Source: Loxodes magnus
Lineage: Eukaryota > Ciliophora > Karyorelictea > Loxodida > Loxodidae
Direction: 5' to 3'
DNA length: 64,000 nt
Assembly (NCBI GenBank): GCA_946699065.1
Contig: CAMPDV010000367.1
Span: 248,001-312,000 of the forward strand
In this document: positions 1-64,000 of the stretch, piece by piece
How the letters are laid out: every line of letters begins with the position of its first letter
Position numbering within the stretch: the first letter of the stretch is position 1
Made by a program: the position numbers and the translations under genes
Notes under the pieces: model-generated
Database searches by the model: none
What the model saw: the letters and a program-made list of their open reading frames with translations, nothing else
What the model was told of the DNA's origin: nothing

Positions 1-479
1 AGCCTACTTAATTATCTTTCTTTTCTAATATAATAAACTTTTACAGCTAATTCTTTTCAAACATGTTTATTTTCTTAATTATATAGAAATATTTATATTA
101 ATAAACTAAGTAAAAAGTTCTCTTTTTAGTTAGAGCTTTTTATCTTCAATTATTAGTCAAATTTACTTTCAGTATGATGAGAATGCTTAACTAATTAAAT
201 ATTAGAATATATTGGTTTTATTTACAATTTTAGATAATTTAAAGGAAGTATGTAGTCTGTTTATTTTGATTCAAGTTCTTTAACTAAATCTATAAATTCT
301 TATTTAAATATTTTATGAGTAAAATATATGTATGCTAACTAATATCAAAAGCCTAATTATGATTTTACTTTTAATATTAATATTAAGCAAAAAAGGTTAT
401 TGGAAATCTTTAATTGTAAGAATTTCTTCTTCCAATTAAAGACATTTAAATTTAAAAGTTATATCACATCACTTCCTCT
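1..479. other. AT-rich sequence, nothing assigned
   Basis: No motif, tRNA or recognisable frame was found here. It lies just past the 3' end of the minus-strand LINE and could be its 3' untranslated region or the flank. Confidence 0.4.
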
Positions 480-2601
480 TCTTCAGCATTTCTTATCTAT
501 ATATTTTTTGATTATTCCTTCTTTTCTATTTTAAATAGCTCCATTCTTCAATCAAGTAGCAATCGGTGAAATGTTTTGATTTGCAAATTTATCTCTACTG
601 CTTGACTGCAAGGAAACATATTTATATAAACTTAATCTTTGAGAGTAAAATCTTTTATTTCATTATCTCAATCTTATACTTTAGTCATTCCCTTATGTCT
701 GAATAGTAGTTGCATTCCATTATATGTTCAAAGTGTCATAATCTCCACAGATACAATAAGGTCTATCAATAGAGTAATGACGGTCTTAAATATCTTTTCA
801 GAAATTGAATGATTGGGTTGTGAGCTTATGTCCTAATAATTTCCCTTTTATATGATTTGTTTAGGCTAGTATATTTAATTACTGGAAATTAGTATAATTT
901 TGAAATTATTCAGTATATATTTTAGCAGTAGGCATTATATTAAATCTTTAAGTTGCAGCTGTATAAAATTTATGCTAAATTTACATTTTTTTCTGTTTAG
1001 TAAATGATTCTAAACTGCAATTATGTTCTGAGTTATCCAATTAAATTTATAGTATGCAGCCCTTTTTTTTAAGTTATCAAAATACTGATATCCTTCTTTC
1101 CAATTGTTTTAAAAAAGTGTACTTATAGTAGTTAATTGTGGAAAACCAATATTTTCTCTTCTTATTTTGTAAAAAAATAAAGAATCTCAGAACCATAATG
1201 TGTTTGAAGGGTATTCAAAACAGATCAATATACATGATTCACTAAATGTGGATTCTGATGCTTAGAATGTTTTCCTTGAGATGAATCGTATACTTGATTC
1301 TATTTTATTAATTACAGTAGGGATTCCTTGTTATATACTTCAAGGCACTAGCTCACCTCCATATTCAGCTTTTGGAAGAGTGAAAAATCTAGATAAAGTT
1401 TTGAAATGCCAAGGAGTCCAATTTATACCTAAGCAGAGAAAATACAGTTTTTTAATAGCAGATAAATACCTAATGGCAGTTTGGTTACAATGATTTTTAA
1501 AATTTCTTTTTTAACGCAGAAGAACTCCCAAATATGTGACTTATTATTTTTAAATGATTGGTTAATCACCAATCTTCAGATTTAATTTTAATTCGTTGTT
1601 TTTATTCTTTTTTTTAAATTAGATAGCTTCGCACTTAGGTATATTACCTTTAAATAGGTTCAAATAAAAACTCTATTCGTTTCGTTTATTAAGGTTTGAA
1701 AGTTTTTTTTAAACTTTAATAAAAGATTTAAGTCGTCTGCCTATCTTCTGCATGCGAAACTATTATCTAAATTTGTGCATTTAAATCTTATAAAATTACC
1801 TTTATTTTCTAGATAATGAATCATGATGTCACAATACAATAGAGCTAGTATAGGTCCATGTGAACTTCCCTACATAACTCCTTTGCTATATAAACTTATC
1901 TAGAATTCTTTCCATCTATGAGAAATGATGAACTAAGGTTTTCGTAGAACGATTCAAATGCTTTAATAAGTCCCAATGATAGTTTAGCTCTTCTTTATTA
2001 ATTAAATAATAATCTCCTTTCTATGGAATCGAACATTTTTTAGCGTCTATTAAAGTAGCTATTAAATTAGTTTTTCTTTAAGCTTATTTACAGAAGATAT
2101 TTATTATTTATTAGATCATCCTGATCTACTAAGTTTTTTATCTCTTCTTCATGAATCCCATTTGGCTTGGATGAATTAAGTTTCTTTAGTTAATTATATT
2201 GTATAGTCTTTTCATTAGAGCTTTATCATTCAATTTAAATATAAAATTGATAAGTGAAATTGGACGCCAATTTGCTCATTCATCTTTTTTACCTTTTTTA
2301 AAAATCGAAAATATAACTGAATTGATAAGCTCTTCAGATATTCTCCTAAGTCTAGGCATATTATTGAGAAACTAATTAAATATCATAGTAAAATAATCTC
2401 CTGCATACTTTAGCAACTCTACCTTGATTCCATCTGGGCCTGCTGCTTTATTTTTCCTTCTTTCTTGCGTAAAATAATGTACTATCCTTCTTGTTAGATT
2501 ATTCCCTATTTTATTCTTAGAGTTTACTTCACCTCTTATTTTATCGTCTTTTTTATCTTATAATTTTGCTTTAGTGTTTATTCATTTTTTCTATATAATA
2601 A
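480..2601 (-). pseudogene. LINE-type retrotransposon, reverse transcriptase and C-terminal part, decayed
   Basis: Non-LTR retrotransposon ORF2 remnant read on the minus strand with TAA/TAG as Gln and TGA as Trp. In order: KAAGPDGIKVELL (about 2452-2410), an FKKGKKDEW..NWRPISL block (about 2300-2255), QMGFMKKR (about 2150), motif A as LIDAKK then FDSIERRLL with a one-base frameshift between them (about 2050-2010), motif B KGVMQGSSHGP (about 1890-1850), motif C with ADDLNLLL in place of YADD (about 1740), and PKCEAI (about 1630). A C-terminal zinc-binding block, CICGDYDT then EHIMEC, lies near 775-715, with another frameshift between its halves. These are the canonical reverse transcriptase motifs of LINEs. 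The frameshifts make it a dead copy. No endonuclease domain is found upstream, where a GC-rich insert sits instead. It is related to the plus-strand LINE near 23-27 kb. Confidence 0.85.
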
Positions 2602-2944
2602 ATATTTTGCTTAATTAATTAATTTCAACTAAAAAAGTTTTTTGTCCGGAAACTCCTTTCCGATTGCACGGCCCGACGCTCTCTTTTTATGGAATAACGG
2701 GGATATCCTGTTGTGCTCCAGGCACAGCTGCTAGGGAGCTCAATCGCTATGAGCAGCCTGGCTTCAAGCCCCTACCAAGAGCGGATAATCCCAAAGACAC
2801 CATTCCCTTCAGAAAATGACTCTGACCAGGGACTTTCTCAGCGACAGGAAAGGAACTTATTCCTAGCCATAAAACCAGAAAGTGTTGTCACGAAGGTCAT
2901 TCTCAGTTCCCACCATATTTTCAATTATGATATTTTGCTTAATT
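2602..2944. mobile_element. GC-rich, hairpin-forming insert bounded by a 15-bp direct repeat
   Basis: About 280 bases (2643-2922) are roughly half G+C in an otherwise very AT-rich window. The 15-mer ATATTTTGCTTAATT occurs at 2602-2616 and again at 2930-2944, as a target-site duplication would. Hairpins inside include CGGAAA-CTCC-TTTCCG (2647-2662), CCAG/CTGG stacked on GCTGCT/AGCAGC (2718-2761) and AGGAA-CTTA-TTCCT (2851-2864). These suggest a reverse-transcribed structured RNA, inserted into the LINE perhaps by LINE machinery. I could not identify the parent RNA. A foreign or contaminating fragment is the alternative. The 110-residue frame across it is probably meaningless in this code. Confidence 0.6.
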
Positions 2945-3950
2945 TTGTAAATCTCCCCTTGTTTTCCATCTTTTATTATTCTTTCTTCTCTTTCTTCTAT
3001 TATCATCTTGTCCTTCTCTTTACTATCTCTTTTTTTTTATTGTAATATTGCTAATTTAGGCTGTTGAGTACTATATAAATCTTAGTTTGCTATCTTCCTA
3101 ATTCATTTATATGTTGCTTTTTCACTTTTGCTGTTTCAACTCTTCTGCACTATTTATCAGTGTGTTCTTTTATCACATTTATTACATTTAAAATTAATAG
3201 GGTAATATAGCTTTTTTTATTTATTTAAAAATCTATAATTTCAGGTATTCTAAATGTATCCTCAAGGCTATATAAATCCATGTATAATATATTTTCCTAT
3301 CATTAAGTCGTGCTGGAAACGTGTGGATTATATCTCCTTTAACCTGGCCATATTTTCTTATAACCTCTTTTACATTATTTTTATTTTAAAATTAATTAAG
3401 GTTAAAATACATGGAATTGTTGTGTATGTATAATATTTCTGCAGTTTTTTGATAAATTGGTATTCTTACCCTTGAACTCTGATACTCTTAAACTTGTAAA
3501 ATCCTTTTATTTTTCTTACTATTAAATACTACAAGCACTACACTATTGGACTTAACTGTAAATATAGAGATTCCTTGATCATATTCTTGCCATAATAACT
3601 CCCTAAATTCCTTAATTGTCAATTATTCCTCAATTTTCTATCTGTCTTTGTTATGTTTACGAATGCATGATAAAATAAACTATAGCATCTATATCAGATT
3701 GGTCTTAATAAGCATTCTCGAATATTCTCATTACTTGATCTTTTGTCACCAAGGTTAATAGTAATTAATTGCTTTATGCTAAAGTATGATCTAGGCTTTT
3801 CTTTTTCTATAAATTGTTTTCCTTTTATTATCTTTTTTATTTCTGTCTTCCATTCCCCTCTTCATAGTCTCTTTTAAAGTTAAACTATTTAAAAGGTTTA
3901 TCACTGCTGAACGCGCCCCATTTCTTGCATATTTAAAGATCCTTTTCAGT
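2945..3950 (-). pseudogene. LINE ORF1-like protein and coiled-coil part, decayed
   Basis: Minus-strand continuation of the LINE, 5' of the GC-rich insert. Three blocks match the plus-strand LINE at 23.2-24.0 kb: a Glu/Lys-rich repeat (about 3045-2950; compare 23870-23940), FTVKSNSVVLVVFN (about 3575-3535; FTVKSNGSVFVVFN in the plus copy), and RKYGQVKGDIIHTFP (about 3365-3320; RKYGKIRGDIMHTFP in the plus copy), followed after a frameshift by RIPEIID. The order is the same in both copies. The conserved FTVKSNG and HTFP blocks look like the RNA-binding ORF1 product of a LINE, but I cannot name the domain. The upstream boundary is not visible. Confidence 0.65.
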
Positions 3951-4102
3951 TTTCTTTAACCTACTCTAGAATTTCATTAGTTCAACTTCGATTTTAAAGA
4001 AAATATACGCTTGTAGATTAAAAGATATAAGACCCTTATAACTAAATTAAACAAAGAGAATATGTTTATTTATCAAGAAATCTCTAAATTATGTAATCAA
4101 AC

Positions 4103-4800
4103 ATGAAACATAAAAGAGATTAAAATTTTACTATCGAAGATATCTGAAAGCTTTTATATAAAAGTGGAGCGGGGAAAGACAAGAGATCATAAATCAGAAT
4201 TTGAGAATACAAAGAGATTATTCCTAGTGACAAGTATTTGAAATCTCTAAAATAATTAGATAAAGTTTCTGTTACTTAGCAAATTATTAATATAGAGAAA
4301 GCTTATATTAAATAATAAGAAATAAATTGGATAAATTGCTGAAGGAGTTCAAGCTATTCATGCTGCAGACATAATTCATAGAGATATAAATTCACTTAAT
4401 ATTTCACTAAATGAAGATGATGCTCCTTAAATATAAAATCTAGGATTAACAGAGGATAGAGCAGATTTATATGAGGAGGAGTAGGAAAGAAACTTTTTGT
4501 GAATGGCACCTGAAATGTTTTAAAATAAGGTTAGTTAAAAGAGCGATATCTGATCTTTAGCTTGCGTAGCAATTGAAATATTGAATGAAACTTTACCTTA
4601 TCCTTATTCTTGACATTAGTAAAATATTTAATATTATGCTTGCCATGAAAAAATATCCAGATTTTTCATTAGAAATTTATTAAAACAAAGAGTTTGTTGA
4701 TCTATTAGAACGCTCATTCAGTTATGATTAAAAATTGAGACAGAAACCCTTTCTATAAAGTAAGCTGAGGATGATGATTTTACTAAATTTCAGATACTGA
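4103..4800 (+). pseudogene. Protein kinase pseudogene related to the 6.2-8.1 kb kinase
   Basis: Starts with an ATG at 4103 and follows the N-terminus of the intact kinase-kelch gene: TIEDIWKLL, GAGKDKRSQIRIWEYKEIIPSDKYLKSLKQL. The glycine-rich loop and catalytic Lys region are then missing, with a jump to LANYQYRESLYQII. After a frameshift the catalytic part is well preserved: AIHAADIIHRDINSLNI, NLGLTED in place of DFG, WMAPEMF and KSDIWSLACVAIEI, where both W are TGA codons. A further frameshift separates PYPYS from NKEFVDLLERSFSYD. The deletion and frameshifts indicate a dead duplicate. No kelch part could be followed downstream. Confidence 0.8.
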
Positions 4801-6227
4801 TTGAAGATTACTAAAGAGCTAAAAAGCTAACATTTTATGATAATTTCCAAAATAAAAAATTGGTAGAGATTTGGCACTTAAAAGTGTGTTAATAGTTTTT
4901 ATAAGTAAAAAGATATAAATGACTATTAACAAGATAATTAAAGATCTTCCTAATAGCTGGAAATCAAATAAACAATAAAAATAATTCTAGCTTTTAATTT
5001 ATAGGAGAGATTCTCCAAATAATTCAAACGCAAAATTAAAATAATTGTATGATTTATTGTTTTTTCTCTAATTTAGAGAAATTTAGTTGTGTTGAATTTC
5101 TAGTTTAAGTTATTCAATCATATTAAATAGACTAAAGCTATTTATGAAATAGTAAATTAAGCATTTTTATAGCTCTAAGTAAAATTTATTAAACCTTGAA
5201 TATTTTTGCTGTAATAGATAAATGAATTAAGAATAAGTGACTTATTAAGATAAAAAGAATTTAATAGCTGCATTAAGAAGTAATTGTAATGACAAGTTAT
5301 TTCTAATTAAGATAAAAGTTGATCTTTTTTGCATTTATTCATGATAAAATTTCTTTCTGCAAAAGTTAGTTAAATAGAAGAAAATAAAAGTTAATTTATC
5401 ATAAAGCTGATATTACCAAAACTTATTGTTGTTGAGTTTAATCTATCGAATGTATTTTTAAATATTAACCTAAAAGGAATAAAAAAACATTCTATCTTAA
5501 GCATAAGAAATAAACTAAATGAAATAAAAATTCTCTTTCATAAATAGTAAATTTTAAAATAAAGGAAAGAAAAATAAACTAGTCAGTTTAAATTTTTTCT
5601 ATTTAAGTTTGAAAATTTTGTGTAAAAAAGTATTTAAATTATTAAAATCAAATCTTAAATCTCCTTTTTTAACTAAATAAGAAAATTCTTTACTAGATAT
5701 AAAAATAAAAATCATTATTTTAAATTGAATTACTCCTTAAAAATACCTTTGATTATAAATCATGCATTACATGAATACTTAATTGTCTTTTACTATTAAT
5801 AAATCTTTATTTAGTAATCAAAAAATAAATAAAATGAAATAAGGGTTTAAAAAATTAGAAATTAGGGAATGAGAAATTTAAAATGAATGAATTTGAGGTT
5901 TAAAAGTAAGGTCAATTATCGAGGTAGTGAGTTAATTTTCTAAAATAGGTCTTTTTAGTTAAATTTTAAAAAGATTTATATCATTTTCATCTTTTCTATT
6001 GCAAATATTTTATACCTCATAATAAATTTTAGTATGTTTAACCTCTTGTTATTTAAAGCTAAATAGTTACATAAATTTATTATTTAAGTAAACGATTTTT
6101 TTGATTCTTAATTAAATAAAGACTAATGAAATAATTATAAATAGTGAGATATTTACATTTTTAAGTTTTTTTTTTCTTAAATAATAAATATAACTAAATT
6201 TGGCCTTTAAATTAGTAGCTAATAACT
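4801..6227. other. AT-rich interval between kinase pseudogene and kinase-kelch gene
   Basis: I see no recognisable domain. It may hold degraded 3' parts of the kinase pseudogene and the 3' untranslated region of the minus-strand kinase gene. A stretch near 5200-5350 reads with several Cys residues but could not be matched to a family. Confidence 0.4.
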
Positions 6228-8144
6228 TCAATTTTTTTATAGTTTTTATTAGTTAAGTTAAACTTCATAATCTTCTCTCCATATTCTATCCCCCATATCG
6301 AAGCTATATATTTTTCTCCCATCAAATGTATATATTTTTTACCTTCACATTATAGGGTTCTAGTAACAACTTTCTCCATTATAAATTTGTCGCTTATCTG
6401 TTCCATCAAAAAGAGGTTTAAAAGAAATTTAATTTTGCTGCCATATTAACTCATAAACTCCATCAAGTTACTCACCAAAAATATAAATACTTTCAGTTTC
6501 ATTATCTCTTACCGAACTTACGGTAGAACTACTTGGCAAATACTCAGATAAAATTTGTCAATAGTTCTCTTCAATATCATATTATTAGCAATGATACATA
6601 TGAACATCTTTATTTCTTATCCCTCCAAATACTAGAATATTTTATCCATCAGAAATGCATCCTATGTTTCTTACACCAAATATTATATTTTCAATATTCA
6701 AGCACTCTCCTCTGTTGAAATCAAAATATTCGCAAGCTTCTTAATTTTAAGACGAAGAAACACTCCCAGATATTAAATAAACGAACATGTTATCATTTCT
6801 TCTGACATGCACCATTCCATGGCCACTTCTAGGATTTTTCATATTGCAACTTTTATCTACTTTTAGAGGATCTCTAAGAACTGCTTGAAAATTCAGCTAA
6901 CATTCTTCACTAATGCCACCAGAAACAAAAATATATTATTAAGTATAGTAAACAGAGCTTCCTTAGTCCATTTTTATTCCAATACTCTCAATATCAATTG
7001 GGATGAAATCTTAGTCGAATAATTGAATTAAAGTATTTCTATCCTTTAAAATAGAAACTTCTTAAGGCTTTTTTATGTTTTACTCAAGTTCTTGTGTACT
7101 AAGTGGTGTTTTGTTCTGAGAACTTGATCCTCCAAAATATACTTCAGAAAAAGGTATCTCTTCTTGGTTATTTTATTATATTTATTATTATTAATAACTG
7201 TATTTAAACTTTATCATTTCAATTATATTCCTGAATGTTAAAATTTTTGGTCTGTCTCTTGGTTCATAACTAAAAGATTTTTATAGAAGGTTTGTTAAAT
7301 CTTTATCATGTAATATTTAATCTTTAAATTCTGGTATATTTCTTTACTAGCAAACATGCTACTTGATTTACTTTTTATTTTTTAGGAAAGGATAAGGAAT
7401 TTGCTCATTAAATATTTCAACAGCGAGACAGGCTAGTGATCATATATCGCTTTCTTGATAAACTTTATAATTAAAAATTTCAGGTGCCATTCATTATCAT
7501 GTACCTCTTTAATGTTAAGTGCTTGAAAATTCTTATAAACTAGCCATTCCTAAATCAGCTATTTTAGGAGCATTATTTTCATCTAATCAAATATTTAATG
7601 ATTTTATGTCTCTATGGATTAGCCCCACAAGGTGAATGGCATTAACTCCTTCAGCGATTTAGCCAAGAATTTATAGTTTCGCATAATATCTAGACTTTCA
7701 ATCTTGTTAAAGATCTTAGAATAGTTTTTTTTCTTATATCAAGTTATATAAACTTCCTTATCTTTAATAGTTAGTTAAATGGCATAAGCAATCTTCATTA
7801 CTATTTTTAATATTAATTATAACTCCTAAAAGTCTCAAAACTCGAGGATGATTTACAGACAGAAGTGAAGAACATTCGTTATAGAAACTATTTATAAGAT
7901 CACCAGTTTGTTGGTCTTTACCTTATTACATAATTTTTAATGCATAATCAAGTCCCTAAATGTTTATAGCATATACTTATCCTTATCCTCCTTTACCTAG
8001 TTATTTTAAATTATTAAGAAACTCTTTATTTGGAATTAACTCTTCATACTTCCAAATTCTAACAACAGCATTTGGAGCCTCTCCAGCTCCATTTCTCATT
8101 AAAAGTTCTAATAAGTCTTCAATAGTTTTTAATTTCTTCTCCAT
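6228..8144 (-). CDS. Protein kinase fused to kelch-like beta-propeller
   Basis: Read with TAA/TAG as Gln and TGA as Trp, the minus strand gives 638 residues from ATG (8144-8142) to TGA (6230-6228) in one frame without an indel. Kinase domain, about residues 45-315: glycine-rich loop GKGGQGQV (50-57), YALKIM with the ATP-binding Lys near 70, Glu near 90, HRDIKSLN (177-184), ADLGMA where DFG reads DLG (196-201), GTWQWMAPE (214-222), ESDIWSLAC (231-239) and RDRP (296-299). All catalytic residues are present, so it should be active. A Gln-rich linker leads to a C-terminal half with kelch-type blocks such as PRSGHGMVHV, ILVFGGIRNKDVHMYH and IYTFDGRKIYSFDMGDRIW. These suggest a substrate- or partner-binding propeller. 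No membrane segment is seen. The related copy at 4.1-4.8 kb is broken. The number of kelch repeats was not resolved. Confidence 0.85.
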
Positions 8145-8352
8145 TATATAAAAGATAGAAATGAATAAATAAAGCAATTAGTTTAAACTTAATAAGGAAG
8201 GTTTATAAAATTACTAAAGCCTTTTAATTACTATATAAGCAAATCTAATTAGATAAGACATTTCTCTTCCATTGTAATATAGTTCTTTTGTATAATTTGT
8301 TTATTCTAACTGAAAAATTACTTTTATAATTTTTTCGCTAAAAAAGGAGAAT

Positions 8353-9062
8353 ATGTTCGCCTCTCAAAAACTACTTGACAAAATTTAAGTAGAAATAGGC
8401 GAAGAAAAGAAGAAAAAACAATAGCAACAAGAGAAATTAAGCTCTTCCTTAGGCCTGAGGAGAAAGAGATTCTAAGAACGAAGCTAATCAAAAGTAAAAG
8501 CAGATATCCCAAATGTAAGATCTAAGCTAAAAACGTAAAAGAGATTTTAAATTAAGAGAAAAGGACCAAAGAACTAATTAAAAATATTGATAATCATAAT
8601 AAGCTATTAAAATATGTTACCAGCTCATTTAAATAACTATACAACAGAGTAGAAGTTTTACTATCAAACAAATTGATATAAAGTTAAGAATAAAGCATTG
8701 CTGTAGAAAACGACTAAGCTAAATTAATTTTTCAAGAAATAAAAAAAGATGAAAAGTCTAATATAAATTTAAAAAGAGAATAGAATAATTGGAAAACATT
8801 ATTTTAAAAAAATGTAAGAAAAATAATCAAAAATTATAAGTACTATAAATCAACCAGCCACATATTACGAAAATACTGAGCTTGGAAAAAACTCCATAAG
8901 AAAACAATAAAAACATTAAGAATGCTAGCTAACTCTTAATAACTAAAATTTTAGTATGGAAAAAGAAAGTTTATACAAGAATATAAGATTATCATCAGTA
9001 ATCCTCCACATTAAAAAATCATAGTATTCATCCACATTAAAATGTAACTGGCATTTGGTTGA
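8353..9062 (+). CDS. Hypothetical basic protein, possibly frameshifted
   Basis: Two frames look coding. From the ATG at 8353 a short Lys/Gln-rich stretch is read. From about 8405 a second frame continues to a TGA at 9060-9062 with a protein-like composition: REIKLFLRPEEKEIL near the start, then a Lys-rich helical middle, then KYWAWKKLHKKTIKTLRML and FQYGKRKFIQEY near the end. The TGA inside KYWAW reads as Trp. The N-terminal block loosely recalls the start of TnpB/Fanzor-type proteins, but no catalytic motif supports that, so I do not assign it. The change of frame could be an intron near the 5' end or decay. It lies divergently next to the kinase-kelch gene, about 210 bases away. Confidence 0.35.
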
Positions 9063-10559
9063 AAGCACAGTAGAAGCAAAAATTTAAACACTTTATTTTA
9101 TTATTATTACAATTATAAGTAATTTATACATTTGAATAATGCTTAATTAAATTACTAGAATCAAATAAATTTTGAACTTAAAAGATTAAAAAATACATTA
9201 TCAAATAAAAGTTTAGTAAATGTTTATTTTCATTGGAATTTAAACCAATTTCACCATCCATTCCTATGAGGTTCAAGTCCTCGACCATTTTTTATGTGTA
9301 TAGTTACCCCTTTCTCTCCATCTCACTAAGATCTACTCTATATCCTATCTTTCTTTTGTAAGCTCTTACGTTATTTATAAAAAGTCTTGTTAATTTTTAG
9401 ACCCTTTAATCCTCTTGCTTTTAAGCCTTTTGCAACCAATGAAGTTTATTATTAAATTAGTGAAAAATTACAATTTTTACACCTCTTAATCTCCTATTTT
9501 TGTTTCTATTTCGGAACAATTTTATAAAATTCCTCAAATTAATTTAGATTATTTTTTCTATAAGTTAAATATTAATATATCCAAATAGTTAAAAAATTAT
9601 AAAGTTAAATATAGTTTAAATCTCTAATTTTAATACTATTAAGTATTAACTCAGTCTAATTATTAGCTATTTCTGTTTTATTTATTAAGTTAGTTTTTAG
9701 TATGTTAAATTATAGTTCTTTTAAAATATATCTAAGTTAGTATGTTTATTAGTGATTTAAGCAAACTCAAATTTAAATTTTATTTCATAGATATCTATCT
9801 AAGTTTTCAGTTTCCACATAGCAAATTGGATCTATTACTTCATTACGATTATTTAAATTTAAAAACAATATTTTATAATTATAATTAAAGCTAGAAGAGG
9901 TAAATAGACTAGTTTAATTTTAATTAATTATTTTTATATTTACCATAAATAAATAATTGATTTTTACTTAAATCATCTAACTCCTTAGTTGTTATTATTT
10001 TTAGAACTATTTGAAAATAAATGAAAAGAGAGAAAAAATCACAAATAAATGAAATTAAGAGTCTAGTAAAATTTTAAATTAAAGAGGATTAAACTAGCTC
10101 TATCTTTAATAGGATATAATTATAAATAGACTTATTGATTTAAATTAATTATAAGTTAATAATATAATATTATAAATTTAACTATGAAATTAATTTAAAT
10201 TAAAAATAGATTACATTTAAATTACAAATCTTTGGAAAATTCTTCTTTGCAGATTAGAATATTCATTTTAAGAATCAATATTCTTTGTCTCATAGACTTA
10301 GTTCTTCGAATTCTAAATTCATTAAATTCATTAAAAAACTGCTCGCCTTCCGCTTAATTGAAGTTTTAAATGTATAAAATCTCCTTTCCTGCATGCTCTA
10401 TCCTTGTATTGCACTTTTTACTTGACTTCTCTCTTTTATATTATCTAAGTTGAGAATTTTTTTTCTAGATTTTCCCATTTTCTGATGGGAAGAATTCCGT
10501 CACTCGTTACTTCAGTAGCTATTAGTTAACATTTTTCCAGATCGAAATCAAACTAAAAT
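9063..10559. other. AT-rich interval; duplication begins near 9,555
   Basis: Apart from a tRNA-like T-arm at 9268-9283, nothing is recognised. From about 9,555 the sequence matches 38,755 onward, marking the left edge of the large duplication. Confidence 0.4.
9268..9283 (+). other. tRNA T-arm-like (B-box) remnant
   Basis: GAGGTTCAAGTCCTC forms a T-stem and loop and contains a good pol III B-box. It is followed by CGACCATTTTTT, resembling a tRNA 3' end with a pol III terminator. No matching 5' half, D-arm or anticodon arm was found, so this is at most a tRNA fragment. Confidence 0.3.
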
Positions 10560-11612
10560 TAACTTTTAAGTAAGCCCATCACTAATGCTTCTAAACAACG
10601 AATCTTTACTTGAAATTATTATTTCTAAATTACTAGAATACTATGTAAGATTATTTTGTGATGGTATTTATTCTTATTTATTGCTCTATAAGCAATCGTA
10701 AGCTGTCATTTAATGCAAATAAATTTAGCAGAATTGTATGAAGTAATAAGTATTCCGTTAATGAAAAGATTTATTTTCGATATTTTTATTTAAAACAATA
10801 TCCATATTGATATCATTTAATATTTTAAATTATTCCAATCTTTCCTGAAGTTTTCGATAGCTTCTTTGTATTTTTCTAATTTTTTACATATAGTTTTTGA
10901 TCATTTAGTTAGAGAGAATTCATAATAGTCTTATTACGAATAGTAACCAGCCTTCTATTGTTTTATAGAAGCTAAGTTGATCCTTCATATTTTTATTTTA
11001 TATTTTCTACAAATTTACTTACAAGTAGAAAATAGACTAACCCTGCTGATGATACAATTTAATTGCATTGTATTTCTATAGTCATGATATTACTATTATT
11101 CCTTTGTCATATTGATAATGTCTTCCTTACTAGATTATCTTTTCAATACCTTCTTTTCGCGATTTTTATTTGTTTTTCTACTTGGTATTTTTAAGGATTT
11201 AATTTGTGCTCCTAGAGTAAAACTCTTTAATAATGATGAATTTTGATAGTATTCCCTAATGTTCTATTCAGTCGTAAATAAACGAAAATTCTAACTTAGC
11301 TGCAAAAGAGCACTTAATAGGGCTTGAATATATTTATCATTGTCAGACGATTTGTAGTCAAATAATTTTTCCTTTATCTAAAATATAAATTCACTTCTGA
11401 GCTACTAAAATTGGCTTCCCAGATTTTAAAATGCTAGGAAACAATTAAGGAACATTTCCAACCTTGCTGAGAAATTTAAAAAATCAAACTACTTTATGCA
11501 CGCTAAGCTTTGACTTGGTTTTCCAACCTCTACTTGTTTTATTATAATTTTAAAGCATTTTTTCTAATTTATACAGTTTGTATTGTAAAAATATTAAACT
11601 AGAAACTTAATT
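10560..11612 (-). pseudogene. Repeat-associated gene family, member 1
   Basis: Minus-strand reading gives protein-like blocks: KCSFAAKLEFSFIYDWIE, then FYKTIEGW, then IKNYMQKIRKI. The same blocks recur at 32.8-33.5 kb as QFQLEFSFILVEQN, FYKIIEE and IKNDMQKIRKI. At the 5' side (11541-11605) lies the 65-base sequence common to all members. I cannot name the family; no catalytic motif is evident. Compared with its copy at 39.7-40.7 kb there are single-base indels, so at least one of the pair is broken. It could be a transposon-encoded protein or a lineage-specific gene. Confidence 0.45.
11541..11605 (-). promoter_or_regulatory. Conserved 65-base upstream element of the gene family
   Basis: On the minus strand: CTAGTTTAA, then TTTTTACAATA, then ACTGTATAAATT, then TTTAAAATTATAATAAA. 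It is the best-conserved stretch shared by six loci. It always precedes the family's coding-like part, so it may be a promoter/5' untranslated region or the terminal sequence of a mobile element. Confidence 0.5.
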
Positions 11613-11619
11613 AAATTAA

Positions 11620-13033
11620 ATAACAATCATAATTTAAAAGAAAAAGCACTGTAAATCTTAGAGTATTGTAAGTTAATATTAGACACTTAAAGGAATAAAT
11701 AGATATTAGCTTATACTCAAATAACTTAAAACAAATAAAATTAATATTTATTCTTTCTTCAACTTCTAATATTAGAACTCAACACACTTAAAAATAAGCT
11801 ATAACCTACATTTAGTATAAATAAGACTAAACTTAAACTGCTTTAAATATATTAAGTTTTTAAAAAGATTATAATAATTCATTATATAAGCTTGGATTTC
11901 TACGTCTAAATTCTTTTAGCTAGGTTTCTCATAATTTTTATTGTTAACATTAATTTAAATAGAAAAGACAGACTATTTTACAATTTCTATAAAGGATTAC
12001 AACCACTTAATACATAATGAATTATGGACCAACTGTAAAAAAGCATTTTTCATAAGCTTAAATAAAAAACTTTATTATCTGTTTACTTTAAAATCAATTA
12101 ATCCTTATAAATACTCAGTCTAAATCATTTATATAGATTTAGAAGACTCATAATGTCTTTCCCTAATTATCTTCTTTTAAATTTATAGATAATAAGAAGC
12201 TTGAATATATATATATAAAAGACTTATAATTTTCTGAGAATCTACTCTTTTTACTCTTAATTTCTTCAATCAGTATAGATAAAAACTAAATCACTACAAT
12301 ATTAAAATAAGTTCAATTGAGTAATAAACTAATAGAAATCCATATAATAAATATATAACATTTTAGATAGTTTAATTTATAGATACATTAAGACTCTAAT
12401 AACTATGCATATGCTCATAATAACTTAATTAAAAGTTAGAAATTAAAGATTATTCTCAAATAATTAAGTTATAAAACATAGTTATTTATCTTTCTAGTTA
12501 TAGCAAAATAATAAATTAGAAAGAAAATATCTATTAAATATAAAATTCCTTGCTGCTTTTTACATTCACAGAAACTTAAATTTTAAAATCTTAGTTAAAA
12601 AGAAATAGCATAATAATATATTAAAACTATTTACCTGGAAACTGGTATCTTTTTTAAAAATTTGAGGAGAATTAAATAGATAAATTTATTTCAAAGCAAT
12701 TTCCTTTGCTAGATGAACAGAATAACTATATTGTTAAATAATGATGCTTAACTATTTTTCTATATGATTTATCTATTTAATTTTTTCCTTAAAAAAATTA
12801 AAAATTATGGTGACTAAATTTTTATAATTTGAAAAGGCTTTAAGATAAATTTTAAATTTACCATTTATATACTTTTAGATGATATTAGCTTATGTAACTG
12901 TATTAAATAGGTCTAATTGAAAAATAAACTGAAAAGCTTATATTTTAGTTTATGTTTATACTAATAAGTTAAATTAATAACCTTTTTAATAGTTTAAATA
13001 CATTCTTATTTAAATCCTCTAAAAAATAAAAAT
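11620..13033. other. AT-rich non-coding sequence
   Basis: Most of it is duplicated at 40.7-41.9 kb with many substitutions and indels. No frame is preserved between the copies that I could see, and no RNA gene was found until the tRNA at 13,034. Confidence 0.45.
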
Positions 13034-13105
13034 GTCGGTGCAGAGACTTGAACTCCGGTTTCGACGGCCACAACGTCGTGCCCTAACCACCTAGACTACA
13101 CCGAC
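13034..13105 (-). tRNA. tRNA-His (GTG), copy 1
   Basis: The minus strand folds as a cloverleaf: acceptor GTCGGTG/CACCGAC, anticodon stem CGACG/CGTCG with loop TTGTGGC (anticodon GTG), and T-arm around GTTCAAGTC. It has no intron and no encoded CCA. The 72 bases are identical to those at 37,024 and 46,840. Confidence 0.95.
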
Positions 13106-13689
13106 TTACTATAATATGCAATACTTCTTTAAATATAAATTTAAATAAATTCCTTTTACACTCTAACTAACTAGCTTTTATAATGGAAATACTCAAGATT
13201 AAGATGAATATATTTTTTCATTTTCTATCTTTCAATATAATTACCATATAAGCATCTCTATTTTATTAACTAACTAATTATGAAATTTTCCTTAACCACT
13301 GAAAAAAAATGATCTAGATGAACTAGATAATATAAGCATAGTTTGAATATTTCATATTATATAACTTAATAATCTTGCTCTAACTTTGCTTTTACTATTT
13401 CTATTTTTTGTTTGCTATTATCAAGCAATCTTAATTAATTAAATACTTACAATCTTACAATAATTTACAATATAACAATTAACTTAAAAAGTTATAAGTT
13501 TAATTAGTTTTAATTATAACCTAAGAGAGTAAATTAATTAATAAAATAGAATAGTTTGTACATATTAGGAAATATAGCTATTAAATTAGCACCTCTAATT
13601 TAAATAGAAGAGACTAAGATAAATATTAGAATACTTTTACTAAATTAATAGAATCAAAATCAATATTTGCTAGCAGGAAAAAGAAGTTA

Positions 13690-14300
13690 GTTTATTTTAT
13701 TTATAAAGTAGAGGTTCAAAAGATACTTCAAGCAAGTATAGGAAGATTTAGGAAGTTATGCTAATGAAAGTTAAGTTTCTTATTAATAAAAAATATTTTA
13801 GTTAAAATGATTATTTATTGCTAGATGTAAGACTCACAAAAAAACAAGAATTGCAAGATCTAATAAATTACTAAATACTAAAAAGCATTTTTAGAGAGGA
13901 TTATGCTGATATTTAATGTCATAGAGGGACTTATTAACTTAAATTTTAAGCTGATAAGGCTATTTTTAATTCTTTAAATTAAAACTATTTAAAATTCTCA
14001 AAGAGAATGTTTTCATACAAAGCATCTTATCAAAATTTAAGTTCATTACTAGTTACAAGGGTGACTATATTTAGAAAATTAAAGGTATGAGGAATAGTAG
14101 GATGTAAAATGCTTAAATTAGACTTTAAAGATTTAATCTAGAAATATTAATAATAAGACATTATTAGCAATAGATCTTATTTATACCTTTAGATCATATG
14201 CCATCCAGTTTCAAAACGGAAAATTAAATCCTCACAACTTAAATTTTAGATGCTTATTAAAACTTTATCATAGTTCTATCTTTTCTAGCTAAGTATTCAT
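13690..14300 (+). CDS. Hypothetical conserved gene, unit 1 copy
   Basis: A frame reading KASYQNLSSLLVTR then FRKLKVWGIVGCKML (about 14020-14110) matches ASYQNLNPLFVAR and FRKFKALGIVGRKIL at 48.43-48.53 kb. A second block, PHNLNFRCLLKLYH (about 14230-14275), matches PHNLNYRCLLRLYH at 48.63-48.67 kb but in a shifted frame, so an intron or a frameshift lies between. Upstream, coding-like sequence extends to about 13,690. The family is unknown. In unit 2 the same gene is interrupted by a SINE-like element. Confidence 0.4.
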
Positions 14301-15558
14301 TTTACTATTTAAATTTAAAACATATGCAATTTAATCTAAATTAACTTAAAAATTTTAATTTTTTATATCAGCATTCAATTCACTCACAGTCTTTAATTAT
14401 CAACTGATTTAACAATTTATAGAGCTATAAGGGTATATACTGTAATCTCTTACTATATCTATTAGAGTCATATATCTTTGGTATATTTATCCTATTTTTA
14501 CAATATTTTACTAAAACTTACTTTTATACGCTTAATAAAAAACAGCTGATATTAGTTATAATTTATAAGCTTTAAGTTCCTAAATCCCTTTTATTTAATT
14601 AATAATCTTAATTTATAATAACTAAGAAATTTCTAGAAATGAAATATTAACTAATAATTAACAAAATTCTTATAAACTGACATCATGTACACTATAAATC
14701 TTAATTCCTCTCTAGATAATTAAATAGCTATTAATAATCTAATCTAATATTCTAAAATTAGGTTCTTAAAAATAGATGTTAGAGTCATAATCTAAGCATA
14801 TAAATCTAAGAGTTAAAATAAGTTTTAGATATAATTCCATTAGAAATTCTTTAAAGAAAGCGTAATTGTTTTAATATAAAATTAAAGCTATCTAATTGTT
14901 AATTTTAGTACCTAGTTAATCTCAAATTTTACTATATGCTTCTGCTTTGTCTACCTTTAAACAAGTATAAACAACAAACTATACTAAAAATCTTTTTTGG
15001 TTTACCTCAAAAGTTTGGAAATAAAGTTGTTATAACTATAATCTTTAAACAACTAGTCTTTTAATTGAATACTTGACTAGAATAATTAAAAGAAAGAGAG
15101 TGAAAATGATTTATAAATAAGTATTGCAAATAGGCTAATTATAAATAGTAGAATTAACAATTAAAAATGATTGCTATTTAATCTTATTTTAGTATAATTT
15201 AGCTTTTTATTATTACACAAATAAGCTTAGAATATACTCTAAAGCCAATATTGTAAAGCTTGTATATTAAAAAAATAGTAAAAATATAAGGAATTTATTT
15301 CTCTTAAATCAAACAATGACATTAAAAGAGCTAACTTATTTAAAATTACCTAACTAGAAATTAAAGTGAAAATAATCCAATTTTAAACTACATAGAGATC
15401 ATAGTAGATACTAAAAATTACGTTATTAATTAAATAAAACATCTAGGAAGTAAACTGGCAAAGCAACTAACTATATATGGCTTATTAACTTAGTCTTAAT
15501 AATTAAAAGCTAAGCTTAATTAAGTCTAAATTATTAAAAATAAGATAATTGTTAAAAA
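14300..15558. other. AT-rich intergenic sequence upstream of receptor gene
   Basis: Conserved in patches with 48.7-50.06 kb, but without a preserved frame that I can recognise. Similarity between units falls off just before the receptor ATG, which supports that start. Confidence 0.4.
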
Positions 15559-18500
15559 ATGCTTATTTGAATATTCTTAATATTGGGTGCAACTCAAATA
15601 AGTTCGATGCAATTTTTAATTGTTAGCTCTCCTCATACTTTACCTTACTTACCTGGTTTCATTTAAAAGTAGGTGTCTCAAAGTTTATTTGGCAACTATT
15701 CTTTCAATCCTATCCATCTATATCTGGAGAGTTCTAACTTCTCAATTTAGATCATTGAAAGATAAATATAAGATCATAAAATATAATTCATTCTGGATTT
15801 AACATTCAACGTCTTCTTCACTCATAAGCTAAGCTTTTTAAAGACTAGCATTCCTTAGTTTGTAGCCTATAGAGATAATAATAATTTTAAAAGCTAGAAA
15901 GTGTATTGAATTATGCCTAGTTATAAGTAAGAAGGAAAAGCATTGTAAGGATTATTTGCAAGCCTAAACTTTACTAGGATATCTTTTTTAAGCTAAGAGG
16001 AGAATAGATTTTATAAGCCATCTGACTTTATTGATCAAAGCAAAATAAAAATAAGCACCTCTTTAAATATTCCTTTGGATTCAAAACTTGGTCTGGATTA
16101 ATCAATATGTAATGACAATTATATAAAAGAAAGAATACTGAAAGAAATTATTTAAGTATATAGAATTTATGGTTCTTCAGTAATCCTAATTTCATTAGAA
16201 GTTTGCTGGTAAGCATATATTTACACGGTCGCTGCTGATTATGAAAAAACAAAAGCTAGACAAACATGAGTAGCAGGTCTTGAGTCTTCAAATATCATAA
16301 ATCCAAAAATAACTTAAACTATATAATAAAGCTCTAGGACTCGCATTAGTATCTTAGATGATGGAATTATAGCTTTAACTCCAAAACTTTATATCCCTAG
16401 TAATTACTTTGATCTTACAATGTATTATGTTCAACGTGTTCTAGCCTTTATAGAAAAAATAGCATATTTAAAAATAAAAGAGAATCATCAATCTTTCATA
16501 GAAGCCTTTACCAGGTTTAAAGTGGAAATATTCGATAGTAACAATTTTATGCGGACAGAGTTTTCAGTTTTCAATCTTCAAAATAGAAGACCAATTGAAG
16601 TGCTAGAAATAAAAGATGACTAAGTGATTAAAATATAAGATATTATTTATCCTGGACCAAGTACAACACCACCTCCTAATTAATTTCCAATAGAAATGTC
16701 TTACTCAACTAACGATTAGGAGCCAGACGGTTCATAATCTAGCATAATTTTAATATCTCCTCCAAAGCATATTCCTTGTATTGTTGATTATATCAACTTA
16801 GAATTAAGATAACTCAGCCAATATTATTTTAAAGCAAACCCAATTTCATACGGTGGAATGAAATTTAGTTTAAACTATACTTTGTAAGTTTTATTGGAGA
16901 ACTATTCTGAAATAGGAATAGCTCATTAAGGTAGCTTATTAATTTAAAGTTGGATAACCGCTTACTACGTTTTTAAATATATGAATGTGAATATTCCATA
17001 TTTTATAGCGAGTAGAGAAGATGAACTATCAGATATTCATAAATATGAGAATGTTATATACAACTACATTTCATGGGAACTTTTTCAAGATATGTATATT
17101 TTATTTTTAATCAGAAACAAATGAGATAAAATTGGTATGATTTTTGAGAAATACGAACCTTCTAATAAAAAAATTCATGACAAGATAAAGTAATGACTGA
17201 TTAGTAACGACAAGGTTATTTTAAACTCCAATGAAACAACATTCTTAGAATTGAATAAATCAGATAATTAGAAGCTTTATGGTGATATAACTCGTCAGAT
17301 AATTTAGAAGGAAATTAGAATTATATTTTCCTTACCTGGCTTAAGTTTAGTTTATAATATTAGACGATAAATTATGAATTTTGGTTGAAAAAAAGGGGAC
17401 ATCAACTTAGTAATTATGTACACTGCTAATACCTTTGAATATGGAAGTGATGATGATGAATTGATAGATTCAAAAAAGCTACTTCATGGAGCGATGACTA
17501 TTTCTCCTTAAGAGTATGAAGGAGAGAATGGATAGAAATTACTAGAAGTTCAAAAAGAATGTATAGATTTTTTACCTCCTTCACCTTGCTATTATATTGA
17601 GTAACCGTTAATAATTGCTAGAGGACTAGAACTTTGCTTAGAATAAGGCTAAAGTTTTTTAAATTCAAAAAATTTGATATATAATTTAAGAAATCCATAG
17701 TTCACGGGATGTAGTGGATCAGTAAAATTCAAAAAGAACTCGAACTTTAGAGATAATCTAAACTTTTTCTTCATCAATAATGTTTATGACTGACAGTGAA
17801 ATTTACATTTGGTTCCTTATCTTGAATATTGTAAAACATGTGCAATTGTATGAAATAAGTTAAACGAGCCTACTTGAAATGACAATACCACAGATACTCC
17901 TAAAGATTCTTTCGAATTATTTGACAGTAATTGTGACTTCTCAGTTCGAAGGGTGAAAAAATTCAATTTAGGTTATAATATAAGTATTTTAGAGTTAATA
18001 TTTATATCTTTAGTTACTTTGACTGCCACAATTTGGAGCTTTAAAGTTTGAAGAAATCATAAGCAGGAAATACTAAGCAATAAAGTATTGATGAGTAGCG
18101 AAGACGAAATATTTATAATATATTTACTGACTCAATTTATATAATACGTAATGTTAGGACCAGATTTAAGTAATCTATTTTTTCAAGCTACTTTTTCGCA
18201 AATTTTATCGCTTGACTTTTTAGTTATAAAGATGAGCAATTATTTCTTTTGAACTAGTGTTCTCTTTAGTTCAATCTTGGCCTTTTTTATCATTTTTCTA
18301 TATTTAGCTTTTTTATTCTAATTCGAGGTGAAGTATAAAAGCAATTGTATACTAAGAAATTTGGGAAAGTTCTCTTATCTTTTTAGTCCTATTTTGACAG
18401 AAATAATTTTTATGCCAGTTATTTTTATACTAACAGAGATATACAAATGCAGCTATGGTAGAGATAGCAATTTAAATGAAGAAATAGAAATCTCCGAAAG

Positions 18501-19533
18501 CTTTTTAGATATAAACTGCTCTAAATAATGCTTTACATAAATGCATTTTATAGCCATAGCCTTATCAACCCTAGCTTTATTTTTCTACATTCCTTTAGTA
18601 GTTTTAGTAAGACCTCACTGATAAGAATTATAAGGAGATACTATTCATATAAAATAGCAACCCTGATATATTGTACTTAAGAGCACTATTTAGATTATAA
18701 TAGTAATTTTGAGTTAGGCTTTAAAAGAATTTCATCCTTTCCTTCATGGTATTATTTACTCTCTAATATTTCTAGTTTTTGCTATTCTAGTGCTTATAAA
18801 GAAGGCTTTAACTTACCTAAAATTTAACTGAATGTAATTTATTCTTCTTCTACTTACTTCCTTCATAACTGCAATAGTGGCTTTATCATTCTAAACCTCT
18901 AATTCAGGGAAAATAGTTTTATAGATAATACTTATATCAGGTATTGGATTAATCTTTATAGTAGGTATAGTAGTTATGATTAAATACCCTTCATACCTCA
19001 AATAAATAAAGCCAGATTTAGTAAACTTATTTAGATTTGGATTTAGACTAAGAGTAGATGTAGGTATACTAAATAAGCATATAGATACATAAAACAAAAG
19101 AATATAAATATATAAACAAATATTCCTTTAGAACTCTAGCAACTCAGCTTTAATGAGAACAAACTCTTCCTAGGATTAAAAGTGAATAGCATCTTTACAA
19201 GACAAATAAACTCTTATGAGCGTTAAGAACTAAGTCACTACTTTTGTTTTAGAAGAAAGCTAAGAAAATAACTTTACAATAGATTACTCTTAACAAAAAA
19301 TGAATGAAAATACTAAAAACTAAAGTATAAATCCTTGAGTTACTAAATTTAAATTAGATAGCAAATAAAGTAAGTTATTCTTATAGTAAACAGAAGCTAG
19401 ACAGGAAAATAGCATACCTTAGGAATATGAAATAAAGGACCTTACTTAACACTATAACTTTTCATTTTAAACTATTAAATTTTAAATTTAAGATTTAAAG
19501 AAAAATAGGCTATGTCTTATTCTAATTAAATGA
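15559..19533 (+). CDS. Receptor-like multi-pass membrane protein with ANF/PBP1-like ligand-binding domain, copy 1
   Basis: 1,324 residues from ATG to TGA in one uninterrupted frame when TAA/TAG are Gln and internal TGA is Trp (about 17 TGA against 4 TGG). A hydrophobic signal peptide starts at residue 1. Residues about 400-730 resemble the type 1 periplasmic-binding/ANF receptor fold: a YNYISWELFQDMY block, FGWKKGDINLVIMYT, and the typical closing FTGCSGSVKF (about 715-724). A Cys-containing linker (CKTCAIVW, about 758) leads to roughly nine hydrophobic segments between 807 and 1139. A DINCSKQC loop and RPHWQELQ also lie in this region. A polar tail of about 185 residues follows. The layout suggests a cell-surface ligand receptor, class C GPCR-like or a ciliate-specific multi-pass type. 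Similarity to the copy at 50 kb starts at the ATG and stops just after the TGA, which supports both ends. Confidence 0.85.
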
Positions 19534-20900
19534 CTAAGTTCTATTTAAAAATATTTATTTCATACTAATTAGATATATTTATATTGCTTGCTATTATTTT
19601 TTAATTTAAAGGTATAAATAAAAAGATTTAATGGCTTATAGTCACATCAAATTTTTATTAATTATGCTAACGGAAAGTAAATTAAATGAACCTTGTAATA
19701 GTTAAAAAGAGTTAACTTAGTTATTAAATTTCCTTTAGCTATTTTTTATAATTTTAACTAAATAGTTAATTAAAATTATTAGCCCTAGTATTAGTACAAT
19801 TCTATTTATGATTTATTAGCTCTATTTAGCATTAATTTGCTTCAATTAACTGAGAAATGAAAAGTTTAACTTAAGATTAAGTTATTAATTAAATTCTTTA
19901 TTTTCTAATCTTAAGATAAAGTCCTTATGATTTATATTTATTAATTAAGCCAAAACATTATTAAAACTGTAAGTTTTGCTTTGAAATATCTAAAAGTTTC
20001 AACCTAATTAAATTAATAGCTTACTTTTTAAGTATTGCTTACAATTACAAAGATAGACACTACTGGGATAGTTAGCTTATGATTAAGCTAAAAAAAATCA
20101 GATTAATAGAATAAAACTCTTGATATTTCATGTCAAGCTGAATAAATAAAGCATTGCTTATTATTTTTCAAGATGGAATTTCTCTTAAATTACAAAACTA
20201 AGTCAGGACTATTACATTAAGATGAGTATTCCTCATATAGGATATGCATGAGAACTATTATTTAATCTTTAAATAAATCTTTAAAATGATTAAAGAGAAT
20301 TATTGCAACTGAAGTTATCATAGAATGATAATTCTTGTAAAATATATGGTTTTCAATGCTATAATTACAACGGATGAAGATATTAACTTTTATCATAATT
20401 TCTACATTTTTAGTCTAAATGTAAAAAGCAACTTGTTTCAAAACATCTTCAGACCAAGAAATATGAAAAAATCTTGCTAATAATTAAGTAAATAAAAATT
20501 AGAAAATTTTATAGATTTTTACTCTTATTTTTAGGTATCCTGATCGAGCAGTTTTAATACTCCAATTTATTAAGGAATATCATATATCCTAGATAATTTA
20601 GACATTTGAAGACTAAACTAAGAAAAATTTGGAAAATAATTTAAATAACTTAATTTTATTTCCTTATATTTTCGAACTAAGAACATTGGTATTTTCTAAT
20701 TAACCAAAACATTATATTAACAAGAAGATAAAATAAAAATGGAAAAGCTATAAAAGCAATCTCCATAAAATTAATAAAGCTAAATAATTAAGAAATTAAC
20801 TATTGATAAAATTAGAAAAAGCATATATGCAATAATTGATAAAGTTGTATTTATTTAAATAAAAATAATATATAAATAGAGTTATTATAAAGAAGGAGTT
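19534..20900. other. AT-rich sequence downstream of receptor gene
   Basis: Strongly similar to 54.05-55.4 kb in unit 2 but with indels that do not keep a frame. Nothing was recognised. The first 60 bases after the TGA differ between copies, as expected of a 3' flank. Confidence 0.4.
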
Positions 20901-22350
20901 TTATCATTTTTAATAATTTAGATGAGGATAGCTGTGGCATGCACATATAATCCAAAAACTTATTGAAATTATAATCCAAATTTTTTATTTAATTTTATAA
21001 TAAGATTATCCCCTTTTTTATTATTCTAGATATATTTAATTATATCCTCTACAATAAAATTTAATTTTTTTATTTATTTTTCTATTTTCTAAGTTTGCTA
21101 ATATAAAAAAATTGTATCCTAAACAACTGTAAGCATATCATATTTTCCTCTCTAATTTCAATTTGTTTGTTGATATTTAAAATGGTGTCGAAATTTTTAT
21201 ATTCAGCTATAGCTCTTTTAAACCAGTTGAAAAGATATTATCACAATTTTTTATGATTGATTATTGACAATGTATCTTAAATTGCATTAAAAGCTAAATC
21301 TAACTTAAGGAAGATAATTAATTTTAGTAATTTATATCTGGATAAGTACATTAATATTTAATTCTTTGTTCTTAAATTTGTTTTTATTTATAATACTTTT
21401 AATTTAATTTAAGCTACTTAAATTATGCAGATGATTCTTCTTTTAGTTTGTAAGATATACATTTAATAAATTGATTATGTGGTTTAGCACATCAATAGAT
21501 TAAACAAATTTAAAATTAATATTTATAAATTCTCAATTATTTCCTTTAATTATGCTGATAAATACTCGTACTAGATAATCATCATTTCTTGTAGTAAAGT
21601 TTTCCACTTTGGTTTATCTCAAAGTCTAATACTTTCAAGTATTTTATTTACATTTATCACTGCTTATTAAATTTAAATTCTAACAAAAATTTTAAATATT
21701 ATTTTGCCATCGAACGCACTATAAATTAGGAAACAAGGGATCAGGCTTGAGATTCATTTGTTTAAATATTGCGTTTTTGTACAAAATTTTAATATTCGAA
21801 TTCTATTTTTTATTTTCATAATAATTCTGTGAGCATTGCTTACTTCTGCTTATTAGAGTTTTTCAGAGAATTAACAAAATACCTTGGCCAAAAGTTTAAT
21901 TTAATTTTATATTAAGATAAATATTCTTCTAAAACCTAACTCTTTGGCTTTTTTAGTTTTTTTAGTTTTTTAAGAAGATTCGATGATTTTTACTCTTTAT
22001 TGATAAGTAAATTTTTAGCTGATTTCTTTATCCACAATTTTTTCTATGCTTAAAAATAAAAATTTTGATTCAAAAGTTGATTTAATTAACACAAAAGCTT
22101 TGAATCCCTTTTATAGTTCTTCAATTAAAAATAACTTTTTAATTTACCCTGTTTTTGTATACTTCTTTTAGTGAATCAATATTAAGATGAACCTAATTAT
22201 TAATAGCTAGCTAAGCATTAAATAAAGCATACATTAGAAAAAACTTTTTCTTATTTCATTCAATTTTTTCTAATCTTTAGATGCTGCTCTTAACTTGGGG
22301 ATATTTTACAGACTAACTTTAAAAATTAATTTCAACTAAAATTTATTCCA
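20900..22350 (-). CDS. Hypothetical protein region, minus strand, unit 1
   Basis: The minus strand reads as protein-like sequence over long stretches: EEYLSQYKIKLNFWPRYF, then AHRIIMKIKNRIRILKF, then WDKPKWKTLLQEMM and YEYLSAQLKE, then NWFKRAIAEYKNFDTIL and MCMPQLSSSKLLKM. Frame changes occur near 21,880 and near 21,230. A short intron of about 34 bases beginning GTATTTTG and ending CTAATAAG could lie near 21,880, but it does not obviously restore the best frame. Unit 2 has the same region with other small indels, so one or both copies may be pseudogenes. No family recognised. Confidence 0.3.
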
Positions 22351-23249
22351 AAAAGAAATTAATTGCAATTTTATAGAAATTTATTTAAGTTAATGAAGCG
22401 AAATTTTTTTATAATAATTTAAATTTATCAATAAATAATTATTTTACTCTTTTATAAAATTGTTTGTTTTGCTTTTAATAATTTAACTATAATCTAATAA
22501 CCTTATAACTCTTTATACTTAGAATATTTAAAATTTTAAAAGTTATTTAGCATTCTATCATTAAGATTAATTAATATATATCATTTTATTTGAAATTCCC
22601 TCCAAATTTAAAAAGTTATCAAATAAACATATAATTGTTTCTTATATAAGCTTTATATTTTAGTTTGCTCCATTTATTTAAACTTATTTTCCTTTTTATT
22701 ATTTAAAATTAGTTGCTAGTATTATTGCTTATCCATTCTTTATTTTTGCTAAATTCAAGATATTTTCCTAATAAATATCTAGAATGCCTTTTTTTAAAAA
22801 TTTATTTACTCTTACTTCTACTTAGTTAGATCAATTTTATAAATAAAGCAAATATATTAGTAATTTGTTTACTATATTATTATATATAATACATCTTTTA
22901 AAAGGATTCTAAGCAACAACCAGGCTACGGCAGGTTAAATGGAACCAAATCGAAACTCTGAATGCACTAGAAATGGAATGCTCAGTAGTTAAAAATCTCC
23001 ACTATTGATTAATATTAAAAGATTCTAATGAAAGGTGGAATGGAAAGCCAAAAATGTCAAAAACAACAAAAGCAAAATTAATAAAGATAAAAGATAAAAC
23101 CCAGTTCATACTTAAGCCCAAAATAAGGAATTTCTCTCCGCCATTGTGCTGAAAGAACAAATAATGTGAATATACGAGAACGCATATTAAGATCTTATAC
23201 ATAGTGGCGATTACGTACTTTAGCTATTATTTAGACAACATAGCATGAG

Positions 23250-24100
23250 ATGGATAAAGCATTACAGAACAAGTAGCAATTAAAGAATTTAGAGAATGGT
23301 ATGGTAAAAATATGGCAAAAGAAATGCAAGATTCACAGTGAAATCCAACGGCTCAGTATTTGTTGTATTCAATGGCATGAAAAAATATATGAATATCACA
23401 AGCAAAAGAATATGAGAATAACGAGGGAAAAAATTTCAATTGAATAGAAAAATTAGCATTAATAGTATGGCCCACATAACTACAAAATATATTTCAACTT
23501 AAATGAATTTTCAAATATATTTGAAATAAAGAAGCCCATAGAAAATACGGAAAGATTAGAGGAGACATAATGCACACATTTCCAAGCATAAAGATATTAA
23601 CAGGAAAAATATGAGTATACAAGACTTAGAAAACCTAAAGGAAGCTAGTAGAATTCCAGAGGTAATAGATCTGCAGGGAAAATTAATGAAAATATACCAC
23701 CCTTTAAATTTTAAGGTCAATCAATGCGGTCAGAAAAGTAATACAGATAAATAAAGTAGAAGAATCGAAACAGTAAAAGTGAAAAAAATATTTTAATAAG
23801 TTAGGAAGATAACAAGCAGAGATTAGCATAGTTCTCAATTAGTCCGGGTTAGCAATGGCACAAGAAGAAAAAGAGATAATAAAAGAGAAAGAAAAGATGA
23901 TAATTAAAGAAAGAGAAGAAAGATTAATAGAAGAATGATAGTAGGAGAGACTTAAAAAACTAAAAAGAAATAAAAATTAAATCTTATTATAATGAAATTA
24001 TGAATGATCATTATTTCTCGCAAAAATGAGATTGAGCATACGTAAAAAGATTAAATAAAGATACATTTGTTTATTTGGGTAAATTAGAAAAGATTGATAA
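23250..24100 (+). pseudogene. LINE ORF1-like protein with decayed zinc knuckle
   Basis: Reads ARFTVKSNGSVFVVFNGMKKY (about 23325-23385), RKYGKIRGDIMHTFPSIKIL (about 23545-23605) and, after a frameshift, RIPEVIDLQGKL (about 23652-23687). The first two blocks recur in the minus-strand LINE at 3.3-3.6 kb. Near 23725 a CCHC-like knuckle survives as VNQCGQKSNTDKQS. In unit 2 it is CNQCGQKGNTDKQS, so the first Cys is kept only there, while the His and last Cys are lost in both. A charged region follows (KEKEEMIIKEREERLIEEW type). ORF1 proteins of LINEs bind the element's RNA. Confidence 0.65.
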
Positions 24101-24539
24101 GGGACAAAAACCAAGCAAAATTCAATCTAGAAAGATGATACAATGAGAAAGGAGGCAAACTCTAAAAATAAAATTGGGAAAATAATAAACAGGATGTTAC
24201 AGAATATTATGCTAAAAAAGAGGAATATCAAAAATATCTATATGAAACAGAAGAATTATAGGCAAGAAGAGAATTACAAGCAAGCAAAAAATGACAAAAT
24301 AAAAGTAGATGGAAGTAATAAACACTAACTAAGATATAAAAAGCAAAAAGACCACTTTAGAAATGAGAAACAAGAAAACAATATGAGGTAAGAGTAAGAG
24401 ACGAAGAATAATGAGAGTAAAATAAAAGAAGTATAAAAGGAAGAGGATCTGAAGGAAAATGTAGAAAAGAAAAAGGATAAGGAAAGAGAAGAAATATTAT
24501 AGAGCAGATTGAAGAATAACAATTGGGATAAATATTAAA

Positions 24540-25170
24540 AATGGTACAGCAAATGTAAGAGGAATATGAATAGAAAAACGCATTAGCAAAATTTATGAAG
24601 CAAAAAAGAATCCTCACTATGGCTAATTAAGAGATCTAAATCGAAAACTAAAATGAAATGTGTAATATAGCAGGATTTAAAAACTTGATTAAGTGGAATA
24701 AGAAAATGAAAAGGTGTAGATTTTTACATAAAAAGCGAAATATGTGATGAAATAAGAGAAATAAAAGGTGGAATAAACTAAACGATACTTTTCGGAGATC
24801 GTCAATAATAAGCATAGAAATAATGAAAAAACTTGCTGTAATAAATGTATATGAACCGCTTGCGAATGATTACATTTATTATGAACCATACTACAACTTA
24901 TTAAATTAATTCAAAATATTAGCGGCAGGAAGAGGAATCAGTGTAATAATAGTAGGAGATTGGAATGCTTACATAGAAAAGTGATTACCCAAAGTAACAA
25001 ATTCAGCAGGAAAAAGAATGTTTTAGTTTATGGAACAAAATAACTTAATATGTATTGGCACAGAGAACTTAGGAATGTATGCATATTAAAACAATGAATA
25101 TAGATAGATTATTTTTGTAATAGAAGAAAAACTGAGGGGAAAAGTAATGAAAAGTGACTTATATTTTTCG
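24540..25170 (+). pseudogene. LINE AP-type endonuclease domain, decayed
   Basis: The N-terminal motif reads TANVRGIWIEKRISKIYEAKK (about 24545-24607). The middle reads RSSIISIEIMKKLAVINVYEPLAND (about 24795-24870). The diagnostic catalytic motif is VIIVGDWNAYIEK (about 24945-24983), with NSAGKRMFQFMEQNNL after it. GDWNA corresponds to the GDFNA motif of APE-like endonucleases that nick target DNA for priming. The Trp of WLPK just after it is a TGA codon. Frameshifts lie between the blocks. This domain is missing from the unit 2 copy and from the minus-strand LINE. Confidence 0.75.
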
Positions 25171-25689
25171 CATATAATTGGAGAACTTAGACCAGAAATT
25201 ACACAATTAATTATTGAAAAAACAATCAGAAAGAAGAGAAAATAATAAAGATAAACTATGCACTATTAAAAAGATAGGAATTTTAGAATAAATTTGAAAG
25301 ATATACATAAGAAAACATATAGAAAGAAGAAATGAGCCATAAGAATGGAGAACAAATAAATAAATGATGGGGACAAAAATTGGAGAAAGGAGCATAAAAG
25401 ATATGCAGAATAATTAAAAATAGTAGAAACAAATTATAATACTAAGAAGAAACGAAAACGAGAAAGAATAATTTCAGAAAATAAAATAAACGAATAAAGG
25501 CGATTGCGAAAGAAAGGAGTGAAAGTAGTGAAAGAATAGTAAAAAAAGTGAATAAAATATTAAAAAGCAAAAAAGGTATATATTTAAGCACGAATGAAAG
25601 ATTTAAATTTAACTTCTTTATTAATAATGTAAATAAAGGAAAATTTACAGAAATGTGGAAGAAATTAAAAAATCTATTCAATAGAAAAA

Positions 25690-26760
25690 ATAATTAATGA
25701 ATACCATTTTAGAAGAAGATATTTAAAGTTTCAAAAATACATATCAAAACTTATATGAAAACGGGGATAACACTTTATCTAAGAAATTCATAAATGAAAA
25801 TAAAATAGAAATGTATGAATATGAATAATAAGAAAGCATGTACAAAATGAAAAGCAGTCAGACCTGATGAAATTAAACGAAGACTATTCTAGCAGAAAGT
25901 TAAAAATTAATAGAAATCATTTGCAGAATGATAGCATAAATATTAAGAGAAGGAGTAATACCAGTAGAAGCGAAGAAACAATATATTATATTATTGTATA
26001 AAAAAGGAAGTTAAATGGATCCTTTGAACTATAGGCCAATCTCCTTACTTAAATATTCTCTAAAGGTCATAGATATTTGGATTTTGTAGTAAATGTAAGG
26101 TCATCTACACAAATATCTAATACGGTTTCAAAAAAGATAAATCTTGCGCATTTTTCATTTTTAACTTAAGAACAGTATAAGAATTAGTATCTAGAAATAA
26201 TAAAATCACTTATGTGATTATTGTTGATATTCAGAAAGCATACGATTCAGTCTAGAGAAGTAATATATGATTGATTTTAAATTAGCAAATAAGTACCAAG
26301 ATAACTTAATAATCTACTAGTTAATTCTATGATGAAGAAGAGATTAAAATAAAAATAAATAATATATTAGCAGAAGTCTTCTAGACAAATAAAGGTGTAA
26401 AACAAGGTAGCATTATATCTCCTAGATAATTTAACTTGATAATAACAAATATTTTTCATAGTCTAGAAGAACAAGAGTTAGATATTACAAAATGATATAG
26501 AAATAAAGAAGTATAGAAGCATATGCAGATTTTTTGCTTTTGAGAATGACCTAGCACTAGTAAGCGAAAGAGATTAATTGGAAGAAGTAATCTAAGAACT
26601 GACACAATAAATGGATAAATTTTAACTGCAAATTGCAAATAAAAAAATGAATGATCTGAAATCAGAAGAGAATAAATATGAAAATATTGAAAAAAAAATA
26701 ATATAGATACCTTGAGAATAGAAAGAGTTAAATCTTTTTGGGTCATGTTAAGGAAGAAAA
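25690..26760 (+). pseudogene. LINE reverse transcriptase domain, decayed
   Basis: Blocks in order: KAVRPDEIKRRLF (about 25850-25890, frameshifted against its flanks), LLYKKGSQMDPLNYRPISLLKY (about 25992-26055), GFKKDKSCAFFIFNLRT (about 26120-26175), motif A IIVDIQKAYDSV (about 26218-26252), motif B GVKQGSIISP (about 26396-26425), and motif C split as YADF then NDLALVSE (about 26525-26570). A thumb-like FLGHVKEE follows. These are the signature motifs of LINE reverse transcriptases. Motif C is broken by a short insertion, so the enzyme is dead. Confidence 0.85.
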
Positions 26761-26984
26761 TATAAGTTTCGAAAAACATAGAAAAACTATGGAAAAATAG
26801 ATCGAAGCACGCAAAAGATGTAAAAGTGAGTGACAAGGAAATATGATTGTTCCTTTTGATAAGCTGTACTTTTTTTTAATACTTTATTATCTTGCTAATA
26901 AACTTCTTTTTGCAATTCTTCATTTATCTTTCTATTCGGTCTTTCTTAAGCAGTTTCTTGATAACTTTATCCTATGTTCTGATT

Positions 26985-27330
26985 AAGTAAAAAGATTTGA
27001 AAATTTTAACTGGAGCTGAACATGAGCACTTAAAAGATAGTCAAAAAAATTTATTACTCGCCAAATAATTTGAAGCTAAAGAAATTGTATTTTCGTCTTC
27101 TATACATTCACAATCTAATAAATTAAAAGCAGTATTGGAAGTTTTAAAATTTTCTTTTAAGTTAAAGGAACATTTTCGAGCAGAATTACTGATGGACTTC
27201 ACAAAGAAAATTGTTTATAGCTTTTTTTAAGCTAGGCTTGGATCTCAAATTCTATCTAATTTATTATAATTTTAAACATTATATCAAATTTATACAGTAG
27301 TTATTGTAAAAATTTTAAACTAGAAAAATG
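26985..27330 (-). pseudogene. Repeat-associated gene family, member 2, truncated
   Basis: On the minus strand it begins with the conserved 65-base element (27326-27261), then TTTCTTTGTGAAG and TGTTCCTTTAA. It reaches AAGTGCTCATGTTCAGCTCCAG (about 27,040-27,010), which aligns with the start of member 3 at 32.7-32.97 kb. The rest of the coding part is absent, cut off at the LINE's 3' side. Confidence 0.55.
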
Positions 27331-28325
27331 AAAATAAGCATGAGTGGTAAATATTTTGCTTTAATATTGATGGTTGTTGATTCATAATAATGGTTTTAAA
27401 AATATAAAGGAATTTAGAAGGAAAAACTAAATAATAAAATTTATCTGATGGATAGTTAAAGATAAGGTAATGGCAGTTAATAGAGCAAATTAATTTTAGA
27501 ACTGTATAGTTGCTAAATTAATAAGATAATTAGTTATAAAATTATTGTTCTTTCAAATTATGATAGAACTATATTTCTATATAAGATCATTTTAGAAATA
27601 ACAAAATTAATTGTTACTAATTTAAAATCTAAAAATATCAGAGAAAAAGAAGCTGAATAAACCAATAGAATCCTTAGACTAAAATAAAAATATAAGATTT
27701 ACTTTCAAAGCAAATATTTATCTTACCTAAAAAATTAAATTTAGAATATTAATAGATATAGCCTAGAATAAAGTTGAAAGTCTATCATAAATTTAAAATA
27801 ATTAAAAATACATTGTATACTTCAAAAGTTTGATACTTCTATAATATGCCATAAGAGTAAGTTCTATATAGATATCAAATTGAAAAATATAAGAAATATT
27901 TAATTAAGAGAGAATAAATAACTGCATACACTAGAATTGTATATATCTAACTTAAAAGAAATAAAAGAATTGAAAATAAGTGAACAAAATTATTCTAAGC
28001 CAAATAATTAAATATAAATTTGCAAATATATTGTTATTTTTAATTTATATATCTTGATATATTTTGATTTTATTCATAAAGAAATCTCAGAATTTTTTAA
28101 AATTCATTAGCTTAGCCTGGCATAAAATTAAATTTAATTACTATTAAATTAATCTAGATTCACTTTATAAATTTTGTTTTCTTTTGTATGGATAAATAAA
28201 GATTAAATAAACTTAAAAAGAAATCTACATAAATGAATAATAATAAATTTAAATAAACTTGAATAAAAGGAACAATTAAAGAAATTATTATTTTTGTATA
28301 AATGTATTGAAATAAAATATTTTAA
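27190..28325 (+). repeat. Segmental duplication, block C, unit 1
   Basis: Matches 59,103-60,335 in direct orientation. In unit 2 it abuts block B directly, because 24,093-27,190 is absent there. The sequence is AT-rich, and apart from the gene-family element at its left edge nothing is recognised. Confidence 0.8.
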
Positions 28326-30228
28326 ATTAGTAATAAATCTTTTAGAGAATTTAAATCAAGCTAGGAGAATATTTAGTAAAATTAATTTAAATTAATTATA
28401 ATTAAAATATTTGATCATATAAATTGACTTTGATTGAATAAATGTAAAGATATTTAAGTTTTAAATCATGTTTTGCTTAATAAAATAAATAGCTTATTTA
28501 TTTACAAATAAATATTTTGAAAAGAAAATTTTGAATTAAAAAGAAGATTATATTTATTATGAATAGAGATAAATGTAATAAAAATCTTAAATTTTAAAAT
28601 AATAGTTAAAATAAATATATAGAACTGCTTAAAGTATTTGATTTAGTTGTTTATTTAATTAGATTAAATAATTAATAACATTTTTATTTTTATATTTTCT
28701 AGCTTTTTAATTATCTTTTTCGAAATTAATCTAACTTTATTAACAATCAAACCGAGCAATCAAAAGAATTCTTCTTTTTCCATATATTCTTTAAAACTTA
28801 TGAGTGAAAAATTCCTTTTTGAGTATAATTTTGTCTGTGCAAAATAAAAAATTAATGAATTAAATAAAAAATTACATGAAAAAGGTAAAAACAAAATCTT
28901 TGCTAATTTTAGAGATTATAGACAAATAATTTAAATTACTATAAAATAAATTCCTTAATAGAAATAATTTTAAGTTAAATAATAAATTATTTATATATTT
29001 TAGCTATCAAATTGCTAAATTAATTTTAAGTTAAAATTTTTAATCTTTATATGGATCTAATTTATAGAAGTTATTTGCTCAAAAGTCTTCATATACTTTT
29101 GAGATTCCTCAGTATAATTTAGTAAATTTTAGACTTTAAAAGTGCTTAATATTTTGGTGTAAGCTTAATAATTTACATGTCTTCTATATAATTACTAATG
29201 TTGATTGCTCTTTAAAAATATTTATATCTTAAATCTAATATTTATTTAATTCTAATTTTTAAATATGAATATATTTGATTAGATATTCTTGAATTATTCT
29301 TAAATGTATTAAATAAATAAACATTTCTAACAATTTTCTTTAAAATTTAGATTAATAATTTAGGTTTGATTTTAAGTTTTACTTATTTCTGGAAATAGAA
29401 AGATGATATAATTATTTGTTTATTCTTATTTATTGTTAATAATTTTTAATTTAGATCTTTAATATTTAATGATAACTTCTATTTATTTATATCTAAAGTT
29501 CCTTTTAAAATTTAATTATATTCTCATATAATTATTGTATTATATAAGTCTATCTATTTTGAAATCTAATAGATATATAGGTATTAACTATTTAAAGTTA
29601 ATTATAAATAGTAGTATTTTTATATTTTATCTACATTTAGTATTTCTTAGAAATAAATGGAATAGAGTAGTAATTGTTAAATTAGGTATATTTAAAGAAC
29701 TGTAAATAATCTTTTTAGTTAAAATCTTTATTTCATTATAAATTTTAATCAGAATCATAAAGATTTTAAAGTACTAGACTCTAAGTTTAATTTTAGTATT
29801 TCTAAGTGATTATATATATTTATATAATTATAAAGCATATCTAAAATAATGTAAGAATAAATAAAATAAGAATATCTTAAATTAAGTATAATAAATTAAA
29901 TTAAAAACTAACTTATATTGCTTTATATTCAATTATTCAGTCTTTTCCAATACTTACCTTTTTATTTTCTCCAATCTTTGTTTTAAATCAATCATATCAG
30001 ATTCAATCTTCATGTTTATTCATCAATTCAAATCTTAAAACTATTTTAGTGAAGAAAATTATTAAATCTTAAGGTATAAATAATGAGGAAATAGAAGTGA
30101 TTATTAAATCAGTATTTAGAAAGCCTTAATAGAAAATTTTATTTAGTATTATGTAAATTAACAGATAGAAGATATAAATTAAAGCTTTAAAATTATTAAA
30201 TCAAATATTTTTAAGAAATACGCTAATT
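28326..30228. other. Unit 1-specific 1.9 kb, AT-rich
   Basis: Absent from unit 2, where the flanks meet at TTTTAAATTA, a sequence present at both ends in unit 1. Mostly AT-rich with nothing recognisable. One stretch near 30,050-30,180 (+) reads VKKIIKSQGINNEEIEV, which looks coding but has no second copy to compare. Confidence 0.6.
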
Positions 30229-30619
30229 CTTTTAAATTAATTTAACTAAGATTAATAGAAATTTAGAGTTACCATAGTTAAAATAACCTTTGTTTTACTG
30301 TTTTTATTTAAGCTATTAATATCTTTGGATTTAATAATATTCATTTAAATAATACAAAAATTTACATTCAAAAGTCTAAGAAAAAGTATTTAGGATATTT
30401 TCAATTGATAAAAAATTTAAAATTATAATAAAGCTTTATATCCTTATTATTAGATTTCTCTTTTTAAAATTTAATTGAAAGAGTAATTAAAAAATATTTT
30501 ATATAATACATAAATTATTTTAAAAATGCTGCTAAATCAAAAATAACTTACTCAAATATATTTAAGAAACATAAAAATTATTTTCAGTTATTATGTAGCA
30601 TTAACAATTAATCTAATAT

Positions 30620-31345
30620 CAGATCAATTTAGATATATCCAGAAAATAAATATTTAATATATTCTTCAGGCTTAGAAGTTTGTTTAACAAAAATAACTGC
30701 TTTTCTAAAAAGTTAAACAATAAGGAGATAAATTCTATTTTTGTAGATGAAGAAAATAAAGCACGTGAAGCCATATGAAAACGCCAACAAAAATATTTAA
30801 TAAGCAACACAAAAATATTAAAGAAAAAGTTTAAAAAAATTTGATTTATTTTTCTTAAAGAAATCTTGCCAATATATTGATAAAACCAATTAAAAAAAGA
30901 CTTTTAGCATAAGAATAAATTGCTGACTTTTAATCGAGCAGAGCATAGAAACATCAATCATAAATTTAAATGAGACATGATTCTATAAAAAAAATAAAGT
31001 TATAAATAATTTATTATTTCTTAAGAGAAAGTAAATAATTTAGAAATATATTAGTGAAATTATTCAGAATTATATCTTTCATCTATAAATAAAGATTGAT
31101 TATTATTATAATTCTTAAAAATAAAATTTAAGAAAATTGTTAATTATATTTATTTATAAAATAGAATATAACTTTTTATTCTAGGAGGAGTTATGATCTT
31201 TTTTACATAGTTTAGATGAAAAATATAAAAATGTAGAGTTATTGCAAACTTATAAAATAAATGCAAATATAAATAATTTTTATCTAAAAATAGAAAAATA
31301 AACAAAAAAATTATAAAAGAATTTATAAACTTATATATCAAAAAT
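30620..31345 (+). CDS. Hypothetical conserved gene, unit 1 copy
   Basis: Two coding-looking blocks are conserved between units. The first (about 30,620-31,000) contains ENKAREAIWKRQQKYLI, FIFLKEILPIYWQNQ and HKFKWDMI. The second (about 31,179-31,345) contains FQEELWSFLHSLDEKYK and NNFYLKIEKQ. They are in different frames, so an intron or a frameshift lies between them. In HKFKWDMI the Trp is TGA here and TGG in unit 2, a silent change only under this code, which supports the frame. Basic and helical; no family recognised. The short minus-strand frames over both blocks are shadows. Confidence 0.5.
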
Positions 31346-32649
31346 AAAACATTTATTCAAATTTTAGAGTATAATCTTTGTATTAAATCTTTTATAAAGA
31401 TAATTAAAATATTATAAATGATATTTATATTTTATTTAGCATTTTGCATTTACTTTAAAATAAAAATATATGAAATTATTAAATTTAAATTTAAGAATTT
31501 AATTTAATCAGTATCTGGTTTTAGACTTGTATAGAGTTATTTCATCTTTCTAATTTAATATTTTAAGTTTATTTATTAACATCTTAGCCTAAATGAAAAT
31601 AAATAAGTTAAATTATTTAATAAAATAGATTAAATTTTAAATAAATAAGGGTAAGTAGAAGTTTATTCCTTTATAATATTCAGAATACTCAATTTTATCT
31701 ATTGCTTAATATTTTATATAAAATATTATTATTTACGTAATTCTATCGCTTAAAACACTCTAATTAAAACTTTGAACTTTTAACTTGTTGTCTAATGAAC
31801 ATAATGTCACTATAGCTTTTAAAATTTAAATTAATCTTAATTGTAATAATTAAAATTTACATCTAGCTTATGAAAAAATAAACATTTATAGTAATTATTA
31901 TAAAATATAAATGCGTCTATTTGCTCTCCATAAAGATCTCTTTAAACTTAGTTTTTATTTAATTTTTTTTATCTAACAATGATATAACTGTTCTCTGCAT
32001 TGATTAAGAAATAAATAAGAGGAAGATTAATATTTTGTTAAATGAATAACTTTTAAATAAACATTTAATAAATACTTTAAGCTTCTTAATTTCTTTGTAC
32101 TTACAAGAATATTATTTAGATTAAGATGTTTCATACTCTATTAAATCTTAATAAATATGTTTTAGAATGAAAATCAATAAAGATAGATTAAGTTTAAAAT
32201 AACAAAAAGGAAAAGTTTAAATTTGATTGAATTATAAATATTTTTTAAATAGACTCATGTTTCAATTATTTAATATTAGTCTTTTAGAATCTTTTAACAA
32301 ATACAGTCTTTTTTATTTATATTTATGATAAAATAAAAATTTAGAGAAAACCAACTTCAGAACAAATAATTATATAAATCCTAGTTTATATAATTTATTA
32401 AAAATAAACTTTTTAAAAAATATTTTTCTCTAATATATTTAAAAGGAGGAAGTTCATTATTATGTATATTAAATGCAGTTAAGAATTCTTTTATCTTCAT
32501 TGTCTTTTTGAAATATTTTCCTAAGTTTGATAAGTTATTTGAGTTTATCTCTTTTTTAATTAAGTATCTTAATTTTAAGTTCCTAATATTTTAAAAATTT
32601 ATAGTGCTTTTTTATTTAAATTTATAATAATTATTTAATTTAATTAATT

Positions 32650-32716
32650 TTCTAGTTTAAAACTTTTACAATAACTACTGTATAAATTCGAGAAAATTAT
32701 TTAAAATTATAATAAA
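32650..32716 (+). promoter_or_regulatory. Conserved upstream element of the gene family, member 3
   Basis: Plus-strand copy of the 65-base element: CTAGTTTAAAAC, TTTTACAATAACTACTGTAT, AAATTCGA and TTTAAAATTATAATAAA. It faces away from the inverse copy at 27,261-27,326, so the two bracket 5.3 kb as an inverted pair. Confidence 0.5.
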
Positions 32717-33660
32717 TGAGATAGAAGTCGGATTTCTAAGCAAAATCCAACAAGATTAAAGTAAATTTCTTCATGAAATTGTCAATAGCGTTCCTCAATA
32801 AAATTCCTTAAAATTTGGCGAACTTTTAAAAATTTGGAAAGTTGCTTCGAGTTTCTAATTCAGTGAGTTAGTGTAAGAGATGAAGGAAAGATTTATTAAG
32901 CTATAGATCAGTCGAAAAGAAATAAGAATAGTAAGTTTCTTATAAGTGCTCATTCACAGTTCCAGTTAGAATTTTCGTTTATTTTGGTTGAATAGAATAT
33001 AAATGAATGGTATCAAAATACAACCTTACTATCTGAGTAATACTCTCGAGGAAATTGTAAAATCATGAAGAAAGATCAAGAATAAAGATAAGCAAGGAGT
33101 TGATAAAAGAAATAACTAAAAGGATAGTAAAGAGCTAACCTTAAAGAAACAACCCAGCAAAAGTAGTAGTAATAATTTTTAGATTAGAGAAAACAGCAAG
33201 CCATAAGTGTAAAATCATCATTTTTTCTGCTAGTAAGCAAATTTTTAGAAAATATCAATCAAAAATGCTGAAAAATGAAGATAAATTCTATAAAATAATA
33301 GAAGAATGCCCACTACTTATAATATAACACATATAAATTCTCTCTAAATAAATTATCAAAAATGATATGTAAAAAATTAGAAAAATACGAGGAGACAATT
33401 GAAACTTATGGAAAGATTGGAATAGATTAAGATATTTAATTGGGTAAAACAGATATTGCTCTTAGTAGCAATATCAAAACTTAGTCTTTCCAATAATAGA
33501 GCAATGATTATTTTACAATATATGTAAAGTTTCAATTGTCTTATAAAATATTCTACTATTGCTCATAGAGCAATAGATCAGAATAACTTATTGCTATAAA
33601 ATAATATAGTACCCTAGTAACTTAGAAATAATAATAAGCAAAAAAGTAAAAATCCGTTAT
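32717..33660 (+). CDS. Repeat-associated gene family, member 3
   Basis: Reads FQLEFSFILVEQN (about 32,960-33,000) and, in another frame, RIKISKELIKEITKRIVK (about 33,080-33,135), SKMLKNEDKFYKIIEECPLL (about 33,265-33,325) and IIKNDMQKIRKIRGD (about 33,355-33,395). The same order is seen in members 1 and 6. The frame change could be an intron or decay. The C-terminal end is rearranged by a local inverted duplication (33,394-33,540). Function unknown. Confidence 0.45.
33394..33540. repeat. 147-base foldback with 14-bp perfect inverted ends
   Basis: GACAATTGAAACTT at the left is matched by AAGTTTCAATTGTC at the right. Inside, GGAAAGATTGGAAT is partly mirrored by CTTTCCAATAATAGAGCAAT, and short ATTGCTC/GAGCAAT palindromes occur. 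The left arm matches the coding part of family member 1, so the right arm looks like a local inverted copy. Present also in unit 2 at 63,551-63,692. Confidence 0.7.
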
Positions 33661-33850
33661 CTAGAAGCTATTTCTTAAGATTTAAAAATATATTAAGATA
33701 GATTTTTTAAATTTCAAGTTGAATGAAAAAAGAGACGAAGAATATCACCTCTTCAATAAGAATTCTTTTCTGTATAGAAGAATTTGACTAAAGATTTAAA
33801 ATTAAATGTAATTAAATTTTTAATTTTATACCTATAATTAAATATTTAAA

Positions 33851-36108
33851 TTTAGATATTTAAAATTAAATTAATTTGAATAAATGAATTTGTTTATAGT
33901 TTTATAAATGCTAGTGTTACATAATAATTATTAATTATCTTATCTCTTTAGCTCCTTTTGTAGTTATTCTGTCTAAATAGTTTTTATTTCTTAATTATTA
34001 TAAAATATTTTAATGAATTTTAGATATTTTATAGAAGCTGATAAGAGCTTGGTTCTAAAGTGTTATAAATATGAAATTAATATTGATACTTGTGAAATAT
34101 GAAAGCTTATAATTAATTATTAAATATTTTTACAAGTCTTTAAATCAGTTATTTCATTATGTCTAATACGTATACTACAAATTTTATTAACCCAAACATA
34201 CAAATATAGTTAGCTGCCAAAAGTATTAAAGAAAAATAGCTATAAATAAACTAATTTAAATTATCATAAATTAGTATTTCCTTTCTATTCAATTAGTAAG
34301 TCTTTATATTAACTACTTTATTTTCTTACTAATTATTTCCAAGTGCTTTATACATTTTATTACAATATGCTTTCTCAAAGTTGTCTTATCTTATAATTGT
34401 GATATACCATTACTTTTCAATATTAGCAGCTTATATCTATTTATAGCCATTATTTCTTTTATAAACATAATAGAAATTCATTTTCTAAAATCTAGTTTTG
34501 CTTCATTTATTTCTAGATTAATTATCATTGAAAAAGAGAAATTTAGTATTTTACAACCCTTTTCTTTGTGAGAAAATAAGTTTATCTTAATAAATTTAGT
34601 TATAGATTTATTTAAAATATCAAAGATTAAATTTAATAGCTAATACGAACCTTTATTAGCTATTATTTTTATAATCAATCCTTACATTCATATTTTGTTC
34701 TATCTGCTTGCCTTTCTTACCAAATTAAAAATTTAGAAATGATTAATAAATAAAACTTAATATAATAGTTTTAAATTATTAGCTAGATATAAACTTAATG
34801 CTTGAATACATTTTAATAATACTACTTTTTTATTCTAATTTTAGTTATATTGCTGCTATATTTTAAGTATTTCATGAATTACTAATATTATAATAATTGA
34901 AATTTGTTTCTTAATTTCTTAATTTTGAATTAAAACTATTTTAGAAGTTTAGGTTCTTTGTTCTTAATTAAATTTCTAAATTAAAATGGATTTGAAATAA
35001 GAAAATATTTAATATATTTGTATTAATTATTTAATTTTTAAATGTTTTATAAATTAAAAGAGTATAAATGTTAATAGTTTATTTTATAATTTTTATATAA
35101 AATTATATCTAAAATAAATATTATTTCCTATTTAATTTTGAGAAATAAACATTAATTTTTAAATAATTGTTTAATTATAGACTTTAAAGTTTAAGCAATA
35201 GCTTTAATTATTTATTTTAATTAATTGAAAGAAATAAAATAATTTAGATTATTAGATATATTTTATCTCTATATTTTAAATTAAGTTATTTAGTTCATAT
35301 TCTTTAACTTTATTTACAATTAAGTAACTCTTTAAACATAAGTTTATATCTCTTTCAGGATTATATTTTACCTCATTTATTTAATTAACAAAATCAAATT
35401 TACTATATATCAGCAAAAAAGATGAAGGGAGTATGATGCTTTTTTGGTTGTGATAATATAAATATTAAATTGAAAGTAGCAGATATAAGTTATAAAGATA
35501 GTAATAAATATAGGTTTGCTAAAAGTTTAACTTGGCAATGTAATAATATATGAAATTGATTAATTATAATTAAATAAATATTTAGAATTCTAACTAAATG
35601 TATAAATGAGGAATCTAATTTAATAAATTAACTATTAATTCTTTTTATGGTACTTTTAACTTAAATTGTTATTCGTGAACAAAAATCAAATTTACTCTAG
35701 TCTTTCATAATTTGCTACTAAATTTAAAAATTATACTTTTATCTATCTTAATTATTTAGAAATTATTATTTTAAATTCCAAATAGTTTATTTTTTAATTA
35801 TCTTCTTTCATATTTCTTAAAAAAGGAAAGCAAAAAGTAAAATTATTTGAAGATAATCAAAAAGAATCTTGATGTAGAATTAAAGAAATAATTTAGGTAA
35901 TTCTTAAGTTATTCTTATATTTATTTGGTTACATACATATAGAATCATTATATATAGTTATTTTCTAAAGCACATAAATAAGAACTCTAATAAAATTTCT
36001 TAGATTGTATTAAAGCATTAATAAATTATCTCCTTTAAATAAATCTAAATTATTAAACATTAATGTAATTATCAAGTTTTTAAACTAAAGCAAAGTATAT
36101 TTATATAA
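33851..36108. other. AT-rich inter-unit spacer
   Basis: Extremely AT-rich with homopolymer runs. No tRNA, motif or conserved frame was recognised. The partner region of unit 2 lies beyond the window. Confidence 0.5.
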
Positions 36109-36189
36109 GACACTATGGCCGAGTGGTTAAGGCGACAGACTTGAAATCTGTTGGGTTCTCCCGCGCAGGTTCAAATCCTGCTGGTGTCG
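36109..36189 (+). tRNA. tRNA-Ser (TGA)
   Basis: Cloverleaf with acceptor GACACTA/TGGTGTC, a type II variable arm (GGGTTCTCCC), anticodon stem CAGAC/CTGTT around loop TTGAAAT (anticodon TGA, reading UCA), and T-arm GCAGG/CCTGC. A T-run follows at once as pol III terminator. This is a normal Ser tRNA, not a suppressor. Confidence 0.95.
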
Positions 36190-36249
36190 TTTTTTAGTAG
36201 CATTTTTGATTTAAATATATTTATAGAAGCGAAATGTTATAGTATAAGT

Positions 36250-36322
36250 GCCCTTGTAGCCTAATGGATAAGGCGCTTCCCTCCTAAGGAAGAGATTGCG
36301 GGTTCAAGTCCCGTCAAGGGTG
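36250..36322 (+). tRNA. tRNA-Arg (CCT)
   Basis: Acceptor GCCCTTG/CAAGGGT, D-arm with TAATGGAT, anticodon stem CTTCC/GGAAG around loop CTCCTAA (anticodon CCT, reading AGG), and T-arm GCGGG/CCCGT. TTTTT follows. It lies 60 bases after the tRNA-Ser, in the same direction. Confidence 0.95.
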
Positions 36323-37023
36323 TTTTTAATAAAAGTATCTTATTAAGAATGATTAAGATATATCATTCTTAATCACTAGAATTAAAACTTTTCTTAACTA
36401 TATTAATTGATAACTACCAAAAAAATTGATATTATAAAATAATAAGAAATGAAAAATAAGTATAAGACACACTATTTTTTAAGATAATAAACTATTTTAA
36501 GTTTATAAGAATTTCCTTTTGATGCAAATTAAGAATGGGAAAAATAATACGTTACGTAATAGTTTAGTATAAAATTATTCAGCAAATGTATTAAAACTTC
36601 CTGCTTATTAAATCTATTGTTCATGTTAGTTTTTTATTATCTATCTTAGCTAAATAAAAGTAATTTTAAAGCTAAGTAAAATTATTTTCTTATGCTTCTT
36701 GAATTCTATAAGGTTAGGTATAAATTTGCTCTAAAAGTTAAGAAATAGCGATTTATTAATTTAAAATTTTATTAAGAGTGTTAATCAAGTTTAATCTGAT
36801 ATATCATTGAGTATAATTTTGAGTATTTGCAGTGATCAAGCTATTCTCATTTTTATTATCCAAAAAGATATAAAATACATTTATATAATTTTTTATTTTT
36901 TTGTTGAGATTTTTTAATTAAAAAGTTAAATGAATGATTTAGATATGATTAATGTAAATGAATTAATTACTTAGTATTTATAAGAAAAAATATAGAAAAT
37001 ATTAAAATAAATAATATCAAAAT
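36323..37023. other. AT-rich spacer between tRNA genes
   Basis: Nothing recognised. Confidence 0.5.
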
Positions 37024-37095
37024 GTCGGTGCAGAGACTTGAACTCCGGTTTCGACGGCCACAACGTCGTGCCCTAACCACCTAGACTACACCGAC
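37024..37095 (-). tRNA. tRNA-His (GTG), copy 2
   Basis: Identical over all 72 bases to the copies at 13,034 and 46,840, including anticodon loop TTGTGGC. The flanks share only AAAATG before and a weak TTA after, so this copy lies outside the matching duplication blocks. Confidence 0.95.
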
Positions 37096-38754
37096 TTATT
37101 ATTTAATATCAGAAATAATATTTAAATTAGCTTTTAAGCTAAGTCTTTTCCCCTTTATTAGCAAGGTAGGTAAAATAAAATGAATATTTTTTCCATGAAT
37201 AGATAGTAATTAATTATAAAGAGTACAGTGATAAATGTTTTAAATAAAAATTTGATGCAGTATTATGATAGAAACTAGGACTAAGATTAAATAAAAGTCA
37301 GAAGCTCACTTAATATTACAAAATTACTTATATAATTTTCTTTGTTAAAAGATACAATTAAAAGCTTAAGTCCCTTTACACTTAAGATCATAAATTAACT
37401 TAACTTGATAAATCTACACCATTTTAGCGGATTTTCTATTTAAGTTTAAGTTCTCTTTAAGGTATAAATTTTGCTTATTATGATTAATTTCTTTAATATT
37501 AATCTTAAAGCTTTCAGTTTATGAAGCTAAAGATAGTAATAATTTTTGCTTCATTAATTAACTTAAATTTATTTCTTTTATTTTAGTTTTTAAAGTTTAT
37601 AATGCAGCAAGATCTATTTTATAGCCAATTTTTGAAAGACTGGAAATATTTGGATTTTATATTTTTATGTTAAATAAAAAATTAGTTAATTAATAATCCT
37701 AATTAATTAAACAATTAAGCAATAAAAGGGAAAAATATAAAATTTTCAACTTTAAATTAGAATTGAATATCATTTTATTTTTAGTTTGAGTCATTTAGAC
37801 AGAAATTTTTAAATAAAAAGTTGTCTTGAAAGATAAAAATTATATTTAAAAGAATTTAAATTGGCTTGATAAAACTTTTACAAGCAGTGATATATCCTAA
37901 GTTGTAAATTAGATTGAAATGTAAGATTAAAGTTAGAATGTAAATTTATCAAGTAGATTTTCAATAAAAATTTTTTTTTTCTCCCCTTGCTATTTCTTAA
38001 TATTTTACTCGATTTCAGATTTAAAAAATAAGAATTAATTTAATTTGACTAAACATTAATATCTTAATTAATAAATTAAATGTAAATTTAAAAATTACTA
38101 TTTTATACTTTTTTATCTGTTAATATTCACATTGCTATCTCATTTTTCTTTTAAGTTGTAAGAATATTAAAAATTAGTTTCGTAAATGGTTCATATAACT
38201 CTTTTATAAGTAATATAATTTGAATTTCTATAATAATCCTTTTTCTTGTCTTAACTCAAAGAAATTACAAAAGGAAAGAGTAAAAATGGTAAATGGTTTT
38301 TTCTGATTTAATGATTTATAAGGTAAAAGATTGGTAAGGACTGGTTTAAAGGGAATTTGAATATATGAATAAATAATTTAGACTAAAGATTATACTAAAT
38401 AAATGGTAATGAATTGAATAAATTGAATCCTTTACTATTTATATAATAAATATGATTTTGAAGTTTGGTAATTACATTTATATGTATATATATTGATGGT
38501 TATAAAAAATAGTGTTAAAAATAAATAAATTTCTATATATAATATAGTAAAAAGATATAAAATTGATTTATAGAAATAACTAATATAAAAATAAAAAAAT
38601 CAGATATAATTATTAAAATATAAAATAAATCCTTATTATACAAATAATTTTTAATTTATAAATTCTATATTTTATATAAATTATTTTCTATATCTAAAAT
38701 TAATTAAATATATTTTTGAAATAAGATAATTATTATTTTATAAAAGATCTTATT
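37096..38754. other. AT-rich spacer before unit 2
   Basis: No gene or RNA recognised. Similarity to unit 1 starts near 38,755. Confidence 0.45.
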
Positions 38755-41700
38755 TAGATTATCTATAATCTAAATATTAGTATATTAAATAGTTAAAAAT
38801 TATAAAGTTAAATATAATTTAAATCTCTAAGTTTAATATTAGTGATTATTAATTTATTATAGCCTATAAAACTATGAAGCTTATATTTGATCTAAAGAAT
38901 ATTAAATAATAAAATTAATTTTAATATTATTAAGTATAAGATAAATCATTACTTTTAGTATTAACTCAATCTAATTATTAAATATCAATTATTTATTAAG
39001 TTAGTTTTTATATTCAAAATTATACTTCCATTAGAGGGTATATCTAAGTGAGTATGTTCATTAGTAATTTAGCAAAATAATATTAGTTTCTAATTTCCTA
39101 AATATCTATCTAAGCATTCTAATTATAAAGGCATTTGGCTTACTATTCTAATATAATTATTTAAAGTTAAAAATCATATTTTATAATTATACTTAAAGCT
39201 ATAAAGAGTAAATAGATTAGTCAAGCTTTAATTCATTATTTTACTAAAAGTAAATAATTAATGATACTTAAATCATTTAACTCTTTACTAATTATTGTTA
39301 TATAACTATTTTTTAAATAAATGGAAACAGAACATTTATTATATAAAAGTAGGATATTAAAACTATCAAAAATATAAAAAAGAATAAAAAATCAAAACTA
39401 ACAAATAAATTAAATTAAAAGTTATTAACATTTTTAAATTCAATACTTACATTCAAAAATATTCAATTAGATATATCTTTAATAAGATATAAATCAACTT
39501 AACCATTTAAATTTAACTTAATAATACAATATTATATTTAACTATGAACATTTATTTTAACTACATTTAAATTACAAATCTTTCCCAAATTCTTTATAGA
39601 TTAGAATATTCTAAGAATCAATGTTCTATTAGATTCAATTCTTTTAAATCAAAATTTATTTCACTTTTAAGTTATTCTATCACTAATGCTTCTAAGCAAC
39701 TAATCTTTACTTGAACCTATTATTTCTAAGTTACTAGAATACTATTCAACAATTATTTTGTGATACTATTTATTCTTATTTATTGCCCTATAACCAATAG
39801 TAAGCTATCGTTTGATTAAAATAAATTTTGCAGAATAGTGCAAAATAATCAGTATTCCGTTAATGGAAATATTTATTTTCGATATTTTTTATTTTAACAA
39901 TATCTATATTGATATCATTAAATATTTCAAACTATTCCATTTTTTTCCATAAGTTTTTGATAGCTTCTTTGCATTTTTCTATTTTTTTTACATATCATTT
40001 TTGATAATTAAAGATAATTCATAATAATCTTATTATGAGCAGTAACCAGTATTCTATTATTTTATAGAAGCTAAGTTAATCCTTCATATTTTTATTTTAT
40101 ATTTTCTACAAATTTACTTACAAGTAGAAAATTGACTAACCCTGCTGATGATACAATTTAATTGCATTGTATTTCTATAGTCATGATATTACTAATATTC
40201 CTTTGCCATATTGATACTTTCAGCCTTACTAGATTATCTTTTCAATACCTTCTTTTCGCGATTTTTAAATGTCTTTCTACTTTGTATTTTTTAAGGATTT
40301 ATTTTGTGCTGCTAGAGTAAAACTCTATAATAATGATGAATTTTGATTGCATTCCCTAATGTTCTATTCAGTCGTAAATAAACGAAAATTCTAACTTGAG
40401 CTGCAAAAGAGCACTTAATAGTGACTTGAATATATTTATCATTATCAGACGATTTGTAGTCAAATAACTTTTCCTTTATCTAAAATATAAATTCACTACT
40501 GAGCTACTAAAATTGGCTTCCCAGATTTTAAAATGCTAGGAAGCAATTAAGGAATATTTTTGAATAATTTTGCTAACAAATTTAAAAAAATAAACTACTT
40601 TTAGCATGTTAAGCTTTGCTTTGGTTTCCAACCTCTACTTGTTTTATTATAATTTTAAAGCATTTTTTCTAATTTATACAGTTTGTATTGTAAAAATATT
40701 AAACTAGAAACTTAATTAAATTAAATAACAATCATAATTTAAAAGAAAAAATACTGTAAATCTTAGAGTATTGTAAGTTAATATTAGATTCTTAAAAATA
40801 AATAGATATTAGCTTAAATTAATTAAATTATTATTTATCCTTTCTTTATGGTTGAACTTGTGATACTCGGCACACTTTAAAATATGCTATAAACTGCGTT
40901 TAATATAAACAGACTAAACTTAAACTGTTTTAAAATATATTAGAGAAATAAGTTTTTAAAAAGATTATATTAATTAATTATATAATTTAGATATCTACAT
41001 TTATATATTTTTAGCTAGGCTTCTCATAATTTTTATTGTTAGCATTAATTTAAATAGAAGAGACAGGTTAGTTTAAAATGTCCATAGAGGATTATAATTA
41101 CTTAATTAATAATTAATTATGAATCTACTATAGACTATCATTTATCATAATATCAGATAAAAGATTTTACTATTTGTTCATTTTAAATAAATCTTTCATT
41201 ATAAATACTCAGTCTAAAGTATTTGTATAGCTTTAGAAAGTATAAAATGTCTTATCATAATTATCTTATTAGATGAAAATGCTTTTAATATATATTAAAA
41301 ACTATATATAAAATTTCAATAATTTTATGAGATATTCACTCTTTTTCTTCAATCAACATAAAAAACTAAATAATTACAATATTAAAATAAAATATAATTG
41401 AGTAATGATATAATAGAAATGCATATATTAAATAAATAAAATATATAACTTTTTAGATAATTAATTATTATAATTATATTATGACTTTAATAACTATCCT
41501 ATGCTCATAATAATTTAATTAAAAGTTACAAATTAAAGTTTATTCGTAATCAATTTCATAGATATTTATTTTATCTTTCTAGTTATAGCAAGTTAATATA
41601 TTAGAAATTAAATAGCTATCAAAGATAAAATTGCTTGCTACTTTTTTACATTAGCAAGAATTTAAATTTTAAAATATTAGTAAAAATTAAAGATATAGCA

Positions 41701-41875
41701 TAATAATATTTTAAAATAACTTAACTAAAATCTAGCATCTTTTTAAGAATTAGAAAAACTTAAATAGATAAGCTTATTTCAAATTATTTTTTTGCTAATT
41801 AAATAGAATAAATATATTACTAAAGAATTATGCTTATCTGTTTTTCTATATGATTTATCTTTTATTTTTCTATTT
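38755..41875 (+). repeat. Segmental duplication, block A, unit 2
   Basis: Partner of 9,555-12,785. It contains member 4 of the gene family and ends at the shared TTCTATATGATTTATC near 41,845, after which the units differ for 4.9 kb. Confidence 0.8.
39700..40712 (-). pseudogene. Repeat-associated gene family, member 4
   Basis: Paralogue of member 1 by the tandem duplication. The upstream element is at 40,710-40,643. Relative to member 1 it has extra single bases near 40,398 and 40,423 and many substitutions in the C-terminal part, so the frame is not kept. Likely a pseudogene; function of the family unknown. Confidence 0.45.
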
Positions 41876-44800
41876 AAAAAATTTGGATCATACTTATTTT
41901 TTACCCTTCAGTTTGAATTTATTTGTGATTGATAATTCTATATCAATCTTTTATAGCATTTAACAAATTTTACTTTATGGTTAAAGTCTAATTTTTCTTT
42001 GTTATTTTATCTTATGAATTGGCAAGTTCTTTTTAATTGAATTAAGCTACATTGTTTTCTAATTTCTTCTTCCATATTTTAACGTCGCTTACTATTGATA
42101 GCCTTTATATTTTAATAATTTATACAAATTTTAATTTCTTAATCTATAAAAGTAATATCTGAATCATTACTGTTTAAACTTATAAGGAAATTTTTTAGAT
42201 TTTCAAACTTCTTTGCTTTATTAATATAGAAAATTTGCTTTTTCTTGAAATATCATGATCTTATTTTATATTTATTATAATAGACCCAGCAAAGAATAAT
42301 TGAGTATCTAATTTATCTTGCTTAAATTATAGTTGAATAAAGTGATTTAAAGCATTTCATAAAAATTTTGTTTATTATAAAATTAATTTTAATTTTATTG
42401 ATTTAATTAGTAAAATCTAGAATTATAATAAAGATAAAGCTTTTATTTATAAATTTTATATTGTACCATTTTAAAACAAAATTAAATTATTTTCTTATAT
42501 AATATTATAATAAAATCTCTTTTTCTTCTTTATCAATCTTAAATAAATGTACTTTTCTTCACAGAATTACTAAATTTTTCCTTTAAAAATGATTATTTTA
42601 TAATTTTAAGATTAAATCTCAGGTGATTTATTTAAAATAAGCTATGGTAAAATGAAAAAGTAAGGATTAATATTAAGTTTCTATTTTCTAGATTCATCGA
42701 AATAATGAATTTGAGTTTTATGCCTCTTCCCTTTTGATTTGTTATAAATACTTTTACATTTACTTAGAATAAAAGTATCTTTATTTAGTTAATTTTTAGT
42801 TTTGTATAAGTTTATATTTAATTATTAAGGGATATAGCAATATAAACTTTCTAAGTTCTTAATGTTAATATTAGATTGAGTTAAAGAAAATGAATGTTCT
42901 AGATTATAATTAAAATAATAATCCTAACTTTATTAGTTTAATGCTTCTAAGTTATCATTCATATATAATTTATTTGATTTAAATAAGTATCTAAATGCAT
43001 TAAAATAAACAAATTACTATTTGCTTGCTTTTATTAATTTATTATCTATATTTATTAGACTTAAGTTTTTACAATAAAATCTAAATTTATAAATTAAAAA
43101 ATAATATACATATAACTAAATTTTATAATGAATTTTAAATATAAATAAGTATGAAATTATAATTAAATATAACAAAACTAAATAGAAATTATTAACAAAC
43201 TAATATTTAATTTAATACAATACAGAGATTAATTATTTTAAATATATATTTAATTTCAGATATTAGTAGAAATATCAAATAGAAAGATAGCTTATTGCTC
43301 TACAATTTAAAATAAAATAACTAATTATTTAATTAATTCTTGTCATTTAAAATAATCAAAAATATAAAATTAATAGATTCATATTTTAAAATTAGACTGA
43401 ATTAAATACTATTTTAAATAAATTGTTTAAAAGAATATTTAAATTTAGTAATAATATGGAAATAATAACTAAACTTAAAAAATAGTTTTAATTTATATTA
43501 AAATCTAGAACTAACTAAAATTAGATTAAGGGATCACAAGAATCATACAAAAAGTTTTAAATAATTTGTTATTAATTTAAATAATTTGTTTATTTAATAT
43601 TATTTAAATAATTTGTCTATTATATCCAAAAATAACTAAGAATATTCACTTTTAATGTTTTATTTATTTCTAATTTTAATATTTATTTTGAACAGAAGTT
43701 CTTTATTTAACTATATTTTTACACATTTTTTTAAAGGATTAAGTGAAAAAAGTATTTAATATTTTTTAAGAGCTAGATTTAGTTATATTTAATAAATTTA
43801 GATTCTTGCTTAGAAAAGGGAATGAAAGAACTAGAAAGAATTTAAACAGAATTGTTTAATTGGTAGAGTTTATTGATAAGGCAAATAAGATAAAGTTATT
43901 AATAGACTAATAAATTAGTTAGTTATAATAATCAATTAAGTTTATGAATTTATCTCTTATTATTGAAATTTCTTATATTATTAATAAAGGATATTCTAAT
44001 CAATAGTACTTTAAATTAAATATCTTTATAGTTATTCAGTCAATATTAATAAGCAACCATGAAATATTTTTAAGTTTTAATTTATTTAAAATAATTTAAT
44101 TGAAAATACTCCTATTTTGATTGAGATTCTCTTAGCATTTATTTAAATTTTAACTTAATTAAAAGGACTTTTATCTTAGATCATAATATACAATAAATAA
44201 CTTTACATTCATAATTTCTATTAATTGAAGTTATTTAATCTTAATTGATAATCTTGAAATTAAAGTTAACCTTTTAAGAAAAATATTTAGTTACCTTATA
44301 AAAATAATAAAAGCTTTCTAAAGAAAAGATTCTAATAATTATATAGTAATTAAATTTAATTTTTAAGTTAATTTAAGATAATAAATATTTAAATTGTTCT
44401 ACAGTTTTATATGGATTTAAGAAAATATCAAGCTATATCAATTAAAATAATAATAAGATTTAAAATATATCAATCCTTTATTACCTTATAATCAATTATG
44501 TCCAATAACATTATAAGCTAGATGTAATAACCTATTCTCTCTTAATTCAAATATTTCTAAGATACTTTTAAGTCTGCATACTTTCTTTTATTGCATATTA
44601 AGGAATTATTGAAAACTAAGTATAATATGATTTTCAAACATTTTAAAACACACTACTAGCCTGGAATTTATACGATTTAAATAATTAAATAATAAGAGAC
44701 TTATCATATTTTTGTTCTACTTATATTAGAAAATACTAATGTTTAATTTATTTACTTTATAATTTAACTTACTTTTATATTTTATTGCTTAAATCTTTAC

Positions 44801-46834
44801 ATAAATCAATTAAATCATATATTAATTGTTATTCACGAACCTTGCTACTGTAAGAAAAACTATAGCCAACTAGATACCAAACTATTAATTGTTTCAAAAT
44901 ACTGCAAAGAATCAATACTTTTCTAAATCAAGATTAATGTAGCTCAGAATTAAAATTTTACCACTGACAACTTTTGAATAAAATAGTTACTCAAAATTGA
45001 ACTATAAACCTTTTAGATTCTTTTTATAAAATAGATAATAGAAAATGTTATTAAGCTATTTTTAAACAATCTAATGAACCTTTAATTAGCAAATAAATCA
45101 AATTATGTTAAAGGTAATTTTCTCTATTTAAGGTTTTTAGAATGAGAATAAATTAGAAATTTAGCTGAAATATATTAGATTAAAATATAAATTTAATTTT
45201 AGTACGTAAGAATGAGATAAAAGACAAAGATCTGACTTTAAGTATATTATTTTGATTTAGAATTTCATAAAAGCCTTATGATTATATATCAATATTACTC
45301 ATAGATTGATTAATAAATAATGAAGTCTTAAGATAAATCTAAAGGTATGAAAATTCTTAAAGTTTGAAATATATAGATAATTAATTAATTTTAAGATATT
45401 ACAAAAAGGATAGCTATTGCTTAGTCATATCTAAATAATTTGATAACTCTAAATAAAAATATAAAGTAATAATATTTATATCTTTTATCTAATTATACTT
45501 TTTATAATTTTATATAAACCTATATTAATTTTATCTTAGATTCTTTTAAGCTCAGCCTATCTTAATTTCCATTAAATAAACTATTAATAGAAAATGTTTA
45601 TTTCCAAACTTATAAGGTATATAACAAGTTGGTTTATTCATTTAATATAATAATAAATTAAATTATAATTCAGACATAATCTAATATTAATAGCTTATCT
45701 TAGATCTAGAGATTTTATTGTTTAATAGCTAAAGTATTAGATTTGCATATATCTGGGAATAAAACTTAAAATTAACTTTTTAAATTCAAGTATGAGAAAT
45801 TAAAAATTACATATAGTCATTAAAATTTCCTTTAAGTCATTTAACATAAAATACAAGGAACTTAATAACTTATAATTAATACAGGCTTTAGTTACTTTTA
45901 TAAGCTAGTATTAGATTTATATATTTGTTTGTTCTTAATTCATTTAGTTTGCTCTTTAAAGATAATTGTTTAACTAAATAAATTAATTACATGCTTATTT
46001 ATATAATAAATCAAGTTAATGAGTAAATCCAGGTATTAACTGTAAATTATTTATTAACTAAGGAAAAATATAAACTTAAGCAAAACATTTAAGGAAGTGA
46101 AAGTTACAAGTTTTGATTATTTTTAAAAGAGAAAATTAAGAAACAAACATAAATTATTTGAAATTATGAATTTCTTAAGAGATTATTAAGCAAATTAAAT
46201 TTAAATCTATCGAAAAGGTAATTAATACATAATTATTCTAGCTAACATTTTCAATTTTTACTTTTTATTACTTTGCTTAATATCTATTTGAATCTAAAGT
46301 AAATACAATTGCTTTATAAAAATAATTAGTTATAATATGTTTGTCATACTCTTTAAGGTTTTTTTTAATTTAATGTTATAAATAATTAGTTTCTATTTTA
46401 ATTAAATAAAAATTCACTATAGATAAAATTAATATATTCTTTGCTTTTTTATTTTAGTAAACTTCAGTGATAACTATTTTAATATATATTCCTTTCTGGC
46501 TTCTAGAAGTATTGAAATGAGTAAACTTAAGAAAATTTTAAAGAGCATTTTAACTTAAAGTTTTAGATAAATATATCCTTAATTAATAAAATTTAAGATT
46601 ATATTTGCTTTATTTATATTCGAAGATTATTTAAAGTAAATTAGTTTAAATCAACCTTAAACTTTATTCTAACTATTTCAATTTTTCCTTAACTAAATCA
46701 TTGGTTTGATATCCAAAAAGTATATAAATAAACTTTGACTTTACTGTTTTAACTAATTATATAAATAGTTATTTTATTATCATTTTTTCTTATCTTTTTG
46801 TTTCTTTACTCTATTTTTTTACTTTTTCAAAATA
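41876..46834. other. 4.9 kb AT-rich segment specific to unit 2
   Basis: No counterpart in unit 1, where only about 250 bases separate blocks A and B. I see no tRNA, transposase or reverse transcriptase motif, terminal repeat or protein-like frame. It may be an insertion in unit 2 or a loss from unit 1. Confidence 0.55.
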
Positions 46835-46839
46835 AAAAT

Positions 46840-46911
46840 GTCGGTGCAGAGACTTGAACTCCGGTTTCGACGGCCACAACGTCGTGCCCTAACCACCTAG
46901 ACTACACCGAC
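46840..46911 (-). tRNA. tRNA-His (GTG), copy 3
   Basis: Third identical copy of the 72-base gene, at the left edge of block B in unit 2 exactly as copy 1 in unit 1. The upstream AATAAAAATG is shared with copy 1. Confidence 0.95.
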
Positions 46912-47742
46912 TTATAATATTAGATTACAATTGATTAAAAATAAGCTCCTTTTCACACTTTAAGGTACTAATTCTTTAAAGATCTAACCAAAATTAAAAT
47001 GAAACCCTTTTAATTTGTTCTATTGTTTTTATACACTTAATTTATTGCTAACTAGCTTATTAGACTAACTAGTTAGATTTAAAACTTTCTTTTAACCTTA
47101 GAAAATAAAGATTAAGGGATATAGATGATAGCTTTAAATATAATTTGAATATTTGATACAATATAACTTAATTTATAAGCTTAAATATCTTTTTACCTTC
47201 ATTCTATCAATTTTATTTTTAAATACATCCAACTCAATTTTCTTGCTTTCAATTGCCTTTCACTATTTTTCTTTTTCTTTGCTTTTATCAAGCAATTCTA
47301 ATTAAATATAATACTTGCGTTCTTTCTTTATTTTTTATAGAAAGATGAAATAAAAATAGTTTTAAGCTTAGTTAATTATAATTATAACCATAGGAGAGTA
47401 AAATAATTGAATAAAATAAACCTAATTTATACATATAAGGAAATATATCGATTATTCTAGCACTTGTAACTATTTAACCAAAAGAGACTAGGATAAAGAA
47501 TTATTTTAGTAGAAAACTATTATTCATTGCAAAGCTTATACTCAAAAATTAAAAAATAGGGAGATCTACTAAATTATTAAATATTAACAAGTATTTTTAA
47601 GGAAACTGATATGCTTATATTTAAAATTAAGACTTATTTAACACCAAAATTGTATAGTTATGCATATTCAAAATAATTTTTATATAGATTGAGAAAATAG
47701 CAAGGTGAAAAGGTAAGCTTTATTGTTTACATAGAAAGATAT
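46912..47742. other. AT-rich sequence between tRNA-His and SINE-like element
   Basis: Aligns in patches with 13.1-13.9 kb. It probably includes the 5' part of the disrupted hypothetical gene, but no frame is preserved against unit 1. Confidence 0.4.
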
Positions 47743-48271
47743 AAATAAATAAATTTGATTATAGAGAGCGTAGCACTCTCGTTGGTGCGCAGCTCTTTAA
47801 AAAAAATGTTTCATACTGACAAGAATGTTTGTTACTGATAAAATTATCAGATACTGATAAATCTTGTTCAATACTGGTATAATTATTCAGTACTGATAAA
47901 AATGTTCAATACTGATATAATTTTAGAATACTCGTAATATTTAATACTTGCTGGAGGTCCAAGGACATGGCAGGATTGTGTCTCATTGCATTACCAAAGC
48001 AGAGGACGACATGTGTCAATTATGGGTACTTAAATTCCCCACCTCTGATGAAGCTCGCAATATTATTTCTTTTTCGTTCCAGAATTAAAACTAAACTAAG
48101 CCAAACCAAGCCAAGCCAAGCCAGTGTCGAAGGTCTAAGAATCTTATGTCTCGAGGTCAAACCAAAGCAGAGGAAGACATAAAGTCGATTATGGGTACTT
48201 AACTTCCCCAACCTCTGATGAAGATGACCTTGTTGTTCACCTTCGAACAACTATGGCTGTTTTAAAAAATA
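47743..48271 (+). mobile_element. SINE-like element, copy A
   Basis: About 530 bases, clearly richer in G+C than its surroundings and absent from the matching site in unit 1. An inverse copy lies at 57,399-57,936. Order: ATAAATAAATTTGATTATAGAG, a hairpin-prone GAGAGCGTAGCACTCTCG, about five diverged repeats with TACTGATA, a block carrying ACCAAAGCAGAGGA...TATGGGTACTTAA...CCTCTGATGAAG (47,993-48,053), an (AAGCC)n microsatellite, a second copy of that block (48,160-48,223), and GTTTTAAAAAATA. The start loosely resembles a pol III A-box, which would suit a SINE. Two internal direct repeats and no convincing protein argue that it is non-coding and non-autonomous. Confidence 0.65.
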
Positions 48272-48700
48272 TAATAAAAGAATAAAAAAGAAAGAAGAAA
48301 GTAATTATAAAAATATTAATTTAAGTTTAGTAAAATTTAGATTATAATATTTATTTTTATTATATAGGCTGCTTTTACAATTTTATATAAATTTCCTTAT
48401 ATTTTTACAAAAAAGAAAGATATCTTAATAGCATCTTATCAAAATTTAAATCCATTATTTGTAGCAAGGTGCTTGTATTTTAGAAAATTTAAGGCTTTAG
48501 GTATCGTAGGACGTAAAATACTTAATTCGACTGTAACTATTTTATCTATAAATTTTAATAATTATCTATCTATCTTTCAAATAAACCATATAGATCATTT
48601 ATTAACCAGTTTAAAAAAGTTAAAGCCTCACAATTTAAACTATAGATGCTTACTAAGACTTTATCATATATTCAACCTTTCTTAACTATATTTCATATAT
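48272..48700 (+). pseudogene. Hypothetical conserved gene, unit 2 copy, interrupted
   Basis: Carries ASYQNLNPLFVAR, FRKFKALGIVGRKIL and PHNLNYRCLLRLYH, matching the gene at 13.7-14.3 kb. The 5' part is separated from this by the SINE-like element at 47,743-48,271, so this copy is probably dead. The 3' block is in one frame here (70 residues from 48,473), whereas in unit 1 it is shifted. Confidence 0.4.
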
Positions 48701-50064
48701 TTCAGTATAAAGCAGACAGATTCAATCAAAAATAGATTTAATAACTTTAGATTTTGGTTAAAGCATCCAATTTATTTTTAGTCTATATATAGCAAATAAA
48801 AATAAAGCTATTTAATAATTTAAAATACCTCTATTTATATTATGTGCTCTAATTTTATTTATAATAAGTATATATTTTGATATATCAGCTTTGAATCTTT
48901 TCATATGAATTATATACCAAAATTATAAAGTTTGCAAATCATACAGAGATTCTTTATGCATTGCAAGGAAATTTAAATTATAGTTAATTAAATTAAATTT
49001 TAAGTTATTTTAGCTATTTTAAAAGAATCCAAATTCCTTTTATTCATATTAATTAAACATTTCTAGAAACCTTGGACTAATATAAGATATATCAAAATTA
49101 TTAGATAAATTAGCATCATGCAGATTATAAGTTTTAACTCCTCTCTAGCTAGCTAATAGCTATTAATAAGCTTATTTAATATATTAAAATTAGATTTTTA
49201 TTGAAATTTTGTATTGAGGATATATTAAAAGCATATGAATATTGGAACTAATAAACATATTTTAGTATGCAAAAGAAATTCCTTTAGAGTAAATATGATT
49301 GTTTTATCTAAAATGAAAGCTAATTGTTTTTAATTTAGTACCTAATCAATCTAAAACTTCACTCTATTATTAGCATTTAGCCAACATTCTAATTGTCTTA
49401 CTTTTGCTTTATTTGCATTTAGTCAAATAAATAAAAGATTACTCTTAAAGCAATTTTTTGGTCTTAATCAAAAAGTTGGAAACTAAAGTTGTTTTACTAA
49501 AATATTTAAATTACAAGCATCTTAGTTGAATATTTTGACTATAATGAGTAAAAGAAAGAGAACAATTAAGATTATTTAATAAAAATTGGAAATAGGCTAA
49601 TGATAAATAGTGGAATGAAGATTCAAATAGGATTGTGATTTAATCTTATATTTAGTAATAATTACAACAAGTATACTTATAAAGTTCATACTTTTTAATA
49701 TAATGTACTAAATTAAAAATTATTGTATATTTTTAATACTCAAATATACTTAGTGGCTACTCTTAATAATTATAGTTGAAAGCTTGTATATTTAAAGGCA
49801 AATAATCAAGAAATATAAATACAAAGAAACTATTTCTCTTATATCAAACAATAGCTTGAAAAGAAAATAATTAACTATTGTAGAATTATCCTACTAGTAA
49901 CAAAGGAATAAAATCATATTTAGCAAATAGATTCTAAAAATATATTTAGATGATTAAATATCTAGGAATAAATTAACGAAGCAGCTAAATTTATGGATTA
50001 ATTAATTGTTTTAAATAATTCAAAACTAAATCTGAATAAAAGAAATAAAATATTTGTTTAAAAA
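48701..50064. other. AT-rich sequence upstream of receptor copy 2
   Basis: Patchy similarity to 14.3-15.55 kb; nothing recognised. Confidence 0.4.
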
Positions 50065-53000
50065 ATGCTTATTTGAATATTCTCAATCTTAGGTGTTACT
50101 CAAATAAGTTCATTGCAATTTTTAATTGTTAGTTCTCCTCATACAGTTCCTAACTTATCAGACTTCATTTAAAAGTAGGTGTCTCAAAGTTTGTTTGGCA
50201 ACTATTCTTTCAATCCTATCCATCTATATCTGGAAAGTCCTAATTTTTTAACTTAGACTATTGAAAGATAAATATAAGACCATAAAATAGAATTCATTCT
50301 GGATTTAACATTCAACATCCTTTACACCTATAAACTAAGCCTTTTAAAGACTAATATCCCTTAATTTGTAGCATACAGAGATATAAAATATTTTAGTAGC
50401 TAGAAAGTGTATTGAATTATGCCTAGTTATAAGTAAGAAGGATAGGCATTGCAAGAACTATTTGCGAGCTTAAATTTAACTAGGATATCTTATATAAGCT
50501 AAGAAGAGGATAGATTTTATAAACCACCTGAATTTATTGATCAAAGCAAAATACGAATAGTCAACTCTGTAATAATTCCTTTGAATTCAAATTATGGTCT
50601 GAATTAATCAATATGTAATAATGATTATATGAAAGAAAGAATACTGAAAGAAGTTTTTTAAGTATATAGAATATATGGCTCTTCAGTAATCTTAATGCAG
50701 TTGGAAGTTTGCTGATAAGCATGAATTTATGCAGTTGCTGATTTATACAAAGCGCTAGAGGCTAGGTAAGTATGAGTAACAGGCTTGGAAGCTTCTTATA
50801 TCATAAGTCCAAAAATATCTTAAATTATATAATAAAGCTCTAAGACTCGTGTTAGTATTTTAGATGATGGAATTATAGCTTTAACTCCAAAACTTTATAT
50901 CCCTAGTAATTACTTTGATCTAACAATGTATTATGTTTCACGTTGCCTAGCCTTTATCGTAAAAATTGGTAACTTAAAAGCAGAGGAAAATTATTAATCT
51001 TTTAAAGAAACATTTACCAAGTTTAAAGGTGAAACTTTCGATAGTAACAATTTTATGATAACAGAATTTTCAGTTTTCAATCTGCAAAATAGGAGACTAG
51101 TAGAAGTTCTAGAAATAAAAGATGACTAAGTGATTAAGGTATAAGAGATATTATACCCTGGACCAAGCACAACACCACCTCCTAATTAATTTCCCATAGA
51201 AATGTCTTACTCAACTAACGATTAAGAACCAGACGGCTCAAAATCTCATTTCATTTTAACATCTCCTCCAAAGCATATTCCTTGCATTATTGATTATATC
51301 AACTTAGAATTAAGATAACTAAGTTAATTTTATTTTAAAGCAAACCCAATTTCATACGGTGGAATGAAATTTGATTTCAATTATACTCTGCAAGTTTTAG
51401 TGGAAAACTATCACGAAATAGGAATAGCTCATTAAAGTAGCTTATTATATTTAAGCTGGATATCCACTTACTTCGTTTTTAAATATATGGAGGTAAATAT
51501 TCCTTATATTATAACGAGTAGAGAAGATGAACTATCAAATATTCATTAATATGAGAATGTTATATACAACTATATTTCATGAGAATTTTTTCAAGACATG
51601 TATATTTAATTTTTAATCAGAAACAAATGAGATAAAATTGGTATGATTTTTGAGAAATACGAACCTTCTAATAAAAAAATTCATGACAAGATAAAGTAAT
51701 GACTGATAAAAAATGATAAGATAATTCTGAACTCCAATGAAACTACACTCTTAGAATTTAATCAAACTGAAAATTAGTAGCTTTATGATGATATAGCTCG
51801 TCAGATAATTTAGAAGGAAATTAGAATATTATTTTCCTTACCTGCTTTAAATTTAATTTATAAAATTAAATAAAAAATTATGAAAATTGATTGATAAAAA
51901 GGAGATACAAATTTAGTTATTATGTACACTGCTAATTCCTTCGAATATGAAAGTGATGATGGTGAGTAGATAAATTCAAAATAGTTATTACATGGAGCGA
52001 TGACTATATCTCCTTAAGAATATATAGGAGAGATTGGATAAGCTCTGTTAGAAGTTCAAAAAGAATGTATAGATTTTTTACCTCCTTCACCTTGTTATTA
52101 TATTGAGTAACCGTTAATAATTGCTAGAGGACTTAAACTTTGCATAGAATAAGTTTAAGATTTTCTAAATCCAAAAAATTTGATATAAAATATGAGAAAT
52201 CCATAATTAACGGGATGTAGTGGATCAATAAAATTCTAAAAGAACTCCAACTTTAGAGATAATCTAAACTTTTTCTTCATCAATAATGTTTATGACTGAC
52301 AGTGAAATTTGCATTTGGTTCCTTACCTTGAATATTGTTAAACATGTGCAATTGTATGAAATAAGCTAAACGAACCGACTTGAAATGACAACACCACAGA
52401 TACTCCTTAAGATTCTTTCGAATTATACGACAGTAATTGTGACTTCTCAGTTCGAAGGGTGAAAAAATTCAATTTAGGCTATAATATAAGTATTTTAGAG
52501 TTAGTATTTATAACTTTAGTTACTCTTTCTGCAACTATTTGGGGCTTTAAAGTTTGAAGATCTCATAAACAAGAAGTACTGAAGAATAAAGTATTGATGA
52601 GTAGCGAAGACGAAATATTTATAATATATTTGCTGATTCAATTTATATAATACGTTATGTTAGGACCAGATTTAAGTAATTTATTTTTTCAAGCTACTTT
52701 TTCCCAAATTTGATCGCTTGACTTTTTAGTTATAAAGATGAGCAATTATTTCTTTTGAACTAGTGTTCTCTTTAGTTCAATCTTGGCCTTTTCTATCATT
52801 TTTCTATATTTAGCTTTTTTATTCTAATTCGAGGTAAAATATAAAAGCAATTGTATACTAAGAAATTTGGGAAAGTTCTCTTATCTTTTTAGTCCTATTT
52901 TGACAGAAATAACTTTTATGCCAGTTATTTTTATACTAACAGAGATATACAAATGTAGCTATGGTAGAGATAGCAATTTAAATGAAGAAATAGAAATCTC

Positions 53001-54045
53001 CGAAAGTTTTTTAGATATAAACTGCTCTAAATAATGCTTTACATAAATGCATTTTATAGCCATAGCCTTATCAACCCTAGCTTTATTTTTCTACATTCCT
53101 TTAGTAGTTTTAGTAAGACCTCACTGATAAGAATTATAAGGAGATACTATTAATATAAAATAGCAACCCTGATATATTGTACTTAAGAGCACTATTTAGA
53201 TTATAATAGTAATTTTGAGTTAGGCTTTAAAAGAATTTCATCCTTTCCTTCATGGTATTATTTACTCTCTAATATTTCTAGTTTTTGCTATTCTAGTGCT
53301 TATAAAGAAGGCTTTAACTTACCTAAAATTTAACTGAATGTAATTTATTCTTCTTCTACTTACTTCCTTCATAACTGCAATAGTGGCTTTATCATTCCAA
53401 ACCTCTAATTCAGGGAAAATAGTTTTATAGATTATACTTATATCAGGTATTGGATTAATCTTCATAATAGGTATAATAGTTATGGGAAAATACCCTTCAT
53501 ACCTCAAATAAATAAAGCCAGATTTAGTAAACTTATTTAGATTTGGATTTAGACTAAGAGTAGATGTAGGTATACTAAATAAGCATATAGATACATAAAA
53601 CAAAAGAATATAAATATATAAACAAATATTCCTTTAGAACTCTAGCAACTCAGCTTTAATGAGAACAAACTCTTCTTAGGATTAAAAGTGATTAGCCTCA
53701 TTACAAGACAAGTAAATTCTCATGAGCATTAAGAACTAAGTCACTACTTTTGTTTTAGAAGAAAGCTAAGAAAACAACTTTACAATAGATTACTCTTAAC
53801 AAAAAATGAATGAAAATACTAAAAACTAAAGTATAAATCATTGAGTTACTAAATTTAAATTAGATAGCAAATAAAGTAAGTTATTCTTATAGTAAGCAGA
53901 AGTTAGGCAGGAAAATAGCATACCTTAGGAGTATATAATAAAGGAACTTACTTAACACTATAACTTTTCATTTAAACTATTAAATTTTAAATTTTAAATT
54001 TAAGATTTAAAGAAAAATAGGCTATGTCTTACTCTAATTAAATGA
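50065..54045 (+). CDS. Receptor-like multi-pass membrane protein with ANF/PBP1-like ligand-binding domain, copy 2
   Basis: 1,326 residues, again one frame from ATG to TGA. The net length difference from copy 1 is two codons, from a -1/+7 pair of indels in the tail that keeps the same terminal TGA. Domains are as in copy 1: signal peptide, ANF/PBP1-like domain closing with LTGCSGSIKF, CKTCAIVW replaced by CQTCAIVW, about nine membrane segments, polar tail. Many differences are silent only in this code: TCA TGG GAA becomes TCA TGA GAA, TGC TGG becomes TGC TGA, and TAA becomes CAA. The last third is nearly identical to copy 1 while the N-terminal third has diverged. Both copies therefore look functional; the diverged outer domain may bind a different ligand. 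Confidence 0.85.
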
Positions 54046-55390
54046 CTAAGTTCTATTTAAAAACATTTAATTTACTCTGGGTAACTAAATTAAAATATTA
54101 AGTATACAACTTTCTATTTTTATTTAAATTAAAGATAAAATTAATAAAAGACTTAATGGTTTATAGTCACTTAAACTTTTTATTAATTATGCTAACGGAA
54201 AGTAAATGAAATTAACCTTGTAATAGTTAATAAGAGTTAACTTAGTTATTAAATTTCCTTTAGCTGCTTTTTTATAATTTTAAATAATAGTTAATTAAAA
54301 TTATTAACCCTAGTATTAGTACAATTCTATTTATGATTTATTAGCTCTATTTAGCATTAGTTTTCATCAATTAACTGAGAAATGAAAAGTTTAACTTAAG
54401 ATTAAGTTATTAATTAAATTCTTTATTTTCTAATCTTAAGATAAAGTCCTTATGCTTTATATTTATTAATTAAGCCAAAAAAATTATTAAAACTGCAAGT
54501 TTTGCTTTGAAATATCTAATAATATCAATCTAATTAAATTAATAGCTTATTTTTTAAGTATTGCTTACAGTTACAAAGATAGACACTACTGGGATAGTTA
54601 GCATATGATTAAGCTAAAAAAGATCAGATTAATAGAATAAAATTCTTGATATTTTATATCAAGCTGAATAAATAAATAAAGCATTGCTTATTATTTTTTC
54701 AAGATGGAATTTCTCATAAATTACAAAACTAAGTCAGGACTATTACATTAAGATGAGTATTCCTCATGCATGAGAACTATTATTTAATCTTTAAATAAAT
54801 CTTTAAAATGATTAAAGAGAATTATTGCAACTGAAGTTATCATAGAATGATAATTTTTGTAAAATATATGGTTTTCACTGCTATAATTACAACGGATGAA
54901 GATATTAACTTTTCTCATAATTTCTACATTTTTAGTCTAAATGTAAAAAGCAACTTGTTTCAAAACATCTTCAGGCCAAGAAATATGAAAAAATCTTGCT
55001 AATAATTAAGTAAATAAAAATTAGAAAATTTTATAGATTTTTACTCTTATTTTTAGGTATCCTGATCGAGCAGTTTTAATACTCCAATTTATTAAGGAAT
55101 ATCATATATCCTAGATAATTTAGACATTTGAAGACTAAACTAAGATAAATTTGAAAATAATTTAAATAACTTAATTTTATTTCCTTATATTTTCGAACTA
55201 AGAACATTGGTATTTTCCAATTAACCAAAAAATTATATTAACAAGAAGATAAAATAAAACTGGAAAAGCTATAAAAGCAATCTCCATAAAATTAATAAAG
55301 CTATATAATTAAGAAATTAACTATTGCTAAAATTAGCAAAAGCATATATGCAATAATTGATAGAGTTGTATTTATTTAAATAAAAATAAG
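54046..55390. other. AT-rich sequence downstream of receptor copy 2
   Basis: Partner of 19.53-20.9 kb; no preserved frame recognised. Confidence 0.4.
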
Positions 55391-56850
55391 ATATAAATAG
55401 AGCTATTATAAAGAAGGAGTTTTATTATTTTTAATAATTTAGATGAGGATAGCTGTGGCATGCACATATAATCCAAAAACTTATTGAAATTATAATCCAA
55501 ATTTTCTATTTAATTTTATAATAAGATTATCCCCTTTTTTATTATTCTAGATATATTTAATTTTATCCTCTACAATAAAATTTAATTTTTTTATTTACTT
55601 TTCTATTTTCTAAGTTTGCTAATATAAAAAAATTGTATCCTAAACAACTGTAAGCATATCACATTTTCCTCTCTAATTTCAATTTGTTTGTTGATATTTA
55701 AAATGGTGTCGAAATTTTTATATTCGGCTATAATTCTTTTAAACCAGTTGATAATGATATTATCACAATTTTTTATGATTGATTATTGACAATGTATTTT
55801 AAATTGTATTATAAGCTAAATCTAACTTAAGGAAGATAATTAATTTTAGTAATTTATATCTGGATAAGTAGCATTAATAATTGATTCTTTGTTCTTAAAT
55901 TTGTTTTTATTTATAATAATTTTAATTTAATTTAAGCTACTTAAATTATGCAGATGATTCTTCTTTTAGTTTGTAAGATATATATTTAATAAATTGATTA
56001 TGTGGTTTAGCACATCAATAAATTAACAAATTTAAAATTAATATTTATAACTTCTCAATTATTTCCTTTAATTATGCTGATAAATACTCATAATAGACAT
56101 TCATCTTCTTATGTTAAAGTTTTCCATTTTGGCTTTGTCTCAAGGTATAAAATGTTCAAGTATTTAATTTATATTTATCACTTCTTATTAAATTTAAATT
56201 CTAAAACATTTAATATTATTTTGCCATCGAATGCACTATAAATTAGGAAACAAGGGATCAGGCTTGAGATTCATTTGTTTAAATATTGCGTTTTTGTACA
56301 AAATTTTAATATTCAAACTCTATTTTTTATTTTCATAATAATTCTGTGAGCATTGCTTACTTCTGCTTATTAGAGTTTTTCAGAGAATTAACAAAATACC
56401 TTGACCAAAAGTTTAATTTAATTTTATATTAAGATAAATATTCTTCTAAAACCTAACTCTTTGATTTTTTTAGTTTTTTAAGAAGATTTGATGATTTTTA
56501 CTCATTAATAGATAAGTAAATTTTTAGCTGCTTTCTTTATCCACAATTTTTTCTAAGCTTAAAAATAAAATTTTTTATTCAACAGTTGATTTAATTAACA
56601 CAAAGCTTTGAATCCCTTTTATAGTTCTTTTAATTAAAAATAACTTTTTAATTTACCCTGTTTTTGTATACTTCTTTTAGTGAATCATCATTAAGATGAA
56701 CCTAATTATTAATAGCTAGTTAAGCGTTAAATAAAGCATACATTAGAAAAAACTTTTTCTTATTTCATTCAATTTTTTCTAATCTTTAGATGCTGCTCTT
56801 AACTTGGTGATATTTTACAGAATAACTTTAAAAATTAATTTCACTTTTAA
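55390..56850 (-). pseudogene. Hypothetical protein region, minus strand, unit 2
   Basis: Partner of 20.9-22.35 kb. Blocks such as NWFKRIIAEYKNFDTIL are kept with conservative changes (A to I). The region near 56,100-56,220 has a 4-base loss and other indels against unit 1, which break the frame. Possibly a pseudogene, or these are introns. Confidence 0.3.
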
Positions 56851-57398
56851 TTTTTTTTCCAAACAAAAACTTAATTGCAATTTTATAGAAATGCTATTTA
56901 AGTTATTCAACCAAAATTTTTTTATAATACCTTAAATTAGTTAATAAATAATTGTTTTATTCTTTTATAAAATTTTAGTTTTCTTTTTAATAATTTAACT
57001 ATAATCTAATAACCTTATAATTCTTTATACTTAGAATATTTAAAATTTTAAAAGTTATTTAGCATTCTATCATTAAGATTAATTAATATATATCATTTTA
57101 TTTGAAATTCCCTCCAAATTTAAAAAGTTATCAAATAAACATATAATTGTTTCTTATATAAGCTTTATATTTTAGTTTGCTCCATTTATTTAAACTTATT
57201 TTCGTTTTTATTATTTAAAATTAGTTGCTAGTATTATTGCTTATCCATTCTTTATTTTTGCTAAATTCAAGATATTTTCCTAATAAATATCTAGAATGTC
57301 TTTTCTTAAAAATTTATTTACTCTTACTTCTACTTAGTTAGACCAATTTTATAAATAAAGCAAATATATTAGTAATTTTTTTACTATATTATTATATT
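56851..57398. other. AT-rich sequence before SINE-like element
   Basis: Very similar to 22.35-22.88 kb. No gene recognised. Confidence 0.4.
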
Positions 57399-57936
57399 AT
57401 TTTTTAAAACCGCCATAGTTGTTCGAAGGTGAACAACAAGGTCATCTTCATCAGAGGTTGGGGAAGTTAAGTACCCATAATCGACTTTATGTCTTCCTCT
57501 GCTTTGGTTTGACCTCGAGACATAAGATTCTTAGACCTTCGACACTGGCTTGGCTTGGCTTGGCTTGGCTTGGTTTGGCTTAGTTTAGTTTTAATTCTGG
57601 AACGAAAAAGAAATAATATTGCGAGCTTCATCAGAGGTGAGGAATTTAAGTACCCATAATTGACACATGTCGTCCTCTGCTTTGGTGTTGCAATGAGACA
57701 CAATCCTGCCATGTCCTTGGACCTCCAGCAAGTATTAAAGATTACAAGTATTCTAAAATTATATCAGTATTGAACATTTTTATCAGTACTGAATAATTAT
57801 ACCAGTATTGAACAAGATTTATCAGTATCTGATAATTTTATCAGTAACAAACATTCTTGTCAGTATGAAACATTTTTTTTTAAAGAGCTGGGCACCAACG
57901 AGAGTGCTACGCGCTCTATAATCAAATTTATTTATA
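57399..57936 (-). mobile_element. SINE-like element, copy B (inverted)
   Basis: Same element as at 47,743-48,271 in reverse orientation, with a longer AAGCC microsatellite. Unit 1 has an uninterrupted site at about 22,866-22,892 (TACTATATTATTATATATAATAC), so this is an insertion after the segmental duplication. The site is too AT-rich to fix the target-site duplication, perhaps 8-10 bases. Confidence 0.65.
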
Positions 57937-57949
57937 TATAATACATCTT

Positions 57950-59100
57950 TTAAAAGGATCCTAAGCAACAACCAGGCTACGGCAGGTTAAATGGAACCAA
58001 ATCGAAACTCTAAATGCACTAGAAATGGAATCCAAAAATGTCAAAAACAACAAAAGCAAAATTAATAAAGATAAAAGATAAAGCCCAGTTCATACTTTAG
58101 CCCCAAAATAAGGAATTTCTCACCGCCATTGTGCTGAAAGAACAAATAATGTGAATATACGAGAACGTATATTAAGATCTATCATATATAATAGCGATTG
58201 CTTACTTTAACCATTATTTAGAAAACATAGCATGAGATGGACAAAACATTGCAGGACAAGTTGCAATTAAAGAATTCAGAGAAAGGTATGGTAAAAATAT
58301 GGCCAAAGAAATGCAAGATTCACAGTGAAATCCAACGGCTTAGTATTTGTTGTATTCAATGGCATGAAAAAATACATGAATATCACAAGCAAAAGAATAT
58401 GAGAATAACGAGGGAAAAAAATTTCAATTGAATAGAAAAATTAGCATTAATAGTATGACCCACATAACTATAAAATATATTTCAACTTAAATGAATTTTC
58501 AAATATATTTGAAGCAAAGAAGCCCATAGAAAATACGGAAAGATTAGAGGAGACATAATGCACACATTTCCAAGCATAAAGATATTAACAGGAAAAATAT
58601 GAGTATACGAGACTTAGAAACCTAAAGGAAGCTAGTAGAATTCCAGAGGTAATAGATCTGCAGGGAAAATTAATGAAATCATACCACCTTTTAAATTTTA
58701 AGTGCAATCAATGCGGTCAGAAAGGCAATACAGATAAATAAAGTAGAAGAATCGAAACAGTAAAAGTGAAAAAAAAATCTAAAAAAGTTAGGAAGATAAC
58801 AAGCAGAGATTAGCATAGTTCTCAATTAGTCCGGGTTAGCAATGGCACAAGAAGAAAAAGAGATAATAAAAGAGGAAGAAAAGATGATAATTAAAGAAAG
58901 AGAAGAAAGATTAATAGAAGAATGAAAGTAGGAGAGACATAAAAAACTAAAAAGAAATAAAAATTAAATCTTATTATAATGAAATTATGAATGATCATTA
59001 TTTCTTGCAAAAATGAGATTGAGCATACGTAAAAAGATTAAATAAAGATACATTTGTTTATTTGGATGAATTAGAAAATATTGATGAGGGATAAAAACCA
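57950..59100 (+). pseudogene. 5' part of LINE, unit 2 copy
   Basis: Matches 22,905-24,093: leader, FTVKSNGSVFVVFN, RKYGKIRGDIMHTFP, the zinc-knuckle remnant CNQCGQKGNTDKQS (about 58,700) and the Glu/Lys-rich region. The endonuclease and reverse transcriptase are missing because the sequence jumps at about 59,100 to what is 27,190 in unit 1. A leader segment corresponding to 22,975-23,035 is also shortened. Confidence 0.75.
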
Positions 59101-59102
59101 AA

Positions 59103-60335
59103 GAAAATTGTTTATAGCTTTTTTTAAGCTAGGCTTGGATCTCAAATTCTATCTAATTTATTATAATTTTAAACATTATATCGAATTTATACAGTAGTTA
59201 TTATAAAAATTTTAAACTAGAAAAATGAAAATAAACTTTAAATAATAGTTATAAGATAAACATATTAAGCATCACTATTTTTTATATTGTAAGTAGAAAT
59301 AAACACTTATCTATGATATATCACTAACAATTAAAATGTTTAAAATATAATCATGTGAGTTAAATATTTTGCTTTAATATTGATGGTTGTTGATTTATAA
59401 TAATGGTATTAAAAATATAAAAGAATTTAGAAGGAAAAATAATAAAGTTTATCTGATGGATAGTTAAAGATAAGGTAGCGGCTGCTAATAGAGCAAATTA
59501 ATTTTAGAACTGTATAGTTGCTAAAATAATAAGATAATTAGTTATAAAATTATTGTTCTTTCAAATTATGATAGAACTATATTTCTATATAAGATCATTT
59601 TAGAAATACTAAATTAATTGATGCTAATTTAAAATCTAAAAATATCAAACAAAAAGAAACTGAATAAATCAATAGAATCCTTAGACTGAAATAAAAATAT
59701 ACTTGCAAGGCAAATATTTAACTTAACTAAAAAATTAAATTTAGAATATTAATAGATATATTGCCTAGAATAAAGTTGAAAGTCTATCATAATTTTAAAA
59801 TAATTAAAAATACATTGTATACTTCAAAAGTTTGATACTTCCATAATATGCCATAATAGTAAGTTCTATATAGACATCAAATTGAAAAATATAAGAAATA
59901 TTTAATTAAGAGAGAATAAATAACTGCATATACTAGAATTTTATATATCTAACTTAAAAGGATTAAAAAAGAATTGAAAATAAGCGAACAAAATTATCCT
60001 AAGCTAAATAATTAAATATAAATTTGTAAATATATTGTTATTTTTAATTTATATATCTTGATATATTTTGATTTTATTCATAAAAAAATCTCAAAATTTT
60101 AGAAAATTCATTAGCTTAGCCTGGCATAAAATTAAATTTAACTACTATTAAATTAATCTATATTCACTTTATAAATTTTGTTTTCTTTTGTATGGATAAA
60201 TAAAGATTAAATAAATTTAAAAAGAAATCTATATATATGAATAATAATAAATTTAAATAAACTTGAATAAAAGGAACAATTAAAGAAAATTATTATTTTT
60301 GTATAAATGTATTGAAATAAAATATTTTAAATTAA
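59103..60335 (+). repeat. Segmental duplication, block C, unit 2
   Basis: Partner of 27,190-28,325. It carries about 100 bases absent from unit 1 near 59,240-59,350. No gene recognised beyond the family element at its left end. Confidence 0.8.
59106..59222 (-). pseudogene. Repeat-associated gene family, member 5, only the 5' end
   Basis: Keeps the upstream element (59,221-59,157) and the first bases after it (CTAGCTTAAAAAAAGC, GCTATAAACAATTTTCTTT), then stops at the deletion junction. It is the unit 2 counterpart of member 2. Confidence 0.6.
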
Positions 60336-60749
60336 TTTAACTAAGATTAATAGTAATTTAGAGTTAGCATAGTTAAAATAACCTTTGTTTTATAATATAA
60401 TTTATTGCTTTAATTAAGTTAGTGCTATTATTTAAGCTATTAATATCTTTGGAATTAATTTTTAATATTCATTTAAATAATAGAAACATTTACATTAAAA
60501 AGTCTAAGAAAAAGTATTTAGGATATTTTCAATTGATAAAAAATAAAAATTATAATAAAGCTTTATATCCTTATTATTAGATCTCCCTTTTAAAAATTTA
60601 ATTGAAAGCGTTATAAAAAATATTTTATTTCATAATACATAAATTATTTTAAAAATGCTGTTAAATAAAAAAATAACTTACTCAAATATATTTAAGAAAC
60701 ATAAAAACTATTTTCAGTTATTATGTAGCATTAACAATTAATCTAATAT

Positions 60750-61475
60750 CAGATCAATTTAGATATATCCAGAAAATAAATAATTAATATATTCAACAGG
60801 CTTAGAAGTTTGTTTAACAAAAATAACTGCTTTTCTAAAAAGTTAAACAATAAGGAGATAAATTCTATTTTTATAGAAGAAGAAAATAAAGCACGTGAAG
60901 CCATATGAAAACGCCAACAAAAATATTTAATAAACAACATAAAAATAATAAAGAAAAAGTTTAAAAAAATTTGATTTATTTTTCTTAAAGAAATCTTGCC
61001 AATATATTGATAAAACCAATAGAAAAAAAGACTTTTAGCATAAGAATAAATTGCTGGCTTTTAATCGAGCAGAGCATAGAAGCATCAATCATAAATTTAA
61101 ATGGGACATGATTCCATAAAAAAATAAAGTTATAAATAATTTATTATTTCTTTAAGATAAAAAATTATTAAGCAAATAATTTAGAAATATATTAGTGAAA
61201 TTATTCAGAATTATATCTTTCATCTATAAATAAGGATTGATTATTATTATAATTCTTAAAAATAAAATTTAAGAAAATTTTTGATTATATTTATTTATAA
61301 AATAGAATATAATTTTTTATTCTAGGAGGAGTTATGATCTTTTTTACATAGTTTAGATGAAAAATATAAAGATGTAGAGTTATTGCAAACTTATAAAATA
61401 AATAAAAATATAAATAATTTTTATCTAAAAATAGAAAAATAAGCAAAAACTTTAAAAAGAATTTATAAACTTATA
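60750..61475 (+). pseudogene. Hypothetical conserved gene, unit 2 copy, frameshifted
   Basis: Partner of 30,620-31,345. ENKAREAIWKRQQKYLI and FIFLKEILPIYWQNQ are kept, then one extra base in an A-run near 61,021-61,028 shifts the frame before HKFKWDMI, whose Trp is TGG here and TGA in unit 1. The second block FQEELWSFLHSLDEKYK is well kept. Either a recent pseudogene or a homopolymer sequencing error. Confidence 0.45.
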
Positions 61476-62805
61476 TATAAATTAAGTAAACACTTATTCA
61501 ATTTTTAGAGTATATAATTTTTCTTTATATTAAATCTTTTATAAAGATAATTAAAATATTATAGATATATTTTATTTAGCATTTTGCATTTACTTTAAAA
61601 TTTTAAATATATTAAATTATTTAAATTTAAATTTAAGAATTTAATTTAATCAGTATCTGGTTTTAGACTTGTATAAAGTTATTTCATCTTTCTAATTTAA
61701 TATTTTAAGTTTATTTATTAGCTTCTTCATCTAAATGAAAATAAATAAGTTAAAATTTAACAAATCAGATTAAATTTTAAATAAATAAGGATAAGTAGAA
61801 GTTTATTCCTTCATAATATTCAGAATACTCAATTTTATCTATTGCTTGATATTTTATATAAAATATTATTATTTACGCTATTTTATCGCTTAAAACACTC
61901 CAATTAAAACTTTGAACTTTGAATTTGTTATTTAATGAGCATATCACCACTATAACTTTTAAAATTTAAATTAATCTTAATTGTAATAATTAAAATAAAT
62001 TCCTAATAATTAAAATTTACATCTAGCTTATGAAAAAATAAACATTTATAGTAATTATTATAAAATATAAATGCGTCTATTTGCTCTCCATAAAGATCTC
62101 TTTAAACTTAGTTTTTATTTAATTTTTTTAAATCTAACAATGATATAACTGTTCTCTGTGTTGATTAAGAAATAAATAAGAGGAAGATTAATATTTTGTT
62201 AAATGAATAACTTTTATATAAGCATTTAATAAATACTTTAAGCTTCTTAGTTTCTTTGTACTTACAAGAATATTATTAAGATTAAGTTGCTTCATACTCT
62301 ATTAAATCTTAATAAATATGTTTTAGAATGAAAATCAATAAAGATAGATTAAGTTTAAACTAACAAAAAGGAAAAGTTTAAATTTGATTGCATTATAAAT
62401 ATTTTTTAAATAGACTCATGTTTCAATTATTTAATATTAGTCTTTTAGAATCTTTTAACAAATACAGTCTTTTTTATTTATATTTATGATAAAATAAAAA
62501 TTTAGAGAAACCAACTTCAGAACAAATAATTATATAAATCCTAGTTTATATAATTTATTAAAAATAAACTTTTTAATTTTTTTTCTCTAATATATTTAAA
62601 AGGAGGAAGTTCATTATTATGCATATTAAATGCAGTTAAGAATTCTTTTATCTTCATTGTCTTTTTGAAATATTTTCCTAAGTTTGATAAGTTATTTGAG
62701 TTTATCTCTTTTTAATTAAGTATCTTAATTTTAAGTTCCTAATATTTTAAAAATTTATAGTGCTTTTTTATTTAAATTTATAATAATTATTTAATTTAAT
62801 TAATT

Positions 62806-63660
62806 TTCTAGTTTAAAACTTTTACAATAACTACTGTATAAATTCGAGAAAATTATTTAAAATTATAATAAATGAGATAGAAGTCGGATTTCTAAGCAAA
62901 ATCCAACAAGATTAAAGTAAATTTCTTCATGAAATTGTCAGTAGCGTTCCTCAATAAAATTCCTTAAAATTTGGCGAACTTTTAAAAATTTGGAAAGTTG
63001 CTTCGAGTTTCTAAGTCAGTGAGTTAGTGTAAGAGATGAAGGAAAGATTTATTAGGCTATAGATAGTTGAAAACTGATAAGAGAATGCAGGCTTCTTATA
63101 AGTGCTCGTTCACAATTCCAGTTAGAATTTTCGTTTATTTTGGTTGAATAGAATATAAATGAATGGTATCAAGATTCAACCTTACTATCTGAGTAATACT
63201 CTCGAGGAAATTGTAAAATCATGAAGAAAGATCAAGAATAAAGATAAGCAAGGAATTGATAAAAGAAATAACTAAAAGGATAGTAAAGAGCTAACCTTAA
63301 AGTATCAGCCTATTAAAAGCAATAGTAGTAAATTTTAGACAAGAGAAAAGCAGCTAGCCATAAGTGTATAATCAAACGTTTTCCTGCTAGTAAGTAAATT
63401 TTTAGAAAATATCAATCAAAAATGTTGAAAAACGAAGATAGATTCTATAAAATAGTAGAAGAATGCCCACTACTTATAATATAACACATATAAATTCTCT
63501 CTAAATAAATTATCAAAAATGATATGTAAAAAATTAGAAAAATACGAGGAGACAATCGAAACTTATGGAAAGATTGGAATAGATTAAGATATTTAATTAG
63601 GTAAAAATAGATATTGCTTTTAGTAGCAATATAAAATCTTTCCAATAATAGAGCAATGAT
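62806..63660 (+). CDS. Repeat-associated gene family, member 6
   Basis: Partner of member 3 in unit 1. The upstream element is at 62,806-62,872. LEFSFILVEQ, FYKIVEECPLL and IIKNDMQKIRKI blocks are kept. Several substitutions and small indels lie in the stretch near 63,060-63,380. Function unknown; coding status uncertain for the same reasons as member 3. Confidence 0.4.
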
Positions 63661-63692
63661 TATTTTACAATATATGTAAAGTTTCAATTGTC
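63551..63692. repeat. Foldback, unit 2 copy
   Basis: Partner of 33,394-33,540, with one change in the left arm (GACAATCGAAACTT) and a short deletion in the loop. Confidence 0.65.
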
Positions 63693-64000
63693 TTATAAAA
63701 TATTTTACTATTGCTCATAGAGCAATAGATCAGAATAACTTATTGCTATAAAATAATATAGTACCCTAGTAACTTAGAAATAATAATAAGCAAAAAAGTA
63801 AAAATCCGTTATCTAGAAGCTATTTCTTAAGATTTAAAAATATATTAAGATAGATTTTTTAAATTTCAAGTTGAATGAAAAAAGAGATGAAGAATATCAC
63901 CTCTTCAATAAGAATTATTTTCTGTATAGAAGAATTTGACTAAAGATTTAAAATTAAATGTAATTAAATTTTTAATTTTATACCTATAATTAAATATTTA

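Follow-up and report, generated by a model that had tools for sequence, protein, structure and literature searches.

Genetic codes without a dedicated stop codon raise the question of how ribosomes know where to end. The window, the whole stretch of 64 kb of DNA analysed here, contains no stop-to-stop run of 300 codons under NCBI table 11. A first-pass annotation had claimed that all three stop codons are sense codons in a gene at 15559-19533 and in its partner, TAA and TAG encoding glutamine and TGA encoding tryptophan, and that this fits table 27 or 28, not table 6. Which code do these genes use, and which codons end them? With a probability of about 95%, the code in use here is NCBI table 27, the ambiguous code of karyorelicts, and the window belongs to the nuclear genome of Loxodes magnus or an organism very closely related to it. 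In this code, TAA and TAG would be read as glutamine, and TGA would mean tryptophan within genes and stop near the transcript end. The reading of all three codons as sense is confirmed as real, and the code itself is already known for karyorelict ciliates. The window is a clean worked example, and paralogue pairs like the one it contains can be used to test both codon meaning and gene ends. The GC content of the window is 16-27% in 4-kb bins.

The central evidence comes from the following gene pair:

15559..19533, plus strand: gene A, a receptor-like membrane protein of 1325 codons including the terminal TGA, with TAA/TAG read as Gln and TGA as Trp
50065..54045, plus strand: gene B, paralogue of gene A, 1327 codons including the terminal TGA
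16207..16209, plus strand: silent Trp swap, TGG in gene A and TGA (50713-50715) in gene B
17074..17076, plus strand: silent Trp swap, TGG in gene A and TGA (51580-51582) in gene B
19531..19533, plus strand: candidate terminating TGA of gene A

The name receptor-like is the author's interpretation: a stretch at the N-terminus resembles a signal, and hydrophobic segments are numerous. A Pfam search with both genes returned no family, and the best PDB match of the receptor had a non-significant E-value of 0.3. AlphaFold, given two sequences, produced no usable model of residues 1-1190 of receptor A (mean pLDDT 28.9). Relatives sought by pattern gave two matches in viral contigs and ten in genome contigs, none of which was confirmed in a search that may leave out close genomes. 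A codon-usage gene search across the whole window picked out the receptor pair and a single segment of a kinase gene, as well as a weaker segment on the opposite strand within receptor A; its sliding-window variant was too noisy and yielded no further genes.

Neither receptor frame is open unless TAA, TAG and TGA all count as sense codons. Counting the terminal TGA, 85 codons of gene A and 96 of gene B are stops under table 11. Gene A contains 50 TAA, 17 TAG, 18 TGA (one terminal), 4 TGG, 18 CAA and 4 CAG codons, and gene B 57 TAA, 17 TAG, 22 TGA (one terminal), 2 TGG, 19 CAA and 4 CAG. The TGA:TGG ratio of 4.5:1 in gene A agrees with the roughly fourfold excess noted earlier and rises to 11:1 in gene B. 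The two frames align over 1325 codon pairs, 1021 of which are identical. The comparison of 15559-19533 with 50065-54045, which had been proposed as a check, gave 129, 77 and 172 substitutions at codon positions 1, 2 and 3 (chi-square 35.9, p 1.6e-8). There is no indel in 15559-17658 (2100 aligned coding bases), and a single one of 6 bases, in frame, in 17659-19530 (1872 bases). In contrast, eight indel events lie in the 224 aligned bases just upstream of the gene, two in the 100 bases at 19556-19655 and 18 in 3197 bases further downstream. Similarity between the copies begins at the ATG at 15559 and drops just beyond the TGA at 19531-19533: one of the 25 aligned bases differs at 19531-19555, as against 25 of the 100 directly beyond. 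Since the coding sequence is free of frameshifts between indel-rich flanks and its substitutions follow a three-base periodicity, the receptor frames are protected coding frames and a product of neither chance nor decay.

Decay has to be considered because decayed copies do occur in the window, among them a kinase relic (4130-4652) and a LINE (24123-27201). The loci could on this basis be taken for stop-filled pseudogenes under table 6 or the standard code; however, this is hardly credible given receptor frames without frameshifts between flanks that have them. Moreover, over codons 1-700, the more divergent part of the pair, the residue is kept at 14 of the 15 TGA entries and at all four TGG entries, which places them near the top of the list, and three unrelated domain families score higher when the stop codons are read as sense. 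The 17 (gene A) and 21 (gene B) internal TGA codons within conserved frames exclude table 6 as the code of the pair, as the first-pass annotation had held. Within the conserved frames, all three codons are sense codons, TGA acting as tryptophan and TAA as glutamine.

The meaning of the individual codons can be followed through the replacements between the two genes. TGA is conserved at 18 sites, including the terminal one, and is swapped with TGG twice and with TAT and TTA once each; both TGG/TGA swaps named earlier are present. TAA is kept by both genes at 42 sites and exchanged for AAA (8), CAA (6, the TAA/CAA swaps also described before), TAG (4), TTA (2) and three other codons once each. 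For TAG, 13 sites are conserved, and swaps occur with TAA (4), AAG (2), AAA (1) and TTG (1). A codon model fitted on the first 1300 codons of the pair ranked Trp best for TGA, with Phe and Tyr 1.80 and 1.81 log units behind, and Gln best for TAA, with Arg and Lys 1.75 and 1.93 behind. TAG scored best as Lys, 2.4 log units above Gln and 1.0 above Arg. When TAA and TAG were treated jointly, Gln led Lys by 0.27 log units and Glu was 7.3 behind. In controls, the model put the true residue first in 10 of 13 codon sets; it missed by 3.4 for AAG, by 2.3 for ATG and by 0.2 for TAC. Differences of such magnitude in the pair are therefore not decisive. After this test, the pair was dropped as a judge by itself of Gln versus Lys.

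Conserved domains offer a second line of evidence, for which four further features of the window are needed:

6228..8144, minus strand: protein kinase and Kelch gene with TAA, TAG and TGA in frame; candidate ends TAA at 6260-6258 or TGA at 6230-6228
4130..4652, plus strand: decayed kinase copy, N-lobe and C-lobe pieces out of frame with each other; TGA in both WMAPE and SDIWSL
24123-27201: decayed LINE
24838..25071, plus strand: Exo_endo_phos_2 endonuclease piece of the decayed LINE; one TGA (24982) in the matched stretch, which fits Trp

The kinase-Kelch gene matches Pkinase with an E-value of 3.2e-42, its Kelch matches being weaker. The motifs WMAPE and SDIWSL lie within 4500-4559 (plus) and 7434-7493 (minus), and both W positions are TGA in both copies, just as the first-pass annotation had read them. 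With the other stops masked, nine residues and masking were compared at the TGA sites of the kinase (bits given as Pkinase/PK_Tyr_Ser-Thr): Trp reached 128.1/108.6, Tyr and Phe 126.9/102.2 each, Leu 121.1/99.6, Cys 115.3/94.2 and masking 115.3/94.1. In the PDB kinases aligned to the masked sequence (best five and three alignments), Trp/Tyr stand opposite the TGA of xMAPE and Tyr/Trp opposite that of SDIxSL; two other TGA codons face Leu and Pro/Thr in these alignments and not aromatics. The single TGA of the LINE endonuclease, which belongs to family PF14529, also scored best as Trp (28.4 bits; Phe 25.0, Cys 19.7, masked 19.5, Arg 18.5). The reading of TGA as tryptophan is thus the best-scoring one in the receptor pair, the kinase and the endonuclease.

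For TAA and TAG together, ten residues were compared in the kinase, and Gln (132.1/111.6) stood ahead of or level with Lys (127.9/111.6), Asn (126.4/105.2), Glu (124.5/104.7) and Tyr (112.9/93.5). For TAG alone, the two kinase models split between Gln (145.2/126.2) and Lys (144.2/126.6), with Glu (143.7/125.8) and Arg (143.4/125.3) following. The LINE endonuclease gives Gln and Glu equal scores of 22.7 bits, with Lys at 21.4 and Tyr at 18.5. The weak match to Kelch_4 ranks Gln behind other residues (Tyr 23.8, Leu 22.3, Lys 21.4, Glu 20.8, Gln 19.6 bits). Elsewhere in the genome, in loci sampled mostly around tRNA-Lys matches, nine candidate coding stretches were picked from 41 listed by codon score; six of the nine matched Pfam families at an E-value of 0.001, including a kinase-Kelch copy, an otubain and a nucleoplasmin-like domain. 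Residues were re-scored in the otubain gene alone (contig C91), whose matched domain has ten sites (six TAG, four TAA) and no TGA: Gln led with 116.2 bits, followed by Lys (114.6), Glu (114.2), masking (109.5) and Tyr (103.5). Six-frame Pfam scans of 1-4200, 8200-13000, 19600-22900 and 23000-27800 and a scan of the minus strand at 36400-38500 found the LINE endonuclease only.

The earlier claim that TAA and TAG both mean glutamine is therefore supported, with a reservation on TAG: TAA alone is best as Gln in the pair, and TAA and TAG together are best or tied as Gln in the kinase, the endonuclease and the otubain; TAG alone, however, has Lys ahead in the pair and shows no clear lead among Gln, Lys, Glu and Arg in the kinase. 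TAG is clearly a sense codon, its meaning as glutamine resting more on knowledge of the family than on the window. That TAA and TAG encode another residue is very improbable overall. Lys ties with Gln under PK_Tyr_Ser-Thr, trails it by the small joint margin in the pair and leads there for TAG, but the otubain favours Gln over it and the other residues. Glu, which would make the code Blastocrithidia-like, equals Gln in the endonuclease; it falls 7.6/6.9 bits behind in the kinase in addition to its deficit in the pair. With Tyr, both kinase models score lower than with masking. A split of UAA as Lys and UAG as Glu, which has reportedly been described for another ciliate, gave 141.2/125.4 bits in the kinase, as opposed to the 145.2/126.2 for Gln.

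With the sense meanings of table 27 retained, the choice between this table and table 28 depends on which codons end genes. In both receptor genes, a TGA lies where the similarity between A and B drops, and the last internal TGA precedes the terminal one by 65 codons (gene A) and 67 codons (gene B), in what are two related genes only. In the kinase gene, an AT-rich composition resembling a 3' UTR starts at the TAA at 6260-6258, and more TAAs follow. A near-identical sibling of this gene is found on the same contig, within the 10 kb that precede the window, where two of the kinase-gene TGA codons are TTA and TAT. Its similarity to the kinase gene is lost about 20 bases past the TAA, and it has no in-frame TGA for about 70 codons. 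The two copies differ at 24 codons, with 3, 13 and 10 differences over the codon positions; since this pattern is unlike selection, at least one kinase copy may be drifting. Kinase relatives sought by pattern in viral contigs gave three matches, none of them confirmed.

A Condylostoma-type code (table 28) assigns the same amino acids, but in it any of the three codons can also terminate a gene close to the transcript end. The composition of the kinase gene from its TAA onwards and the lack of a TGA shared with the sibling speak in its favour, as does the presence of TAA in both receptor genes at positions -14 and -16. The true 3' end of the kinase may, however, be lost in both copies, as the distribution of their differences over the codon positions would allow. 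The genome of Condylostoma magnum is compact. The repeat-rich architecture seen here matches Loxodes magnus, whose only published stop is UGA. Table 28 is considered unlikely, if the least so of the alternatives to table 27. The distinction rests on the identity of the organism and not on this DNA: of the two tables that the first-pass annotation had named, the published code of the organism selects table 27. A depletion of UAA about 20 codons ahead of the stop has been described for L. magnus (PMC11441545, excerpt) and is unmatched in the receptor genes; this depletion is statistical and lies outside the definition of the code, so it does not exclude membership.

Several known systems resemble the one described here. 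The somatic assembly of L. magnus comprises 706 Mbp, is repeat-rich with abundant LINE domains RVT_1 and PF14529, and uses table 27 (PMC11441545, excerpt); a decayed LINE with a PF14529 endonuclease piece is found in the window as well. In the karyorelicts with table 27, Loxodes magnus and Parduczia sp., UAA and UAG likewise mean Gln and UGA Trp, UGA serving also as stop (PMC11441545, PMC4967479, excerpts). For karyorelicts, a transcriptome survey gives stop as the sole meaning of UGA and glutamine as that of UAR, and leaves UGA as Trp unmentioned (PMC6935857, excerpt). Of the 2652 codons of the receptor pair, 40 (about 1.5%) are UGA, including the two terminal ones, which is no genome estimate, as against a reported 0.120% in Parduczia sp.; in Condylostoma magnum, UGA usage is 0.042%. 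Outside the ciliates, Amoebophrya sp. ex Karlodinium veneficum, a dinoflagellate relative, also has three sense stops, tRNAs cognate to UAA and UAG and a tRNA-Trp(CCA) with a 4-bp anticodon stem, but this form is one of seven tRNA-Trp(CCA) genes there, as opposed to the many-copy arrays found here (PMC12005148, excerpt). Blastocrithidia (table 31) reads all three stops as sense, with a 4-bp tRNA-Trp(CCA) supplying Trp at UGA (PMC13092985, PMC12153298, excerpts); it differs in that UAA and UAG are Glu, which scores clearly worse here in the pair and the kinase.

How would these codons be read and genes be ended? Based on the literature, a tRNA-Trp(CCA) with a 4-bp anticodon stem, the UGA-reading form reported earlier for Loxodes, would read UGA in this species, and cognate tRNA-Gln would read UAA and UAG. 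Closeness to the poly(A) tail would turn UGA into a stop, and 3' UTRs are short in L. magnus (PMC11441545, PMC4967479, excerpts). No tRNA-Gln with a UUA or CUA anticodon is among the five tRNAs of the window, and the tRNAs in 51 sampled genome sequences, most of which were chosen around tRNA-Lys matches, are specific for Lys, Ala, His, Ser and Arg only.

A pattern search of the assembly (705,730,643 bases, 7,843 contigs) for tRNA-Trp(CCA) gave 147 matches, and a backwards control gave 52. Among the 100 matches listed of the 147, 93 lie in tandem arrays: contig C67 carries 48 at a spacing of about 187 bases, and contig C148 carries 45, nearly all spaced by 241 bases. The array matches are identical over 30 bases, and the other seven of the 100 listed differ. 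All four array copies that were read whole (two per array) have an anticodon stem of 4 bp, with A/C or T/C in place of the top pair. A lone match on contig C110 has a T-A top pair and hence a 5-bp stem, and at a further match on contig C12 ARAGORN found no tRNA. The tandem arrays of tRNA-Trp(CCA) are a new detail: the main text of the L. magnus paper, as far as excerpted, has no word beginning with 'tRNA' (PMC11441545), and among the papers listed by a search on tRNA gene arrays and Loxodes, none deals with such arrays by its title. The arrays may raise UGA reading and, if they are expressed, would suggest that tRNA dosage helps in winning UGA from the release factor. Genes for tRNA-Lys and tRNA-Ala likewise occur in repeats or arrays in the same genome, so such arrays are not special to Trp.

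The receptor-like gene and its paralogue lie within a long duplication, which a LINE interrupts in one of the two copies.

15538-22885 and 50043-57397, long duplication, the two copies 92% identical
24123-27201, decayed LINE (endonuclease detected by Pfam, reverse-transcriptase motifs spotted by eye and lying in different frames)

Divergence between the duplication copies is uneven, amounting to 14% across the receptor gene's first half, 4% across its second half and the downstream region, and 25-27% in the short flanks adjoining the gene, which suggests that the duplication was shaped by patchy gene conversion. The partner copy near 59100 does not carry the LINE, whose insertion therefore seems later than the duplication.

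Kinase genes are also present in several copies.

6228-8144 (-) and 1101-3209 of L031 (the 10 kb preceding the window), near-identical kinase-Kelch copies
4130-4652, decayed third kinase copy

The similarity between the kinase-Kelch copies stops about 20 bases past an in-frame TAA and no TGA is common to both, which hints that UAA might terminate some genes or that these copies lost their ends. In the third copy, the N-lobe and C-lobe pieces lie in different frames, and about 108 residues of its sibling are absent between them.

Genes for tRNA-Trp(CCA) form tandem arrays on two other contigs of the assembly, with L051 and L052 as example stretches.

C67:482323-491201, tandem array, 48 of 100 among the matches listed
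C148:155464-167690, tandem array, 45 of 100 among the matches listed

The top anticodon-stem pair is broken in all four array copies read; the lone match on C110 (L053) has a full anticodon stem.

The window also contains three tRNA-His(GUG) genes, each within a near-identical repeat of about 90 bases.

13033-13105, 37023-37095 and 46839-46911 (-), tRNA-His(GUG)

A fourth is found in the adjoining stretch L032, neighboured by further Ser(UGA) and Arg(CCU) tRNA genes resembling the pair at 36109-36323.
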